A stretch of DNA of 64,000 nt from Candidatus Methanomethylophilaceae archaeon. GTDB lineage: Archaea > Thermoplasmatota > Thermoplasmata > Methanomassiliicoccales > Methanomethylophilaceae. Below the pieces are notes generated by a model. It saw only the letters and a program-made list of their open reading frames with translations, made no database searches and was not told the DNA's origin. This document shows, in pieces, positions 1 to 64,000 of the stretch; position 1 is the stretch's first letter, and every line of letters starts with the position of its first letter. Location: positions 1-64,000 of the forward strand of contig CALUOK010000013.1 in NCBI GenBank assembly GCA_944322255.1, written 5' to 3'. A program made the position numbers and the translations under genes.

Positions 1-729
1 GGGAACGACGACATGCCCTCGCTCAGGTGGCTGAAGGGGGAGTACGAGCTCAAATCGGACGTCCGCAGGGACCTGGGCCTGAGCAACATGGTCACCGACG
101 CCAACTGGTACGACTTCGTGAAGATCTGGGCGGAGTTCGCCTCGCACATCGGCTACAAGGGGCTGGTGGTGTTCATAGACGAGGGCGTGGTCCTGTACAA
201 GATCCAGAACAGGGTCTCCCGCAGCAACAACTACGAGCGCCTGCTCTCGATGTTCAACGACATAATGCAGGGGAAGGCCTCCCACCTGTCCATGTACGTG
301 TGCGGCACCCCCGAGTTCATAGAGGACCCCGACAGGGGCCTGTACAGCTACGAGGCCCTCAGGTCCAGGCTGGTCTCCGGCAAGTTCGAGAACGGCTACG
401 ACAACTACCTGGGGCCGGTGATCAACCTGAGGCCGCTGACCAACGAGGAGGTCTTCGTGCTGCTGAGGACGCTGCGCGGCATGCACGAGCAGCGCTACGG
501 GTACTCCTCGGAGATCGACGACGCCATGCTGGAAACATACCTGAAAACGGTCACCTGCGCCATAGGCCAGGGCATGGTCACGCCCAGGGAGATCACCAGG
601 GACTTCATCAGCCTGCTGGACACCATGCACCAGAACCCGGACGTGACCTTCTCCGAGCTGGTGGAGGGCAGGACCGTGTCGCCGGACCGTGACCCGGACG
701 ACGACCTCATCGAGGACCTGGAGGTATGA
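1..729 (+). CDS. BrxD-like (DUF2791) P-loop ATPase, 5' end missing
   Basis: The frame is open to the first base of the window, so the N-terminus with the Walker A motif lies outside. A Walker B-like stretch LVVFIDEG is seen about 55 codons in, followed by an alpha-rich ATPase lid and an acidic C-terminal tail. The sequence resembles the BrxC/BrxD P-loop family (DUF2791). These proteins occur with a DEAD-box helicase in BREX phage-defence operons and also in TerB-linked operons. The stop overlaps the next start as ATGA, so the two are translationally coupled. Family assignment is by recognition only. Which system this is cannot be decided, because the methylase and PglZ genes would lie upstream. 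Confidence 0.65.
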   Translation, partial: GNDDMPSLRWLKGEYELKSDVRRDLGLSNMVTDANWYDFVKIWAEFASHIGYKGLVVFIDEGVVLYKIQNRVSRSNNYERLLSMFNDIMQGKASHLSMYVCGTPEFIEDPDRGLYSYEALRSRLVSGKFENGYDNYLGPVINLRPLTNEEVFVLLRTLRGMHEQRYGYSSEIDDAMLETYLKTVTCAIGQGMVTPREITRDFISLLDTMHQNPDVTFSELVEGRTVSPDRDPDDDLIEDLEV

Positions 730-2906
730 CGGACCGCACCGGGCTGATGCCCGGCTTCGTCCTGGACCACCTGCACAGGAGCGGGTGGACCTCCTTCCGC
801 GACATCCAGGAGAGGGCCTTCGACATCCTGTTCGACACCGACGACCACCTGCTGATCTCCTCGGGGACGTCGTCCGGGAAGACGGAGGCCGCGCTCATAC
901 CGGTCGTGTCATCGCTTTACGAGAACCCTCCGGAGGGCGTGGGGGCGCTGTACGTCGGGCCCACCAAGGCCCTCATCGACGACCAGTTCGCCCGCATCGA
1001 CCGGATGCTGCGGGACTCCCGCATCCCGGTGAGCGGATGGCACGGCGACGTGGACGCATCCAGGAAGGAGAGGCTGATGGAGCGCCCGGAGGGGATCCTG
1101 CAGATCACCCCCGAGTCCCTGGAGGGCATCCTGGACAACCATGCCGAGGAGGTCCCCCGCATGTTCTCCGGCCTGAGGTTCGTGGTCATCGACGAGGTGC
1201 ACTCCTTCATGGCCTCCGACCGCGGCCTGCAGCTGATCTGCGAGCTGCAGAGGATCGAGCGCATGTGCGGATGCTCCCCCAGGAGGATCGGGCTGTCCGC
1301 CACGGTGTCGGACAGGGAGGGCGCCGCCGAATGGCTGGGCTCCGGCTCCGACAGGGAGGTCTCCATAGTCTCGTCCGACGACCGCAGGTCCTGCAGGATC
1401 GGGATCAAGCACTTCCGCTTCCCCGCCGAGGACCCGGAGGGGCGCAGGAGGAGGGCGGTGTCCCAGTACTACAGCGAGCTGTTCAGGCTCACCGACCCCT
1501 ACGGGTGCATAGTGTTCACAAACAGCAGGGCCTCCGCCGAGATGACCGCCAGGTCGCTGGCGAAGGTGTCCGAGGCCAGGGGCTCCCGCAACCCCGTGAA
1601 GGTGCACCACGGCTCCCTGTCCGGAAGTCTCAGAAGAACCGCCGAGGAGGACCTGAGGGGAGACCTGCCGGCGACGGTGGTCGCCACCGTGACCCTGGAG
1701 CTGGGCATGGACATCGGGGGGCTGGACCGTGTGGTCCAGATCGGCGCCCCGTTCTCCTGCTCCAGCCTCGTCCAGAGGATGGGCAGGTCCGGGCGCAGGG
1801 GCGGAAGGCAGGAGCTGGTGATGTTCTGCAACGACGACGAGGCCGAGTGGCGCCCCGGGATCGACGGGGTGTCCCTGGAGCTGGCCAGGGGGATCGCCGA
1901 GACCGAGCTGTACCTGGGGGAGGGCTGGACCGAGCCCCTGATGCCGGACCCGCTGCCCTACGGGCTGCTGTTCCACCAGACCCTGGCCGCGCTCAAGTCG
2001 GCTCGGAGGTACATGAGGTTCCACGACCTGTGCGACGAGGTGCTGTCGCTGGCCCCGTTCTCCGGGATCTCCAGGGAGGACTACAGGCTGCTCCTGAAGC
2101 ACATGATCAACCAGAGGACGCTGATCCAGACGCAGGACCTGACGCTCCTCGTCGGGCCGAGGGGGGAGCCTGCCGCCTTCGGCAGGGACTTCCCGGCGGT
2201 GTTCGAGGTGAGGCGCGAGACCGAGGTCCGCTGCGGCGGGTCCACCGTGGGCACCGTGCAGGGTGAACCGGAGGTCGGCGCCGTGGTGGCACTGGCCGGA
2301 AGGGTGTGGATGGTAGTCAAGAGGGGCGACGGCTGGGCCGAGGCCGTGGAGACGGACGGGGAGGCGGACGTGAGATGGAAGTCCGAGCCCCCGGTGGTGC
2401 ACACCAGGATCGTGTCGAAGATCAGGGACGTCCTGTCCTCGGACGAGGACTACCCGTATCTGGACTCGGCCGCGAGGGATGAGCTGATGTCGTCCAGGGC
2501 GGCATTCGCGGCCTCCGGCGCCGGGGATGTTTTCGTGCCTACCGAGGACGGCTTCGACGTGTACCCCTGGCTGGGGACGGTCCAGTTCGACACACTCAGG
2601 CGCATGCTCTCCAGGATCCCCGAGGTGAGGGTGATGTACGCCTACAGCCCGCTGGTCATCGCCATGGACACCAGGCTCACAGTGAAGGAGATCCGTAAGG
2701 GGCTGGACCGGATCCGGGAGGAGGGCGACAGGTTCGCCCTTCTGGAGGAACGGGAGTCCCTCAGGCGCGGGAAGTATGACAGGTTCGTGCCGGAGGCGCT
2801 GCTGTCCGAGGCGTTCTGCGCCAAGAGGATCGACTGGGACTTCGACCTCCGAGAACGAAGAAACCTCCGAGTCGGATCCCGCGTGAACGAACTTTATGCA
2901 TCCTGA
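726..2906 (+). CDS. Superfamily 2 DEAD-box helicase, BrxHI-like
   Basis: A 726-residue SF2 helicase related to Lhr/BrxHI enzymes. Walker A SSGTSSGKTE is at residues 45-54, motif II DEVH at 156-159, motif III SAT at 191-193 and motif VI QRMGRSGRRGG at 350-360. A long C-terminal region of about 360 residues follows the helicase core. It is coupled to the upstream BrxD-like ATPase by an ATGA overlap. BrxD and BrxHI are adjacent partners in some BREX subtypes, and similar pairs occur in TerB-associated stress operons. It probably remodels DNA in a phage-defence complex. It is the last gene of its operon here, since the next genes differ in orientation or spacing. Confidence 0.8.
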   Translation: MTDRTGLMPGFVLDHLHRSGWTSFRDIQERAFDILFDTDDHLLISSGTSSGKTEAALIPVVSSLYENPPEGVGALYVGPTKALIDDQFARIDRMLRDSRIPVSGWHGDVDASRKERLMERPEGILQITPESLEGILDNHAEEVPRMFSGLRFVVIDEVHSFMASDRGLQLICELQRIERMCGCSPRRIGLSATVSDREGAAEWLGSGSDREVSIVSSDDRRSCRIGIKHFRFPAEDPEGRRRRAVSQYYSELFRLTDPYGCIVFTNSRASAEMTARSLAKVSEARGSRNPVKVHHGSLSGSLRRTAEEDLRGDLPATVVATVTLELGMDIGGLDRVVQIGAPFSCSSLVQRMGRSGRRGGRQELVMFCNDDEAEWRPGIDGVSLELARGIAETELYLGEGWTEPLMPDPLPYGLLFHQTLAALKSARRYMRFHDLCDEVLSLAPFSGISREDYRLLLKHMINQRTLIQTQDLTLLVGPRGEPAAFGRDFPAVFEVRRETEVRCGGSTVGTVQGEPEVGAVVALAGRVWMVVKRGDGWAEAVETDGEADVRWKSEPPVVHTRIVSKIRDVLSSDEDYPYLDSAARDELMSSRAAFAASGAGDVFVPTEDGFDVYPWLGTVQFDTLRRMLSRIPEVRVMYAYSPLVIAMDTRLTVKEIRKGLDRIREEGDRFALLEERESLRRGKYDRFVPEALLSEAFCAKRIDWDFDLRERRNLRVGSRVNELYAS

Positions 2907-2981
2907 GACGGGTGCCATGGCCACGCGCACCATCAGACTGTCCCTGTCCCTCCCCGAGGGGATGTGACCAGAACCGTCGTC

Positions 2982-3227
2982 ATGTCGGAGAACTCCAGCA
3001 CAGATATGCTCCGGATTGTCACGTACATAGCGTTCGGATGGGAGTACTGCAGAGGATACGCCTCGGTCGATGGCACCGTCCACCCCCCGATGGGGTCGGA
3101 CACCCCTCTGAGGGAGATCCTAGTGTCCGAGACGTACGTGTTCAACGCTCCCAGAGAGGACACCGTCACCGCGCTGAGCTTGTTGGTCCTGGACCCGTAC
3201 GGCATTACCGATGGCGACAGCCTTTGA
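2982..3227 (+). CDS. Small hypothetical protein
   Basis: An 81-residue frame beginning MSENSSTDML, with codon use as GC-rich at third positions as its neighbours. An in-frame GTG at 2964 just after a GAGGGG stretch is an alternative start. No domain, membrane segment or signal peptide is recognised. It follows the helicase by about 75 nt in the same direction and could be read through from it. The coding call rests on codon composition alone, so it may be spurious. Confidence 0.4.
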   Translation: MSENSSTDMLRIVTYIAFGWEYCRGYASVDGTVHPPMGSDTPLREILVSETYVFNAPREDTVTALSLLVLDPYGITDGDSL

Positions 3228-3290
3228 GCGGTGATTCATCGGATGCGCGATTACGCCGAGACGGGGATCGGGAATCCGTCGATCCTGGAG

Positions 3291-4139
3291 TCAGACCTCC
3301 TCCGGACCTGTGATTTGCCCGGGACCAGCGCCGTGATCGGAATCCCCACGCCTGATGTGCATCAGCGCATCCTTCGCACCCGAATCCCCATTCATGGCGG
3401 CGTTCGTCAGCAGCGCCACAGCCCTCTCCGCCGACCTGGCGACCCCGAGACCATGCAGGTACAGATGTGCCAGACGGGTCTGGGACGGCACATGTCCGGA
3501 CTCCGCGGCGAGGGTGTACCACTTCACGGCCTTCCTGTACGATTTCTCCACGCGGCCCTCCTCGTAGAACACCGCCAGCGCGTGCTGTGCCAGCGTGTGT
3601 CCCTTCTGGGCGGCCAGCCCGTACCATATCGAGGCCTCCCAGCACGACCTGCCGACGCCCAGGCCCTGTTCGTATGTCCTGCCGATCTCGTAAAGGGCGT
3701 CCGTGTTCCCGCGCTCCGCGGCCTTCTTGAACCAGCGGACCGCCGCCTCGCCGTCCGTCGGCGTGCCGAGACCCGCCCGGGCGCACACGCCCAGGTCGTA
3801 GAACACCGGGATGTAGTACGAGCCCGCGGCCTTCAGGAGCCACGTCACCGCCTCCCCCGGATCCCTGTCGGTCCCGTCCCCGAACAGGAGACAGCTTGCC
3901 AGGCACCAGCAGGAGTAGCCGTCGCCGGCCTCCGCCGCCCTCCTGAACCACCGGACCGATTCCGGATCGCCGCGGTCGTACAGGGTCTCGGCGTAGCGGC
4001 ACATCGCCTCCGGATCCCCAGATTCCGCCGCTGCCCTCATCTCCTCGGCGTCCCTGTCCGATGCGTCCTGGCGCACCGCGGTCAGTCTGTACAACGTCTC
4101 CCCCGTGCAGGGGTCCCTCTCCAATCTCACCTCGGTCAT
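3291..4139 (-). CDS. Sel1-repeat protein
   Basis: About 282 residues starting MTEVRLERD. The body is a run of Sel1-like (TPR-type) repeats with the usual A...G...A..W...A...G spacing, for example AVRWFKKAAERGNTDALYEIG and AVKWYTLAAESGHVPSQTRLA. Sel1 repeats form alpha-solenoids for protein binding; no enzyme domain or secretion signal is seen. The start was chosen because a TATA-like TTATTAT lies about 25 nt upstream, which would make the mRNA essentially leaderless, and because the upstream extension runs through AT-rich promoter sequence. Function is unknown. It may act with the Sel1-like A-family proteins 6 kb away, which share a promoter element with it. Confidence 0.85.
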   Translation of the reverse strand: MTEVRLERDPCTGETLYRLTAVRQDASDRDAEEMRAAAESGDPEAMCRYAETLYDRGDPESVRWFRRAAEAGDGYSCWCLASCLLFGDGTDRDPGEAVTWLLKAAGSYYIPVFYDLGVCARAGLGTPTDGEAAVRWFKKAAERGNTDALYEIGRTYEQGLGVGRSCWEASIWYGLAAQKGHTLAQHALAVFYEEGRVEKSYRKAVKWYTLAAESGHVPSQTRLAHLYLHGLGVARSAERAVALLTNAAMNGDSGAKDALMHIRRGDSDHGAGPGQITGPEEV

Positions 4140-4160
4140 GATTATTGGATGGGCGAGGAA

Positions 4161-4197
4161 GGATAATAACATTCTTTTGTAATGTTTGTAATGTTTG
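4161..4197 (-). promoter_or_regulatory. Promoter with tandem CAAACATTACAA element
   Basis: Read on the minus strand, CAAACATTACAA occurs twice in partly overlapping copies (plus-strand 4177-4188 and 4186-4197), followed by a TATA-like TGTTATTAT near 4163-4171 and the ATG of the Sel1 gene at 4139. The copy nearer the gene belongs to an inverted repeat AACATT-N7-AATGTT (4168-4186). The same element recurs upstream of genes starting at 18646 and 38298. Confidence 0.55.
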
Positions 4198-4350
4198 TTC
4201 CGCCCGTATCGCTGGGTTAATCTCATGGACGGCGATTCCCCTCCATGGACGACGGAACCCGCAGGACGGCATCGGAGCAGGGCTACTTCGGCCTGAGCGA
4301 CATCGACGACGATGTTGTGGAGAAAGTGATGTCCCAGTGCCCGATGGTCT

Positions 4351-4785
4351 TCAGAAAACTCGGCGAGTGACCGAGTTCTCCCTCAGCCACGCCTCGATCT
4401 CGTCGACGCCGTGCATCCCCATCGACGTCTCCAGCATGAACCTGTATGTCTCCTCGGTGTCCGGCAGGGTGCGTCCGGCCCAGTTCAGGATGCGCAGAGC
4501 CGTGAAGAATGCCGTGCGCTTGTTGCCCTCGGCGAAGGGATGCATCGTGGATATGCGCTCCATGGCCTGCGCGGCGTATGCGAAGGGGTCGTCGATGAAG
4601 TCGCCTGTGTCCATCAGGCCCTGTATCGGCCCCTGGGAGTACACGGCATCCTCCAGACCCTCCTCGTGCTCGTTGCCCGAGAGCCTGATTATGGCGCGGT
4701 GACCGGCCAGGATGCTCTCGACGCATCTGTCCGCGCGCTCGCGGGCGCTCTCACTCCCACTGTCTCCCGATGTCATCCCAACCAT
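4351..4785 (-). CDS. doc: Doc-like Fic-domain toxin
   Basis: A 144-residue protein with HPFAEGNKR at residues 82-90, the HxFx(x)GNK(R) signature of Fic/Doc proteins. Doc toxins phosphorylate elongation factor Tu; true Fic proteins AMPylate targets. The single-domain length fits the death-on-curing group. It is the third gene of an operon and its start overlaps the previous frame by 35 nt. No Phd-type antitoxin is recognisable beside it. The preceding 183-residue protein is the only tight partner and would be the first antitoxin candidate. Function as a toxin is inferred from the motif. Confidence 0.75.
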   Translation of the reverse strand: MVGMTSGDSGSESARERADRCVESILAGHRAIIRLSGNEHEEGLEDAVYSQGPIQGLMDTGDFIDDPFAYAAQAMERISTMHPFAEGNKRTAFFTALRILNWAGRTLPDTEETYRFMLETSMGMHGVDEIEAWLRENSVTRRVF

Positions 4786-5302
4786 CCCTGCAGGATTCCC
4801 TGCGGAGACCCTCGACGGCCTTCTCCAGAAGCTCCACCCTAGTTCTGAGCCTTCCGATGGCGTCGTCGATGTTGCCGAGGATCATATCCGCGTCAGATAA
4901 CGCGTCATCGGACAGTGAGCCGGAGCCGCACTTGCCGGGAAGGACCTCGGCCATCCACCCCAGGGTCTCCGAGATCCTCGTCCTTTCGGCCTCCAACTCC
5001 GAGAGGCGCTCCCTCATCTCCCCTGCGAACACTTTCAGGTCGCGATACCATGTGGTCCAGTCCAGCCTCGAGCCGTCATGACCGTAACGGAGCATGTTGC
5101 GGGCCCCGCAGAACGGACAGACGTCGGATGAGCCGCAGATGATCTCGTCGTCCTCATAGGAATGCGCATCGAAGATCTGGCTGCGCATGTAGAAAAGCTG
5201 CCCTTCCAGAGCCCCGTCGAGCTCTTCGCAGCAGCACAGCCATAACTCCCCCTTGCCTATCAGGAGCATGCCGGTGGGATCGAAATCCTCACTCCCCATC
5301 AT
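4751..5302 (-). CDS. Zinc-binding coiled-coil protein, unknown
   Basis: A 183-residue protein. A CPFC motif near residue 68, together with cysteines further upstream, suggests a metal site. Residues about 90-125 and 150-175 are charged and leucine-rich, as in coiled coils. It overlaps the upstream methylase/specificity-like gene by 14 nt and the downstream Doc-like gene by 35 nt, so all three form one transcript. No family is recognised. Position suggests an adaptor, an antitoxin, or an accessory of the specificity-like protein. Two ATGs stand at the start (5302 and 5299) and either could be used. Confidence 0.7.
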   Translation of the reverse strand: MMGSEDFDPTGMLLIGKGELWLCCCEELDGALEGQLFYMRSQIFDAHSYEDDEIICGSSDVCPFCGARNMLRYGHDGSRLDWTTWYRDLKVFAGEMRERLSELEAERTRISETLGWMAEVLPGKCGSGSLSDDALSDADMILGNIDDAIGRLRTRVELLEKAVEGLRRESCRDGWDDIGRQWE

Positions 5303-7052
5303 CGTCCGTCTCCTTTCCGAAGATCACGTAGTCGGGGTCGGACTCTCTGCCGTTCATCGCCGCCTCCCTGTAGAAGTCGATCATGTCCGCCTGCGCGTCA
5401 AGGTCCACGTCGGGGATGACGATCTTGGAGAGCTCGGACGCGGAGAGGGAGACCATCATCTCCCCAGACTGCCTCGCCTCCGCCTGCTCCTGGAAGTCCC
5501 TGGTCCTGAAGTAGAGCTCCAGAAACTCGGGGTAGTAGATTTCGCTGTTGGGCCTGACTATCGCGAAGGCGTAGGACGGCGCCACCACGGGGTCGCCGGA
5601 CTTCATGCGGTAGGTCCTGGTCACCGACGAGTTGCATGTCACCAGGATGTCCCCCGGCCTGGCCGTCGCCCTGACCGAACCTGGGGCCTTCTTGGCCATG
5701 GACAGGTCCAGACCGTCCTTCGTGAGGTTCTTGGGGGTCACGTACGGGATTCCCGAGATGGCGTTGGATGGGAACAGCTCCGAGGACGTGATCATCGTGC
5801 CCTTCCTCACCTCGGCCACGTTGCCGAGGATGTTCCCCTCCCTTGGCATGATGCAGTAGCATGCATTGAACGGTGCGTCCCAGTCGGTCCCGTAGTCGGA
5901 TGTCGACGACATCTGGACCCCGGGCCATTCCCTCCAGTCGCCCGTGCCGTCAACGTTCTCCGGGATCGTGACGAACTCCGTGGGGGCGACGTCCCGGGTC
6001 TTCTCGATGACCAGGATCACGGCGTCGATGGAGGTCTGGATGCCGTACCCGTGCTTGATGCGGATCGCGTACCTCATGGCGCATTCGCTGTTGATCTTCT
6101 GCCTGAACCTCTCGGACCTGATGCCGAAGAGTATTCCGCCCGCATTGACGATCACCAACCTTCCGTGCTCCGGCATACGGTCGACGGTGTCGGCCAGGAA
6201 GTTCTCGAAATCGCGCCCCTTGCTGAGCAGGTCGAAGGCCACCACGGTCTCCGAGAGCTCCAGTCTGGACCGGTCGTCGACGACTTCCCTCACGCCCATC
6301 AGGACACAGAACAGCCTGACCTGCTCGCTCCCCTCCGAGTACGCGTGAAGGATAGAACCGTATGGAAGGGAGACGGCGAGGCGGGGTAGAAGGTGATACA
6401 TTGTGCAAGGGGTTTCGATGAGTGATGAGAAGACCTTTCCGAGGACGTCGGTGCCCACGAAATCGAAGTCACGACATGTCTCGTGTTTGAAGACCTCGAG
6501 ATAGGCGGATCCCAGCTCCCCGGGTTCGGCGTCGGGGCAGTTCTCCCTGAGGCTTTTGAGCGCGTGATCGAGGGGGTCCCAGTCCGCGATCCCGGGATCT
6601 AGGTCGGTGGCGGACTCCGCGAATATGCGACGCAGCTCCCCCTCGGCCTCCTCGGCCGTGTCCGGATCGGCTCCGCGCGTCAGCAGGATGAGTCCCTTCA
6701 GCAGGTCGATGTGGTGATTGTCCCTGTTGAAGCGGCTGTTCCTTTTGAATACGGACAGGATGCGACGGATCTCCGCCGACATGTCGCCGGTGTCCGAAGG
6801 TGTGACCGCGATCTCCGCGACGGTCCCGGCCACCAGCTTGAAGAAATGGACTGTCCGCCCGTCGGTGTACACCAGCTTCCTCTTCCCCGATGCCTCCAGC
6901 CTCTTCGCGATCTCATCCTCGTCTATGGGATACGAGATGGAGTCGACCTCGTAGACGTCCGCCACCCTCTCCCCGGACCTGGAGTCGTCCAGGTAGACCT
7001 CTGTCGGCTGTCCCGTCGCGAAGGCAGCCATCCTAGCGGAGTCTTCTCTCAT
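5289..7052 (-). CDS. Inactivated HsdM-like methylase fused to HsdS-like domain
   Basis: A 587-residue protein. Residues about 215-350 follow the layout of type I restriction methylases: the motif I region reads YGSILHAYSEGSEQ where DPxxGSGG is expected; the motif IV position (about 273-290) lacks NPP(F/Y); and GRLVIVNAGGILF (297-309) then HGYGIQTSIDAVILVIEK match the conserved back half. Residues 400-555 resemble an HsdS target-recognition domain, including PGDILVTCNSS and a C-terminal helix. A non-catalytic DNA-sensing role is inferred. AAGGAGA lies 4 nt before the ATG. It heads an operon with a coiled-coil protein and a Doc-like toxin. Confidence 0.65.
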   Translation of the reverse strand: MREDSARMAAFATGQPTEVYLDDSRSGERVADVYEVDSISYPIDEDEIAKRLEASGKRKLVYTDGRTVHFFKLVAGTVAEIAVTPSDTGDMSAEIRRILSVFKRNSRFNRDNHHIDLLKGLILLTRGADPDTAEEAEGELRRIFAESATDLDPGIADWDPLDHALKSLRENCPDAEPGELGSAYLEVFKHETCRDFDFVGTDVLGKVFSSLIETPCTMYHLLPRLAVSLPYGSILHAYSEGSEQVRLFCVLMGVREVVDDRSRLELSETVVAFDLLSKGRDFENFLADTVDRMPEHGRLVIVNAGGILFGIRSERFRQKINSECAMRYAIRIKHGYGIQTSIDAVILVIEKTRDVAPTEFVTIPENVDGTGDWREWPGVQMSSTSDYGTDWDAPFNACYCIMPREGNILGNVAEVRKGTMITSSELFPSNAISGIPYVTPKNLTKDGLDLSMAKKAPGSVRATARPGDILVTCNSSVTRTYRMKSGDPVVAPSYAFAIVRPNSEIYYPEFLELYFRTRDFQEQAEARQSGEMMVSLSASELSKIVIPDVDLDAQADMIDFYREAAMNGRESDPDYVIFGKETDDDGE

Positions 7053-7085
7053 GATTCTCCTTAGAATGCAATGGTTTATTAATGG

Positions 7086-7114
7086 TTTCTCATTATTCCC
7101 GTGATAGTGAGAAT
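7086..7114. promoter_or_regulatory. Operator-like inverted repeat between divergent genes
   Basis: TTCTCA (7087-7092) and TGAGAA (7108-7113) form an inverted repeat with a 15-nt spacer in the 62-nt gap between two divergent genes. The half-sites match the arms of the tighter palindromes at 9584 and 19902. The wide spacing makes this a weak site. Confidence 0.3.
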
Positions 7115-7753
7115 ATGGAGGACAGAAACGACAGAACGATCGTGTTCCTGCCGCAAGGCGACGGCAGAGCCCTGGACAGCTTCATCAGGGATGTTCTCCT
7201 CCAGTACTCCGACTCCGACGTCCTGGTCTTCAGGTACGGCAAGAGGGACGGTACCGAGGAGGACATCGTGTCCCTGTTCGGCAACGGCGGAAGGGCCGCC
7301 GTGAGGTCCCTGTCCCCCGAGGGGCGCGACTTCATGTTCGAACTGAACGACGTTCTCAGCATGCCGCAGAAGACCCTGACCGTGGACATAACGTTCGCCA
7401 GCCCGTTCCATGCGGCTCAGGCGAACTACTTCGGGCTGAACGCCAGACTGGCGGTCTACTACTCCTTCAGGACTGAGACGGGCCCCAGCAGGAGACAGAT
7501 GAACCCGCACATGAAGAACTACGGGAAGCTGGACGGGGACTCCGTCACCCTGATCACGGCCATGGTCAACGGCTGCGGCACGGTGCTGGAGATGATGAAC
7601 GAGACCGGCTTCTCGGACAAGAAGGTCTACAGGAAGGTGCTGGACCTCTACAAGAAGGGTTACATCTCCTGCGACGACAGTTCCAAGACGAAGGTCTACA
7701 GCCTGACCCCGGACCAGGAGATGATGTTCATCAACACGTCCGAGATGGACTGA
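7115..7753 (+). CDS. CARF-like winged-helix protein
   Basis: About 212 residues beginning MEDRNDRTIVF. The N-terminal 120 residues alternate strands and helices in a Rossmann-like order, starting with a hydrophobic strand and ending in a strand-helix-strand that reads AQANYFGLNARLAVYYSF, as in CARF nucleotide-sensor domains. The C-terminal 75 residues look like a winged helix (TLITAMVNGCG, a recognition helix DKKVYRKVLDLYKKGYI, then a short wing). CARF-wHTH proteins such as Csa3 are regulators that bind cyclic oligonucleotides, but no CRISPR array is seen here. The assignment is by shape rather than signature motif. It is divergent from the pseudo-methylase operon. Confidence 0.5.
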   Translation: MEDRNDRTIVFLPQGDGRALDSFIRDVLLQYSDSDVLVFRYGKRDGTEEDIVSLFGNGGRAAVRSLSPEGRDFMFELNDVLSMPQKTLTVDITFASPFHAAQANYFGLNARLAVYYSFRTETGPSRRQMNPHMKNYGKLDGDSVTLITAMVNGCGTVLEMMNETGFSDKKVYRKVLDLYKKGYISCDDSSKTKVYSLTPDQEMMFINTSEMD

Positions 7754-7785
7754 TCATTCCATGGGGGCGGTCTCCCGCCCCCTTC

Positions 7786-8553
7786 TCAAAACGTTTGCTC
7801 CTGGTCCAGGGCTTCTCTGACCAGATCCATCACGGTCGCATCGACGATCCCGAAGGTCTCCCTGTCAGGCTCCCTGGATTCGTAGAGTGGCCTCAGCGCC
7901 TCGACACGGGACAGCGTCTCCGCGTCCAGCTCCATGAACCCGTCCAGGGTGTACCTCCCGGACTTGATCCCCAGCAGGAGCTCCCTCTCGGCGGGGGTCG
8001 CGGTTATCGCGGATCCGAAGTCCGTGAAGCCGTTCCCGGCGAACTTCTCCAGGACCAGCAGGGACCTGACAGCGTGCATGGCCTGCTTGGTGTCGTACCC
8101 GTACCTCTCCACCAGAGGCATCGTGGACTCAGTGCCCTTCTCCAGCCTGCTCATCTTCCCGGTGTGGATCCCCATGGTGGTCCTCCAGAACACCGGCAGG
8201 TTCATGGCCGCGATGCTGTCCCTCATCCTGACGATCCTGTTCATGTACGGAACCGCGAAGGTCTCCGGGACCCTCAGGTCCCTGGAGAACAGCACCTCCA
8301 TGAAGGACGGGTTGGACTTCCACAGCAGGTCGGGCACCTTCCTGACGTCGTGGACCACCACGTCGTCGGTCAGGGTTACGGACTGGGCGTGGTACGCCCT
8401 GCCCCGGTACAGGTCCTCGAACGTCGGCGCCACGAAGGCCATGTGGTCCTCGTCGCTGGATTCGGTCTCCAGACCGTAGTTGTGCGACCCGATCAGGGCC
8501 CACAGGACCACCTGCCTCCCGGAGATCTCGTCGGGCATCTCCATCGGCGACAC
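7786..8553 (-). CDS. RlaP-type DNA polymerase beta-fold nucleotidyltransferase
   Basis: A 255-residue protein with GSHNYG at residues 22-27 and SDED at 33-36, the GSx10DxD core of minimal nucleotidyltransferases. The extended form with a helical C-terminal domain matches the RlaP (COG3541) family, named for its association with RNA ligases in RNA-repair operons. The RNA ligase is indeed immediately upstream. The apparent start is a GTG embedded in the ligase frame with no clear ribosome binding site. It may be made as the C-terminal part of a ligase-RlaP fusion by frameshifting at a run of five G (8553-8557). Confidence 0.8.
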   Translation of the reverse strand: MSPMEMPDEISGRQVVLWALIGSHNYGLETESSDEDHMAFVAPTFEDLYRGRAYHAQSVTLTDDVVVHDVRKVPDLLWKSNPSFMEVLFSRDLRVPETFAVPYMNRIVRMRDSIAAMNLPVFWRTTMGIHTGKMSRLEKGTESTMPLVERYGYDTKQAMHAVRSLLVLEKFAGNGFTDFGSAITATPAERELLLGIKSGRYTLDGFMELDAETLSRVEALRPLYESREPDRETFGIVDATVMDLVREALDQEQTF

Positions 8554-9487
8554 CCCCGAACATCTCCGGCTTGGCCCTCTTCACCATGGTCTCCACGCAG
8601 CCCTTCAGCCTCCTGAAGTCGATGGTGGGGTTGCCGTTCTTCTTGACCGCGTCCCAGAGGCACTCGTCGAACACGCACTTCCAGACGGTGCCCAGCAGCC
8701 TGCCCGGATGCACGTACCCGCCGGTCTCCACGGCGATCTTGGCGTACTCCTTCTCCACCAGGCCCATTGTCACGGCGCTCTCGGCGATCCTCTGCTCCAC
8801 GGACCCGTCGGTCTCCGCCCTCCGGGAGAGGTTGAACTGCTTGGTCGCCCTGAACTTGGAGCTGAGCACCTTGGCCCACACCTCCTGCCCGAAGGGGTTC
8901 CTGTAGCCGTACCTCTTGACCACCACGCCCTCGCCGGCGGAGCCGTCCTCGACCCTGAAGCCGCTCTCGTTGTCGGCCAGGGCCTCCAGGTCCTCCTTGG
9001 TCGGGAAGTCGATCTCCACGATCTCCGGGATGTAGTCCACGCCGTAGGCGTCCAGCAGCCTGGAGTAGACGGAGTACGGCAGGTACGGGTCACCGGAGTG
9101 GTCGAGGGTCACCTCCCCGCCGTCCTCCGCGATCGTCGCGTGGAACTCGCCAGTGTCCGTCACCACATCGAAGACGAACAGCCTGTTCCACGTGTCCGGG
9201 GTGTAGTTCCTGATCGTGTGGGGGACCATCCACTCCCCGTAGAGCCTGAGCTGCGGATGGTCGGACAGGAGCCTGACGATGCCCTCGTTTCCGACCGCGA
9301 ACCTCGTCATCGGGTGGTTGCCGTCGACCTTCATGTTCCTGCTGGCGCACCTGATCTGCCCGTCCTCGACGAAGACGCTCCCGTTGGAGCCGTCGAGTTT
9401 CGGGAAGACATGGCAGCGGCCGGTTGTCAGTCCCGAGGCGTTGCTCGAATCCAGATGCTCTATGTGCTGATACCTGACGAATGTCAT
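8129..9487 (-). CDS. RNA ligase (PF09414-like), frameshifted 3' end
   Basis: Residues 1-310 are an ATP-dependent RNA ligase: nucleotidyl-lysine motif FPKLDGSNG at 28-36, motif III-like LYGEW at 82-86, motif IV EGVVVK at 186-191, motif V WAKVLSS at 204-210. Past residue about 310 the frame continues 420 nt over the RlaP gene as arginine-rich sequence typical of a wrong frame. Losing one G from the G5 run (8553-8557) would join ligase directly to RlaP. This is an indel, a sequencing error, or programmed frameshifting. The product would seal RNA breaks. AAGGAGG lies 8 nt before the ATG, and a TATA box and palindromic operator lie 80-120 nt upstream. Confidence 0.8.
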   Translation of the reverse strand: MTFVRYQHIEHLDSSNASGLTTGRCHVFPKLDGSNGSVFVEDGQIRCASRNMKVDGNHPMTRFAVGNEGIVRLLSDHPQLRLYGEWMVPHTIRNYTPDTWNRLFVFDVVTDTGEFHATIAEDGGEVTLDHSGDPYLPYSVYSRLLDAYGVDYIPEIVEIDFPTKEDLEALADNESGFRVEDGSAGEGVVVKRYGYRNPFGQEVWAKVLSSKFRATKQFNLSRRAETDGSVEQRIAESAVTMGLVEKEYAKIAVETGGYVHPGRLLGTVWKCVFDECLWDAVKKNGNPTIDFRRLKGCVETMVKRAKPEMFGGVADGDARRDLREAGGPVGPDRVAQLRSGDRIQRRGPHGLRGADVRGPVPGQGVPRPVRNPDRRRGGPRRQEGARPAVEVQPVLHGGAVLQGPEGPGDLRGSVHEQDRQDEGQHRGHEPAGVLEDHHGDPHREDEQAGEGH

Positions 9488-9568
9488 GCTTCTGTCCTCC
9501 TTGGTGTTGTCGTCGGCCCCCAGCGTTCCAGAGGGGGCCTCCGAAACGGCTCCATCCCCATGGGGTAC

Positions 9569-9617
9569 ATAAATTTATCAGTTGTATTCTCATTTCTATG
9601 AGAATACATATTAAATA
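9569..9617. promoter_or_regulatory. Divergent promoters around a palindromic operator
   Basis: GTATTCTCAT (9584-9593) and ATGAGAATAC (9598-9607) form a perfect 10-bp inverted repeat with a 4-nt spacer. A minus-strand TATA box ATAAATTTAT (9569-9578) faces the RNA ligase. A plus-strand TATA box TTAAATA (9611-9617) would start transcription near 9640, at the start of the structured RNA. The operator sits where a regulator could block both. An 8-bp-arm copy with the same 4-nt spacing lies at 9.6 kb plus 10.3 kb, at 19902. Confidence 0.65.
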
Positions 9618-9639
9618 GATGGAACGGATATGGAGATAT

Positions 9640-10060
9640 GCCGAAGCCCGGTCGACTCTGTTTAGCTGAATCCCGGGACTGGCGGACTGGCCGGCCGAAC
9701 CGGCCCTCCCGAAGCGACGGTGTGACCGGGAAACCTGTCATCGCCCTAACCAGGAATTGGCAAACCTGGACCGTCGCTCCCCTAGAGAGACGCAACCGAA
9801 AGGCACCGTCGGGGGCAGAGGGATGCTGGATGGACGGGCGGTCCGGACCCACCGACGCCCACCGTCCTGACGTGCGGATGAAATCGCCTGCGGGCGACCG
9901 CGTCCACCGGAGGTCGCGGCCCGGCATCCGCATGACGCCGCGCCTTAGACACGGCGTACCCGTCACAGGGGAAGGGTGGTAGAGTACGCAGTGCTCACGA
10001 GAGTCGGATACCCTGTGACAGAGCCGGATCCTGCACCGGCAGGTCGGAGAGGGATCTCCC
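9640..10060 (+). ncRNA. Candidate structured RNA beside RNA-repair genes
   Basis: The 790-nt gap between the ligase and the next gene has no convincing protein. The plus strand holds many perfect inverted repeats. GGCCGG/CCGGCC is at 9689-9705. A three-way junction has outer stem AGCGACGGT/ACCGTCGCT (9713-9721, 9770-9778) around a hairpin with a GAAA tetraloop (9723-9740) and a CCAGG/CCTGG hairpin (9750-9769). TGCGGATG/CATCCGCA (9873-9880, 9925-9932) encloses GCGACC/GGTCGC. ACGCCG/CGGCGT follows at 9935-9957, GTCACAGGG/CCCTGTGAC at 9962-10019, and GCCGG/CCGGC and GGAGA/TCTCC at 10023-10059. GNRA-type loops favour the plus strand, as does the TATA box at 9611. It matches no family I know. The ends are approximate, and it could reach 10270. 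Confidence 0.5.
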
Positions 10061-10277
10061 ATGGTGGCGGGCGTATTGTTGCGTGCTTTACGCGGCCGCC
10101 TGCGGATCCGTGCACCGCACCAAGAGCCGGTGACGGACCGCGATGGTTCGGAGGGGACGATGGAGTGCCTCCCACCGTGTGGTGATGAGCCTCCACGCCT
10201 CCGAAGAGCCGCCGGCACGACCAGAAATCGGAAGATGAGCATGCAACGGGAGTGGCTCCCCGGGTCGTGTCGGCACT

Positions 10278-11105
10278 TCATTCTCTATGGCTGTTCCGCA
10301 CTTCTACAAGGAAACGTGGAGTGTCCCCCATCGTCCCATAGCCTTCGGATGCCTCCTCCAGCACGGAACCGTCCATCGGAATGAGAATCCTGGCGTTCTC
10401 CCCGGCGATGACGACACCTCCGACCGCCGGGATCGCCGAACCGCTGAAGGAGAAGCCGATGTGGTCCGCCGACGGATGGAACCAGACATCCAGCACCACG
10501 TCCGTCGGAAACTCGTCGCCAAGACGTTCCGACACCCTGAGCGACAGAGTGTCTGAGATCTCGAAACTGCTACGCTGGGACGTCCCGTCGACCGCCGAGA
10601 GGTCGCGCATGATCGCCAGCCTGGCGAGGCGGACGAGCCCGTAGCGGCACCAGTGGCCGGGACCCACGGGGTCGGACATGTTTTCCCCGTGACCGTCGCC
10701 GCCGTTGTACCAGATGGGCGCATCATCCTCGTCCTCGACCTCCATCGGCTCGCCGGGATCGTAGTTGAAGACCTCCGGGAGCATCGAGCGGGGGAACGGC
10801 CCGTCGTAGGGGAGATGGACCTGCGTCCTCCCTCCCCTGATGTCCAGGACCGATCCGAACCCCACCAGCTCCCTGAGCCCGCTGGTCTCGAAGGAGAAGC
10901 CGTTGTGCATGCGGAGCCCGAAGGACGGGGTCTCGAACACGTCCAGACAGTCGAAGTCTGCGATGAGCACGCAGCCCTCACCCAGCTCCAGCTCGAACCT
11001 GCGGACGCGGTCGACACCGTCGATGATCCCCTTGTCGCGCCATCCGGTCGCGTCCCTGCGGTACATGGCGCGGAGCACCATGGCCACCGTATCCATCGGG
11101 ATCAT
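10278..11105 (-). CDS. B-family paralogue (RDxTGW protein)
   Basis: A 275-residue protein beginning MIPMDTVAMV. It carries RRDATGW near residue 15 and, near the C-terminus, SGSAIPAVGGVVIAGENA followed by RILIP. Both are shared with the other B proteins of this array. The body is predicted to be mostly beta with few charged clusters, and there is no signal peptide or membrane segment. The start overlaps the stop of the preceding A gene as ATGA. Function is unknown. The start was set at the ATGA because the longer open frame upstream lies inside the A gene. Confidence 0.8.
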   Translation of the reverse strand: MIPMDTVAMVLRAMYRRDATGWRDKGIIDGVDRVRRFELELGEGCVLIADFDCLDVFETPSFGLRMHNGFSFETSGLRELVGFGSVLDIRGGRTQVHLPYDGPFPRSMLPEVFNYDPGEPMEVEDEDDAPIWYNGGDGHGENMSDPVGPGHWCRYGLVRLARLAIMRDLSAVDGTSQRSSFEISDTLSLRVSERLGDEFPTDVVLDVWFHPSADHIGFSFSGSAIPAVGGVVIAGENARILIPMDGSVLEEASEGYGTMGDTPRFLVEVRNSHRE

Positions 11106-12205
11106 CTCCCCAGCCCCCTGACGGAGTCCCTGGCGCTGTCGATGCATATCCTCAGGACGTCCTGGAGCTGGCGCCTGCTGACGGGCTCGCTCATGTGGCT
11201 CATCCTCCGGTTGACGGAGCTCCCGAAGCACAGCCCGGTGGGCTTGAACATGAACTCGGGGACGAACCGTCCATTCCCCGACAGGTTGCTCCACACCGGA
11301 TCCATCCGGAACACCTCGTTCTCGAAGCCCCCGCGACCGTTCCTGAGAGGGGAGAACAGCGTCCGGTTCCCCCATGTGTACGTCATGTCCTGGAGGACCG
11401 TCCACTCCGGGATGTCGCACATGTCGAACCCCCGGACCACCCCCATGTCGTCGACCTCCGGATACTCGTCCGGCCCGTAGTCGTCCGTGAGGAACCTGTG
11501 CCACATCTCGGATACGTCCTCGACCGCCAGACCGCGGGCTTGCTCCACATACTCCAGGGCCTTCGCCTCGTCCCTCTCCACGTACCTGCCGACGTAGTGC
11601 AGGATGGCCATGAACATGCTGGCCCTCCAGAACGTCTCGGCCGACCTCTCCATCAGGTCCAGCGCGACGTCGAGGCGTTCCACGTGGACCCCTTCGAATC
11701 CGGGGCGGAGGATCTCCCAGGCCTCGGTGAACATGGCCTTGGGGGAGCCGTTCGACAGGCAGGTCCCGACCCAATCGGAGTACCTGCCCATGTCCTGGTA
11801 CCGGGTCCAGCACCACATCAGGATGCCCTCCGCCACGGCGGGCTCCTCCCTGCCGATCCTGGTGACCGCCTCCTCCGGCTCGCCGCCGTTCCAGAAGACG
11901 CTGTGGAGGAAGTGCTCCTGATGAAACGAGAGTCCGGTCGGGCAGTCGAACCTCGGGTCGGAGAACAGCCGGCGGATCGACTCCCCGTCCCCCATGGCCG
12001 CGGCGTCCGACAGCTCCATCTCCGCCGTCTCGAGGTCCCCTTCGACGAGATGGAGATCGCACAGCCTCCTGCAGGCGAAGAGGTTGCCGTCGAGCTCCCA
12101 CAGCCTGCTCCTCAGCTCCTCCGTGACCTCGCCGTCCGAATGGGCGATGACGGCGTCGTACTCCTCCCTCATGCGCCGGAGGTCGGCCTCAGTCGCCATC
12201 TTCAT
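11102..12205 (-). CDS. A-family paralogue (Sel1-like repeats, FKPTG domain)
   Basis: About 367 residues beginning MKMATEADLRR, with GGAGG 8 nt before the ATG. The N-terminal two thirds are degenerate Sel1/TPR-like helical repeats, for example ALDLMERSAETFWRASMFM then VERDEAKALEYVEQA. The C-terminal domain has GGFENEVF, MFKPTGL and a closing helix CIDSARDSVRGLG that recur in every A protein of the array. It overlaps the upstream B gene by 17 nt and the downstream B gene by ATGA. Its 3' end is close at the nucleotide level to the A gene ending at 17486, a sign of recent duplication. Function is unknown. Confidence 0.8.
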   Translation of the reverse strand: MKMATEADLRRMREEYDAVIAHSDGEVTEELRSRLWELDGNLFACRRLCDLHLVEGDLETAEMELSDAAAMGDGESIRRLFSDPRFDCPTGLSFHQEHFLHSVFWNGGEPEEAVTRIGREEPAVAEGILMWCWTRYQDMGRYSDWVGTCLSNGSPKAMFTEAWEILRPGFEGVHVERLDVALDLMERSAETFWRASMFMAILHYVGRYVERDEAKALEYVEQARGLAVEDVSEMWHRFLTDDYGPDEYPEVDDMGVVRGFDMCDIPEWTVLQDMTYTWGNRTLFSPLRNGRGGFENEVFRMDPVWSNLSGNGRFVPEFMFKPTGLCFGSSVNRRMSHMSEPVSRRQLQDVLRICIDSARDSVRGLGR

Positions 12206-13085
12206 ACTCCCACCTCCAGTATGTGTCGACCCTGTCGAGGTTCGGCCCCTTGGGATCACGGACGACGAGCGGGAGCGTCACAGCTGCTCCGCGGTAGTCC
12301 CTGCACGGATGATCCGACAGGTAGTCCGGGGTCCAGGACGTTCCGGACGGATGCTTGTTCACCAGCGACCCCACCATGTCGTGGTCCACGGGGATGTTGA
12401 CCCACCCCTCCTCGGAGTAGAGGTCGAATGAATCTGAGGTCGCATCCACTGCTCCGCTGAAACGAAACTCGACGTCTTCCCCTTTGTGACGGACGGACAT
12501 GAACTCGAACTCGCCACACACCGGATGGCTGCTAGCCGCCACCGTCAGGTCGTTTCTGATGCTTACGCCGTTGTTCATCTCCTCGACCACATCGCGGTCC
12601 CGGAGGTAGGCGAATCTTATCGCCTTGGACATCCCCTCGCTGTCCCATGGCGGTACATCCACGCGCTCCCTCCTCTCGGCAATGAATCCGCCGTAACGCA
12701 GAGGGACGGTGCCACGCCCCGTATCCATCAGAGGCCTGGGATCCGCTGAGAGGAGCCTCTTGACCAGTCCGGTCACATCGTGATCCGCAGTGCGGAGGGT
12801 CACCGACGATGACTCCCCGGTGAACACCACGTTCCCCCAGCTCAGCGACACATCCTCCAGATCATGCACCGCGAAGCTGAACCCGATGTCCACATACACC
12901 CCGAACCTCAGATGAGACAGGGGGTCGAAGGAGTGCGCGGTACATCCCACGCGCACGCCGGGGCAGAGATCCAGAGTGAACTCAATCGCATGCCCGAAGT
13001 CATCCTTTCTCGACAGCATCCACCCTGTGAGATCCCTGCAGACGATGGCTCCAAGGAGATACTCCAGCTTCTGCTCCGAGATCAT
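12189..13085 (-). CDS. B-family paralogue (RDxTGW protein)
   Basis: A 298-residue protein starting MISEQKLEYL by ATGA overlap with the preceding A gene. CRDLTGW lies near residue 18. The C-terminal half has FRFSGAVDATSDSFDLY then WVNIPVD, an altered version of the conserved B C-terminal strand pair. It is one of the more divergent B copies. It ends inside the ribosome binding region and first codons of the next A gene, so four genes here form one continuous polycistron. Confidence 0.8.
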   Translation of the reverse strand: MISEQKLEYLLGAIVCRDLTGWMLSRKDDFGHAIEFTLDLCPGVRVGCTAHSFDPLSHLRFGVYVDIGFSFAVHDLEDVSLSWGNVVFTGESSSVTLRTADHDVTGLVKRLLSADPRPLMDTGRGTVPLRYGGFIAERRERVDVPPWDSEGMSKAIRFAYLRDRDVVEEMNNGVSIRNDLTVAASSHPVCGEFEFMSVRHKGEDVEFRFSGAVDATSDSFDLYSEEGWVNIPVDHDMVGSLVNKHPSGTSWTPDYLSDHPCRDYRGAAVTLPLVVRDPKGPNLDRVDTYWRWEYEDGD

Positions 13086-13747
13086 GGGACCATCCCCCTT
13101 ATGGTGGCGAACACGCTTTCGACGCACAGTCTGAGGACGTGGGAGAACCCCCTGGGCGTTATGTTCTGGTTGGAATGGCAGTCCCACTGCGCCTCCTCCT
13201 TCATCCATTCGTCTTCGGAGTCGACGGTCATCGTGACCCTGAGGCCGGTGGGCTTGAACACGAAGACCGTCGTGAAAAGTTCGGAATAGGGATCCTCCGG
13301 GTCCACGCGGGGCTCGATGACGAACGTGCCGTTCTCGAACCCTCCCGCCCGGCTCCCGAACCTGCTGTATGCGGAGTGCCCGTGTTTCGTCGCGGTGATG
13401 TCCTCCAGGAGATTCATCTCCATGGGGATCCAGGTCTCGACGTTCCCGAATGTGGGGACCCTTCCTGCGGCCTCCCTGTCCTCGGCTTCGGGATCCCATC
13501 TGACCACGTAGTTGAGCCAGTTCCTCCCTGTCTCGGTGCCGTTCATGAACCCCATCGCAGCGGCGACCTCCTCGTCGCTGTCGGCACAGACCATCATGAT
13601 CCTGCCCAGGCAGAGGCTGTGCCCCGGACTGTCCGGGGCCTTCTCCGCAATCGCCTCAAGCGGCTCCAGGATGGCGTCTCCGTAGTACGACGACGCGTCC
13701 GCCATGATGCTGCAGACCTTCTCCATGTATCCCATGTCAAGAGTCAT
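13082..13747 (-). CDS. A-family paralogue, short N-terminus
   Basis: Only 221 residues, against 370-480 for the other A proteins. Most of the Sel1-like repeat region is absent, but the C-terminal domain is intact: GGFENGTF, VFVFKPTGL and a final helix VLRLCVESVFATIRG. GAGGGG lies 5 nt before the ATG. It is the first gene of the A-B-A-B polycistron ending at 10278. The reduced repeat region may be a natural short form or a deletion. The conserved C-terminal domain is evidently the essential shared part. Confidence 0.8.
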   Translation of the reverse strand: MTLDMGYMEKVCSIMADASSYYGDAILEPLEAIAEKAPDSPGHSLCLGRIMMVCADSDEEVAAAMGFMNGTETGRNWLNYVVRWDPEAEDREAAGRVPTFGNVETWIPMEMNLLEDITATKHGHSAYSRFGSRAGGFENGTFVIEPRVDPEDPYSELFTTVFVFKPTGLRVTMTVDSEDEWMKEEAQWDCHSNQNITPRGFSHVLRLCVESVFATIRGMVP

Positions 13748-13967
13748 CGGAACCCCTCGCCTATGTCATCTGCGTCCTGTCTGCGGTTCCATGTTCTTCC
13801 TTCATTTTCACTCCATCAACTCACTCATTTCGTTTACACTGTCGAATATCGATTAAACAAAGGTTCAGCTCCTGGACGTTAACCGCCCGAACCAGCTGCG
13901 AACACGCGCGCCCAGTGTTTCCGGCTCACGACGTCCCCGATGCATGCATCCGCGGGAATCATGCGGA

Positions 13968-15428
13968 TCACGCTTCCACAGGTGTCGTGTCGTATTCAAG
14001 AAACAGCCCGGATTCCATGAAATACTCGAAGAAGCCTCTTGATTGGTGGACTTCCTTGTAGTCTGCCAGATTATCGTATGTTGGACTGTCTCCCGAACAC
14101 GGACTGCATCTGACATCGACATCCTCGTAACGCTGCCATCCCTCATGCTCACGATTGGGTATGGCGTCGACGACATCATCGATGCAGTTTCTCAGAATCC
14201 ATCTGATGTCTGACGTGGATAGCTCGTCCGATAATGGTATCAGTCCGTATCTGCTCCAAATAACATCCATTCCCAATGGCTTGAAATGAAGAACGCTTAC
14301 GGTGCTCCTCTCCGGTTTCCTACCATACATGAACAGATTGTCTTCGTAAACGTACCCGTTGGAATCATCACATCTCGCACCGTGTTTGATCAAGTCATCC
14401 AAAACCGTGCATTCCGGCACACCGGTGTTGCATCCGCTTTCATTACCCCTCGCCACTCCTGCCTCGGGGTATGCGAGATAGGCCATCCATGCGCGGGGCA
14501 GCCAACCCCCTGTCTGTATGCAGGCCTTCGCGAAATAGTAGATCGCATCTTCGATGCTTCTCTCGACTGAGATTCCTATGAAACTCATCCTTCCGAGCAT
14601 GATCGAACTGCTACTGCTGCCATGATCCGAGGAATACTCCAGACAGCGGACATCGCGTTCGGAGATTTCCGTGAGAGGGCATCCCCCATAGCAGATGTCA
14701 TCAGCTCTGAGAACCGAGGCCCTGGAGGATGTGTCCTTCAGACCGTATTCCAGGAATCTGGCATAGGCATCGTCATATCCGTCCTGACGTCTCATCCACT
14801 CTGCGACTATCCCTGCCGCATAAGGGTCCTCCGAAGCAAGCAGCTCTGCCTTCTCCAGGAACCCAGGGCAGACGGCAATGGCAGGACCTACCGCGTAGGC
14901 GAGCTCCGACCAGCATTCCGGATCGGAATACGGCGAGAGCCTGCGATCCGAAATGTTCCGTATGGCCGAATCCGTATCACCGCACATGATCGCATCCAGA
15001 AGATAACTGCGGGCGAGTCCGGGATCACCCGTGCTGGCATAGAACTCCGCCAATCCACGCAGGGCGAAATGGTTGTCCTCCCTCACGAGATCCCCGAGCG
15101 TTTCCAACGTCTTCTCGTTGAACCGCCCCCCGCAACCGGCTATCGCACTCCGATATTCCCTGTCCATGCGTTCCAATTCAGATTCGTCAGGAACATGGTA
15201 ATCATGGTGCGCGAATGGATTCAGATTCCAAACGGAGAACGTACCACACCAGGGAGACTTGGGCTCCGATTCATACCTCTCACAGTACTCGTCTATCTCT
15301 TTTGCAATATTACGATTCACTTTCACCTCCGATTCGCTGAGACGAGAGGCCTGTGCCCACTCGCCCCGCAACATCTGCATATCAGGGCCCGGGATGCCGA
15401 CGGATCGGCTTCCCGGACGCCAAGTCAT
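13968..15428 (-). CDS. A-family paralogue, long and divergent
   Basis: A 486-residue protein, the longest A copy, with an extra N-terminal 70 residues and an extra C-terminal 60 residues. Sel1-like repeats occupy about residues 75-300 (for example ALRGLAEFYASTGDPGLA and SIEDAIYYFAKACIQTG). The conserved domain follows with VPECTVLDDL, HFKPLGMDV and WILRNCIDDVVDAIP. The third-position GC content is lower than in neighbouring copies, suggesting a separate history. It starts 2 nt after the stop of the B-A fusion gene and has GGAG 9 nt before the ATG. It has no B partner downstream. Confidence 0.8.
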   Translation of the reverse strand: MTWRPGSRSVGIPGPDMQMLRGEWAQASRLSESEVKVNRNIAKEIDEYCERYESEPKSPWCGTFSVWNLNPFAHHDYHVPDESELERMDREYRSAIAGCGGRFNEKTLETLGDLVREDNHFALRGLAEFYASTGDPGLARSYLLDAIMCGDTDSAIRNISDRRLSPYSDPECWSELAYAVGPAIAVCPGFLEKAELLASEDPYAAGIVAEWMRRQDGYDDAYARFLEYGLKDTSSRASVLRADDICYGGCPLTEISERDVRCLEYSSDHGSSSSSIMLGRMSFIGISVERSIEDAIYYFAKACIQTGGWLPRAWMAYLAYPEAGVARGNESGCNTGVPECTVLDDLIKHGARCDDSNGYVYEDNLFMYGRKPERSTVSVLHFKPLGMDVIWSRYGLIPLSDELSTSDIRWILRNCIDDVVDAIPNREHEGWQRYEDVDVRCSPCSGDSPTYDNLADYKEVHQSRGFFEYFMESGLFLEYDTTPVEA

Positions 15429-15430
15429 CC

Positions 15431-16597
15431 TTAGTCACTCCTCTGGACGCCGGAGAGCACCTCGCACAGCGCCATCAGGTGCATGATCTCCCTGGGCGAC
15501 AGGTCCTGGTTCATCCACATGCTCCTGAACGGATGCTTGTACCATGTGACCTCGAACCCCGTGGGTTTGAACAGGAAGTTCGGCTTCAGGCATTCCGACT
15601 GCGACTCCACCGTCTCCGGATCGTCCCAGCAGTAGTAGCGGTTGGAGAAGACCTCGTTGTCCTCCTCGCTGTTGTTTGGACTCATGAGGCAGAGCGGCGA
15701 ACCCCACCAGATCTCGTATCTCTCGAATATGTCTGGGAACGGGTACTCGCGCTCGTCGCCCCTGTAACTGCGATCGACCCGCGTCGGATTCGTGGGTATC
15801 GGACGCGCATCATCGAGGCCGTCCAGCAGACCGTCCCCCACCGGATGCTCCGCGAGAAACATCCTAGTGGCATCCGCGCCCTTCCCGCACGCGAGGGACT
15901 CCTCCCTCACGACGTCCTCCGGGATCGGGATGCGGAGCGCCGAGCAGCCCAGGGTCAGCACGATGCAGTCGTGTCCGGGGATCGGGATGCCGTACATCGT
16001 AAAAGAGATCCCGCCATCATCGAAATCGGCGCGCATGACGATGTCAGACCAGTGCTCCCCGCCCAACAGACGGACGACCTCGAGGCTCACACCGAATCCG
16101 GCATCGAACCTCATCCCGGGTTCGATCGCGTCCAGAAGCGAGCCGTGGACCGCCTGGACCAGCCTTGAGATGTCTTCCGGTGCGGAGGGTTCAGCCGTCC
16201 CGACGGCGTGACAATCGGGCGAGATGCGGACGCTGCCGCACCTGGAACCCATGACTATCCCGTCGTGACCGACGGCGTCCATGTCCATGTCGACCAGAAG
16301 CGCCTCGAATCCGCGGACCATGTGCAGCCCGTAGGTGGACACCGGGCCCGGATCGTCGAAGAAGCGGTGCCAGTTGTCGTGAATCAGCAGACAGGCGTCC
16401 GGCGATATACCGAGCCTGTAGTCCTCGTTCTCGTACAGCGGTTCCATCTCCGATTCGTCCAGATGCCCGTCCCTCGAGCGCTGTATGATGCTGACCGCCT
16501 CTGCGAACGGCATGCACCCGTCAGGGTCATGGCGATCCCTCCAAGCGTCGATGCCCTCTTCTCCCATCCTGCGTCCTGTTCTCATGTACTCTCTCAT
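15431..16597 (-). CDS. B-A fusion protein
   Basis: About 388 residues beginning MREYMRTG, chosen because GGAGG lies 5 nt upstream; an ATG at 16609 is the alternative. The first 250 residues resemble B proteins: a GIPIPGHDCIVLTLG segment then ALRIPIP corresponds to the conserved B C-terminal strands. The last 100 residues are the A C-terminal domain, with FLFKPTGFEV and a closing helix MHLMALCEVLSG. The Sel1 repeats are absent. The order B then A is the reverse of the A-B gene order. The fusion suggests that the B protein and the A C-terminal domain work together. Confidence 0.75.
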   Translation of the reverse strand: MREYMRTGRRMGEEGIDAWRDRHDPDGCMPFAEAVSIIQRSRDGHLDESEMEPLYENEDYRLGISPDACLLIHDNWHRFFDDPGPVSTYGLHMVRGFEALLVDMDMDAVGHDGIVMGSRCGSVRISPDCHAVGTAEPSAPEDISRLVQAVHGSLLDAIEPGMRFDAGFGVSLEVVRLLGGEHWSDIVMRADFDDGGISFTMYGIPIPGHDCIVLTLGCSALRIPIPEDVVREESLACGKGADATRMFLAEHPVGDGLLDGLDDARPIPTNPTRVDRSYRGDEREYPFPDIFERYEIWWGSPLCLMSPNNSEEDNEVFSNRYYCWDDPETVESQSECLKPNFLFKPTGFEVTWYKHPFRSMWMNQDLSPREIMHLMALCEVLSGVQRSD

Positions 16598-16649
16598 CCG
16601 TTCCTCCATCTTGTGGGTCTTACCTCACTCTGCTCTCTCAAAAGCGGTT

Positions 16650-17489
16650 TCAATGGGCCGGCTCGTCCGAATCGGCCTCCCCAAGTATCGATTCGATCTC
16701 ACCGCGCCTGGGATCGACAGCGTCGTCGAACGACGACGCCGGGTGCCCGGAGAGGTACCTCGACGTGAAGTCGTTCCTCCAGCCTTCGACAGGGATGAAC
16801 GCCCTCGCGGAGTCCGATACGATCGCCACCCCTCCGGATGCCGGGATCAGGTTGCCGGAGATCCTGAGCGAGTACGGCCCGGGATCGTACCTGAACTCGA
16901 CAACCGCGTCGCAGTGGAACGGCGCGCGGATTGCGGTCCTCGGTCTGATGTGCAGGTTGTCGCACAACGGCACCGTCTCGTATGCGATGCCGCCGGTGAT
17001 CGCCATCCCGATGAGCGTCTGCAGGGCGTCGTCGTCGAACTCCAGGGGTTCCGGCGGCACATCGGGTATCCCGTACGGATCCAGACCCGGTTTCGCCCAG
17101 AAGGGCACCTCGAGCCCATCGGATTCCGGAGAGGGGTGTCCGCGGTCCTCGAGCATGATCTCACGAGCACGCCCCGCGTCCAGCGGAACCGACATCCTAA
17201 TGTCGACGTCGACGTCGTCGCAGACGAGAGATATCCCGAAGGACTCTGTGAAGGCCTCGAAGTCGGGATTCACATCCACCATCAGACCATTGCGGATCCT
17301 GATGCCGAAGGACGGTGACCACAGAGGGTCGCGGACGTCCAGGGCGCATAGGAGCTCCATTCCGTATCCGATGCGGAGACCGAAAGCAACGGTATCGTCC
17401 TCGTCCAACTCTGGGAGCCTCTCCCACCCTGTCATGTCGCGGTTCACGGATGCGCGCACCGCAGCCTCCAGGACCTCCGGAGGCATCAT
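16650..17489 (-). CDS. B-family paralogue (RDxTGW protein)
   Basis: A 279-residue protein with NRDMTGW near residue 17, an N-terminal beta-rich half (SFGIRIRNGLMVDV) and the conserved C-terminal pair GNLIPASGGVAIVSDSA then AFIPV. It starts at one of two adjacent ATGs, the first overlapping the stop of the upstream A gene as ATGA. It is a close relative of the B copy ending at 10278. There is no signal peptide or membrane segment. Function is unknown. Confidence 0.8.
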   Translation of the reverse strand: MMPPEVLEAAVRASVNRDMTGWERLPELDEDDTVAFGLRIGYGMELLCALDVRDPLWSPSFGIRIRNGLMVDVNPDFEAFTESFGISLVCDDVDVDIRMSVPLDAGRAREIMLEDRGHPSPESDGLEVPFWAKPGLDPYGIPDVPPEPLEFDDDALQTLIGMAITGGIAYETVPLCDNLHIRPRTAIRAPFHCDAVVEFRYDPGPYSLRISGNLIPASGGVAIVSDSARAFIPVEGWRNDFTSRYLSGHPASSFDDAVDPRRGEIESILGEADSDEPAH

Positions 17490-18646
17490 GCGCCCAACCC
17501 CCTTATGGAGTCCCTGGCGCTGTCAATGCACAGTGCCAGCAAGTGTCTGAATTCGTCCCGGGAGAGGTGCTCTGAGGTGTACGCCCCGCAGCAGTCCGAC
17601 AGCTCCGCGACGCGGTATCCTGTTGGCTTGAACAGAAGTGTGGGGGGCATGAACATCCCCGACACGTCACGCGGGACCGAGTCGGCCCACGGGCGGAATG
17701 CGAACGTGTCGTTCTCGAACGCCCCGAACATGCTGGACAGGGGCTGGTACAGGGTGCGCCCGTACCACATGGCGGTGATGTCCCTGAGGACCCCGATCTC
17801 CGGTATCCCGGAGGAGGACGGCGGACCGAACAGCTCACCCTCCTCTGGAGTATCGCACTCAGGACCACCTGACACATCGGCCATGTAGGACAGCCAGTCA
17901 CGGGGAGACCGATTCCCCGTCATGCGGCATGCGAGGATGATGTTGTCCAGGGCTTCGGACTCGTCCCGGTCCACGTACCTTCCTGTAAAGTGTATCTGTC
18001 CGAGCACCAGCCTGGGCCTCCAGAACCCCCTCGCGGCCGACTCCATCAGCCCCAGGGCGTCATCCAGATCCTCCACGTGCTCCCCCAGGAACCCTGGCTG
18101 GAGCATGTCAGAGGCCTTCGCATGCCTCGCCACCAGAGAGCCCCGACGGAGGCCTATGTTCAGGAAGCGGATGTAGTCGTCCTCGTACTCGATGCGGTTC
18201 CTGGCGCACAGGACTAGCACACCGCAGGCTTCCACGTCCTTCTCTGCCAGATCGACGGCCTCCTCTACGAAACCGTCACAGCAGGCCTCAGCCGTACGGA
18301 ACGCCTTACGCTGAACGTCCGAGCAGCCTGTGTCGTCGGAGAACCTCCCATCCGAGATCAGCCTCAGCGCCGATTCCGTGTCCCCCTCGCCGACCGCCCT
18401 CAGCAGGATGCGGCCTGCGTCGTCGACCCTTCCGCAGAGGAGACAGTGGTCCGCCATCCGGCGCATGGCCAGGACGTTCCCGGAGTCCCTCAGCAGGGCC
18501 AGGTTGCCCCACTGCTCCTCGGTGAACTCCCCATCGGCATCTTCGCAGCCCATGGCCAACCTGTAGTCGTGCTCCATGCCTTCGAGGTCGACGTGCCTCA
18601 CGCCGTCATCGTCCTCTCTGCAGTAGTTCCTCACCCGGATGTTCAT
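17486..18646 (-). CDS. A-family paralogue (Sel1-like repeats, FKPTG domain)
   Basis: A 386-residue protein beginning MNIRVRNYC. Sel1-like helices run from about residue 40 to 270, for example ALGLMESAARGFWRPRLVLG followed by GRYVDRDESEALDNI, which align with the A copy ending at 11102. The C-terminal domain has AFENDTF, LLFKPTGY and CIDSARDSIRGLG. The gene heads its own A-B pair. A promoter with TATA-like TGTTAATC and a near-match of the CAAACATTACAA element lies 35-60 nt upstream, giving a very short leader. Confidence 0.8.
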   Translation of the reverse strand: MNIRVRNYCREDDDGVRHVDLEGMEHDYRLAMGCEDADGEFTEEQWGNLALLRDSGNVLAMRRMADHCLLCGRVDDAGRILLRAVGEGDTESALRLISDGRFSDDTGCSDVQRKAFRTAEACCDGFVEEAVDLAEKDVEACGVLVLCARNRIEYEDDYIRFLNIGLRRGSLVARHAKASDMLQPGFLGEHVEDLDDALGLMESAARGFWRPRLVLGQIHFTGRYVDRDESEALDNIILACRMTGNRSPRDWLSYMADVSGGPECDTPEEGELFGPPSSSGIPEIGVLRDITAMWYGRTLYQPLSSMFGAFENDTFAFRPWADSVPRDVSGMFMPPTLLFKPTGYRVAELSDCCGAYTSEHLSRDEFRHLLALCIDSARDSIRGLGA

Positions 18647-18679
18647 CTCATCACCGTCTGTCCCATAAGCTTCCTCGAT

Positions 18680-18706
18680 AGATTAACATTTCATTGTTAT
18701 GTTTGT
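18680..18706 (-). promoter_or_regulatory. Promoter with CAAACATAACAA element
   Basis: On the minus strand CAAACATAACAA (plus coordinates 18694-18705) is one base different from the element before the Sel1 gene, and it is followed by the TATA-like TGTTAATC. AACAT-N9-ATGTT (18685-18703) has the same 19-bp layout as the inverted repeat at 4168-4186. Confidence 0.5.
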
Positions 18707-18710
18707 AATC

Positions 18711-19442
18711 TCAGTCATCCTCTGCAGAATCCCCACAGCCCTGCGGATGCCCCATGATGCAGGCCTGGAGCCTGCGAGCCGCACGGACGATCCATCGCGA
18801 CAATCCTCCGGTCGGGAGGCGGATCTCCACCGATGAGTCGAACTGGTCTATGATGACGGAACCCTCTCCTGGACACAGCAGACCCTTGAACTCCAGGAGC
18901 ATATGACCGTCATCGAACACGACCCTGGCGTTCGGCGGGTAGTCATCGTCATCCGGCTCGCCTCTGAACACCTCCACGGTCATCCCTCCTCCGAGGGGCA
19001 CGACCTCTGATTCTCCGGCGATGTCGGAACCGCAGTGCTCCGCAAGGGCCCTCAGCCTCCGCGCTGCTGCCCGGTCCCAGCCGCTTGAGTCCAGGTTGTC
19101 CTCCGAAGGCATGGGGGCGAGCTTCCCGGGATCCGACGGCGAGAGGTACATGATCGTCGTCCCCGACCTGTCCGCATAGCCGAAACCGGTCTCGAAGAGT
19201 TCCAGCTGGTGCATCCACGGACAGACCATGGCTGTGAACCCCTTCCCGACGACGGTAATCGCATCAAGTTCACCGGCGCCTTCGGACACATCGGCGGTCA
19301 CCGACATGCCGCGGTCGATGTACAGCACACATCCGAGGTTCTCGTAGTCCCATATCCTGTGCGTCACCGGGACCCATCCGGTCACGTCCCCGGAATCGTC
19401 GAAGTCCCTGAGCATCCTCAGATTGTCAGCAACGGTCCTCAT
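18711..19442 (-). CDS. B-family paralogue (GDVTGW variant)
   Basis: A 243-residue protein beginning MRTVADNLRM, with GAGGGG 5 nt before the ATG. It has GDVTGW near residue 18 and the conserved C-terminal pair (LLCPGEGSVIIDQFDS then VEIRLP). It is the shortest and most divergent B copy and has no A gene directly before it. It stops 65 nt before the next A gene, which has its own promoter. Function is unknown. Confidence 0.75.
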   Translation of the reverse strand: MRTVADNLRMLRDFDDSGDVTGWVPVTHRIWDYENLGCVLYIDRGMSVTADVSEGAGELDAITVVGKGFTAMVCPWMHQLELFETGFGYADRSGTTIMYLSPSDPGKLAPMPSEDNLDSSGWDRAAARRLRALAEHCGSDIAGESEVVPLGGGMTVEVFRGEPDDDDYPPNARVVFDDGHMLLEFKGLLCPGEGSVIIDQFDSSVEIRLPTGGLSRWIVRAARRLQACIMGHPQGCGDSAEDD

Positions 19443-19553
19443 CCGCACCCCTCCCCTGGCGTGCCGCCCTCGGGACGATGTCCGTTCTCCTGTAGTGGTC
19501 CCTCATGTCCTCTCCGTCGTTATGTCCGTGCGTCCGTACGGGGGATGTGCCCC

Positions 19554-19859
19554 TCACACCCTCCCTCCCTGCGGGATCCTGCGCAGCAGGGACACCGGCC
19601 CGTAGACCGAGATCTCCCCCGAGCCGTATCCGGTGTCGGACTCCGAGACGATGTGCCCCATAGCCGCCGCGATGACGCCATGGAGCATGTCCCTGTCCCG
19701 GACCCCAACGGATTCTGTGATGCTTATGTGTGCCTCGGTGTCCTCGTACTCGTATCTGGCCGTCGCCCTGGGTGCCGGTATGCGCCCGTCTACTATCCTC
19801 GCGAGGAAGTACGGGATGCGGTCGTAGTCTGACAGGAAGATCGTGTTGTACGGCGTCAT
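19554..19859 (-). CDS. Hypothetical protein at head of A/B array
   Basis: A 101-residue protein beginning MTPYNTIFLSDY. No family is recognised. It contains an AHISITESVGVRDRDMLHG segment and is probably alpha/beta. It is the first gene behind a TATA-like TTTAAA (19884-19889) and a palindromic operator 43 nt upstream that is shared with the RNA ligase promoter. It is therefore a good candidate for the regulator or a sensor of the array, but this is inferred from position only. Confidence 0.65.
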   Translation of the reverse strand: MTPYNTIFLSDYDRIPYFLARIVDGRIPAPRATARYEYEDTEAHISITESVGVRDRDMLHGVIAAAMGHIVSESDTGYGSGEISVYGPVSLLRRIPQGGRV

Positions 19860-19901
19860 GAGAGGTGTTTCGATGAGCTGCGGTTTAAATGTTGTTATTG
19901 T

Positions 19902-19921
19902 ATTCTCATATTGATGAGAAT
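19902..19921. promoter_or_regulatory. Second copy of the ATTCTCAT palindromic operator
   Basis: ATTCTCAT and ATGAGAAT form a perfect 8-bp inverted repeat with a 4-nt spacer, the same arms and spacing as the operator at 9584-9607. TATA-like TTTAAA motifs flank it on both sides (19884-19889 and 19920-19925). The two sites bracket the whole A/B array, so one regulator probably controls both ends. Confidence 0.6.
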
Positions 19922-20083
19922 TTAAACGGTTGAATTGATCTATATATGGTACTCATTGATTGAAGACAAACCTCAACATATGACAGAAAATCGGACACAA
20001 GCCCGCCGGCAGATTGAATACTAAGCTATGTCATCCTGTGGACAATAGACGATCCATTCGGGATGCGTTGATTAGGTCCTGCC

Positions 20084-21730
20084 ATGACTCAGAACACCGA
20101 AGAACACTACACACCTGACGAATTTGAAAAAATCATCCGAGAATCCAGGAAACCATGGACTCAGGAAGAGATGAATTCAAAGTTCAGAACGGACAGACAT
20201 GCAGGGATCATATACCGCCGTCAGGGGGAGGACTCCTACATTGTGCTGCTGTCCGGCAACCCTCAGGAACACTACAGCAGTGTCAAGGACAAAGTCATCA
20301 AGGCCTGTGTCCTGACGACCAAGGAGAGTTACTTCAATTTCCGTTCAGATGATGGCAAAGTGTTCTTCTACTCCAAAAGCGACAACGAGAGGGGAAACAA
20401 AAGACTCCGCGAAGCGTTGGAGGGGCATGTGCCAGTATTCCTCATGGAGAACGTTTCCAAACCGAGACAAAGAAAAACGTATAAACTCCTAGGCAGGGTC
20501 AGACCGATATCGAACGTACTTATGGTCACAGAGAAACACGGGTACTTCCCGATGATGCTAGAGTCCGATTACAGGAATGCATATGAGGAAGGCACACTAG
20601 AGGGATATATCAAAGGTGCAGAAGAACTCATAAACAGCATAGTTTCGGCCATCCGCAGCACCGAAGATATACCGGAAGCGAAGGGCCATAAGATCGCAAC
20701 ATCGGACTTCCTAGCATACCTGATTAATAACAAACTGATTTTCGACTACAAGACTGTGAGGCGTTTCATCATCTCTCTGGAAACAAGACCTTTCGTCATC
20801 CTGGCAGGAGTCAGCGGCTGCGGCAAGACCCGTTTAGTCCAGGCCTATGCAGAGTACCTGTCTAATGGAAAGGGGTACAAAAGCTACGAGCTCATAGCAG
20901 TGGGTTCCAACTGGAACGAGAACCGCTACCTCATCGGATACAACAATATCCTAAAAAATGAGTACGTAGAGACGAAGACAGTCGAACTCCTGAGACGCAC
21001 ATATGAGGATCCGGACAACCTATATGTGTTGATTCTGGACGAGATGAACCTCTCCCCCGTCGAGTACTATTTCTCGGATTTTCTTTCGGCCATGGAAAGC
21101 GGCGAGAAGATCATAGTTGACCCTATTACCAAGAAAGACTTGAGGTTCCCCGAGAACCTATTGGTTATAGGTACAGTGAATGTAGATGAGACCACCAGGT
21201 CATTCTCACCCAAGGTCATAGACAGAGCTTTCGTGATTAGATTCGAGAACGTAGACATCGGAAGAGCCCTTGGTGAACAGCCGGTCACTGCTCCCACTAA
21301 TGAACACGACATTATTCCGATAACAGAAGTGTCGAGGCTCGCCGATATTAGAGGAAAAGGAGCAGCCACTCTTCTGGAGAATATGACTTCAGCCGGAGTG
21401 GACATGTCCACCTTTACTGAACGTTTGAAAATAATCCATAAGGGTATGAGCAACTTAGGTTCCTTTGGCTACAGGACGGTAGACGACATCGTCCGCTATA
21501 CATACATCTCATGGAACCATGCCGGATGCCCAACGAACTACAACCCCCTGGACGATCTCGACTCCGCAGTCCTGATGAAGGTCATCCCAAAGATTCATGG
21601 AGGAACAGAGATCACCAAAAGTCTGGAGTACCTCGCTGGGGAATGTAATGAACTCCTGGATTCGAAGAATCGGATAGATGACATGAGTGAAAGACTGAAG
21701 ATTGACAGATACGTCTCATTCATTGACTGA
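20084..21730 (+). CDS. mcrB: McrB-like AAA+ GTPase with N-terminal recognition domain
   Basis: A 548-residue protein. Residues 1-170 form an alpha/beta domain of the kind that reads modified bases in type IV restriction systems, though I do not recognise the exact family. The McrB AAA+ module follows: Walker A GVSGCGKT at 242-249, the Walker B stretch LILDEMNLSPVEYYFSDF, and the sensor segment VIGTVNVDETTRSFSPKVIDRA. McrB translocates on DNA using GTP and drives the McrC nuclease. The gene is AT-rich compared with its surroundings. A TATATAT box lies at 19941-19947. The downstream mcrC-like gene starts 4 nt after its stop. Confidence 0.85.
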   Translation: MTQNTEEHYTPDEFEKIIRESRKPWTQEEMNSKFRTDRHAGIIYRRQGEDSYIVLLSGNPQEHYSSVKDKVIKACVLTTKESYFNFRSDDGKVFFYSKSDNERGNKRLREALEGHVPVFLMENVSKPRQRKTYKLLGRVRPISNVLMVTEKHGYFPMMLESDYRNAYEEGTLEGYIKGAEELINSIVSAIRSTEDIPEAKGHKIATSDFLAYLINNKLIFDYKTVRRFIISLETRPFVILAGVSGCGKTRLVQAYAEYLSNGKGYKSYELIAVGSNWNENRYLIGYNNILKNEYVETKTVELLRRTYEDPDNLYVLILDEMNLSPVEYYFSDFLSAMESGEKIIVDPITKKDLRFPENLLVIGTVNVDETTRSFSPKVIDRAFVIRFENVDIGRALGEQPVTAPTNEHDIIPITEVSRLADIRGKGAATLLENMTSAGVDMSTFTERLKIIHKGMSNLGSFGYRTVDDIVRYTYISWNHAGCPTNYNPLDDLDSAVLMKVIPKIHGGTEITKSLEYLAGECNELLDSKNRIDDMSERLKIDRYVSFID

Positions 21731-21734
21731 TAGA

Positions 21735-23591
21735 ATGGATGGGCCAACCCTGATTCTAAAACTGAGAGCCGGGGACGGACATGCGGCTACAATCACCCTC
21801 AGGGCAAAGGGCGGTGATTATCCCGACATCCCTGATGATGCTGAATTACCGACATTCATCGACAGGGAACACAGCAAGGTCCCGATTGTGAATGATGTGG
21901 ATGATGCGTATGAAAAGGGCCCAATCGTGCTCTATACTGGGGATGAGGCTCCTGCGATCCTCCTCCTGGAGGAAACCACATACTGGATACGGATGAACAC
22001 CGGAGGTTCAGTTCCACTACCCTTTCTTAACAATAACAAGGACTTCAACCTAAATCCTAGCTTATTAGACGAGGATCAATTAGAACGTACTTTCGTCCTA
22101 GAATTTCACGACTATGTGGGTCGTGGCTACTTCGATGCAGCATGGGGAGACGACCGTGCAGAATGCCCGTTCGAGGTTCGGTCCAAAAAAATGGGGTACT
22201 TCAAAGATTACAAAAAGATGCTTCAAGACATCGCAGAGTACTCAATAGACTTAGTCCTGAACCCAAGCGGTTACCTTTACCAACCGTTCGAAATAGACAC
22301 CTGTGCGGACGAATCGCCATATCAGATGTACCTTGCCCTAGAATACATCTTCAGAAGAGGTAGATTCAGGGATCATTTCAGATTCATCAAATCAAATCCA
22401 TACACACAGCTCATTGGCTGGGATGAACAGGTACCTGCCGGATGTGCTCACAACATATCACCAGACTCCCTTCCCGACATTCTTGCTCCCTGGAACTTGG
22501 AGCCCATTAAAGAAGGAACCATAATGGGAGCTTACAGCCCATTGACCGTAATGTGCAGAAGGGATAAAATCACCGTGGACACACGGGAGAACAGGTTCGT
22601 AAGGTTCCTCGTAGAAACATTAGATGCGCTTTCGGCACGTCTAGAACAAGAAACCTCCCTTATGAAAGAGAAACTTATAAGGAACCGCCTAGGAGAAATC
22701 AGGTCAACAATAGACGAAATTCTCTCCGACCCGTGGTTCAATAATATATCAAGAATGGACATTGTCCCCGTCCAATCAACAGTGCTTCGCATGAGACGTG
22801 GATACCGGGACCTTTTCAGGTTCCATCTTCTGCTGGGATACAGCGTCCGTCTGAACACTGACCTCATGTCCAACGCCCTTGAGGGGCACACCGGCAGACT
22901 TAGCCAGATGTACGAGGACTGGTGTTACATACAGTTGGTCAGAAGCCTCACAAGGATCTCAATCGATGGACAGGGGCATGCCTGCCTGGATTGTAATAAT
23001 TCAAAGTCCAGACTGAAACCATATTGGTTTGATGTCAATATACATCTGAACCACATGTCAGATTCTGCCTCGAAATCCACTCCTCAGAAACTAGATATTA
23101 AGTATAAATCAATGAAACTGACAGTGGAACTGCACCATCATACGAAGTATATGCATGACCCCATGCAGAAAGAGTTCTTCTCAGTCTCCATAAATGATTG
23201 CACTCCCGATTACACCATGATTATCAGGGACGAGAAGATGAGAACATGCATTATCAACTTAGATGCGAAATATAGGATAGAAACTAAAGGTTATGTTAAG
23301 AATGATGATCTGTTCACTATGCATGCATATCACGACTGCATACGCTTGTCATGTGGTGCAGTTGTTCTCTTTCCGGGTGAGAAAGAATCATGGTATACCT
23401 ATGAATATCCTGGCACATCCGACTGGAACACAAAATATTGCACAGTTCCAGCTGTTGGTGCTATATCAATGAAACCATTCGAATTTGATGGCACTGCTTT
23501 GGACAAAGCACTAAGAAAAATATTAGCATCTACTCAAATATCAACAGGAGTTTTCAAACTAGAACCAGAAGCAGACTACATTGATTCATAA
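21735..23591 (+). CDS. mcrC: McrC-like DUF2357 / PD-(D/E)XK nuclease
   Basis: A 618-residue protein beginning MDGPTLILK; an ATG at 21702 overlapping the mcrB-like gene is possible. The N-terminal half has a beta-rich region then FEVRSKKMGYFKDYKKMLQD, typical of DUF2357. Near the C-terminus are PDYTMII and, after 12 residues, LDAKYR, a complete PD-(D/E)XK set with D, D and K. DUF2357 proteins are the nuclease partners of McrB-type GTPases and cut modified or foreign DNA. Direct adjacency to the McrB-like gene supports this. The gene is AT-rich and convergent with the next operon. Confidence 0.8.
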   Translation: MDGPTLILKLRAGDGHAATITLRAKGGDYPDIPDDAELPTFIDREHSKVPIVNDVDDAYEKGPIVLYTGDEAPAILLLEETTYWIRMNTGGSVPLPFLNNNKDFNLNPSLLDEDQLERTFVLEFHDYVGRGYFDAAWGDDRAECPFEVRSKKMGYFKDYKKMLQDIAEYSIDLVLNPSGYLYQPFEIDTCADESPYQMYLALEYIFRRGRFRDHFRFIKSNPYTQLIGWDEQVPAGCAHNISPDSLPDILAPWNLEPIKEGTIMGAYSPLTVMCRRDKITVDTRENRFVRFLVETLDALSARLEQETSLMKEKLIRNRLGEIRSTIDEILSDPWFNNISRMDIVPVQSTVLRMRRGYRDLFRFHLLLGYSVRLNTDLMSNALEGHTGRLSQMYEDWCYIQLVRSLTRISIDGQGHACLDCNNSKSRLKPYWFDVNIHLNHMSDSASKSTPQKLDIKYKSMKLTVELHHHTKYMHDPMQKEFFSVSINDCTPDYTMIIRDEKMRTCIINLDAKYRIETKGYVKNDDLFTMHAYHDCIRLSCGAVVLFPGEKESWYTYEYPGTSDWNTKYCTVPAVGAISMKPFEFDGTALDKALRKILASTQISTGVFKLEPEADYIDS

Positions 23592-23689
23592 CGAACATCT
23601 TTTGATATCGTTGGCAATGTATCTTAACATCCCACCTAAACAACCACCCTACTACTCAGTTTTGAACTTTGATCAACCATCCAATCTTT

Positions 23690-24652
23690 TCAACTATCTA
23701 GATAAAGTGTTCCCATCCAAATTGATAGAGATTCCATCGTCAAGGGAGGACACATTGTAAGATTTGAATCATACTCGGCATTGGTTACTCCAACGGGACG
23801 CCCATCGCTGAAACGAGGTATCTCTTCAGCAGGAATGAATCTGATATTATTCTCAAGATAGGGTTCATCATACACAATTTGCTCAAGTTCTTCATCAGAA
23901 TAGCAGCTCACTCTCTTGTCTATGAGGGTCAATCTCTTGTAATCATCTTTATAAATCTCCCTACCAAAACGGACCATGTCCATCATGGAAATGCCACAGT
24001 CGACTTTACGTAGAAGAATAGAGATCACAAGAATCTCATATTCCTCAAACAAGAGTTGCTCATGCCTGAAATGGTGTCTGCGTTCACTGCTCATAGTGGA
24101 CTTGACTTCCATACGCTTATTACTTGACATATAGAAATCGAATTTCCTACGATCATCTTTCTGCCAATATGAAGAAACATCATATCCAAGATTCTTAAGA
24201 TGATAGATTGCATACAACTCAGAGAACAGTCCATTAATCTCAGACTCACTCGCTCTAGCAGAATCGCGAAACAATGCAATCATAGATGAAAAGAACTCCA
24301 TAAGCGACTTGGTACTACAATCCCCTGAGGAGAATGCTAAGCATAATCTAACGAATGATTGCCTTTCTGAATCCACATTACTGGTGCATTCCAATATATT
24401 AGAGACTGCCTCAAACAGAACACCGTCTTTGTTGAAATGACAGTTACGACCCAGTTTGAGAATGAGTTTAGAAGTACTCGGACCAGAATGTTCTGATCTG
24501 GCCTTGGAAGGCACTACGAAAAAAAGATGTCCTTCACGATTTTTTCCGAAATATGTACCTTTATCCTCATCTACAGACACTAGCGAGATGAACTCGCCAT
24601 CTGCAGGAATTTCTAAGTTTGACAGCACCTCTAGGATATGCTCAGTTTCCAT
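23690..24652 (-). CDS. DUF4420 PD-(D/E)XK nuclease-like protein
   Basis: A 320-residue protein beginning METEHILEVL. GLFSELYAI at 141-149 and FDF...MEVKS at 171-185 give the E, D and ExK residues of a PD-(D/E)XK fold, as in DUF4420 proteins. It is the last gene of a four-gene operon and overlaps the Z1 gene by 11 nt. In known arrangements DUF4420, Z1, GHKL ATPase and a DNA methylase travel together as a restriction-like system, and this protein would be the nuclease. The catalytic residues look intact. Confidence 0.75.
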   Translation of the reverse strand: METEHILEVLSNLEIPADGEFISLVSVDEDKGTYFGKNREGHLFFVVPSKARSEHSGPSTSKLILKLGRNCHFNKDGVLFEAVSNILECTSNVDSERQSFVRLCLAFSSGDCSTKSLMEFFSSMIALFRDSARASESEINGLFSELYAIYHLKNLGYDVSSYWQKDDRRKFDFYMSSNKRMEVKSTMSSERRHHFRHEQLLFEEYEILVISILLRKVDCGISMMDMVRFGREIYKDDYKRLTLIDKRVSCYSDEELEQIVYDEPYLENNIRFIPAEEIPRFSDGRPVGVTNAEYDSNLTMCPPLTMESLSIWMGTLYLDS

Positions 24653-26843
24653 CAAGGTCACCCGCACGAATGTGAATGTGCTGCTCTTCAAAACTCTCCA
24701 ATACACAAGCAGGGAAACGGATTGCCACAGCTGTGGTTACTGGATATTCGATACTATTGTCAGATTTTTTCGGTCTCAGGTAATGTATTTGGACCTTTAC
24801 GTTCCGATAGTTCCCCACTTCCCCTACAAATCCTTTGTCTCCTGGGTATACTTCAGATGATCCGGACATCAACGCTTTTATTTTATTTTCTGTCTTCTCG
24901 TCAATACTACGAGCCTGAGGCTTATCTTTTCTCACCCAAAAAACATCACACAACACCTGTTCTCCGGAATAATTCAACAACGTCTTCAAAATATTGAGAC
25001 CCTTATGAGTGAATCCCTCAGTCTCTGGAAGGTTGAGTCTGTTTAATAGTTCGGAGATTACCTGCATGAATGGAAGATCATAGGCAACATAATGCTTGAT
25101 TGTCCCCCAATTCACATAATCAGTATGTTTTTTTTCACAATAATCATTAGCAAGACGGACATTCTCTTCCGATTGCTTTTGATCCAGGACCACAACATTC
25201 TGAATGATCCAATCGAATTCGTCGAGTTTCTCCGAACGAGCAACATTGGTCCTAGTGAAATTCAACTTGTTCGAAGCCAGAACCATAATACGAGGAATCT
25301 CTTTGAAACCATACCCCTCATTTAACCACTGGGAGATATGATTCCAGAACTCATCCTCGTGTTCAAGGATACTAGCATAATCGTTGGCTATCTGTTTTGT
25401 GGTGAATACACGACATACATCTAGATGTTTCCTACGATATCCAAGCCAACGTGCCCTTTGTTCTGTCGTATCTACTGTGGTCTTCTTTTGAGCTCTACGG
25501 GTCATGTATGTTATGGAGAGTCCATCAATAGTAATGCCGCGCTGGAGTTTGTTACCTCCAACGAATATGTTCAAATTGTAGTATTGCTGCAGATTGCTGT
25601 CATCCACATCTCCGTTACAGATCAGTATTTTACGATTGCATCTTTTGAATGCACTCCATATGTATGGTTTGAGTTCTTCAAAATTAGGTGCATTATTGCT
25701 TGTTGTTTTGAGGTCAGAATATGCTTCTCTGAACAAAATATCAAGTTTCTGATATGAGTCGTCAGGAATACTCTCCTCTTCCATGGAAACAAGATCTTTC
25801 CAGTTTTCGAATAGAGTTTTTACAGCGTTTGCAACCTTGGTGTGAGAATCTTTGGAACTGCTAGTATGGATGAGCATTGCATGCTTGTCCGCATCACCAC
25901 GGTAATTCCTGATTGCAGCACCTACGAAGAACATGGCAAATGCTCTGCGGAATGATTCCGGAAAACCCGAGGTTAAATCCTCCATTATTTCAGAATCCCT
26001 ATCACTTATTTCACGATAGTACCGATCCATATTGGTGCCATGAAACACGGACAACCCGCAGTAACCATCTCCAGGTTGAACAAGAACCCCGAATTCTGGA
26101 GACAGTCTGTCTCCATTTCTGATTAGGAAATTAGCCTGAGGAGTTGCGGTGACTGTGATAAACGCACTCTTACAAGGAGATTCTATCAGATTGACTATGC
26201 TCTCGTATGTGGAAGAGAAAGCCTTATTGATCTTCTTGAATGCATTGGTGTTGAGAGACGCTTCATCTCCCTCATCATCAATAATAAGCACAGGACCATT
26301 CTCAGGATTGTAACTCTTCAAAGCTTGAGAAACGACCTCTATGTTATTGGCTCTCTTTAGAACAACCAAAACGACTTTTTTCTTAAAACGGGCCTGATCA
26401 TTGAGGAATTCTGAATTGACATTGAATGAGTCCGGATTCTCTCTCTTGGCACCGATTGCAATCACCAGCGGATTGGGCTTTTCCCTATCCTTGACAAGAT
26501 ACTCCTCGATACGAACCTTGTTCTGAGTAACCAGATTACCCTTGGTTCCTCCGAGAATAACCACGACGTTGTATTCATTATCTAATGCAAGAGCCGTTAG
26601 TCCTATGAAATTGGAGGTCTTCCCACTCTGGACCTTCCCAATCATAATTCCGACGGAATGAGTTCCATCAGGACTGCTAGAATTAGGACATTGAGATAGA
26701 ATCTCGAATCCATTCGAAATGATGCTATCAATGGCCTGTTCAGGAAAATGGCGACGCTGCAAACTTTGTCTGAACACATTGACATGTTCACCATCGATTT
26801 TGACAGTACCACGTTCAGGGCCATCGATAGACATACTAATCAT
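24642..26843 (-). CDS. Z1-domain P-loop ATPase
   Basis: A 733-residue protein with Walker A GKVQSGKT at residues 69-76 and Walker B LIIDDEGDEAS at about 186-196, then a long region with GGNKLQRGITIDGLSITYMT, typical of Z1-domain proteins. This conserved arginine-containing segment is helicase-like. It starts by ATGA overlap with the GHKL gene and ends in the start of the DUF4420 gene. Z1 ATPases are thought to be the motor of MORC/GHKL-associated restriction systems (described in comparative-genomic work by Iyer and Aravind). Biochemical function is not established here. Confidence 0.85.
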   Translation of the reverse strand: MISMSIDGPERGTVKIDGEHVNVFRQSLQRRHFPEQAIDSIISNGFEILSQCPNSSSPDGTHSVGIMIGKVQSGKTSNFIGLTALALDNEYNVVVILGGTKGNLVTQNKVRIEEYLVKDREKPNPLVIAIGAKRENPDSFNVNSEFLNDQARFKKKVVLVVLKRANNIEVVSQALKSYNPENGPVLIIDDEGDEASLNTNAFKKINKAFSSTYESIVNLIESPCKSAFITVTATPQANFLIRNGDRLSPEFGVLVQPGDGYCGLSVFHGTNMDRYYREISDRDSEIMEDLTSGFPESFRRAFAMFFVGAAIRNYRGDADKHAMLIHTSSSKDSHTKVANAVKTLFENWKDLVSMEEESIPDDSYQKLDILFREAYSDLKTTSNNAPNFEELKPYIWSAFKRCNRKILICNGDVDDSNLQQYYNLNIFVGGNKLQRGITIDGLSITYMTRRAQKKTTVDTTEQRARWLGYRRKHLDVCRVFTTKQIANDYASILEHEDEFWNHISQWLNEGYGFKEIPRIMVLASNKLNFTRTNVARSEKLDEFDWIIQNVVVLDQKQSEENVRLANDYCEKKHTDYVNWGTIKHYVAYDLPFMQVISELLNRLNLPETEGFTHKGLNILKTLLNYSGEQVLCDVFWVRKDKPQARSIDEKTENKIKALMSGSSEVYPGDKGFVGEVGNYRNVKVQIHYLRPKKSDNSIEYPVTTAVAIRFPACVLESFEEQHIHIRAGDLDGN

Positions 26844-28435
26844 TCATACACCCTCTCTATCGGACTATAAGATATCTTGTTTAGACTCTCCCTTATAGAA
26901 CTGGCCGATATTGAAGCACTCAAGGTGTCCAACTCGACCATTTTCTCCGATAATGCAAGATAGATTACAAACTCCACTATGATGGACTTGTCGATAGAGT
27001 CATATTTTACCACCAAGGGATGGTTGATATTAATTGTGATCTTGAATTCATTTCCCTTAGTAGACTTAGCAAATAGGAATTCTGAGGGGAATTCCCTTCT
27101 GCTCACACTGAAACTGTACCAATCTTCACCACATTTAACTCTATATGAATAAGAACTAGAATCTGTATTTGAAACCTTCTTCTCGACCTCTGATGATTCG
27201 ATAGAAGAACCAACCTCCACAGGAATGGTTTTCACTCCAGATTGTGTCGAATCTCCACTTGTATCCTTAGAAGAGGCAGCAAATGTACCTTCTCCACTCT
27301 CATCCCTCTCTTTGACAGGAGATGTCGTTGGATGTTCTTCATTTAGTCTCGGATGACCTGATGGTGTATTTTTCGGCTTCCCAGCATCCGTGGGTTTCTT
27401 TGGAACACGATAGTTTTTACACTGTTCGATGATTTCTGAAATCCTCTCCTTAACTCCATAGATAAACAGAGATTCCAATTCACCTTCCCAATCAAATTTA
27501 TCCTTAGTCTGGACAACAGGCCAATCATCGAGATCGAACTCACCATAAAGCCTCTGGCTCTGGAATGAATTTCCAAGTTCGAAAATCTCGACAGGCTTAT
27601 ATGTTTCCCTGAAACCTCCGAACACAGCTCTATTGTTACGAAAAAGAATGAACCCAGCGTGCTTCTGACTTCCTTTGTCACGTATGGCAACAAATCCCGA
27701 AACGTGATAACTGCGACTCTTGTATTCAACATTGAAATCGAGCTGCTGTTTCCAGACTTTTTTGCGACCATTTTCATCTAATGTCTCTAGAAAATTTGGA
27801 CGCTCATATTCAACCACCTCGTCATTATACATGATTGTAACAAGATCGTTCTGAATATCACGACAGTATGCTTTACCAAGCGCCTGACGAAGCGCATTCA
27901 ATGATTTCTTTTGAGGGCAATCCTTGTTGAGTTTCTCTATTGTGATTACAGTGTAGTGAGTATTACGAGGAACCGTTCTGACGTGTGCGGGAATCTTTTC
28001 TGGTGCATATCTTTCGAGTTCATCTACATCAATAGTCGTAGAGTATTCAGCGTCTGAACCCATCCGGGTTGTACAAACAGTCCATCTAGACCCGAACCAT
28101 GTGGCAGCGGTCTTAAGACCCATACCATACTCGTTACGTGATCTCTGGCTAGGTTTGCTGTTGAGAATCACGGCCCTCTTGAAATCCTCTAGTTCCATTC
28201 CGAAACAGTTGTCCTTTACGGTAATGATACCATTGACTGGATCATGGTTAATTTCAATTACACAACCAGAAAAATCTGGATCCGTCATGAGCTCCTCCCT
28301 GTGATCGAAGAAACTCTGAGTGGAATTGTCGATGAACTCAGAGTAAGCGCTGGCCTGCTCATAATTGAGTTTTCTGAAAACTGCATATACATCAGTCTTA
28401 GGCGCTATATTGATCTCGGTTGTTATCTCGCTCAT
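26840..28435 (-). CDS. GHKL (MORC/Hsp90-like) ATPase
   Basis: A 531-residue protein with the Bergerat ATP-binding motifs: EFIDN at 33-37 (N box), DNCFGM at 75-80 (G1) and GMGLKTAA near 104-111 (G2). After the ATPase and transducer-like parts, residues about 350-420 are a low-complexity serine- and threonine-rich linker, followed by a small C-terminal domain. GHKL ATPases of this kind act as ATP-gated DNA clamps in restriction-like systems and are related to the eukaryotic MORC family. It overlaps the methylase gene by 38 nt and the Z1 gene by ATGA. Confidence 0.85.
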   Translation of the reverse strand: MSEITTEINIAPKTDVYAVFRKLNYEQASAYSEFIDNSTQSFFDHREELMTDPDFSGCVIEINHDPVNGIITVKDNCFGMELEDFKRAVILNSKPSQRSRNEYGMGLKTAATWFGSRWTVCTTRMGSDAEYSTTIDVDELERYAPEKIPAHVRTVPRNTHYTVITIEKLNKDCPQKKSLNALRQALGKAYCRDIQNDLVTIMYNDEVVEYERPNFLETLDENGRKKVWKQQLDFNVEYKSRSYHVSGFVAIRDKGSQKHAGFILFRNNRAVFGGFRETYKPVEIFELGNSFQSQRLYGEFDLDDWPVVQTKDKFDWEGELESLFIYGVKERISEIIEQCKNYRVPKKPTDAGKPKNTPSGHPRLNEEHPTTSPVKERDESGEGTFAASSKDTSGDSTQSGVKTIPVEVGSSIESSEVEKKVSNTDSSSYSYRVKCGEDWYSFSVSRREFPSEFLFAKSTKGNEFKITININHPLVVKYDSIDKSIIVEFVIYLALSEKMVELDTLSASISASSIRESLNKISYSPIERVYE

Positions 28436-29693
28436 GTCTCTTCTCCAGATTAAACAGACTTCTTCCCAGTATTTTCAATATCCTGACATTCACAGAATTG
28501 CCTAATTGACGATATAATGTTTTATCATCACCCACAAGTTTGTATCTTCCATGAAAACTCTGCAGTTTCGCTGCCTCTCTTGGAGTTATATATCTGTAGA
28601 ATCCCACATTTTTATCCCATACAATGGGCGTATTGGTGATGGCCACCAGAGATGGAAAATAATCTGGTCTTTTGCAACGTATCCCTGATTGCCTTACCTG
28701 GATTATTGTATCGTGAATAGATCTGTCATCATCACCACAATTCCACTCAAACTTCTGATACAGTTTGATTCTATCCAGCATATGATATCTCTCAATCCAT
28801 TGATCTATAAAGTCACGATAATTGTTGTACAATTTACGATTCTTATCATAGAATTTCTGTTTCCAACATGGCATGTGATGATAGCCCGTCATTACCTTGA
28901 AATTGGAATCAGAATCTATACCAACACCGAACGCTTGAATCCAAACAGGAGCCCCTAGTTTGCATATGAAGGTGTTCTTCCTGAACTCTTCCCATGCTTC
29001 AATCACTTCGACTATCTCATCATTAACACGATATGGTTCCAGTTCCACACTATCATATTTGTTGAGAATAGAGAATGCCTGTTCGCTTTTACACTTCCTG
29101 AATCTGCCCTGAATATTAAGACATTCAATCGTAATTTTGCCTTCAGGAAGTTTGGATTTGTCCGCAATATCCGCACGAATGGCAAGAATGAATACACGTT
29201 CACGATATTGCGGAATCCCGAAATCCGTGGGTGAGAGTATTAGAGGATCTTCTGTTACGATAAAGCCCGCATTCTTGATTGAAGAGACAATGATGTTCCA
29301 ATTCTCCTTCTTGTCAGCAAGATTGCGAACATTCTCAAGAATGATGAATTTGAGATCAGGCTGTGCTTCTACAAATCTCATAACCTGATAAAACAGATCT
29401 CCGCGGCCTTTGTCACTAAATCCTCTCTGAAGGCCCGCTTTACTAAAAGGCTGACATGGGAACCCGGCACATAGGACAGAATATGACTCTACTGGCGGCT
29501 CACATTCACGAATATCTCCGGCCTCGGGGGTGTTTTTGAAGTTAATATGATAAATGGCCCGACATTCTTCATCTAGTTCTGAAGCTAAAATGCATTTTCC
29601 TCCAAGATACCTCATGGCTTGATGGAATCCACCCATTCCAGCAAAAAGATCGACGAATTTAAAACCATCATCGTCTTTGTGAACTGTATTCAA
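28398..29693 (-). CDS. dcm: DNA (cytosine-5) methyltransferase
   Basis: A 431-residue C5 methylase. Motif I is FAGMGG at residues 17-22, motif IV with the catalytic cysteine is GFPCQPFS at 77-84, motif VI is ENVRN at 120-124, and motif X has GNSVNV near the C-terminus. The target-recognition region spans roughly residues 190-360. It methylates cytosine in a short site, probably marking self-DNA for the Z1/GHKL/DUF4420 genes that follow in the same operon. A TATA box about 40 nt upstream of the ATG implies a very short leader. The target site cannot be read from sequence. Confidence 0.92.
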   Translation of the reverse strand: MNTVHKDDDGFKFVDLFAGMGGFHQAMRYLGGKCILASELDEECRAIYHINFKNTPEAGDIRECEPPVESYSVLCAGFPCQPFSKAGLQRGFSDKGRGDLFYQVMRFVEAQPDLKFIILENVRNLADKKENWNIIVSSIKNAGFIVTEDPLILSPTDFGIPQYRERVFILAIRADIADKSKLPEGKITIECLNIQGRFRKCKSEQAFSILNKYDSVELEPYRVNDEIVEVIEAWEEFRKNTFICKLGAPVWIQAFGVGIDSDSNFKVMTGYHHMPCWKQKFYDKNRKLYNNYRDFIDQWIERYHMLDRIKLYQKFEWNCGDDDRSIHDTIIQVRQSGIRCKRPDYFPSLVAITNTPIVWDKNVGFYRYITPREAAKLQSFHGRYKLVGDDKTLYRQLGNSVNVRILKILGRSLFNLEKRHERDNNRDQYSA

Positions 29694-29727
29694 AGTAGAT
29701 CCCCAGGTGCCCGTAAACCAAGGCCAT

Positions 29728-29742
29728 TGTTAAATATATCTT
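29728..29742 (-). promoter_or_regulatory. TATA box of the methylase operon
   Basis: ATATATTTAA on the minus strand, about 40 nt before the methylase ATG. Transcription would begin near 29710. The divergent UvrD-like gene starts 190 nt away on the other side. Confidence 0.5.
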
Positions 29743-29931
29743 ACGTTTTTTTCTACGTTTGGACCACTTTAACTTCATGTTCGACTTGTTTTTCTATAAC
29801 ATCCGTAGGAAAGCTTTACAGATTCAATCCACTCTAAACGCTATATGACCTAGAGGAAGAAAGTGAATCACTACGCTATAGTTTTCAACAACCAACCTAT
29901 TGGTCATAACCGATTCAAATCCATCAATTCC

Positions 29932-32331
29932 ATGAACCCGAGACAACAGAAGGAGATCTCCGACTGCACCGGAGCGACGACCAAAATCAGAACCCTGCTC
30001 GACAGAGAGGGCTTCTGCGAACCTGCAGATGCCCACCAACTGATGGCATCCCTGTCAGACCTCAGGCAGGACATCGGCAGGAAGACCTCCGGGCTGCTCT
30101 TCGGGATTGGCCTGACATCCAGGCATCTCAAGGACGTCGGCAGAGAGTTCACGGACCTCTACGACTTCCTACCCGGACTCGTGCACAGGCACAACAGGGA
30201 ACTTGCCTCCACACTGGCACCCGGGATCGGCAGGGAAATCAACCCCGTGGAGGGCTACGACCTGGACGATCAGCAGCTCATGGCCATAGCCACCGACGTC
30301 CGCAGCAGACTTGTCATCGCTGGTGCCGGCACCGGCAAGACCACGACCATCGTCGGTCTGGCGAAGCATCTCTTCTCATCCGGCAGGGCCTCCCCCGACG
30401 AGGTCCTGTTCCTCTCGTTCACGAACAACTCGGTGGACGACCTAAAGAAACGCATCGAATCCGAGGTCGGATGCAGGGCGGACGTCACGACGTTCCACCG
30501 CCTGGGCATGAGGATCATCGCCCAGTCCGGAGGGATAATGCCCAAGGTCTCCAAGATGGACGTCCGCGCCTTCGTCCGGGACCGGATCACCAGGGAGATG
30601 TCCGACTCCCGTTACATGAGGCTGCTCAACGAGTACCTGGTCCGCGACTGCAGGTACTCCGGTGACGAATCGGACTTCGGCTCCAGCGAGGAGTACCAGC
30701 GTTTCATCCTGGAGAACCCGCTCATCACCATGAACGGGGAGAGGGTGAAGAGCTACGGGGAGGCGGAGATAGCGGACCGCCTGCGGATGCTCGGGGTCGG
30801 CTACGAGTACGAGGCGGCATACCCGGTCGACACTCGCACGTCCGAGCACGGCCAGTACCACCCCGACTTCCACATCGCTGGCACCGACCTCTACATAGAG
30901 TACTTCGGGATCGACCGTCAGGGGAACGTGGCACCGTTCATGAGATCGTCCAAAGACGATGACCCGTCCGAGGAGTACCGTCGGGGGATGGAATGGAAAC
31001 GCACCCTCCACAGGGAGAACGGCACCAGGCTGATCGAGCTGTACGCCTACCAGCGCTCCGAGGGTGACCTTCTGGACTCCCTGGAGGAACAGCTCCGCAG
31101 GAACGGGGTGGAATTCCATACCATGTCTCCGAACGAGGCGTACTCCCTCATCACGGCCGGGGACGACCGCGCCCTGGACTCCCTGGTGAGCCAGGTCACC
31201 ACGGCCATCGGGCTCGTGAAGGGCACCGGCAGGCCCCTGAGGTCCGCGTACCCCGAACTCCGCGACCGCAGGGAAAGGCGGGCGCTGGACAGGATGGTCG
31301 GCATACTGGAGCCGGTGTTCGAGGCCTACCAGAAGGAGCTCGGATCCAGGGACGAGATAGACTTCGAGGACATGCTGAACGACGCCGCCGGACTGGTCCG
31401 CTCCGGAAAGTTCCCGAGTCCGTACAGGTGGATAGTGGTGGACGAGTACCAGGACATCTCCCGTTCCAGGTACTCCCTCCTCAGAGCCCTGCGCGACTCG
31501 TCAGATGCGAGGCTGTTCTGTGTCGGCGACGACTGGCAGAGCATATACCGTTTCAACGGCAGCGATGTCGGCTACATCCTCGACTTCGAGAAGTGGTGGG
31601 GGCCGTCGGAGATCTGCCGCATCGAGACCACGTACAGGTTCTCCGGTTCCATCCTTTCAGAGAGCAACTCGTTCATGAACCGCAGCCCCCACCAGATCCG
31701 CAAGAACCTCCGCCCCGGGATCGACAGGGGAAGCAGACTGGAGGTCGTGGACTGCGACAACCGCACCGAATGGGGCAGATGGATCTCCAAAACAATCGCC
31801 TCGATCCCGAAGGAGGAGGGCGTCCTCATACTGGGTCGCTTCCGTCACGACATCGTCGCCCTGGAGAACTCCGGATTCACATGGAAGCCCCGCCTGGGCG
31901 AACAGTCGTACACGGTCACGGACCGCAGGAACCCCGGACGTGACATCCGGTTCATGACCATCCACGGGTCGAAGGGGATCCAGGCGGATCATGTGTTCGT
32001 CCTGAACAACGTCCGCGGACCGTACGGATTCCCGGACAAACGGCCCGAACCACCGATGATCGATCTTCTCCTGAGCGGTGCCGGCACCAAGACAGATGAG
32101 GAGAGGAGACTGTTCTACGTTGCGATCACAAGGGCACGGAAGGCCACATACGTCATGACCCTGAGGGGCCTGGAGTCCGAGTTCGTGAGGGAACTGAACG
32201 CATTCACCGACTCCGGCGGCAGTGTGTGTCCGCAGTGCGGTGGGACATTGGTACTGCGCAACGGACCGTACGGCAGGTTCATGGGATGCTCCAACTACAG
32301 GAACGGATGCAGGTACGTCCGTAAACTCTGA
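29932..32331 (+). CDS. UvrD-like SF1 helicase with inserted nuclease-like domain and zinc finger
   Basis: About 799 residues beginning MNPRQQKE; an AT-rich upstream extension to 29863 is less likely. Helicase motifs: Walker A GAGTGKT at 131-137, motif II VVDEYQDISRSRY, motif III GDDWQSIYRF, motif V FMTIHGSKGIQADHVF and motif VI RRLFYVAITRARK. Between motifs I and II a segment with YHPDFHI, LYIEYFG and EWK resembles a PD-(D/E)XK-type insertion whose usual lysine after E is not in place. The C-terminus is a topoisomerase-like zinc ribbon (CPQCGG, then CSNYRNGC). Such helicases act in DNA repair or defence. Its GC content matches the chromosome, unlike the adjacent island. Confidence 0.88.
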   Translation: MNPRQQKEISDCTGATTKIRTLLDREGFCEPADAHQLMASLSDLRQDIGRKTSGLLFGIGLTSRHLKDVGREFTDLYDFLPGLVHRHNRELASTLAPGIGREINPVEGYDLDDQQLMAIATDVRSRLVIAGAGTGKTTTIVGLAKHLFSSGRASPDEVLFLSFTNNSVDDLKKRIESEVGCRADVTTFHRLGMRIIAQSGGIMPKVSKMDVRAFVRDRITREMSDSRYMRLLNEYLVRDCRYSGDESDFGSSEEYQRFILENPLITMNGERVKSYGEAEIADRLRMLGVGYEYEAAYPVDTRTSEHGQYHPDFHIAGTDLYIEYFGIDRQGNVAPFMRSSKDDDPSEEYRRGMEWKRTLHRENGTRLIELYAYQRSEGDLLDSLEEQLRRNGVEFHTMSPNEAYSLITAGDDRALDSLVSQVTTAIGLVKGTGRPLRSAYPELRDRRERRALDRMVGILEPVFEAYQKELGSRDEIDFEDMLNDAAGLVRSGKFPSPYRWIVVDEYQDISRSRYSLLRALRDSSDARLFCVGDDWQSIYRFNGSDVGYILDFEKWWGPSEICRIETTYRFSGSILSESNSFMNRSPHQIRKNLRPGIDRGSRLEVVDCDNRTEWGRWISKTIASIPKEEGVLILGRFRHDIVALENSGFTWKPRLGEQSYTVTDRRNPGRDIRFMTIHGSKGIQADHVFVLNNVRGPYGFPDKRPEPPMIDLLLSGAGTKTDEERRLFYVAITRARKATYVMTLRGLESEFVRELNAFTDSGGSVCPQCGGTLVLRNGPYGRFMGCSNYRNGCRYVRKL

Positions 32332-32432
32332 CCACACTACGTCTTCTGGACAAGGTTCAGCAGGTCCAGCCCAGTGATGTGACAGATGTCCACGATGATC
32401 ATATCATATTACAGAAACGCCATTCTGCATCC

Positions 32433-32603
32433 ATGGAACTCCACGAGACCTTCCTGCGCATAGCCTGCCCCGTCTGCGGATGCGAGATGTCCGCGACCGA
32501 CATGAAGTCCAACGGCGACACAGATGACGGCATATTCGAGCAGTACCGCTGCGAGTGCGGAGCCTGGTTCACAGTCACAGTGGAGATCGATCAGTTACAC
32601 TAA
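32433..32603 (+). CDS. Small zinc-ribbon protein
   Basis: A 56-residue protein beginning MELHETFLR. CPVC and, 27 residues later, CEC form a probable zinc ribbon. The start was chosen because a TATA-like CATATTA lies about 25 nt upstream, giving a leaderless transcript. No family is recognised. It may be a small nucleic-acid-binding regulator. Confidence 0.55.
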   Translation: MELHETFLRIACPVCGCEMSATDMKSNGDTDDGIFEQYRCECGAWFTVTVEIDQLH

Positions 32604-32637
32604 CTGTGCGGACCCATGACGGATGACCTGGTCGCCG

Positions 32638-33540
32638 TCAGACCGATGGCTCCGGACCGTCTTCCCCCATCCTGTCCATGAGCTCGCAGACCTCCTTGAC
32701 ACGGCGATCCCTCTCACGGAGAAGTTCCCTCACCGCCTCCCCTGAAGAACCGTCAGGATCCACCAGATGGGCCTGGTTCTGAATCGTGCGCTCATAGTCC
32801 ATCGTCTCCGCCGGGACGGCCTCCGCCCACGCACCGAGCGTCACCAGGGACACGTTCTCATGGCACCTGCCATGGAGGCGCAGATGGTGGCAGAAGTAGG
32901 ACCAGAAGCACTCCGAGACTTCCTTCAACACCGTCGCGGTCGCTCCAGAGTCCAACGCGGCCCTGAACACGGCTCCGAACATATCCGCGTAGGGCGACGC
33001 CTCCGGGAACTCCTCCGCGGGGAAGCGGCTCATAGCGTCCTCGAACATCGCCCTCACGACCTCCGTGAGATCCACGGCGACGGGTCCCGACCCGGATGTC
33101 CCGAGGCTCTCCATCAGCATAGCGAACCTGGTCTGGAACTCGAACGGCGCTGTCGCGTACATCCCACAGACGCCCGTCCCGGTTTCATCCCCTCCGGAGC
33201 AGCCCAAAATGAACGAGTCCGCGGACCCGTCTATCAGACCGACGATCGCATCGGTGCGGTCCACCTCCGGGACGCATCCCCTGTACGAGACCCTGAACTC
33301 TCCGGACCCCACGTAGTCGCACTGCAGGTTCGGCATCTCATTGATGACCACCTCGTCACCCTGTTCGTACCAGCAGTGCGGGAGCCCGATGTCCGTGCCA
33401 TGACCCTCCTTCAGGTCCCTGTGGAGCGACGTCATGAACCTGTCGAACAGGGCCTTGGTCGGCCGACAGCCCTCCGACCCGGCGTACCCTGTGATGAACC
33501 TCCACGAGGCGTACCCGACGTAATCGATGCTGCCTCCCAT
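32638..33540 (-). CDS. Hypothetical protein
   Basis: A 300-residue protein beginning MGGSIDYVGY, with GGAGG upstream of the ATG. The N-terminal half is mixed alpha/beta and the C-terminal half is helical, ending in a charged coiled-coil-like helix (AVRELLRERDRRVKEVCEL). There is no signal peptide, membrane segment or catalytic motif I can name. It is divergent from the small CxxC gene at 33743 across a 200-nt AT-richer gap. Codon use matches the neighbouring accessory genes. Confidence 0.75.
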   Translation of the reverse strand: MGGSIDYVGYASWRFITGYAGSEGCRPTKALFDRFMTSLHRDLKEGHGTDIGLPHCWYEQGDEVVINEMPNLQCDYVGSGEFRVSYRGCVPEVDRTDAIVGLIDGSADSFILGCSGGDETGTGVCGMYATAPFEFQTRFAMLMESLGTSGSGPVAVDLTEVVRAMFEDAMSRFPAEEFPEASPYADMFGAVFRAALDSGATATVLKEVSECFWSYFCHHLRLHGRCHENVSLVTLGAWAEAVPAETMDYERTIQNQAHLVDPDGSSGEAVRELLRERDRRVKEVCELMDRMGEDGPEPSV

Positions 33541-33742
33541 CACCCTCGACCTCCTGCGACTGTGACATTGTGCCCGGAACCCTGTCCATCTGCATGTCAA
33601 AGACGCACGACACATCTTAAACGATGACATAAACGCCTTCGTATGATATCAAAGTAACCGTCCAGCGAGGGAACCGGGCACACCGGGATGAACGGACCAG
33701 GATGGATTAAATATCGATGACGTGATGACAACCAGTGATACC

Positions 33743-34174
33743 ATGGTGGACGACGCCGTCGGACTGATGTCAGCGGTCTCCAGAGCCGCGGGCAGACCCC
33801 TTGAACACGATGTCATGGACGACATCGTGACCGTGCAGGTCGGATGCAACATCCTCAACCACTGGGGATGCTCACCGACGTTCGTCTACAGCAAGTGCTA
33901 CCACTGCCCCCGCTCGGAGGAGTTGGACAGGGAGTTCGTCAGAGCAGGGACGGTCACCGGGGAGGAGCCCACAGAAGTCCCGCTGGAATCAGTGGAGGCA
34001 CTGAAGGACATCTTCTCTAAGGGTGACAGGTATGCCGTCGCCTACGCCACAATGCTCTCGGCGATTGACATCAACCCCGGATGGTCCCTTGAGGCTGTCA
34101 AAGGGATCGTGTACGAGGTGGATCCCGACCTGAGGGACGTCCTGGACGAGGTGGTGTCATCCCTCCGGCGGTGA
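33743..34174 (+). CDS. Small CxxCP paralogue 1
   Basis: A 143-residue protein beginning MVDDAVGLM. It shares with the protein at 35152 the segments AVSRAAGRPL, GCNILNHWG, KCYHCP and INPGW, then a helical C-terminus. The cysteines may bind metal. The start is fixed by alignment with the paralogue and by TTAAATA about 40 nt upstream, giving a leader of about 10 nt. No family is recognised. The pair brackets a SWIM zinc-finger gene. Confidence 0.7.
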   Translation: MVDDAVGLMSAVSRAAGRPLEHDVMDDIVTVQVGCNILNHWGCSPTFVYSKCYHCPRSEELDREFVRAGTVTGEEPTEVPLESVEALKDIFSKGDRYAVAYATMLSAIDINPGWSLEAVKGIVYEVDPDLRDVLDEVVSSLRR

Positions 34175-34239
34175 ACCCAGTGGATCCTGGATGGTGGCCA
34201 TCCGAAATGTTCTCCATACGATGCACCTAATCCCCTGAC

Positions 34240-34827
34240 ATGACCAAAGGCGAGATCGCGCTCAGGAAGGAGCTGGGCGACAGGACGTACGAGGCAGCCG
34301 TGAAGCTGCTCCAGAAGGACGCCATACAGGAGGTGGTCCAGCTCAGCCCCACCGCCTACTACGCGAAGGTGAGGGACGCCGGCACCAAGGTCGTCCTCGT
34401 CCGCGCCAGGGAGGGCTCCTTCGACGCCACCTGCGACTGCTCCAAGAAGCCCATGGGCTGCAAGCACTGCGCCGCCGTGTACATGAGGCACATCGGCTTC
34501 GAACCGAAGTCCGACGGGTCCGACCTCTCCGACATCCGGAAGGGGATCGACGAGCTCGCCCGCACCAGTTTCGACCCCGACGACCACGACATCGACGAGT
34601 ACACCGCCGTGTACCAGTTCTACAACTACATCCAGGACAAGGTCATCAACAAACGGATCAAGTCTCTCTGCCGCGCGATCGACGGCTACGGTGCCGACAA
34701 GAAGACCAGGGACGGACTGTACAGGGAGCTCTGGGAGGCCACGGAGAACTTCCCGGAACCCCACGACGAGTGGTCACAGGAGGTCTTCTACGGCATCACC
34801 GGGCTCTGGTTCCGCGAGGACGACTGA
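34240..34827 (+). CDS. SWIM zinc-finger protein
   Basis: A 195-residue protein with C65-x-C67-x6-C74-x-H76, the CxCxnCxH SWIM zinc finger. SWIM domains bind DNA or protein in transposases, MEKK1 and SWI2/SNF2-linked bacterial proteins. The remaining 110 residues are helical and charged. It is often found next to helicases or VWA/MoxR genes, but here it stands between two small paralogues. The exact role is unknown. Confidence 0.75.
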   Translation: MTKGEIALRKELGDRTYEAAVKLLQKDAIQEVVQLSPTAYYAKVRDAGTKVVLVRAREGSFDATCDCSKKPMGCKHCAAVYMRHIGFEPKSDGSDLSDIRKGIDELARTSFDPDDHDIDEYTAVYQFYNYIQDKVINKRIKSLCRAIDGYGADKKTRDGLYRELWEATENFPEPHDEWSQEVFYGITGLWFREDD

Positions 34828-34927
34828 TTCCGCCCAGTGGTCCGTCTAGAAAAGGACAGTTGGCAGCCCATGTCGGGCCCCCGTTTCAATGACTAATTAG
34901 CATTGTTATTTGATAATATCAAAAATC

Positions 34928-35020
34928 GTTAATTGAAGAAAATAGTGCCACTAATCCTGAAAAACCCCTTTCTGCATGTCAGTTTTCAGAGTTAATCGAG
35001 GAAAAAAGTGCCATTACGCT
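34928..35020. repeat. Imperfect direct repeat in an AT-rich gap
   Basis: The gap between the SWIM gene and the next gene (324 nt) holds no credible coding frame. It contains two copies of a 26-nt segment starting at 34928 and 34991, both reading GTTAATyGArGAAAAwAGTG then CCAyTA. A 13-nt palindrome TTGATAATATCAA (34912-34924) precedes the first. The spacing of 63 nt suggests repeated protein binding or duplicated promoter sequence. Confidence 0.5.
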
Positions 35021-35151
35021 TTTTCTGGTAGATATTGAGATGCTACAGATCACATCTCCCTCAGAATCTGATTCCTGACTTTACTGATGCTCCCGCACAC
35101 TACCAGATGGACACGTTAAATAGTTTTATCGTCATCGAAGACACAGATAAC

Positions 35152-35607
35152 ATGGACAGTCCAGCCACCTCTCTGATGGTCGCAGTATCGAGAGCTGCAG
35201 GAAGGCCTCTTCACCCTTACAACACCGAAGACATGGTGACGATGCAGAACGGATGCGACATCCTCAACCACTGGGGCCACGGTCCGGAGTTCAGGTTCGC
35301 AAAGTGCCTCCGCTGCCCCCATTCCCTGGACCTCGGGGAGATGTTCATGGCCGCCGGCACTGTCGATTGGGCATCGGGCGAGACCCGTGTCCCCGACGGG
35401 GACGTGAGGTCCCTTTCCGAGATCCTATCCAAAGGCAGCGAGTACTCGACAGCATACGCAGCCGTGCTGGTGGCTATCGACCACAACCCGGGCCTTAACC
35501 TGGACTCAATTAAAGACATGGTCTCCAGGATATACCCCGAGGTGTCGGAAACCCTGGATGAGGCCGCGTCCTCTGTTGCCGAACGGATGGGCTCCGTCCG
35601 TGAATGA
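35152..35607 (+). CDS. Small CxxCP paralogue 2
   Basis: A 151-residue protein beginning MDSPATSLM, a paralogue of the protein at 33743: AVSRAAGRPL, GCDILNHWG, KCLRCP and HNPGL are shared, followed by a helical C-terminus. A TATA box TTAAATA (35116-35122) lies about 36 nt before the ATG, so the leader is very short. The two genes flank the SWIM gene, so an ancestral duplication around it is likely. Function is unknown. Confidence 0.7.
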   Translation: MDSPATSLMVAVSRAAGRPLHPYNTEDMVTMQNGCDILNHWGHGPEFRFAKCLRCPHSLDLGEMFMAAGTVDWASGETRVPDGDVRSLSEILSKGSEYSTAYAAVLVAIDHNPGLNLDSIKDMVSRIYPEVSETLDEAASSVAERMGSVRE

Positions 35608-35611
35608 CGGC

Positions 35612-37096
35612 TCAGACACCGTGGAACAGGCACTTGGTCTGGTGCTCCGGCTCGCTGGACACGTACATCCCCAGCTTCTTGTAGGTGCCCTCGTCCACCG
35701 TGGAGATGACCACGGACGAGTGCACGTCGCAGCCCCTAAGCTCCGGGATCTTGGCCACCGCCCTCTCCACCACAGGGTCGGTGTTGGCGGCGATGGACAG
35801 CGCCACGAGCATCTCGTCCACGTGCAGGCGGGGGTTCCTGTTGCCAAGGTAGTCCACCTTCAGCCTCTGCATGGAGCGGATGACGTCCGGCGAGATCAGG
35901 AGGACGTCGTCGTCGATGCCGGCCAGGATCTTCAGCGCGTTCAGGATCATTGCGGAGGAGGCGGTCAGAAGCGGGGACGCCTTGCCCATGACGATTGTGC
36001 CGTCGGACAGCTCCGCGGCCACCACCGGCCTATCGGTGCTCCTGGACATCGCCCTGGCGGCGGTCACGGTCCTCCTGTACTCGATGGACAGCCCGGCCTT
36101 CTTCAGGATCAGCTCCGACCTGAACAGGGCCTCGTCGTCCACCCTCCCCTCGCGGCGGTCCCTGAGGGCGGCGAAGTAGCGCCTGATGATCTCGTTGTTG
36201 GCGGCGCGCCTCACCGCCTGGTCGTCAACGATGCAGTTGCCGGCCATGTTCACGCCCATGTCCGTGGGGGACCTGTAGGGGGACTTCCCGGAGATCTCGG
36301 TGAGTATGGCGTTCAGGACCGGGAAGATCTCGATGTCCCTGTTGTAGTTCACGGTGGTCTTCCCGTAGGCCTCCAGGTGGAAGGGGTCGATCATGTTGCT
36401 GTCGCTGAGGTCGGCGGTGGCCGCCTCGTACGCGATGTTGACGGGATGGTTCAGCGGGAGGTTCCAGATAGGGAACGTCTCGAACTTGGCGTACCCGGCC
36501 TTGATCCCGCGCCTGTGCTCGTGGTACAGCTGGGAGAGGCACACGGCCATCTTGCCGCTGCCGGGACCGGGGGCGGTGACAACCACCAGCGGCTTGGTGG
36601 TCTCCACGTACTCGTTCCTGCCGTAGCCCTGGTCCGAGACGATGAGCGGGATGTTGGAGGGGTATCCGGCGATGGGGTAGTGGCGGTAGACCTTCAGCCC
36701 CAGGTCCTCCGCCTTCTTCTTGAACGCGTCGGCGGCGGACTGCCCGTTGTACTGGGTGATCACCAGCCCGCACACGCCTATCCCCCTGTCGTGGAAGGAG
36801 TCGATGAGTCTCAGGACCTCCTGGTCGTAGCCGACGCCGATGTCCTTGCGGACCTTGTTCCTGACGATGTCCTCCGCGTTGATCACCACGATGGCCTCGG
36901 CCTGACTGCCGAACTCCATGAGCATGCGGATCTTGCTGTCCGGCATGAACCCGGGCAGAACCCTCGAGGCGTGGTAGTCGTCGAAGAGCTTGCCGCCGAA
37001 CTCCAGGTACAGCTTGCCGCCCACGCTGGCGATGCGCTCCCTGATGTGCTCCGACTGGGTCCTGAGGTACATGTCGTTGTCGAATCCCGCTGTCAT
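35612..37096 (-). CDS. DUF1846 family protein
   Basis: A 494-residue protein of the DUF1846 (COG4868) type, which is usually about 500 residues. It has a P-loop-like APGPGSGK at residues 175-182 and the family segments GFDNDMYLRTQSEHIRERI-like at the start and FPIWNLPLNHPVN in the middle. Structures of the family suggest a kinase-like or nucleotide-binding fold, but the reaction is not known. It is widespread in Firmicutes and sporadic in archaea, so lateral transfer is plausible. It stands alone, convergent with the small CxxCP gene. Confidence 0.85.
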   Translation of the reverse strand: MTAGFDNDMYLRTQSEHIRERIASVGGKLYLEFGGKLFDDYHASRVLPGFMPDSKIRMLMEFGSQAEAIVVINAEDIVRNKVRKDIGVGYDQEVLRLIDSFHDRGIGVCGLVITQYNGQSAADAFKKKAEDLGLKVYRHYPIAGYPSNIPLIVSDQGYGRNEYVETTKPLVVVTAPGPGSGKMAVCLSQLYHEHRRGIKAGYAKFETFPIWNLPLNHPVNIAYEAATADLSDSNMIDPFHLEAYGKTTVNYNRDIEIFPVLNAILTEISGKSPYRSPTDMGVNMAGNCIVDDQAVRRAANNEIIRRYFAALRDRREGRVDDEALFRSELILKKAGLSIEYRRTVTAARAMSRSTDRPVVAAELSDGTIVMGKASPLLTASSAMILNALKILAGIDDDVLLISPDVIRSMQRLKVDYLGNRNPRLHVDEMLVALSIAANTDPVVERAVAKIPELRGCDVHSSVVISTVDEGTYKKLGMYVSSEPEHQTKCLFHGV

Positions 37097-37171
37097 GGTG
37101 ATCGTCCGAGCATGGGTTCATGATAAATTAAGTTGAAGGTGGAGGGGATGCCCCCTCCGGTTTCGATGGTA

Positions 37172-37576
37172 TCAGACGTCCAGGGACACCCTGCCGCCGG
37201 GCACCGGCGCGTGCCCGGACACCAGTCCGGCCGCCTCCGCGGCGCCCTTGAGCGCCATGAGGGCGGAGACCCCAGGGTCGCAGGACTCGAAGGACGAGCC
37301 GAAGGTCCGGGACTCCCCGCCGTACGACACCGTCAGATGAGCCTCGCTGCGGTGTATCCCGCCCGACTCCCCCGCCGGTTCGGCCGACGCATCCACGGAG
37401 ATGCCCAGGAAGCGGGCGGCCTCCGCCAGACGGGAGGAGTAGCCCCAGTCCCTGAGGTCCAGGAACATGGAGCGGTCGTAGCTGGACATTATGTCTCTCA
37501 GCATGGCCAGCCGGGTCTCCAGACAGTCCTCCGGGTCGTCGTCCCATCCCTCGTCCCTGTCCGAGCGTTCGGTCAT
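37172..37576 (-). CDS. Hypothetical protein coupled to DUF4352-like gene
   Basis: A 134-residue acidic protein beginning MTERSDRDEGW. No family, signal or membrane segment is recognised. Its start overlaps the stop of the preceding membrane-anchored gene as ATGA, so the two are co-translated. It would be cytoplasmic. A partner or immunity role is possible but not shown. Confidence 0.6.
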   Translation of the reverse strand: MTERSDRDEGWDDDPEDCLETRLAMLRDIMSSYDRSMFLDLRDWGYSSRLAEAARFLGISVDASAEPAGESGGIHRSEAHLTVSYGGESRTFGSSFESCDPGVSALMALKGAAEAAGLVSGHAPVPGGRVSLDV

Positions 37577-38298
37577 GCCGGCTCCAGGGTCGGGTCGAGC
37601 ACGTAGCCGTACACGTCCAGGTCAAGGTCGGACCACGCGACCCTCCCACCGTCCACGGTGCCCTCGGGCACCTCGAACACCAGGCTGTACGTGGCGGTGT
37701 TGCCAAGGCCCAGCGACATCAGGGACACGTTCGCCCACGTGTCGTCGTGGTGGGTGGTGGCGGACCAGTCGCGGCCGTACAGGTCGCCCAGGGAGTTCTC
37801 GAACTCAGGGGCGGTCAGCGTCAGCCCGTCGGCGTGTCCCACGTTCTTCACGGTGACCGTCACCAGGGCGAAGGTCATGCCCTCCGCCGGGCTCTCCGTC
37901 TCGGTGAATCCGTAGTCGTCGTGGGTGAACGGCCCGATCTCCTCCACCGTGAAGTTGTACGCAGCGTCGCCCATGTCGTCGCCCCAGAACGTCCTTCCGT
38001 CTATCTCCAGGGTGGCCAGCTCGTGGTCGGTGTACGTCGTCATGGTGAAGCTGTGGGCTTCGCCGTCGAACGTGAACGTCCCGGTGAGCTTGATCAGGCT
38101 CACCCCGAACACGTTGGTGCCACGCTCCACCTGGAACTCCAGGTCCTGCGCGTCGTACCCGTACTTGTCGATCTCCTGCTTCGCCTGGGCCCCGTAGTCG
38201 TGGTCGTCCGAGCCGCCGACGGCAAGTGCCAGCACCGCCACGGCGACGATGACCACCAGGACCCCTGTGAGTATCTTGGTTCTCTTGTTCAGATCCAC
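37573..38298 (-). CDS. Membrane-anchored DUF4352-like protein
   Basis: A 241-residue protein. Residues 8-28 (ILTGVLVVIVAVAVLALAVG) form one membrane anchor after a positive MDLNKRTK, and the rest is outside the cell. Residues about 120-235 are a beta-sandwich with SPAEGMTFALVTVTVKN, the pattern of DUF4352 telokin-like domains. These are found in extracytoplasmic lipoproteins of unknown role. The promoter carries the CAAACATTACAA element shared with the Sel1-type genes. Confidence 0.7.
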   Translation of the reverse strand: MDLNKRTKILTGVLVVIVAVAVLALAVGGSDDHDYGAQAKQEIDKYGYDAQDLEFQVERGTNVFGVSLIKLTGTFTFDGEAHSFTMTTYTDHELATLEIDGRTFWGDDMGDAAYNFTVEEIGPFTHDDYGFTETESPAEGMTFALVTVTVKNVGHADGLTLTAPEFENSLGDLYGRDWSATTHHDDTWANVSLMSLGLGNTATYSLVFEVPEGTVDGGRVAWSDLDLDVYGYVLDPTLEPA

Positions 38299-38377
38299 AC
38301 CTCCTTCAGAGGGTGCATCCGGCTCCGGTCTCGTTCCATCCTATCCGGTTCCGCATGCTGGGTCATCATCCGCGTCC

Positions 38378-38417
38378 TCGATATAATTACTTTAATTTGT
38401 TATTGTTGTAATGTTTG
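38378..38417 (-). promoter_or_regulatory. Promoter with CAAACATTACAA element
   Basis: On the minus strand an exact CAAACATTACAA (plus coordinates 38406-38417) is followed by a TATA-like AATTATAT around 38380-38388. Transcription would begin near 38355, about 57 nt before the DUF4352-like gene. This is the third copy of the element in the window. Confidence 0.5.
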
Positions 38418-38514
38418 ATATCTGGGAAATCTACGTAATCCTGAACAGATGACGTCGGAGAACGCGCGGGAGCCTGCGCTGGCACATACTGTCATGTCCT
38501 CTGTGACCCGGTCC

Positions 38515-38682
38515 TCAGACCTCGGACCCAACGGACACTATGAAAAGCTCGTACTCGAAACCCGGATCCTCCCCGGGCTCCTCGTTGTAGACACCGACCA
38601 ACTCGTACTCCTCTCCGAGCACACCCTCGCGGAGCGCGCTCTCGAAGCTGCCGTCGATGAGGTCCGTATCGTATGCGGGCAT
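38515..38682 (-). CDS. Short acidic protein
   Basis: A 55-residue protein beginning MPAYDTDLIDG, very acidic, with a possible beta-hairpin (EEYELVGVYN then FEYELFIVSV). GGGGAG lies 6 nt before the ATG and a TATA box TTAAATA (38714-38720) about 35 nt upstream, which together support a real short gene. A longer frame up to 38748 runs through the promoter and is not used. Function is unknown. Confidence 0.55.
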   Translation of the reverse strand: MPAYDTDLIDGSFESALREGVLGEEYELVGVYNEEPGEDPGFEYELFIVSVGSEV

Positions 38683-38776
38683 CCCTTTCTCCCCGACAGC
38701 ATGTAGGAGTTGTGCGTATTTAACGACAGCCCGTGGCTGGCGTGTCAATAAATAGCACGCGCGCGATTAAGGGCGC

Positions 38777-39904
38777 ATGAAGATCTCCAGAAGGATTGCT
38801 GACATCCCCATGTCGGGGATCAGGAAGATGTTCGACCTCGCGGGCCCGGACTCCATAAACCTGGGCCTTGGGGAGCCCGACCTGGACCCCCCGAAGGAGG
38901 CCATCGAGGGGATGAACGCCGCGGCCCTGGCCGGACTGAACAAGTACGGACCCACCGCCGGCATCATGGACCTCAGGAACGCCGTCGCGGAGTACTGCTC
39001 CAAGTTCTCGCCCATCGACGGCAACAACGTCATGATCACCCCCAGCGGCTCCACCGCCCTGCTGGAGATCACCCAGAGCATGGTGGACCCCGGCGACGAG
39101 GTGCTGGTCCCCAGCCCCGGTTTCGTCATATACGGCCCCCACGCCGAACTGGCCGGCGGGAGGTCCGTGGAGTACAGGCTCACCGACGACGGCACCTTCC
39201 AGCCGGACATCGACGACATCCAGTCGAAGATCACCCCGAGGACCACCATGATCGTGGTCAACACCCCGTCCAACCCCACCGGAGGCGTCCTCACCGAGGA
39301 GAACAAGAGGGCCCTCTGCGACATCGCCAGGGACAGGAACATCACCATCCTGGCCGACGAGGTCTACAACGAGTTCATCTACGAGGGCGAGCCGGTGTCC
39401 TTCCTGGACAGCCTGGACTGCGCGGTGGTCGCCAGCGGGTTCTCCAAGATGATGGCGGTCACCGGATGGAGGATGGGCTACCTGTGCGCCGAGCACGAGG
39501 TCATGGACACCCTCATCAAGATGCAGTACCACGTGTGCGCCAGCCCCAACATGCCGGCCATGTACGGCATCCTGGCCGCCCTGCCCCACATGGGCCCCTA
39601 CCTCGACAACGCCCGCAGAGTGTTCAAGTCGCGCAGGGACCTCATCACCAGGAGGATCAACGAGATCCCCGGCATGCACCTGGACGCCCCCCACGGCGCC
39701 TTCTACGCCTTCCCGTCCTTCGACCTGGACATGAGCTCCGCGGACCTGGCCAACGAGCTGGCCAGGAACGGCCTGATATGCACCCCGGGATCCGCCTTCG
39801 GATCCTACGGCGAGGGGCACCTCAGGTTCTCCTACGCCGCCGACGAGTCCAAGATAGACGCGGGAATGGATATATTGTCAAAGGTCATCACCGAGAGGAG
39901 ATAA
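38777..39904 (+). CDS. PLP-dependent class I/II aminotransferase
   Basis: A 375-residue fold-type I aminotransferase of the AspC group. The PLP lysine is K224 in ASGFSKMMAVTGWR, with the conserved NTPSNPTGG and DEVYN (194-198) segments and a C-terminal arginine in LRFSYA. The family moves amino groups between amino acids and 2-oxo acids; aspartate, alanine or aromatic substrates cannot be told apart here. It is followed 2 nt later by a small conserved gene and then by mevalonate kinase, probably as one operon. Confidence 0.92.
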   Translation: MKISRRIADIPMSGIRKMFDLAGPDSINLGLGEPDLDPPKEAIEGMNAAALAGLNKYGPTAGIMDLRNAVAEYCSKFSPIDGNNVMITPSGSTALLEITQSMVDPGDEVLVPSPGFVIYGPHAELAGGRSVEYRLTDDGTFQPDIDDIQSKITPRTTMIVVNTPSNPTGGVLTEENKRALCDIARDRNITILADEVYNEFIYEGEPVSFLDSLDCAVVASGFSKMMAVTGWRMGYLCAEHEVMDTLIKMQYHVCASPNMPAMYGILAALPHMGPYLDNARRVFKSRRDLITRRINEIPGMHLDAPHGAFYAFPSFDLDMSSADLANELARNGLICTPGSAFGSYGEGHLRFSYAADESKIDAGMDILSKVITERR

Positions 39905-39906
39905 AC

Positions 39907-40428
39907 ATGGCTGACGAATTCGATCCAAACGCCGCGCTATTCGGAGGCGACGAGCCCGAGATCAGCGAGGAGGAGGCCCACATGAAGGAGACCTTCGGGA
40001 AGAACCCCAACAGGACGTCCGCGTTCTCCGACCTCTTCCTGAAGGACATGATGGACACCGTTGAGGCCGAGACCGAGCTCCCGGAGGAGGCCAAGAAGAA
40101 CCTGATCTTCAAGATGACCGCCAACAGCGTCCTGGACATCGTGATGGAGAGCCTCTCCCCCGACACCAGGGAGGAGGTGGCCGCCTGCGTCGACGGGTAC
40201 ATCGGGATGTGCATGGTCAACATGAAGAACCAGGTGGACCTGATGGGCGAGCTCCGCAAGGCGCTGATGGGCGTCAAGCAGGAGACCGGCGAGAGCGACG
40301 AGGACTACGAGCGCCGTCTAGGCGACATGGAGGAGGCCTGGTGGTCCATACCCCAGCCGATCCTCAACGGCAGGACCCCCGACGACGCCATCCGCGAAGA
40401 GATGAGAAGGTACGGTCTGGACGAATGA
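39907..40428 (+). CDS. Hypothetical acidic protein
   Basis: A 173-residue helical, acidic protein beginning MADEFDPNAAL. A strong GGAGGAGA lies 6 nt before the ATG, inside the end of the aminotransferase gene. There is no membrane segment or catalytic motif. Its stop overlaps the mevalonate kinase start as ATGA, so it is co-expressed with isoprenoid synthesis. I do not recognise a family. It may be restricted to this lineage. Confidence 0.8.
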   Translation: MADEFDPNAALFGGDEPEISEEEAHMKETFGKNPNRTSAFSDLFLKDMMDTVEAETELPEEAKKNLIFKMTANSVLDIVMESLSPDTREEVAACVDGYIGMCMVNMKNQVDLMGELRKALMGVKQETGESDEDYERRLGDMEEAWWSIPQPILNGRTPDDAIREEMRRYGLDE

Positions 40429-41366
40429 GCGGCTCCGATTGGTACAGGGCCTCCGCCCCGGGGAAGTTCGTCATCCTGGGCGAGCACGCCGTGGTCTACG
40501 GCAAACCCGCGATAGTTCTGGCAGTGGACCTCAGGATGACCATCGCGGTCAGAGGGTCCAGGTTCAACACCATCAACGGGGAGCGCATAGACTTCCGCCG
40601 TCAGCCCCACCTCAGGTACCTCACAAGGAACGTCACCAGCGGCCTGGAGTTCGAGACCAAGAGCCAGATTCCCGTGGGGTCCGGCCTCGGGTCCTCCGCC
40701 GCGCTGTCCGCGGCACTGGCCCTGGCGCTCAGCGAGAAGGAGAACCGCCACATGACCGAGAACGACCTGGTGGAGGAAGCCTATGAGGCAGAGCTCTACG
40801 CCCAGGGCATCGGCAGCCCCATGGACGCCTCGGCTTGCGTGCACGGCGGCGGCATAGCTGTCAACCTCCCGGAGGCATCCGACAGGCACCTCTGGACCGT
40901 CACACGCGGCGAGAGGACCTGGAGCGTCTCCGACGTGGACGTTCCGGACATGACCTTCGTCATCGGCAACACCGGGATCAAGGCGCCCACCGGCCCGCTG
41001 GTCAGCAAGGTGAAGAGGTTCCTGGACAGGAGCAGCTTCGCCGTCGACATCGTGGACGACATAGAGCAGGTCACCCTCCAGGGCAACGACGCCATCGCCA
41101 GAGGCGACGTGGAGCAGCTCGGAAGGCTCATGACAGAGGACCACAAGCTGCTGTCCATCCTCGGGGTGTCCAGCAACGAGCTGAACAAGCTGGTGAACGC
41201 CTCCATGCCCTACTCCTACGGCGCCAAGCTCACCGGAGCCGGCGGGGGAGGGTGCATGGTCGCCCTCACCGACCAGCCTGAGAAGGTCTGCGAGGCCATC
41301 AGGTCCAGGGGAGGAACCCCTTACGTGGTCAGGACCGGCGTGCCGGGTGCGATGCTGCACCCGTAA
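40425..41366 (+). CDS. mvk: Mevalonate kinase
   Basis: A 313-residue GHMP kinase. APGKFVILGEHAVVYG at residues 11-26 is the mevalonate kinase N-terminal signature, PVGSGLGSSAALS at 83-95 is the ATP-binding GHMP motif, and TGAGGGGCM near the C-terminus is motif III. It phosphorylates mevalonate for isopentenyl diphosphate synthesis, the source of archaeal membrane lipid chains. It is coupled by ATGA overlap to the preceding gene. The lipid genes 2-4 kb downstream use the product of this pathway. Confidence 0.93.
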   Translation: MSGSDWYRASAPGKFVILGEHAVVYGKPAIVLAVDLRMTIAVRGSRFNTINGERIDFRRQPHLRYLTRNVTSGLEFETKSQIPVGSGLGSSAALSAALALALSEKENRHMTENDLVEEAYEAELYAQGIGSPMDASACVHGGGIAVNLPEASDRHLWTVTRGERTWSVSDVDVPDMTFVIGNTGIKAPTGPLVSKVKRFLDRSSFAVDIVDDIEQVTLQGNDAIARGDVEQLGRLMTEDHKLLSILGVSSNELNKLVNASMPYSYGAKLTGAGGGGCMVALTDQPEKVCEAIRSRGGTPYVVRTGVPGAMLHP

Positions 41367-41408
41367 ACCACTTCGGGAAACAACTTCCACAGTTTTCGAG
41401 ATGATCGC

Positions 41409-42365
41409 ATGAGCCTTGACTTCGAGATAGGCAGGCTGCGCTCCAGATGCGTCGGCTGCGGGAGGTGCGTGAGAGTCTGCCCCTCCTTCAGGCACGGTGG
41501 CCTCAACCCCATGGAGGTCATGCAGGGAGGGGAGGGCAACCTGGACACCTGCATCGGATGCGGCTGCTGCTCCGAGGTCTGCGCCCACACCAACCCGGCC
41601 ATCGTGATGAAGGACCTTATCGCCAGGGCCAGGGGGATCCACGTCTCCCAGGTGTTCAGGGACACCGGGTACGCCATGTCCCCCGCCGACGATGCTCCGG
41701 AGCCCGGATGGACCGGCGACGGGGTCCAGGTCATGCCGGGATGCGTGGTCAAGGCCAAGGTGCCGTACGTGAACCTCGCCACCGCCTCTGCCCTCAGGGC
41801 CATGGGCTTCGGGTGCCGCGAGCTCCAGGGCAACACCTGTTGCATGCACCCCGTCCAGTTCCGCGAGATGACCGAGGACGAGCGCGTCCATTACAAAAGA
41901 GTCATGGGCGACTCCGCAGGTGGCGATGTGATCGTCACCCTCTGCGGGGGATGCAGCGACGAGCTGATCGACACCGACGTCCCCGCCGAGCACATCGTGC
42001 AGTTCCTGCACAGGCACATGGACAGGCTCCCCAGGTTCGACTCCCCCGTGAGGGTCGGACTGGAGCCCGGATGCTCCGTGATGAAGCACGCCGGCCTGAT
42101 GAGGGAGGTCGTGGAGGCAATGGGCTGCGAGGTAGTCAACAACACGATGGGCTGCTGCGGGAAGAACACCCCTGTCTCCAACCCCCTGATGGACGAGAGG
42201 GAGCGGGAGTGCGAGGGGGCGGACTGGATAGTCGTGGCCTGCCCCATGTGCCTGGTCAAGTTCGACGCCCAGCCCGAGGGCATACCCACGGTACACATAT
42301 CGGAGCTGGTGGCCATGGCCGCCGGCGACAGGAATTCGTTGGGATACCACAGGATTCAGAAGTGA
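41409..42365 (+). CDS. HdrC-HdrB-like heterodisulfide reductase protein
   Basis: A 318-residue fusion. The N-terminus has two [4Fe-4S] motifs (CVGCGRCVRVCP at 14-25 and CIGCGCCSEVCAH at 48-60), as in HdrC. The rest has two complete CCG domains, each with a lone cysteine, a CC pair and a CxxC (GNTCCMHP then CGGC; MGCCGKN then CPMC), as in HdrB, where they hold the noncubane clusters that reduce heterodisulfides. The layout matches HdrD, but the protein is about 80 residues shorter. It may reduce CoM-S-S-CoB or another disulfide. No HdrE gene is adjacent. Confidence 0.85.
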   Translation: MSLDFEIGRLRSRCVGCGRCVRVCPSFRHGGLNPMEVMQGGEGNLDTCIGCGCCSEVCAHTNPAIVMKDLIARARGIHVSQVFRDTGYAMSPADDAPEPGWTGDGVQVMPGCVVKAKVPYVNLATASALRAMGFGCRELQGNTCCMHPVQFREMTEDERVHYKRVMGDSAGGDVIVTLCGGCSDELIDTDVPAEHIVQFLHRHMDRLPRFDSPVRVGLEPGCSVMKHAGLMREVVEAMGCEVVNNTMGCCGKNTPVSNPLMDERERECEGADWIVVACPMCLVKFDAQPEGIPTVHISELVAMAAGDRNSLGYHRIQK

Positions 42366-42395
42366 TTGGGGTTTGAGGAAGGGGTTTCCGCCGTC

Positions 42396-42773
42396 TCACA
42401 CCATCGCCGAGAACAGCAGGGATATGGCTATCAGATTGATGATGTACCCGACCACGGTTCCGGCGATGCCCCCGAGGATGCAACCCATGACCACGTCGGT
42501 GTCCACCTTCTTGGAGAAGTTGTAGTACAGGATCATGATGACCAGGACGATCACCCCTCCCCACACGCCGAGGACCAGGGACGCCAGCAGCGAGAGGATG
42601 AGGGTGAGCTTCATGGCCTCCTTCTTCTCCGCCTCCACGGACGTGCTGTCGTACACCCTGTCGGCGTCCACGGACCTGTAGGACGAGCCGCCCACGCGTG
42701 TCTGGTCGTACCCGCAGTCGGGACAGAACCTGGCGTCGGCGTCAATCTCCCTGCCGCAGTTTTTGCAGTACAT
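42396..42773 (-). CDS. Zinc-ribbon membrane protein
   Basis: A 125-residue protein beginning MYCKNCGREI. The first 25 residues are a zinc ribbon (CKNCG then CPDCG). Two or three hydrophobic segments follow (about 54-80 and 92-122), so the ribbon faces the cytoplasm and the rest is in the membrane. This zinc_ribbon_2 plus membrane layout is common in archaea and has no known function. It is convergent with the HdrCB-like gene. Confidence 0.75.
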   Translation of the reverse strand: MYCKNCGREIDADARFCPDCGYDQTRVGGSSYRSVDADRVYDSTSVEAEKKEAMKLTLILSLLASLVLGVWGGVIVLVIMILYYNFSKKVDTDVVMGCILGGIAGTVVGYIINLIAISLLFSAMV

Positions 42774-42868
42774 GGGTGGTGAAACACGCACCCGCTATTT
42801 AACCTGAGGACCGAGGTCCTTCGAACATCACGAAAAGAGGTGTGGGGGCCGGAGCCCCCTGAAAGGTT

Positions 42869-44059
42869 TCAGATCAGGTCCTCGAAGCCCTCGACGACCT
42901 TGGGGAACTTCTCCTTGACGACCTTCAACAGGTTGTACACGTTGACCTCGCCGATGTCGGAGTCCTTGATCATCTTGATGAGCTCGTCGATGGTCTCGTC
43001 GTCCAGGGAGGCCAGCTTCTCCTTGGCCATCCAGTTCCTGAACAGCTTGTCCTCCATCCTGTCGCGCCACATCTTCTCGTAGGGCATCAGGGCCTGCTTG
43101 GAGAAGTCGCCGGTCTTGGCGCACTCGGTCAGGACCTTCCCTGCGTACATTCCGGTCCTGCAGGCGTGGCAGATGCCTCCGCCGGTGATGGGGTCGATGA
43201 TCCTGGCGGCGTCTCCGACCAGGATGATGTTGTCGTCCACGGCGCAGTCCAGTCCGGGGCAGGTGGACACGAATCCGCCCATGATCTCTAGGATCTGTCC
43301 CTTGCTCAGGCGGGGGTCCTCGGCGATGAACTTGTCCAGGTAGTACTTGGCGTCGCCGTTGCCCTTGCAGAGCCTGCCCATGACGCCGATTCCCACGTTG
43401 GCCACACCCTCTCCCTTGGGGAAGATCCAGATGTATCCTCCGGGGGCCACGGACCCGATGACGAACTCGCAGTAGTCGGGGACGCAGTCGATGTTGACCA
43501 TCCTGTACTGGATGCAGGAGTCGATGTCGTTCAGCTTGAGGGTGGTGTCGATGCCGGCCCACCTTCCGACCTGACTCTCGAAACCGTCGGCGGCGACCAC
43601 GCACTTGGCGCGGATCTCGATCTCCTCGCCCATGCTCCTGGCCTTGACACCGACGATCTTGCCCTCCTCGCGGATGATCCCCGTGCAGGAGGTCCTCATC
43701 ATGATCTGGGCGCCGGCCTTGGCGGCGTCCCTGGCGAGGGCCTTGTCGAAGAGGTGCCTCTCCAGCACGTATCCGACCTCGGAACCGGCCTTGGACTCGT
43801 CCAGCTGGAATGTGGTGCCCTGGGGGGACTTGATGATCGCCCCCTTCATGTCTCCGCGGATCCACATGGGCTCCGGCTCGATGCCGACCTCCTCCAGCCA
43901 TTTCTTGGAGACGCCCTCGGCGCACCTGAGGGGCGCTCCGACCTCGGCCTTCTTCTCCAGAAGGATCGTCTTAAGTCCGCCCTCGGCGCAGTACCTGGCG
44001 GCCATGCTTCCGCCGGGACCGGCCCCGACGACGACAACATCGCAATCGTATGTCCTCAT
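42869..44059 (-). CDS. Geranylgeranyl reductase
   Basis: A 396-residue flavoprotein with the FAD dinucleotide-binding GAGPGG at residues 12-17, then LLEKKAEVGAPLRCAEGVS, a hallmark of the archaeal geranylgeranyl reductase family, and the second FAD motif VGDAARIIDPITGGGI near residue 280. It saturates the isoprenoid chains of archaeol-type lipids. It starts 4 nt after a ferredoxin gene, which would supply electrons; in Methanosarcina acetivorans a ferredoxin is known to be needed for this reaction. A tetraether synthase lies upstream in the same operon. Confidence 0.93.
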   Translation of the reverse strand: MRTYDCDVVVVGAGPGGSMAARYCAEGGLKTILLEKKAEVGAPLRCAEGVSKKWLEEVGIEPEPMWIRGDMKGAIIKSPQGTTFQLDESKAGSEVGYVLERHLFDKALARDAAKAGAQIMMRTSCTGIIREEGKIVGVKARSMGEEIEIRAKCVVAADGFESQVGRWAGIDTTLKLNDIDSCIQYRMVNIDCVPDYCEFVIGSVAPGGYIWIFPKGEGVANVGIGVMGRLCKGNGDAKYYLDKFIAEDPRLSKGQILEIMGGFVSTCPGLDCAVDDNIILVGDAARIIDPITGGGICHACRTGMYAGKVLTECAKTGDFSKQALMPYEKMWRDRMEDKLFRNWMAKEKLASLDDETIDELIKMIKDSDIGEVNVYNLLKVVKEKFPKVVEGFEDLI

Positions 44060-44063
44060 GTGA

Positions 44064-44228
44064 TCACTCCATCGAAAGTGCCGCCACGGGGCACAGCTTG
44101 ACGCACCTGCCGCATTTCGTGCAGTCGTCGTTGAACTCCAGAACGAAGTCGTTCAGGAATATGGCGTTCTGGGGGCAGGACCCCACGCATCCTCCGCAGT
44201 GGAGGCATTTGTTCACGTCTACCTTCAT
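44064..44228 (-). CDS. Two-cluster ferredoxin
   Basis: A 54-residue ferredoxin with two CxxCxxCxxxCP motifs: CLHCGGCVGSCP and CTKCGRCVKLCP. It holds two [4Fe-4S] clusters and is a small electron carrier. It sits between the tetraether synthase gene (28 nt upstream) and the geranylgeranyl reductase gene (4 nt downstream), so its likely job is to supply low-potential electrons to one or both. It starts at ATG with GTGAATG upstream and no strong ribosome site. Confidence 0.9.
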   Translation of the reverse strand: MKVDVNKCLHCGGCVGSCPQNAIFLNDFVLEFNDDCTKCGRCVKLCPVAALSME

Positions 44229-44256
44229 TCACATCACTCCGTTACGTTAAATCGGT

Positions 44257-45885
44257 TCAGGCCTGCTCGTCCTTGGGGACGATGAGCGCGGCGGCCAGCT
44301 CCTTGGCCTCCTCGGCATGGGTCTTCTTCCACTCCTCCAGCGGGACGGAGAACTTGGCCTCGATCTCCTTCCTGAACTCGGGACCGGAGTTGTAGGCGCA
44401 GAAGGGGAAGATGCGCAGGTCGGGGGAGATGTAGTGGACCCCGCAGCGCCTGACCCTCTCGATGTCGTAGTTGTAGCTGTCCTGGAAGTGCATTCCGGCG
44501 ACCAGCATCATCTTCCAGGAGAAGGCGGCCAGGGTGTCCTTGGACTTGTCGGACATGACGTCCTTGATCAGCGTGACGAACTTCGCCTTGGTGAGGCCCT
44601 CGGGCATCTTGCTCTCGTCGACGCAGCTGTTCAGCAGCTTGACCAGCTTGGCGACGTACATCTTCTTGAACCTGGAGTTCTCGGCCTTGTCGGCGATCTC
44701 GTTGAGGCCGGCGGAGAACCTGCCCACGTCCACGAACCTGGGGAAGGGCACGACGTTGCCCTTGTCGTCCTGGAACAGGTAGGTGGCGATACCGCAGTGG
44801 GGGTGGGTGGTGAACGTGACCTTGGTCTGTCCGAGGATGATGGAGGCGAACTTGGAGATGGGGGCCACGACGGGGACGGGATACCAGTCGTCCTTGGTGG
44901 CGTATCCGGTCTGCTCCTCCACGCACCTGACCAGGTCGGGCAGGGTGAACCTTCCGGAGGCGACCTCCTCGTTGGTGACCCTCCCGGTGAAGGCGATGGG
45001 CTGGAAGTTGACTCCCCTGATGACGTCGGAGTTCTCGAAGGCGAACTTGATGATGTCGCCGATGATGTCGTCGTTCATGCCCATTCCCACCACGGGGACG
45101 AGCACGATGGACGGGGACTTCAGGCCATCCTCCTTCAGCTTCCTGCAGTTCTCGATGACGCCCATCTTGATGTGCATCATCTTCCTGCCCCTGGACCTCA
45201 GGTAGACCTCGTCGGTGAGGCCGTCGAACTGGAGGTAGATGGTGTTCAGCCCGGCCTCCTTGGAGGCCTTGAGGAACTCGTAGTCCTTGGCGAACTTGAT
45301 TCCGTTGGTGGCGACCTGGACCTGGGCGAATCCCAGCTCGTGGGCGTCCCTCACGACGTCGACGAACCTGGGGTAGACCGTGGGCTCGCCTCCGGCGAAC
45401 TGGACGGCAGTGCACTTGATGGGCTTCTCGGACCTGAGGGCGACCAGCATCTCGTGGACCTCGTCGAAGGAGGGCTCGTAGACGTACCCGGCGTCGTTCG
45501 CGTTGGCGAAGCAGATGGGGCAGTTCATGTTGCACCTGTTGGTCAGGTCCAGGTTGGCGATCGCGGAGCAGGAGAGCATGTCGATCCTCTGTCCGTCGAT
45601 GACGATGTGGACGGTGTCGTCGGGATCGTCCCCGATGGTGCGGTCCATGGCGTTGTGCACTCCGACCCCGTCGTAGGCGTACTTCTCGGCCTTGAGGTAC
45701 AGGTCGACGTCGGCCCAGTACACGTCGGAGAACTCACCGTGCTCGGGGCAGGTCTTCTCCATGTACACCTTGCCGTCCTTGGCGAAGATGTTGGCCTCGA
45801 TGATCTTCCCGCACTCGGGGCAGATGGACTGGGTCTTCTTGGGAAGGCCCTTTTTCACTGCATAGTTAGTCGCTGTTATCGTCAT
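44257..45885 (-). CDS. tes: Radical SAM tetraether lipid synthase (Tes) family
   Basis: A 542-residue radical SAM enzyme. The cluster motif is CNMNCPICF at residues 118-126. The N-terminus has CPEC and CPEH pairs and the C-terminus has CGVHYI and PFCAYN, giving extra metal or cluster sites as in the MJ0619-type family. Tes from Methanosarcina joins two archaeol tails into tetraethers. The operon with ferredoxin and geranylgeranyl reductase fits lipid chemistry. A TATA-like tract 25-40 nt upstream gives a leader under 15 nt. Other members of this large family could do other alkyl couplings. Confidence 0.85.
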   Translation of the reverse strand: MTITATNYAVKKGLPKKTQSICPECGKIIEANIFAKDGKVYMEKTCPEHGEFSDVYWADVDLYLKAEKYAYDGVGVHNAMDRTIGDDPDDTVHIVIDGQRIDMLSCSAIANLDLTNRCNMNCPICFANANDAGYVYEPSFDEVHEMLVALRSEKPIKCTAVQFAGGEPTVYPRFVDVVRDAHELGFAQVQVATNGIKFAKDYEFLKASKEAGLNTIYLQFDGLTDEVYLRSRGRKMMHIKMGVIENCRKLKEDGLKSPSIVLVPVVGMGMNDDIIGDIIKFAFENSDVIRGVNFQPIAFTGRVTNEEVASGRFTLPDLVRCVEEQTGYATKDDWYPVPVVAPISKFASIILGQTKVTFTTHPHCGIATYLFQDDKGNVVPFPRFVDVGRFSAGLNEIADKAENSRFKKMYVAKLVKLLNSCVDESKMPEGLTKAKFVTLIKDVMSDKSKDTLAAFSWKMMLVAGMHFQDSYNYDIERVRRCGVHYISPDLRIFPFCAYNSGPEFRKEIEAKFSVPLEEWKKTHAEEAKELAAALIVPKDEQA

Positions 45886-45908
45886 GTTACTATGGGTTGG
45901 AGAGTCGT

Positions 45909-45928
45909 CTATTATTAAATAAAATAGG
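45909..45928 (-). promoter_or_regulatory. TATA box of the lipid operon
   Basis: An AT-only tract with TTTATTTAATAATA on the minus strand, centred about 33 nt before the Tes ATG. It implies a nearly leaderless transcript for tes, ferredoxin and geranylgeranyl reductase. Confidence 0.5.
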
Positions 45929-46036
45929 TCCGAAACACCGTATCCAGACGGCGTTTAGAACGCGTGAATGTTCGAATCCCCCGTGACGTGACCGCACGCA
46001 TGCCCCGTTATAAGCCCGGGAGCCGAGACCTGGGGC

Positions 46037-49000
46037 ATGAACATGGACAGGATGGGAGGGATGCCCTTCGCGGTGATCGCGGTGGCCCTACTGCTGGCCT
46101 CGACGGCGCTCGTGGCGACGGTGCACCTCTACTCGGACACATCGGAGGATGCGGGAGGCATCCTGGACGGCATCGACGACGCCGACGCGGCGGTGGCGGA
46201 CATCCAGGTGTACGTGAACCGCGGGCTGGGGGACGTCGTGAGAGGGTTGTCCACGGCCACGAACGGGGTCACGGACGCCACGGACACCGTGGCGGAGAGG
46301 GCGGAGACTTTCAGGGAGGAGTCGGGGAGGTGGCTTGACTTCCAGTTCCCCATCCGCAGCGGGCAGGTGAGGGCGGAGCTGACAGGGTACGAGCTGGAGC
46401 TGACGGCGGAGCCCTCGTCCCTGGCGTCGTCGGAGGGCGGCTACACCCCCACGTACCTGAGGGGCACCGGGACGCTGCACCTCCGCATACAGACCGAGGA
46501 CGGCTCCGGCGATGTGGACGTCGACGTCTCCACCGACGGCAGCTACGCGCTCCCGCTGTCGGCGGAGAGGGCGTCGCTGTTCGAGAGCATGACCGGGGAC
46601 GGCGGGGTGTCGGTGTCACAGATGATGACCTACCAGCTCACTAGCCTGGCACAGTACAGGGTCCTGAACGGATACGGGGCCATGTCCCAGTACGGCGAGA
46701 GGGGCACCTCCTCGGTGATCACCGCGGACGACGTCCGCGCGGCGTACCGCAACGCCCTGGACGCGGTGAGCCAGATATGCTTCCGCGATGCCGACGGGAC
46801 CCTCGCCGGGGAGGGTTCGGTGGACCTGTCGGACCTGATCGCCGGGGAGGACGGCGGGGTGTCCCTGGACCTGTCCGCGGTGTACGCCCAGGCCCTGATG
46901 TCGGTGATCGACGACATCGCCCTGAGGTGGTTCGACTACATCTGCGGGTTCGAGATCGCCGAGGCCCTCTGGGACGCGCTGTTCCCAGTGAAGGACGCGC
47001 TGGAGGCCCTTGCGGCTTTCATCCTCGGAACGGAAGCCGCCTACAGCGTCATCCCGTACGTGGAGGAGGTCATGGGGCTGGCCGGACACGACGCGGAAAC
47101 ATACAGGAATCCGGGTGCTGGCACATCCACCGTGACCGTCTCCGGGATCACCGTGACTGTGGACAACCCCACCGTCGACATCCTCGACGTCCCATGGCTG
47201 AAGGACTTCAGGAAGAGGTACCAGGAGGACGGGAACTTCGTCACCGAGTTCATCCTCGACGTGCTCCGCGGAGCCGCCGTGAGGATCTCCGAGAGGACAG
47301 ACCTCGGTACGGCGTACGTCGACATCGACCCCCACGACGACACCTCGTTCATGGAGAGCCTGGCGCTTCTGATGGACGATGCCGTCTCGGACAGTGCGGA
47401 AATCGTGGAGGACGCCATCTCGTCGTCCCTGGGGTCCGCGGAGACCTACGACCCGTTCTACGGCGCCATAGCCGACGAGATATCCGCCCATGCGGACGAG
47501 ATGACCCTCTCCGACGAGCTGAGGTCCAGACTTGCAACCGCGTTCGAGGCGGCCATCCCCGAGGGGTCGGACGTCACCGTCGGGGATCTGATGTCATCCG
47601 CCGAGGTGGAGAGGGCGGTCCACTCATACGAATCGAGGGTCAGCTCCGACCTGGAGGTGTTCGACACCCTGAGGACGGTGGCCGACGGGGAGGGTTTCAT
47701 CAAGGGCGTGCTCAGGGAGGTCTGCGCCGTGGGGCTTGAGACCCTCGGCCTCACCGACCCGGTGATGGAGAGGACGGAGGTGCTGTGCGACGAGATCGTA
47801 TCCATGAACGCCATGAACCCCCACGGCGGGGTTACGGAGCTCCCGGGATCCACAGACTTCAGGCTTGATGACGGCAGCGGGGAGGTGACCGTGGAGAAGC
47901 TGGACGCCGAGATCGCGGGCGACCTCATCGTGGAATCGGTGCGCTTCGACGAGTCCCGGTGCGTCCACACCGTCGGGTTCAGGGACGAGCTCAGCGCCGC
48001 GTACTCCACGGTCATCGTGATCGACGTCAGCGACCTGCTGGACGTCACGGTCACCGGCAGCGGGGCGCTGTCCTCGGCCATGGGCACCGATTCGTCCGTC
48101 ATGAGGGACACGGTGGCCCTGGACACCACCATCGAGGTCACAGTCGCCAGCGGATGGGCGCTGGCAGGGATAGAGTACCAGCAGAGCAGCACCCTCTACG
48201 GCGACCTGTGGGAGCTGCTCCTGGAGCTGCTGGAACCAATAATCGAACCCCTCAGGAAGATCATGGAAGCCGTCAGAGGCGTGCTGACCGCCGTCTCCGA
48301 GGCCCTGATGGAGGCCCTGTCCTTCGTTGCCGAGCAGCTGACGAGGATCTACGACGCCATCATCGGGCCGCTGACCGAGCTGAAGTCCTGGTTCGAATCG
48401 GCTCTGGAGGAGGCCTTCGCCCAGGCCGCCCTGGACATCCTGGTCAGCATCGGCATGGACGAGCAGACCATCGTCCTGGAGTTCTTCGGCTGCACCCTGG
48501 AGTTCGCCACCGACGTCGTCACCTGGGCCGCGAACACCAAGACGCTGCTGTCGGTCACACTGACCATGCCGGTGGCCGGCCTCGTGGTCACCGCCGGGAT
48601 CCTGTTCAAGGTGAAGGGCGACGTGAAGGCCGAGAACCTGGTCATCACCGGCGAGGGCGGCATAAGCGGGGACGGGTGGAGCGTGGACATGACCCTGGAC
48701 CCCCTGATGCGCGGGAGCAAGTACCTGGTGACCATGGACGGCGAGGTCGGGGACACGGACATCTCCCTGGTGGCCCCGAAGCTGGACAGCTACCACGAGA
48801 TGGGCATCGCCCTCAGCGACGTGCCCGGCCTGGGGGACGTGCTGTCCAACATCCCCGTGATGGGGGCGAAGGTCGCCATCGACGCCGGCTTCAGCCTGAA
48901 GTACTCCGACCCCATGGACGACGGGCTGATCATCAACGAGTTCGAGTCCAACCCCGCCGGGGACGACGAGGGGCACGAGTGGATCGAGCTCCTCAACAAC

Positions 49001-50026
49001 TCCCCCGTGTCCGTGGACCTGAACGGCTACACGCTCCTCGCCGCCTCGGACCGCAGGACGAAGTCCATGGAGCTTTCAGGCACCCTCGGACCCGGTGAGT
49101 TCCTGGTGATCTACCCGGAGTTCACCCTGGTCAACTCCTCCGGGAAGTACACGAAGAACGGGGAGGCGGTGGTCCTGAAGGACCCGGACGGCAACGAGGT
49201 GGACCGCACCCCGACGAAGAAGGACACCTCCAACGACGGTCAGACCTGGCAGAGGAGCTTCGACGGGTCCACCGAGTGGGTTTTCGCCGACGCCACCCAG
49301 GGCAGGTCCAACAGCCCGTACCCGGGAAGCGGCCTGGTGTCCGCCAAGGAGCTCAAGGACTCGGTGTGGACGGCTGTGGAGAAGTCATTCGACAGGGTCG
49401 GCACCATAACCGACCTGGACTCCCTGCAGGAGTTCGTGCAGCACCTGGTCAGGTACACCCTGGAGGAGCTGATCGGTGTCGTCGCCGGAAGGATCGTGGA
49501 GGCATCGGTGTACGTGAGCGTGGACGTCAGCGACGCCTCCTCCACCGCATCCGCCGGGGCCAGGATCGCCCTGAGGGCCGACGGGGGCCTGGTGGAGGAC
49601 GTGCTCCGCTACATAGCCGGGAAGATCGTCGAGCTGGTGCTGAGGGCGGAGAACCCCTACTCCATAGACCCGGTGGGGATGTTCACCGAGAACATCGACC
49701 TGGAGGTCACGTTCCATGCCGGCGTGGGGTTCCCGGAGATCCTGTCCGGCGGGGCGGACCTGCCGCAGATGGATCTCGGGGTGACGTTCAGGACCAACCT
49801 CGCCGGGATCACACGTCTGCTGGGGACGGACACCGGGAGGCCGGAGGTCCAGTTCGGCATCAGGGCCATCGACTGCCCGGAGGCGGCCATCCCCTCGAAG
49901 CTGTCCCCAAGGGAGGGCATGGACCACGACCTGTGGCTGATGCTGGTGACCGTGAGGTTCGCGGAGTCCCCGCGCGCCCGCGCTTCCGTCCCCTATGATT
50001 ATAAAGAGGGAAGGGATGGGGCCTGA
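46037..50026 (+). CDS. Giant surface protein with lamin-tail domain
   Basis: A 1329-residue protein. Residues 9-32 (PFAVIAVALLLASTALVATV) form a single membrane anchor or uncleaved signal, so the rest is outside. Most of the protein is acidic and helical with long coiled-coil-like stretches. At about 965-1090 is a lamin-tail (LTD) domain (INEFESNP, HEWIELLNNS, LNGYTLLA, then FLVIYP). LTD domains occur in secreted archaeal nucleases and surface proteins. A likely role is the cell envelope or adhesion. It ends 1 nt before Nog1, with no obvious functional link. Confidence 0.8.
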   Translation: MNMDRMGGMPFAVIAVALLLASTALVATVHLYSDTSEDAGGILDGIDDADAAVADIQVYVNRGLGDVVRGLSTATNGVTDATDTVAERAETFREESGRWLDFQFPIRSGQVRAELTGYELELTAEPSSLASSEGGYTPTYLRGTGTLHLRIQTEDGSGDVDVDVSTDGSYALPLSAERASLFESMTGDGGVSVSQMMTYQLTSLAQYRVLNGYGAMSQYGERGTSSVITADDVRAAYRNALDAVSQICFRDADGTLAGEGSVDLSDLIAGEDGGVSLDLSAVYAQALMSVIDDIALRWFDYICGFEIAEALWDALFPVKDALEALAAFILGTEAAYSVIPYVEEVMGLAGHDAETYRNPGAGTSTVTVSGITVTVDNPTVDILDVPWLKDFRKRYQEDGNFVTEFILDVLRGAAVRISERTDLGTAYVDIDPHDDTSFMESLALLMDDAVSDSAEIVEDAISSSLGSAETYDPFYGAIADEISAHADEMTLSDELRSRLATAFEAAIPEGSDVTVGDLMSSAEVERAVHSYESRVSSDLEVFDTLRTVADGEGFIKGVLREVCAVGLETLGLTDPVMERTEVLCDEIVSMNAMNPHGGVTELPGSTDFRLDDGSGEVTVEKLDAEIAGDLIVESVRFDESRCVHTVGFRDELSAAYSTVIVIDVSDLLDVTVTGSGALSSAMGTDSSVMRDTVALDTTIEVTVASGWALAGIEYQQSSTLYGDLWELLLELLEPIIEPLRKIMEAVRGVLTAVSEALMEALSFVAEQLTRIYDAIIGPLTELKSWFESALEEAFAQAALDILVSIGMDEQTIVLEFFGCTLEFATDVVTWAANTKTLLSVTLTMPVAGLVVTAGILFKVKGDVKAENLVITGEGGISGDGWSVDMTLDPLMRGSKYLVTMDGEVGDTDISLVAPKLDSYHEMGIALSDVPGLGDVLSNIPVMGAKVAIDAGFSLKYSDPMDDGLIINEFESNPAGDDEGHEWIELLNNSPVSVDLNGYTLLAASDRRTKSMELSGTLGPGEFLVIYPEFTLVNSSGKYTKNGEAVVLKDPDGNEVDRTPTKKDTSNDGQTWQRSFDGSTEWVFADATQGRSNSPYPGSGLVSAKELKDSVWTAVEKSFDRVGTITDLDSLQEFVQHLVRYTLEELIGVVAGRIVEASVYVSVDVSDASSTASAGARIALRADGGLVEDVLRYIAGKIVELVLRAENPYSIDPVGMFTENIDLEVTFHAGVGFPEILSGGADLPQMDLGVTFRTNLAGITRLLGTDTGRPEVQFGIRAIDCPEAAIPSKLSPREGMDHDLWLMLVTVRFAESPRARASVPYDYKEGRDGA

Positions 50027-50027
50027 C

Positions 50028-51032
50028 ATGGCCGGAATGGACTTCAAGATCCCCACAGTGCTGACGTCGGAAGAGCTCATGGAGAAGGCATTCCACAGGG
50101 CGTCCAAGATCCGCAAGAACGGGACCAACGCCCTGGACTCCAAGAAGAAGACGGCGCTGGCCAAGGTGACCGCTTCCGGGGACATCGTTGTCACGACCCT
50201 GCAGGGATACGTCGACAGGTTCCCCCGCCTCGACAAGGAGGAGGACTTCTTCCCGGAGCTGGTCGACATCGTCATCGGCATAGACCGCTACAAGAAGGCC
50301 CTGGGCGCCGTCAACTGGTGCGCCGCCAAGGCAGACAAGCTGAAGAACGACACCCTGAGGGACATCCGCCGCACCAAGGACCCCGAGATCGTCGAGGCCA
50401 CCAGGAGGAGCTTCTACGGAAGGCTCAACTCCTACGTGGACAGGATCGCGGACGACCTCCTGTTCCTGCAGGAGGCCAAGAACAAGTTCAGGAAGCTCCC
50501 CGCCGTGGACCCCAAGGTGCCCACCATCGTGGTGGCCGGGTTCCCCAACGTGGGGAAGAGCAACCTGGTCACCGTGCTGTCCTCCGCCGCCCCCGAGATC
50601 GCCCCGTACCCATTCACCACCAAGGGCGTCATCGTGGGACACATCGAGGACGACTGGCGCAGGTACCAGATCATCGACACACCCGGGCTGCTGGACAGGC
50701 AGTTCGACGAGAGGAACGACATCGAGAAGCAGGCCGTCCTCGCCCTGAGGTACCTGACCGACGTGATGCTGTTCGTCATCGATCCCTCTGAGACATGCGG
50801 CTTCCCGCTGGAGATGCAGGAGAGGCTGCTGGAGACCGTGGAGAAGGGATTCCCCGGAGTGCCGATCATCATCGCCGAGAGCAAGAGCGACGTCATGAAG
50901 ACCGACAACGGCAGGATCTGCTTCTCCGCCCAGACCGGCGAGAACATGGACGTCCTCACCGACACCATCCTGAGGGAGCTCAGGGCCGTCTTCAAGCGCA
51001 GGGCCGCCGAAGCGGAGTCCGAGGAAGAATGA
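50028..51032 (+). CDS. nog1: GTPase Nog1
   Basis: A 334-residue Obg-related GTPase. G1 is GFPNVGKSN at residues 171-179, G3 is DTPGLLDR, and the NKxD position reads ESKSD. The N-terminal helical domain (1-165) is typical of NOG1, an assembly factor for the large ribosomal subunit. The start at MAGMDFKIP was preferred to a longer frame that runs into the previous gene. Its stop overlaps the PolD start as ATGA, so ribosome assembly and replication genes are coupled. Confidence 0.92.
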   Translation: MAGMDFKIPTVLTSEELMEKAFHRASKIRKNGTNALDSKKKTALAKVTASGDIVVTTLQGYVDRFPRLDKEEDFFPELVDIVIGIDRYKKALGAVNWCAAKADKLKNDTLRDIRRTKDPEIVEATRRSFYGRLNSYVDRIADDLLFLQEAKNKFRKLPAVDPKVPTIVVAGFPNVGKSNLVTVLSSAAPEIAPYPFTTKGVIVGHIEDDWRRYQIIDTPGLLDRQFDERNDIEKQAVLALRYLTDVMLFVIDPSETCGFPLEMQERLLETVEKGFPGVPIIIAESKSDVMKTDNGRICFSAQTGENMDVLTDTILRELRAVFKRRAAEAESEEE

Positions 51033-54000
51033 CCGCCGGAGGACCCGCCATCAGTCCCGAGATGGCCGCGTACTTCGCGGAGCTGGCGGCCAAGAAGGAC
51101 GAGTGCTACGCCATCGCCGAGAAGGCCCGCTCCATGGGGTTCGACCCGGAGCTGACCGTGGAGATCCCCCAGGCGGAGGACCTGGCGTCCCGTGTGGAGA
51201 AGCTCCTGCAGGACTACCACGTCGACGGCGTGGCCGAGGACATTCGCAGGCTCACCGCCGAGTACGGGAACCGCGAGCTGGTCGCCCTGATGGTGGCCAA
51301 GGAGATGGCCAAGAGGCCGGCCGAGAGCACCGAGAAGGCCCTGGACAGGGCCGTCAGAGTGGGGCTGGCCGTTCTCACCGAGGGGATCCTCGTGGCGCCC
51401 CTGGAGGGGATCGCCGACACCCGCATCAGGAAGAACTCCGACGGCACCAACTACGTCGACCTGGTCTTCGCCGGGCCCATCAGGGCCGCGGGCGGTACCG
51501 GCCAGGCCATGAGCGTCCTCATCGCGGACGTGGTCAGGACGGAGCTGGGCATCGGAAAGTACCAGCCCACCGAGGGGGAGATTGCGAGGTTCGACGAGGA
51601 GATCCCCCTGTACAAGCAGTGCCAGCACCTCCAGTACACCCCGACATCCGAGGAGATAGACCTCATCGTCAGGAACTGCCCCGTGTGCGTGGACGGCGAG
51701 GGTACCGAGCAGATGGAGATCTCCGGTTTCAGGGACCTGCCCCGCATAGACACCAACAGGGTCAGGGGAGGAGCCTGCCTGGTCATCGCCGAGGGGATGT
51801 GCCAGAAGGCGTCGAAGCTCAAGAAGCACGTGGACAAGCTGGGACTGGACGGATGGGACTTCATCGGCAAGTTCCTGGACGCCCACAAGGCCCCTCCGAA
51901 GGAGGAGAAGCCCGGCGAGGTCAAGAAGCCCACCGTGGAGCCCAAGGAGAAGTACCTGATGGACATCGTCGCCGGGCGCCCCATCTTCGGGCATCCCTGC
52001 GCAGTCGGCGGGTTCAGGCTCAGGTACGGCAGGGCCAGGACGTCCGGACTGGCCGCACTGGCGTTCAACACAGGCAGCATGTACGCCATGGACGAGTTCA
52101 TGGCCCTGGGGACCCAGGTCAAGATCGAGCGTCCCGGCAAGGCGTGCGTGGTCACGCCCTGCGACCAGCTGGAGGGGCCGACCCTCCTCCTGAAGAACGG
52201 CGACCTGGTGTACTGCCACACCAAGGACGAGGTCCTGGAGGTCAGGAACGTCGTCTCCGAGATCATAGACAACGGGGAGATCCTCGTCCCCTTCGGGGAG
52301 TTCTGCGAGAACAACCACACCCTGGTGCCCTGCGGGTACCCCGTAGAGTGGCACAGGCTGGAGATCCTCGAGAAGGGCGAGCTGCCCGATGACTGGAGGG
52401 ACCCAACCTACGAGCGCGCCAAGGAGATGAGCGCGCAGCTGGGAGTCCCGCTGCATCCGAAGTTCAACCTGTTCTGGTCCGACTGGCCGCTGGACAGGAT
52501 CAAGGCCCTGAGGGAGCACGTGCTCGCCACCGGCCGCTACGACGGGAGGAACCTGTCCGTGGAGAGGGAGCCCGTGTCCAAGCGCATGCTGGAGGACCTC
52601 TGCGCCCTCCACCGCATCGTGGACGGCAGGGTGGTCATCGACGAGAGGTACTCCCTGCCCATGCTGGACTGCCTCGGGATCAAAGTGTCCGGAGACCGCC
52701 TGGAGGCCGGCCCGGAGCTCGAGGGCAACAGCACCCTGGAGGCCATCAGCGCCGCCGCGGGATACGAGGTCCGCGCCAGGGCCATGACCCGCATCGGGAC
52801 CAGGATGGCCCGTCCGGAGAAGGCCAAGGAGCGTGAGATGACCCCCAAGGTCCACGCCCTGTTCCCCATCGGCAAGGACGCCGACGCGAAGAACGAGATG
52901 ATCGCCGCCATCGCCGTGTCCAAGAGCAACGCCGCCAAGAGCAAGGGCGGCAAGCCCGAGGTGACGGTGGAGGTGGGCAACAGGTTCTGCCCGATATGCC
53001 GCACCTACACCTACCGCAACTGGTGCAGGGAGTGCGGATCTCACACCACGTACACCCCCAAGCAGAACGAGTATGGGAACCTGGGTCCCGCTCCGATCAA
53101 CATCAACCTCGAGGAGGAGTTCAAGGCCGCCTGCGACTCCCTGAAGGAGAAGCCCCCGGGCGACCTGAAGTGCCTCGAGACCCTCACGTCCAAGACCAAG
53201 ACCTGCGAGGCCGTGGAGAAGGGCATACTGAGACAGAAGAACTGCATCAGCACGTTCAAGGACGGCACGGTCAGGTTCGACATGACCGACATCCCCCTCA
53301 CCCACTTCAAGCCCAGGGAGATCGGCCTCAGCATCGAGAAGGCCCACGAGCTGGGCTACACCCACGACTGGAACGGCGACCCCCTGACCGACCCGGAGCA
53401 GATATGCGAGCTCAAGGTGCAGGACATCATCCCCGCCAAGGACTGCGGGACGTATCTGGTCAACGTGGCCAAGTTCGTCGACGACGAGCTGGAGGAGTTC
53501 TACCACCTTCCGAGGTACTACAACGTGAGCAACAGGAACGACCTGATCGGCCACATCACGTTCGGACTGGCCCCCCACACCTCCGGAGGGATCCTGTGCA
53601 GGATCATCGGCTACGCCGACCTGCGCGGATGCTACGGCCACCCGTTCTTCCACGCCGCCAAGAGGAGGAACTGCGACGGCGACGAGGACTGCGTCATCCT
53701 GGCCATGGACGGCCTGCTGAACTTCTCCAGGACCTTCCTGCCCGACAGGCGCGGAGGGCTCATGGACGCACCGCTGGTTCTCACCACCAGGCTGGACCCC
53801 AACGAGATCGACAAGGAGGCCCACAACGTGGACTGCCGCAGGGAGTACCCCATCGAGCTGTACAGGGCTGCCATGGACATGAAGGACCCCAAGGAGATCG
53901 AGAAGATCATGGACCTCATCGCCGGCAGGATCGGGACCCCCGACCAGTACGAGCACCTGGGATTCACCCACGACACCCACGACATCTCCGACGGCCCCAA

Positions 54001-54424
54001 GTACTCCGCCTACACCACTCTGGAGACCATGATGGACAAGATGGACGCCCAGCTCATGCTGGGGAAGAAGATCCGCGCCGTGGACGAGCAGGACGTTGCG
54101 AGGCGTGTGCTGAACAAGCACTTCCTGCCCGACATGATCGGGAACCTGAGGTCGTTCTCCACCCAGACCGTGAGGTGCACGAAATGCGGGGAGAAGTACC
54201 GCAGGATGCCGCTGGCCGGCAAGTGCACCAAGTGCGGGAACGCTTTGACGCTGACCGTCCACGAAGCGAGCGTGAAGAAGTACCTGGAGATCTCCAAGGT
54301 CATCGGCGAGAAGTACGGTCTCGATACCTACACCAGGGAGAGGGTCGAGATCCTCGAGATGAGCATGGACTCCGTCTTCAACAACGACAAGGTCAAAAAG
54401 TGCAAGCTGTCCGACTTCTTCTGA
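51029..54424 (+). CDS. polC: DNA polymerase D large subunit DP2
   Basis: A 1131-residue catalytic subunit of the archaeal replicative polymerase PolD. The N-terminal region has IRAAGGTGQAMSVLIADVVR. The catalytic acidic core reads NCDGDED near residues 881-887, followed by LDGLLNFS-like and GGLMDAPLV. Zinc clusters are seen at CPICRTYTYRNWCREC and at CTKCGEK with CTKCGN near the C-terminus. Many archaea carry inteins at the NCDGDED site; this gene has none. The small subunit DP1 is not in the window. It is coupled to Nog1 by ATGA overlap, and its stop abuts the next convergent gene with no spacer. Confidence 0.97.
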   Translation: MTAGGPAISPEMAAYFAELAAKKDECYAIAEKARSMGFDPELTVEIPQAEDLASRVEKLLQDYHVDGVAEDIRRLTAEYGNRELVALMVAKEMAKRPAESTEKALDRAVRVGLAVLTEGILVAPLEGIADTRIRKNSDGTNYVDLVFAGPIRAAGGTGQAMSVLIADVVRTELGIGKYQPTEGEIARFDEEIPLYKQCQHLQYTPTSEEIDLIVRNCPVCVDGEGTEQMEISGFRDLPRIDTNRVRGGACLVIAEGMCQKASKLKKHVDKLGLDGWDFIGKFLDAHKAPPKEEKPGEVKKPTVEPKEKYLMDIVAGRPIFGHPCAVGGFRLRYGRARTSGLAALAFNTGSMYAMDEFMALGTQVKIERPGKACVVTPCDQLEGPTLLLKNGDLVYCHTKDEVLEVRNVVSEIIDNGEILVPFGEFCENNHTLVPCGYPVEWHRLEILEKGELPDDWRDPTYERAKEMSAQLGVPLHPKFNLFWSDWPLDRIKALREHVLATGRYDGRNLSVEREPVSKRMLEDLCALHRIVDGRVVIDERYSLPMLDCLGIKVSGDRLEAGPELEGNSTLEAISAAAGYEVRARAMTRIGTRMARPEKAKEREMTPKVHALFPIGKDADAKNEMIAAIAVSKSNAAKSKGGKPEVTVEVGNRFCPICRTYTYRNWCRECGSHTTYTPKQNEYGNLGPAPININLEEEFKAACDSLKEKPPGDLKCLETLTSKTKTCEAVEKGILRQKNCISTFKDGTVRFDMTDIPLTHFKPREIGLSIEKAHELGYTHDWNGDPLTDPEQICELKVQDIIPAKDCGTYLVNVAKFVDDELEEFYHLPRYYNVSNRNDLIGHITFGLAPHTSGGILCRIIGYADLRGCYGHPFFHAAKRRNCDGDEDCVILAMDGLLNFSRTFLPDRRGGLMDAPLVLTTRLDPNEIDKEAHNVDCRREYPIELYRAAMDMKDPKEIEKIMDLIAGRIGTPDQYEHLGFTHDTHDISDGPKYSAYTTLETMMDKMDAQLMLGKKIRAVDEQDVARRVLNKHFLPDMIGNLRSFSTQTVRCTKCGEKYRRMPLAGKCTKCGNALTLTVHEASVKKYLEISKVIGEKYGLDTYTRERVEILEMSMDSVFNNDKVKKCKLSDFF

Positions 54425-55297
54425 TCACTCGGACGGCTGGTCCCTCTTCATCCCGGGCGCCAGATAGAGCGTGATGAACGAGTCTATCTGCATGTCGCGG
54501 GCCTTCGAGGCCACCTTGGCGCTCAGCCAGCCGGCAGCGATGAGCTGCGCGTTCATGTTGGATGCGCCCATGATCAGGTCCGAGAACTTCGATCCGGACT
54601 GCTCCGCCCAGTGGTCGGACAGGAACTCCAGAGTCTCGGCGTCCACCTTGCCCATGGCGTCCCTTATCCTGCCGCCCAGGATCTGGAAGAACTGGGTGTA
54701 GTTCAGCAGGAACGTCTTGGGGTCGTACTTGGACTCCACCGGCTCCAGCGACTCCACCCTCTCGGACATGCCGGTGAAGACGCGCACGGCCTCGTCGCAG
54801 ATGCCCAGCAGGTCGTCCAGGCCGGTGTACACGGAGAACGCCTCGATGGACAGGAACATGTACTCGTTGGCGGTGTTCATCAGCTCCCTCTGGAACCCCA
54901 GGTGGAGCGCCCTCTCGTCGAGTCCCGCCAGTATGTCGGTGATGAGGTCCCTGTCGTCCAGCAGCACGGCCAGGTCGGCGACGCCGGCGCGGCTCTGGGT
55001 GCCGGGCTTGGAGACCGACCTCATGATGGCCCCCACGCACTCGGAGAGCATCCTGCCGTAGGTCTCGTCGGAGACCTCCAGTCCGCCCTTCACAGCCTCC
55101 GACCATTTCGACACGGCGCCGGCGAAGTCGTCCTCCGAGATCTCCCTGAAGCCCTGCTCCATGGACTCCTCCGTGTCCGCCTTCGGGACCTGGACGGGAG
55201 CGGGCTGGGCCTCCTGCTTGGGGAAGTAGGCTCCGCACCTCATGCAGAACTCGGCGTCGTCTGGGGAATCGTAGTGACAGGTGGGACAGGTCTTCAT
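54425..55297 (-). CDS. Zinc-ribbon helical protein, paralogue 1
   Basis: A 290-residue protein. Residues 1-25 are a zinc ribbon (CPTCHYD then CMRCGAYF) and the rest is nearly all alpha-helical, with no membrane segment. It is paralogous to the next gene upstream: both share the ribbon, the order of helices and segments such as [10 protein letters not shown] versus PDRELLVDVM. The 3' end meets the PolD stop exactly, so the two transcripts must overlap. Function is unknown. Confidence 0.8.
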
Positions 55298-55358
55298 GAC
55301 CGTGGGGATGCGGACGACCTATAAACCTCTGCCCATGGGTCCGTCGGGAGGTCCGCGG

Positions 55359-56219
55359 TCAGCCCTTCGGGCCGGCCAGGTACACCTTCTCGAAGCCCCT
55401 CAGCTGGGTGTTGCCGGTCTTCCTGAGGATCCTCGACGACAGCTTGCCGGCGGCGGCAGACTGGGATGTCAGGAGGAACCCGTTACTGACCATGACGGCG
55501 TACGTCGGACGGGACGCGTCGGCCCAAGCGGACGCCAGTCTGTCGAGGTTCTCCACCGTCTGCCCGGCGACCATGTCCGAGACCGTGTCCAGGACCTCCT
55601 CCACGAATGAGTTGTACGTGGACAGCCACTCCAGCGGCCCCGGGCCCCTTCCCGGATATGCGTCCACCAGACCCATCGCACGGTCCAGCATGGCCCTCAG
55701 GTCGTCCCTGGCCGTCTCGCATATCCCCTCCATGTCGCGGGCGTCGGTGTAGATGTGGAAGGTGTCCACGAACAGGTACATGTAGGAGTTGGCCAGGCCC
55801 AGGACGCCGTTCTGTATCGAGCACACGTCCAGGCTGCCGGCCAGGCGCCTCATGACGTCCACCAGGAGCTCCCTGTCCGGCATCATCTGCGCCAGGAGGG
55901 GCATGTCCGCCCCCTTGTAGGCCTGCGGCTGCAGCGAGATGCCGAGCATGCAGCCGGTGACGGCGTCCACGATCCTCGTGTAGGTGGCGTCGTCCACCTC
56001 GGGACGGCCCTGCAGGGCCTCCCTGAACGCGGCCGCCCCCTCGGAGAACCTGCCGACCTCCATCAGCGTCTCGCCGCGTTCCAGTGGGTCTTCGGGGAGC
56101 CTGGTGGTGTCCGGCGGAGAGGAGCCCCCCGGCCTGACGACGAAGTACGCGCCGCAATGGGTGCAGAAGTCCAGTGAGTCGTCGTCGGTGACCTTGCCGC
56201 AGAATGGGCATCTCCTCAT
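55359..56219 (-). CDS. Zinc-ribbon helical protein, paralogue 2
   Basis: A 286-residue protein with an N-terminal zinc ribbon (CPFCGKV then CTHCGAYF) and a helical body containing ERGETLMEVGRFSEGAAAF, which looks like a TPR-type helix pair. It is a tandem duplicate of the gene 62 nt downstream. A proline-rich linker follows the ribbon. It probably binds protein or nucleic acid. It lies between PolD and the RNA polymerase/ribosomal operon without an evident link to either. Confidence 0.8.
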   Translation of the reverse strand: MRRCPFCGKVTDDDSLDFCTHCGAYFVVRPGGSSPPDTTRLPEDPLERGETLMEVGRFSEGAAAFREALQGRPEVDDATYTRIVDAVTGCMLGISLQPQAYKGADMPLLAQMMPDRELLVDVMRRLAGSLDVCSIQNGVLGLANSYMYLFVDTFHIYTDARDMEGICETARDDLRAMLDRAMGLVDAYPGRGPGPLEWLSTYNSFVEEVLDTVSDMVAGQTVENLDRLASAWADASRPTYAVMVSNGFLLTSQSAAAGKLSSRILRKTGNTQLRGFEKVYLAGPKG

Positions 56220-56293
56220 GGTACCGACATCGCTGAACGGGATGATAAGAAGTGGGGTTTGGCCCCTCCAGGAGGAGGGGCGTTGAATGGTTT

Positions 56294-57130
56294 TCAGAGG
56301 GACTCGAGCTGGGCCTTGAAGTCCTTGGCCTCGTCGGCGAGGACCTCCAGAGCCTTGTCAAGGGCCTGCTGGGCGGTGAGGGATCCGTCCGTCTCGAACT
56401 TGAACAGGAAGTTCCTGTCGTCGGCGGTGATCCTGACGCCTCCCTTGTCGCCGAGGGACTGCTCGCAGGTCCTGCAGAGACTGCAGTCCAGCGGGTTCCT
56501 GGCGACCAGCTTCCCGTCCTCCACGGAGAACACCTTCTTGGGGCAGATCTCCGCGCAGTTCAGGACGTCCTCGTCGCCGGCCCTGGCGGGGTCGACCTCG
56601 ACACCGGGCATGTACTTGTAGCCGACGCCGTTGGCGACCTGCCACTTGACGTGCTTCCTGGCGGTGCCCATGACGGCGGTGGCGTAGATGAGCACGGCCT
56701 GGCCGTCGGTGAGCTCGACGATCGGGATGAACTCGTCCTTCACCCTGAGGTTGGGGTTCCCGAGGGGCTCGAGGTCTCCGGACAGCACTGTGCACGGCCC
56801 GATCTTGTTCAGGCTGTACATGATGGTGCAGTTGGGGCAGCCCTCCCCGCCGCAGACGCACTCGCTCTGCGGGACGAAGAGGTCCAGATCGGTGGGCACA
56901 GGGACCATTCCCAGCCTGTGGGCTATGATCTCGTCGAACAAGGGCGTGACGCTCTCGTACTCCTTGTCATCGTACATGATGGGTCCCAGGTGGAACTCGA
57001 CCTTGTCGATGGCCATCTTGGGGATGTCGGAGAGGAGTGTCCTCCTGAGGGCGTTCGCCATGGCGGGAGAGGAGTTCTTCAGGATGAACTTGGCCTTCCT
57101 CTCGGCCATTTCGAGAATCTCTATGTCCAT
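56294..57130 (-). CDS. rpoD: RNA polymerase subunit D
   Basis: A 278-residue archaeal RNA polymerase subunit D (Rpo3), the counterpart of bacterial alpha and eukaryotic Rpb3. The start has FILKNSSPAMANALRRTLL, the alpha-motif. An inserted ferredoxin-like domain at about 170-225 has CAEICP and CSLCRTC, enough cysteines for one [4Fe-4S] cluster; the second cluster seen in some archaea is not complete. It is the last gene of the rps13-rps4-rps11-rpoD operon. Confidence 0.97.
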   Translation of the reverse strand: MDIEILEMAERKAKFILKNSSPAMANALRRTLLSDIPKMAIDKVEFHLGPIMYDDKEYESVTPLFDEIIAHRLGMVPVPTDLDLFVPQSECVCGGEGCPNCTIMYSLNKIGPCTVLSGDLEPLGNPNLRVKDEFIPIVELTDGQAVLIYATAVMGTARKHVKWQVANGVGYKYMPGVEVDPARAGDEDVLNCAEICPKKVFSVEDGKLVARNPLDCSLCRTCEQSLGDKGGVRITADDRNFLFKFETDGSLTAQQALDKALEVLADEAKDFKAQLESL

Positions 57131-57142
57131 AGGAGATCCCCC

Positions 57143-57529
57143 TCAGACCCTGCGTCCCCTGCGTCCGCCCTTCTTCTTGGTACCGTCGTGCGGTATGGGT
57201 GTGACATCCTCGATTCTGCCGATCTTCAGGCCGGCCCTGGTGAGGGCACGGATCGCGGCCTGGGCTCCGGGACCGGGGGAGACGGATTTGTTGCCTCCGG
57301 GGGCCCTGACCCTGACGTGGATACCGACGAACTCCTTCTCCTTGGCGACCTCGGCGACCTTCTCGGCTGCCTTCTGGGCCGCGTAGGGCGAGGACTCGTC
57401 CTTGGCCTGCTTGACGACCATTCCGCCGGTGGCCTTGGTGATGGTCTCGGCACCGGTGATGTCGGTCAGCGTGATCATGATGTTGTTGTAGCTGGCGTAG
57501 ATGTTGGCAATTCCCCATTTCGCTGTCAT
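57143..57529 (-). CDS. rps11: Ribosomal protein uS11
   Basis: A 128-residue uS11 beginning [13 protein letters not shown], with the conserved [16 protein letters not shown] and a C-terminal [18 protein letters not shown]. It is part of the small-subunit platform. Its ATG shares one base with the stop of rps4 (TGATG), so translation is coupled. The start was trimmed from a longer open frame that lies within rps4. Confidence 0.97.
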
Positions 57530-58176
57530 CAGTGAACACCGTCCTCTGCTGTGATTCCCGCCTCCTCGGCGTCTGCCTTCGCGGCCGCGGCGTCGGCTGC
57601 GGCCTGGTCCGCCTCCGCCTTGGCCCTGACCGCTGCGTTGGCGGCGGCCTGCTCGGCGGAGATCCTCATGGGGTGCATCTCGTCGGTGAAGGGGGATGCG
57701 GGGTTGAACTCGATCGAGGACTCCTCGGCCCTGGTGACCAGGTATCCGGGGACGGTCACCCTGTGGCCGTTCATGAAGATGTGGCCGTGGGTGATCATCT
57801 GCCTGGCCTGCTTGATGGTGCTGGCCAGTCCCTTCTCGTAGACGATGGTCTGCAGGCGCCTGGACAGGACGTCCTCGTCCTTCAGAGCGAGGATGTCGTT
57901 CAGGTTGGAGCCGACGGGGAGGTATCCGAGGCGGCCGCACTTGGCGAGAAGGGCGTCTGCCTCGATCTTGGCCTGGGCGTCTCCGGTCCTCAGGCGGGCC
58001 TGGAGGTCCCTGGACTGCTTCCTCAGGTTCCTGAGGATGGTCTCGGCCTTCCAGACCTCGGTCTTGTTCTTCAGGCCGAAGGCGCGGACGACCTCGACCT
58101 CTGCTTTGATCCTCTCGCCCTGCCAGGGGTGGGAGGGTGTGTCGTATGTCTTGCGTGAAAACTTAGGGTCTCCCAT
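57529..58176 (-). CDS. rps4: Ribosomal protein uS4
   Basis: A 215-residue uS4. The N-terminus [14 protein letters not shown] and the S4 RNA-binding domain ([28 protein letters not shown]) are typical. The C-terminal 40 residues are an alanine- and acid-rich extension beyond the usual archaeal length, probably disordered. It is an assembly protein of the small subunit. It lies 10 nt after rps13. Confidence 0.97.
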
Positions 58177-58186
58177 TCAAACCACC

Positions 58187-58660
58187 TCAGGATTTCCTCT
58201 GGACACCCATGGTGAGTCCGTGCCTTCCGTTGGACCTGGTCCTCTGTCCGCGCACCTTGTGGCGGCCCTCGTGCCTGATTCCGCGGTAGCAGCGGATCAT
58301 CTTCATCCTGTTGATGTCGTCCTTCTGGATGATGTCGAGGTCGTTTCCGAACAGGTGCATGTCGGCACCGGTCTCGTAGTCCATCTGCCTGTTGATGGCC
58401 CAGGTGGGGGCGTACTCGACGTAGGACTTGACGAGGGCCTCGATCTCCTTGACCTTCTCGTCGGACAGGGATCCCATCCTGACGGCGGGGTCCACGTTCG
58501 CTTTCTTGGCGACGATCTGAGCGACCCTCTTACCGACGCCTTTGATGCTCTGGAGTCCGACAACGGTCTTCTTCTGACCGTCGATGTCGGTGTTGACGAT
58601 ACGGACGATGAAGTTGAAGTTCTCGTCCTCCGTCTGCTGCTGCTCTTTCTTCTTAGCCAT
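58187..58660 (-). CDS. rps13: Ribosomal protein uS13
   Basis: A 157-residue uS13 with FIVRIVNTDIDGQKK, GLQSIKGVGKRVA and the C-terminal CYRGIRHEGRHKVRGQRT that contacts the P site and head of the 30S subunit. It is the first gene of the operon ending in rpoD. The leader of about 120 nt carries two strong hairpins. The lysine- and glutamine-rich start (MAKKKEQQQ) is an extension. Confidence 0.97.
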   Translation of the reverse strand: MAKKKEQQQTEDENFNFIVRIVNTDIDGQKKTVVGLQSIKGVGKRVAQIVAKKANVDPAVRMGSLSDEKVKEIEALVKSYVEYAPTWAINRQMDYETGADMHLFGNDLDIIQKDDINRMKMIRCYRGIRHEGRHKVRGQRTRSNGRHGLTMGVQRKS

Positions 58661-58683
58661 TGCGCTAAACCTCCGTAAATGCC

Positions 58684-58732
58684 TCCCCCTGAGGGGGTAC
58701 GCACAAGCTCCCGTTCCCTATGGGAAGGAGCT
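58684..58732 (-). promoter_or_regulatory. Two hairpins in the rps13 operon leader
   Basis: The predicted leader, from a TATA box near 58802-58812 to the rps13 start, contains CCCCC-TGA-GGGGG (about 58685-58697) and a long hairpin at 58706-58732 with arms AGCTCC and TTCCC against GGGAA and GGAGCT. They could be an autoregulatory site for S4 or S13, or an attenuator. The whole 562-nt gap from 58661 to 59222 has no credible coding frame. Confidence 0.45.
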
Positions 58733-58801
58733 CTCAGTGTTCACCGTCCGGAACATGACGAGCGGGGGTCCTGAGTTTACGTAAGCCGAGCGATGGCCTT
58801 C

Positions 58802-58812
58802 TTATTAATAAA
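58802..58812 (-). promoter_or_regulatory. TATA box of the rps13 operon
   Basis: TTTATTAATAAG on the minus strand is the only TATA-like tract in this gap. Transcription would begin near 58780, about 120 nt before the rps13 ATG. Confidence 0.5.
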
Positions 58813-58906
58813 GGATTGGATGGGAGCGGGGACGCGGTGGCTGTGATGGGTCCCGACCCAACTTGCCGGAATACCCTCCACAACGGCCTGAGAGTCGCCC
58901 TGGATT

Positions 58907-58940
58907 CGTTCGCGAACGAATACGAACGAATACGAACGCA
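58907..58940. repeat. 34-bp direct repeat, copy 1
   Basis: An exact 34-bp sequence that recurs at 59163-59196. It begins with the palindrome CGTTCGCGAACG and continues with tandem GAACGAATAC units. Further looser GAACG units follow up to 58960. It lies in the gap upstream of rps13. Confidence 0.85.
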
Positions 58941-59162
58941 TGCGAACGAAAAACGAACGACTGTTGTCCGGTGACCCCTCAACGTCCCGAGGGACTCCAA
59001 TGAGCACGACCGTTCAGACGTGGGGAGTGCAGAATCTGCCCCGGATATGTCCAAAACCATAGGCCCCGGGCATCCTGTCGGCAGATGAAATGACCGGTTG
59101 GTGACCCGGAATGTCCTGGAAAGACGTCCGCTCACGAAAGATGCGTTTTCACGGAGATCATG

Positions 59163-59196
59163 CGTTCGCGAACGAATACGAACGAATACGAACGCA
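59163..59196. repeat. 34-bp direct repeat, copy 2
   Basis: Exact second copy of the 34-bp element, 256 nt from the first, just after the 3' end of the MATE gene. The pair could be binding sites of a regulator, replication-origin-type repeats or recombination sites. No such role is established. Confidence 0.85.
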
Positions 59197-59222
59197 ACGG
59201 GACGGGCCCCGAAGAGACGGAT

Positions 59223-60614
59223 TCAGCCCGACCGCGTCATCTCGGCCGCCGAGTCGTCGCCCAGCTCCCCCCTCAGGCGCCTGAGCACCATGAACCCCGC
59301 GACAGTCACGATGGACGACGCTATCACCTCGCCCATGGTGATGCCGCACCAGACCATGGTCAGGGACATGGTGAACGACAGCACGAAGCAGAGCGGGATC
59401 CTCATGAAGTTGCGAAGGGTGGACACGCACAGCGACCACAGCCCGTGACCTATGGACTGGAACATGCTGGACGTCACCACGCCGATGAGATAGAACGGCA
59501 GGAACAGGGCGCAGATCCTCAGGAAGTGGGTCATCTCACCCGCCAGCGCGGCGGACGAGTCGGAGTAGGTGAACAGCATCACCAGCGCCGGTGCGGCGAC
59601 CTCGGTGAGGATGGCCACCGCGATCATCACGACGATCCCGCGCTTCAGAGCGAACAGGTAGACCTCGCGTATGCGACCGTAGCTCCGCTGCCCGTATGCG
59701 GCCGCGCTTATCGGGACCAGGGCCGATCCGAAGGACACGGCGATCATCGTGAGGATGTTCAGGATCCTCCATCCGGACGAGTAGATGGCTATCCCGCTCA
59801 CCGGGTCCACCGACTCCAGGATGAGGTTCATCAACATGCTGGAAAGCGACAGCAGGACCATCTCCAGGGACGCGGGGATCCCGACCCTCAGGATGTCGCG
59901 GTCCAGGTCATGGTCGAACCTGAACCCGCGGAAGCTGAACCTGACGTACATGTCGCCGGACAGGTAGTAGCGCACGGCCATCAGGGACGCCATGACCATG
60001 GCCAGGGCACTGGCCACCGCCGCCCCGGTGATGCCCATGTCCAGGCCGAAGATCAGGATGGGGTCCAGGACCATGTGGGCAGCCACACCGGCAACCTGGA
60101 TGTACATGGACTTCTTGGCGGCACCCTCGGACCTCAGCAGCGCGCTGAAGATGAAGCTGACCATGTAGATAGGGGAGCACAGCATGATGGGGATGCCGTA
60201 TGCCAGCGTCTCCTCCAGGTACGGTCCGGCGCCGGCCACCGTGAAGATCGGCTCCGCCAGGAGAGCGAAGACCACGGTCATGACGACTCCGACGATCAGC
60301 CCGATCACCATCACCTGAGCAGCTGCGGCGCTGGCACCAGCGCGGTCGCCTGTCCCGATGCGTCTGGCTATGGCCTGGGACGCGCCGACCCCGAGTCCGT
60401 TGCCGATGCCCACGAGGATGAAGAAGAACGGGAATACCACGCCGGTGGCCGCCAGGGCGCCCGTCCCCAGGCTGGAGACCCATATGGCGTCGACCAGGTT
60501 GTTGAGTGCCTGGACGAGCATGCCGATGGCTATGGGCACCACCATGACCATGAGCGATTTCCTGGGATCCCCCAGGATGTTGTCGGTGTTGGAGATCCCG
60601 GATTCTGTCGTCAC
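59223..60614 (-). CDS. MATE family efflux transporter
   Basis: A 463-residue protein with about twelve membrane segments and the MATE opening pattern: LMVMVVPIAIGMLVQALNNL, then GTGALAATGVVFPFFF, and ARRIGTGDRAGA. MATE proteins export drugs or metabolites in exchange for sodium or protons. The gene appears to start with GTG; no ATG is available before the first helix. Its 3' end borders the 34-bp repeat. Substrate is unknown. Confidence 0.93.
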   Translation of the reverse strand: MTTESGISNTDNILGDPRKSLMVMVVPIAIGMLVQALNNLVDAIWVSSLGTGALAATGVVFPFFFILVGIGNGLGVGASQAIARRIGTGDRAGASAAAAQVMVIGLIVGVVMTVVFALLAEPIFTVAGAGPYLEETLAYGIPIMLCSPIYMVSFIFSALLRSEGAAKKSMYIQVAGVAAHMVLDPILIFGLDMGITGAAVASALAMVMASLMAVRYYLSGDMYVRFSFRGFRFDHDLDRDILRVGIPASLEMVLLSLSSMLMNLILESVDPVSGIAIYSSGWRILNILTMIAVSFGSALVPISAAAYGQRSYGRIREVYLFALKRGIVVMIAVAILTEVAAPALVMLFTYSDSSAALAGEMTHFLRICALFLPFYLIGVVTSSMFQSIGHGLWSLCVSTLRNFMRIPLCFVLSFTMSLTMVWCGITMGEVIASSIVTVAGFMVLRRLRGELGDDSAAEMTRSG

Positions 60615-60721
60615 GGAGTCGCGTTACGATGTGCCCGTACATAACGGTGTCTGCGCTCAAAACGGAGTGCTGGCACATTTGCGTAACGTCCCTCCGGAAG
60701 GCCCTCTTCCGAGGATGATTC

Positions 60722-62461
60722 TCAGGATATGCGCACCGCGGCACGGTCCTTCCCTATGGCGATCCCGCATGCGCGCACAGGTTCCCCCTTCACCCCTAGA
60801 GTGTAGCGCTTGGACTCGATCTGCCTCAGTGCCGACATCACCACATCCTCGATGTCCTCTCTCGCAGGGACCTCCTTCAACTCGATGATGACCGATGGTC
60901 CAGAACCGCTCTTAGGGAAGACGGCGATGTCGGACACTCCGTCCCCGCTGTGGTACTCCGGCACCGCATAGTATCCAGAATGGACGCTGAGCATCCCTGT
61001 TATCAACATCTGATGGAAGGCGTGCACCGAATCCGCATGGGACTTCGCTCTGTCATTGGGCGGGTTCTCGATGAGTGTCATCAGATTGGCCTCCGCCTTG
61101 GATTCGTCTCCGGAGAGCAGGCTTCCGAGAAGCCCGTCTATACGTGCCCATCCGGGCCCGAACCAGTTACGAACACGGCTCTTCAGATGAGTCATGATCT
61201 CCTTGTTCGGAACCCTGACATCATAGAATCCGCCCTCCTCTGAATCCGCTGTGAGATACCCAGACTGCACCATCAGTGTGAACATACCCTTGGGATCCAT
61301 GTCGTCGAGCATGCCGGATGTTGGAAAGGCCAGGGAACGGTCCAGTTCCATCCTCACGGACTTACCGGACAGGAGGGTGATCATGGCATCGTTCACATCG
61401 GGATTGCCTGCTGACAGGAGGATTTCGAAGTCCCGCTCACTGCTCGTCCCCACCCAGTATCCTTCGGCTTTCATGCCGTTGCCGAAGTAGTTCATGACGC
61501 TGTACGGATTGTAGATATCCGTACCGGCAATGTGATATCCGTCATAATACTCCCTGATTTCCTCCAACTTCTCCGGATGCCCTGCTTCATCGCAGGCTGA
61601 AATGACATCGTCTTCCGTCATCCCGAAACAGTCGGCGAACCGGGAACCTTCAAGGGGTCCGCTGACTACAAGGTTGTTAAGACCTGAGAACAGAGATTCC
61701 CTTGCAACCCTCAGCACACCCACGAGGACCGCTTTGTAGACATGGGGATTGTCCTTAAGCAGAGGCGTCAGAGTGTTCCTCACAGTCCTAATCACATCGG
61801 TGTAATGTTCCATACCGAGAGCCATGTGAACAGGTGCATCATACTCGTCTATCAGAACCACGGCTGGAACGCCGTGATGCAGATGCAGCATCTCCGACAG
61901 GGATGCGAGATCGTCCGGTTCGAACTCCGACAGATCGTAATCCAACCTCTTCGACACATCCTTTCTCATAAATCCAGGCAGTCTTTCGGACGTCTCCAGG
62001 TAGTAATGTGTCCTGTATGCGGAACGGATGATGTGACCGAAACGTCTGGCAACAGACTCTGGATCCTTGCCTGAAACGGTCTTCATGTTGAGGTAGATGA
62101 CCGGAAACGTGTTCTTGATGTCATCGTGGCTACCGCACTCTGATATCAGCGTCCCGTCGAACCACGTGTTGCCCTTGTACTTCACGTTGAGGAATGCGTC
62201 CAGCATCGTGAGGTTGATCGACTTGCCGAAACGACGGGGCCTGCAGAACAGAAAGACCTTGTTGTGTCTGTCGGACATTATGCGATCAATCAGCATCGTC
62301 TTGTCCGCCAGATATCCGCCGGTCTCACGAATCTCGATGAAGTTGTCCAATGAACCGGTCGGTTTCGTATCCTCCCCTCCGTTGATTGTGGATACGCCAT
62401 CGTTCTTTTTAGAATTTGTCCAACTGTCACGGGAGATTTTCTCACTCATGACATCAGACAA
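60722..62461 (-). CDS. DUF1703 AAA-ATPase / PD-(D/E)XK nuclease
   Basis: A 579-residue protein of the AAA-ATPase-like (PF09820) plus PD-(D/E)XK-9 (PF08011) family. The start has the family-typical IETGGYLADKTMLI-like segment and a degenerate P-loop CRPRRFGKS at 73-81. The Walker B segment is VVLIDEYDAPVH. The C-terminus has GVSDIAVFP and VIIELKE, the nuclease D and ExK. This family is abundant in gut anaerobes and often behaves as mobile or host-interaction accessory DNA. It lies next to a tRNA gene, a common insertion place. Function is unknown. Confidence 0.88.
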   Translation of the reverse strand: MSDVMSEKISRDSWTNSKKNDGVSTINGGEDTKPTGSLDNFIEIRETGGYLADKTMLIDRIMSDRHNKVFLFCRPRRFGKSINLTMLDAFLNVKYKGNTWFDGTLISECGSHDDIKNTFPVIYLNMKTVSGKDPESVARRFGHIIRSAYRTHYYLETSERLPGFMRKDVSKRLDYDLSEFEPDDLASLSEMLHLHHGVPAVVLIDEYDAPVHMALGMEHYTDVIRTVRNTLTPLLKDNPHVYKAVLVGVLRVARESLFSGLNNLVVSGPLEGSRFADCFGMTEDDVISACDEAGHPEKLEEIREYYDGYHIAGTDIYNPYSVMNYFGNGMKAEGYWVGTSSERDFEILLSAGNPDVNDAMITLLSGKSVRMELDRSLAFPTSGMLDDMDPKGMFTLMVQSGYLTADSEEGGFYDVRVPNKEIMTHLKSRVRNWFGPGWARIDGLLGSLLSGDESKAEANLMTLIENPPNDRAKSHADSVHAFHQMLITGMLSVHSGYYAVPEYHSGDGVSDIAVFPKSGSGPSVIIELKEVPAREDIEDVVMSALRQIESKRYTLGVKGEPVRACGIAIGKDRAAVRIS

Positions 62462-62546
62462 TAGGCGTTGCAGATATTAGCAAGAGGTTATTGATAATCG
62501 TCGATAAAGGTTAGATCACACCAGAGAGGTTCCGAATTTGAATCGT

Positions 62547-62564
62547 AAAAACCAGGATAACTGG
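62547..62564 (-). terminator. Hairpin and T-run after tRNA-Leu
   Basis: On the minus strand CCAG-TTATC-CTGG is followed by TTTTT, starting 6 nt after the tRNA CCA end. A T-run alone can stop archaeal RNA polymerase. Confidence 0.55.
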
Positions 62565-62570
62565 AAACAA

Positions 62571-62658
62571 TGGTGCTGGGGAAGGGATTCGAACCCTTGA
62601 AACCCTACGGTAAGGGATCTTGAGTCCCTCGCCTTTGACCAGGCTCGGCTACCCCAGC
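62571..62658 (-). tRNA. tRNA-Leu (anticodon CAA), CCA encoded
   Basis: An 85-nt tRNA plus encoded CCA. The acceptor stem GCTGGGG pairs with CCCCAGC, the anticodon stem GGGA/TCCC carries loop CTCAAGA with anticodon CAA for UUG codons, there is a long variable arm (TTACCGTAGGGTTTC region) typical of leucine, and the T-arm contains GGTTCGAATCC. There is no intron. It stands between the DUF1703 gene and methionine aminopeptidase. Confidence 0.95.
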
Positions 62659-62693
62659 ATGGAGGATGAGGAAAGGGGTTTGGTTGAAAACGT

Positions 62694-63584
62694 TTACGGA
62701 AGGGTGGTGACCTCACCGCGCTTTCCGTCTATGTAGAACGTGTACTCGTGCTGCGACACGATGCCGCCGTCGACCTCCACCAGCTGGGCGTAGCTCGACA
62801 GCACGCCGTGCCTGATGAGTGTCCTGACATGCTTCTCGGCATCCGGGAAGTCGCAGCTCCTGGCGCAGAAGGGGAACGACTTGAACTCCCCCTTCACGTA
62901 CTCGAAGAACTCCTGGGTCTTGGGGTCCGCGATGGGCCTCTCCCTCAGGATCCTGACAATGTTCCCGGGCTTCCCGTTCTTGACCTCGCCCTTCCCGTTG
63001 GTGGCGAAGGGCTCGATGGCCACGGTCATTCCGGCCTTGATCTGTGTCTCCTCGCCGCTGGCGAAGTTGGGGACCGACATGCCGGCGTGCAGGTTGTACT
63101 GCTCGATCTGGTGGCCGCAGAGGTTGACGATAGGGTGGAATCCGGCGTTCTCGATGGTCATCTGCACCGCGCGGCCGATCTCGCCGAGTGGCACCCCGTC
63201 GCCGATGAACTCCGCCACGGTGTTCCTGGCGGTCTTGGAGATCTCGACCAGGTCCTTGTATGTGTTCGTGCCCACCTCGACGGTTCCGGCGGTGTCGCCG
63301 ACGTAGCCGTCCAGCTCCGCACCGCAGTCCACCTTGACGACATCGCCCACCTGGAACACGGACTTGTCCGTGCAGCTGGGAGTGTAGTGCGCCGCGATCT
63401 CGTTTATGCTGATGTTGCAGGGGAAGGCCAGACCACATCCGTGTTCGCGGATGTAGCCCTCCACCTCCTGAGCGACATCGTACAGCTTCACGCCCTCCTT
63501 AACCATGGAGAGCCCCAGCTCCCTCGCCGCACCGGCGACCTTGCCGGCCGTGCGGAGCTTCGCCAACTGATCCTCGTTCAGCAT
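62694..63584 (-). CDS. map: Methionine aminopeptidase
   Basis: A 296-residue archaeal type II methionine aminopeptidase beginning MLNEDQLAKLR. Metal ligands are visible: the two aspartates in VDCGAELDGYVGDTAG, the histidine in CGHQIEQYNLHAG, and glutamates in AIEPFAT and SQHEYTF. It removes the initiator methionine. Its start overlaps the stop of the YrdC/Sua5 gene by 7 nt, so the two are co-transcribed. A longer frame upstream lies inside that gene and was not used. Confidence 0.96.
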   Translation of the reverse strand: MLNEDQLAKLRTAGKVAGAARELGLSMVKEGVKLYDVAQEVEGYIREHGCGLAFPCNISINEIAAHYTPSCTDKSVFQVGDVVKVDCGAELDGYVGDTAGTVEVGTNTYKDLVEISKTARNTVAEFIGDGVPLGEIGRAVQMTIENAGFHPIVNLCGHQIEQYNLHAGMSVPNFASGEETQIKAGMTVAIEPFATNGKGEVKNGKPGNIVRILRERPIADPKTQEFFEYVKGEFKSFPFCARSCDFPDAEKHVRTLIRHGVLSSYAQLVEVDGGIVSQHEYTFYIDGKRGEVTTLP

Positions 63585-64000
63585 TCTAAAACTTCCTTGA
63601 TCTTGTCGACCGGGATCGCACCCTGACGGACGATCTCGACCTCCTTGTCCATGAGCCAGACTATGGTCGAGGGCTGTCCGAGCGTGCACGGGCCGGCGTC
63701 GATGTAGGTGTCGACGGCGTCCCCGTAGTCGGATATGGCGGCGTCCACATCCACGGCGTCCGGGCGTCCGTGGAGGTTGGCGGACGTGGCCACGATGGGG
63801 CCTGTGCGCCTGATGAGCTCCAGAGCGAACCTGTTGTCGGGGATGCGTATGCCGACCTTCTGGGATGACGACGTCACGATGTCTGGCACATTGGGCTGCT
63901 TCTTGATTATGATCGTCAGGGGACCGGGGAGGAACGCCTTGATGAGCTTGTCGGCATTCTCGTTGAGGACTGCCACGCTCTCGAGCATGGCCTTGTCGGA
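63578..64000 (-). CDS. sua5: Sua5/YrdC threonylcarbamoyl-AMP synthase, N-terminus missing
   Basis: The frame runs off the end of the window; 140 residues remain of a usual 190-200. FLPGPLTIIIKK, VGIRIPDN, GPIVATSANLHGRPDA and STIVWL are the YrdC-domain motifs. The enzyme makes threonylcarbamoyl-AMP for the t6A modification of tRNAs. It overlaps map by 7 nt. Confidence 0.92.
   Translation of the reverse strand, partial: SDKAMLESVAVLNENADKLIKAFLPGPLTIIIKKQPNVPDIVTSSSQKVGIRIPDNRFALELIRRTGPIVATSANLHGRPDAVDVDAAISDYGDAVDTYIDAGPCTLGQPSTIVWLMDKEVEIVRQGAIPVDKIKEVLEC

Follow-up and report, generated by a model that had tools for sequence, protein, structure and literature searches.

The window, by which we mean the whole stretch of 64,000 nucleotides analyzed here, comes from a gut-type archaeon and carries, from position 19859 down to 10278, a tandem array of genes encoding two kinds of protein, A and B. 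All genes of the array lie on the minus strand, in the single orientation given by an earlier sequence-only reading of this DNA, and follow one another in the order X, B0, A4-B4, a fusion of a B-like part with an FKPTG domain, A3, A2-B2 and A1-B1. In window coordinates, the features are:

19860 to 20083, no strand: intergenic region, AT-rich (41% GC) with TATA-like boxes, lying between the array and the divergent mcrB
19554 to 19859, minus strand: X, a small ORF of 101 aa, first in the putative operon; its membership of the array is uncertain
18711 to 19448, minus strand: B0, 245 aa, B-like, weakly supported
17486 to 18646, minus strand: A4, Sel1-like solenoid (model helices 21-258) and C-terminal FKPTG domain
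16650 to 17489, minus strand: B4, ATGA overlap with A4
15431 to 16609, minus strand: fusion of an N-terminal B-like part and a canonical FKPTG domain, with a phrog_13421 match at residues 334-371
13968 to 15428, minus strand: A3, Sel1-like solenoid, FKPLG domain and C-terminal extension, with no B of its own
13082 to 13747, minus strand: A2, a short A, mainly the C-terminal domain, the N-terminal solenoid being absent
12189 to 13085, minus strand: B2, ATGA overlap with A2
11102 to 12205, minus strand: A1, Sel1-like solenoid and FKPTG domain; its start codon lies within the 3' end of B2
10278 to 11105, minus strand: B1, ATGA overlap with A1

Distances between these genes range from overlaps up to 105 bp, with the exception of a single 220-bp gap between A3 and A2. 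The intergenic region is the only AT-rich, TATA-like stretch upstream of the array genes; we take it as a candidate array promoter, and it is thus plausible that the array is read as one long transcript. No Rfam RNA was found in the array region, and X has no relative in the Pfam, NCBIfam, PADLOC and PHROGs scans. Three A-B pairs (A4-B4, A2-B2 and A1-B1) are indeed joined by ATGA, and together with the 4-nt overlaps in two related genomes described below, this gives them the co-translated two-gene organization that toxin-antitoxin modules also have.

The four A proteins are all significant paralogs, as had been proposed. In pairwise phmmer comparisons, A4 matches A1 at E=2e-55, A3 at 6e-30, A2 at 5e-17 and the tail of the fusion protein at 7e-7, and all of its relatives in this genome are found within the window. 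The same is true of B, for which every copy in the genome lies in the window, with B4 matching B1 at E=1e-19 and B2 matching B4 at E=6e-7. The claim that some copies have near-identical 3' ends was overstated, since the best nucleotide match, at the A/B junction of A1/B1 and A4/B4, reaches 84% over 49 nt, and A1-A3 are only 31-36% identical to A4 as proteins. Judged by this divergence, the array copies are old, apart from the junction of A1-B1 and A4-B4. These two pairs are each other's closest relatives in the array for A and B alike and have the junction stretch in common, which indicates that A and B were duplicated as a unit. Strict pairing is nevertheless not universal, as A3 stands without a B and B0 without an A.

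The N-terminal part of the A proteins resembles the Sel1-like repeat proteins (Pfam PF08238; for example LceB, SEL1L and Hcp) in both profile and fold. Profile searches match solved Sel1 proteins with a best E of 3e-14, the matches covering the solenoid and not the C-terminal domain; the AlphaFold model (mean pLDDT 81) has Sel1 proteins as its best PDB matches in Foldseek, and a BFVD fold search returns mostly Sel1/TPR solenoids. Single A sequences score 16.4-18 bits against the Pfam Sel1 model, below its curated cut-off of 30.7. Scans of all ten proteins against Pfam, NCBIfam, PADLOC and PHROGs gave weak Sel1 matches and one real PHROG match; matches to DUF6928, InhA-MAM and Ble-MBL were well below their cut-offs and are put down to chance. 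No defense model of PADLOC 2.0, NCBIfam or Pfam matches A or B (PADLOC: none at E<=1), nor does any toxin family in Pfam, NCBIfam, PADLOC or PHROGs. Beyond the generic Sel1 solenoid, these searches place neither protein in a well-known metabolic or structural family. As far as profiles and predicted folds can tell, A combines a helical solenoid of Sel1 type with a phage-type FKPTG domain.

It was for this C-terminal domain that the sequence-only reading, wrongly, recognized no family. The fusion protein matches phrog_13421 in the PHROGs scan (E=6.7e-5), a profile of the archaeal A domain aligns with the phage profile at 99.7% probability (hhalign, E=1.9e-25), and the phage-family profile in turn finds the fusion (1e-18), A1 (3e-6), A4 (2e-5) and A2 (2e-4). 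By these profile comparisons the FKPTG domain is a member of PHROG 13421, an uncharacterized family of bacteriophage proteins that stand alone, in which gp66 of Mycobacterium phage Optimus, a protein of Synechococcus phage S-SRM01 and JMA_43570 of a Jeotgalibacillus plasmid have the same domain (FENDxF...W...PNFxFKPTGxxxxWYK...R...C). With tblastn, the domain was found in cyanophages, in 32 mycobacteriophage records and on the Jeotgalibacillus plasmid (4e-11), and scans with degenerate patterns gave 75 contigs of IMG/VR and 11 of genomes, the latter including that of a related archaeon, G061, discussed below. Nocardia and Paenibacillus genomes also carry proteins of the family (loci L071-L176). 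Most of the phage proteins have 110-310 aa, with frequent extra Cys/His-rich inserts that are suggestive of metal binding; no Pfam model matches the four that were tested, and no recurrent partner gene accompanies the stand-alone phage genes beyond closely related phages.

Whereas the phage proteins stand alone, the domain in the array has either a Sel1 solenoid or a B-like part as its fusion partner and, again unlike the phage proteins, is paired with B, multiplied and, in A1-A4, degenerate. The fusion copy is the most canonical, retaining 14 of 17 phage-conserved residues and being about 49% identical to JMA_43570 over the domain; G061 retains 12 of 17, and A1-A4 only 6-11. The conserved W-Y-K-Y and R are mostly kept in the fusion and in G061 and degraded in A1-A4, which have lost many of the phage-conserved residues while keeping the core. 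Such a pattern of residue loss would fit a captured domain that has been re-used for binding and no longer serves its original role.

No family could be found for B, in agreement with the earlier reading: searches of Pfam, NCBIfam, PADLOC, PHROGs, IMG/VR, phage and plasmid collections return no relative outside the genus. Three of the four B proteins proposed earlier (B1, B2 and B4) are solid, and B0 is weak, scoring 0.4-6 bits depending on the profile (E 0.35-20) where the best of 160 shuffled sequences reaches 3 bits; it is only probably a member of the family. A profile of B1, B2 and B4 scores 28 bits against the B of G061, 18 against the N-terminus of the fusion and 13 against the B of a second relative, G053, with all 160 shuffled sequences at 3 bits or less. 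The gene at 15431-16609, which had not been singled out before, is thus a natural fusion in which a B-like part is joined directly to an FKPTG domain, with no solenoid between them. The AlphaFold model of B (pLDDT 45) is too poor to interpret and was left out of the fold search. An internal duplication hinted at by this low-confidence model was rejected, hhalign of the two halves giving a probability of only 2.6%, and mixed B/FKPTG alignments, in which B was misaligned onto the FKPTG domain, were discarded.

Convincing matches to A and B are confined to four of 147 genomes of the order, namely this one and three of the same genus (G053, G061 and G077), and searching 390 genomes of the phylum with the FKPTG domain gave no further convincing match. 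Most of the 25 initial matches to A in the family were Sel1-only and were dropped once the profile was limited to the FKPTG domain; an FKPTG match in G008, in a resolvase region, and another in G365 were rejected or left as chance, and a B match in the phosphate-uptake region of G090 was rejected. In contrast to the array, each of the three relatives has a single pair. That of G053 has a 4-nt overlap; that of G061 (in the public record a Methanomassiliicoccaceae MAG, Tb.RUG.172) has an ATGA overlap and one in-frame TAG per gene; and that of G077 is a decaying pair or remnant, with a frameshifted A and in-frame TAGs in B. In G061, the TAG interrupts otherwise full-length A and B genes (L039, positions 2-1695 of the contig). 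G061 and G069 also share a small ORF whose N-terminal part is B-like (about 20 bits with the B profile), and a TAG occupies the same position of it in both genomes (L063, 1228-1728; L060, 1231-1674). These codons would fit translation of TAG as an amino acid (pyrrolysine) in this genus rather than gene decay.

The array is surrounded by genes of known or likely defense systems: Shango SngB and SngC, a protein with a type I specificity-like part, RlaP with an RNA ligase, a McrB/McrC-like pair, which we presume to be such from gene order, with no family match behind the name, and a group comprising Z1, a DUF4420 nuclease, a HATPase (MutL) and a C5 methyltransferase. This last group (23690-29693) forms one low-GC block (about 41-43%) resembling a Mza-type or Z1-type restriction system and is evidently of other origin than its surroundings of roughly 62% GC. 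The RlaP nucleotidyltransferase and RNA ligase genes, adjacent to each other at 7786-9487 just downstream of the array, make up an RNA-repair pair. A CARF-like/HTH regulator gene lies near the array (7082-7753, plus strand), and a related one (BLASTP E=2e-6) is directly divergent from the G061 pair (L039, 1716-2612); none was seen beside the pairs of G053 or G077, and a regulatory link to A-B is possible.

In the relatives, the G077 pair is adjoined by Gabija GajA/GajB and the G053 pair by an AbiLi-like ATPase, and both pairs lie between a UvrD-like helicase gene and a DUF1846 gene. The helicase gene is also present in the window; unlike in G053 and G077, the array is on its far side. Read from their sequences, the DUF1846 flanks of G050, G051, G055 and G069 hold other, largely housekeeping-type genes and no A or B. 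Since the G061 pair sits on a 4-kb contig and the association comes down to essentially one syntenic island in three species, it is suggestive and does not amount to several independent observations. A-B thus shares its genomic setting with Shango, McrBC, Gabija and AbiLi-like systems, although none of the models for these systems matches A or B.

Tandem arrays of immunity or recognition paralogs are typically amplified, diverged and of one orientation, a likeness that the A/B array shares. It differs from them in that the repeated unit consists of two genes and includes a phage-type domain, and in that we recognized no polymorphic toxin in the window that could act as a partner. The earlier proposal of an amplified and diversified array of conflict type is borne out in its strong paralogy, in the recurrence of the pair as a unit in relatives and in the defense-island setting, and an immunity function is putative. 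The co-translated pairs, the natural B-like/FKPTG fusion and the joint duplication suggest that A and B act together, and the phage-type domain and the defense island point to a role in virus-host conflict. We tentatively prefer, as a quite possible explanation, that A-B is an accessory anti-virus module of two proteins, with recognition assigned to the solenoid and signaling or interference to the FKPTG/B part. On this reading, an accessory defense island of this Methanomassiliicoccales archaeon carries in A and B what would be a cytosolic module serving in conflicts with viruses or other mobile elements. B and the FKPTG domain would bind each other, the solenoid would recognize a variable viral or host protein, the FKPTG/B part would be the signaling or interfering end, and amplification of the copies would supply different specificities. 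Complex formation between A and B, recognition and antiviral protection are all, in our reading, putative.

Other explanations deserve consideration. The pairs could be tandemly multiplied toxin-antitoxin or abortive-infection modules, with A as the effector through its FKPTG domain and B as the neutralizing partner, as the co-translated genes with their 4-nt overlaps, the sparse distribution, the island setting and the multiplication would lead one to expect. However, toxin families give no match, A3 lacks a neighboring B of its own, one chain fuses B-like and FKPTG parts, several A copies have lost the conserved aromatic and basic residues of the phage domain where an active site should be preserved, and the stand-alone phage genes have no recurrent partner; we regard this explanation as unlikely.

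Equally, a mobile element or a decayed provirus could have brought in the array as cargo, with the array genes serving host take-over or counter-defense and the phage domain marking a viral origin. The domain is mainly found in phages, the presence of A-B is patchy and the G077 copy is decaying. Yet the IMG/VR, phage and plasmid collections yield the FKPTG domain only, with no relative of whole A or whole B; in reading the ORFs around the array we noticed no virion, integrase or replication genes, and three species have the same island, so that this origin appears doubtful.

That A and B are ordinary lineage-specific scaffold or regulatory proteins, amplified with no link to viruses, also seems rather improbable. 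Sel1 solenoids are general protein-binding scaffolds and the defense role of A-B is our own interpretation, but A-B is confined to accessory island DNA, is missing from most relatives and carries a phage-type domain. Finally, we consider it very unlikely that capture of the phage domain on a Sel1 scaffold gave rise to an amplified set of decoy or dominant-negative proteins that depend on B as an obligate partner and would jam or sense the viral complexes formed by the free phage protein and so provide immunity from integrated viral mimics.

The FKPTG family and Sel1 solenoids were known already; their combination with B, the pairing and the amplification in an archaeal defense island, matched by no family model, appear to be new. 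Within a limited check of the literature, we know of no description of a Sel1-FKPTG and B module. To our knowledge, virus-host conflict in Methanomassiliicoccales has been little studied, and the array links an uncharacterized but common phage protein family to a multiplied module of an archaeal defense island, so that each side may help to reveal the function of the other.
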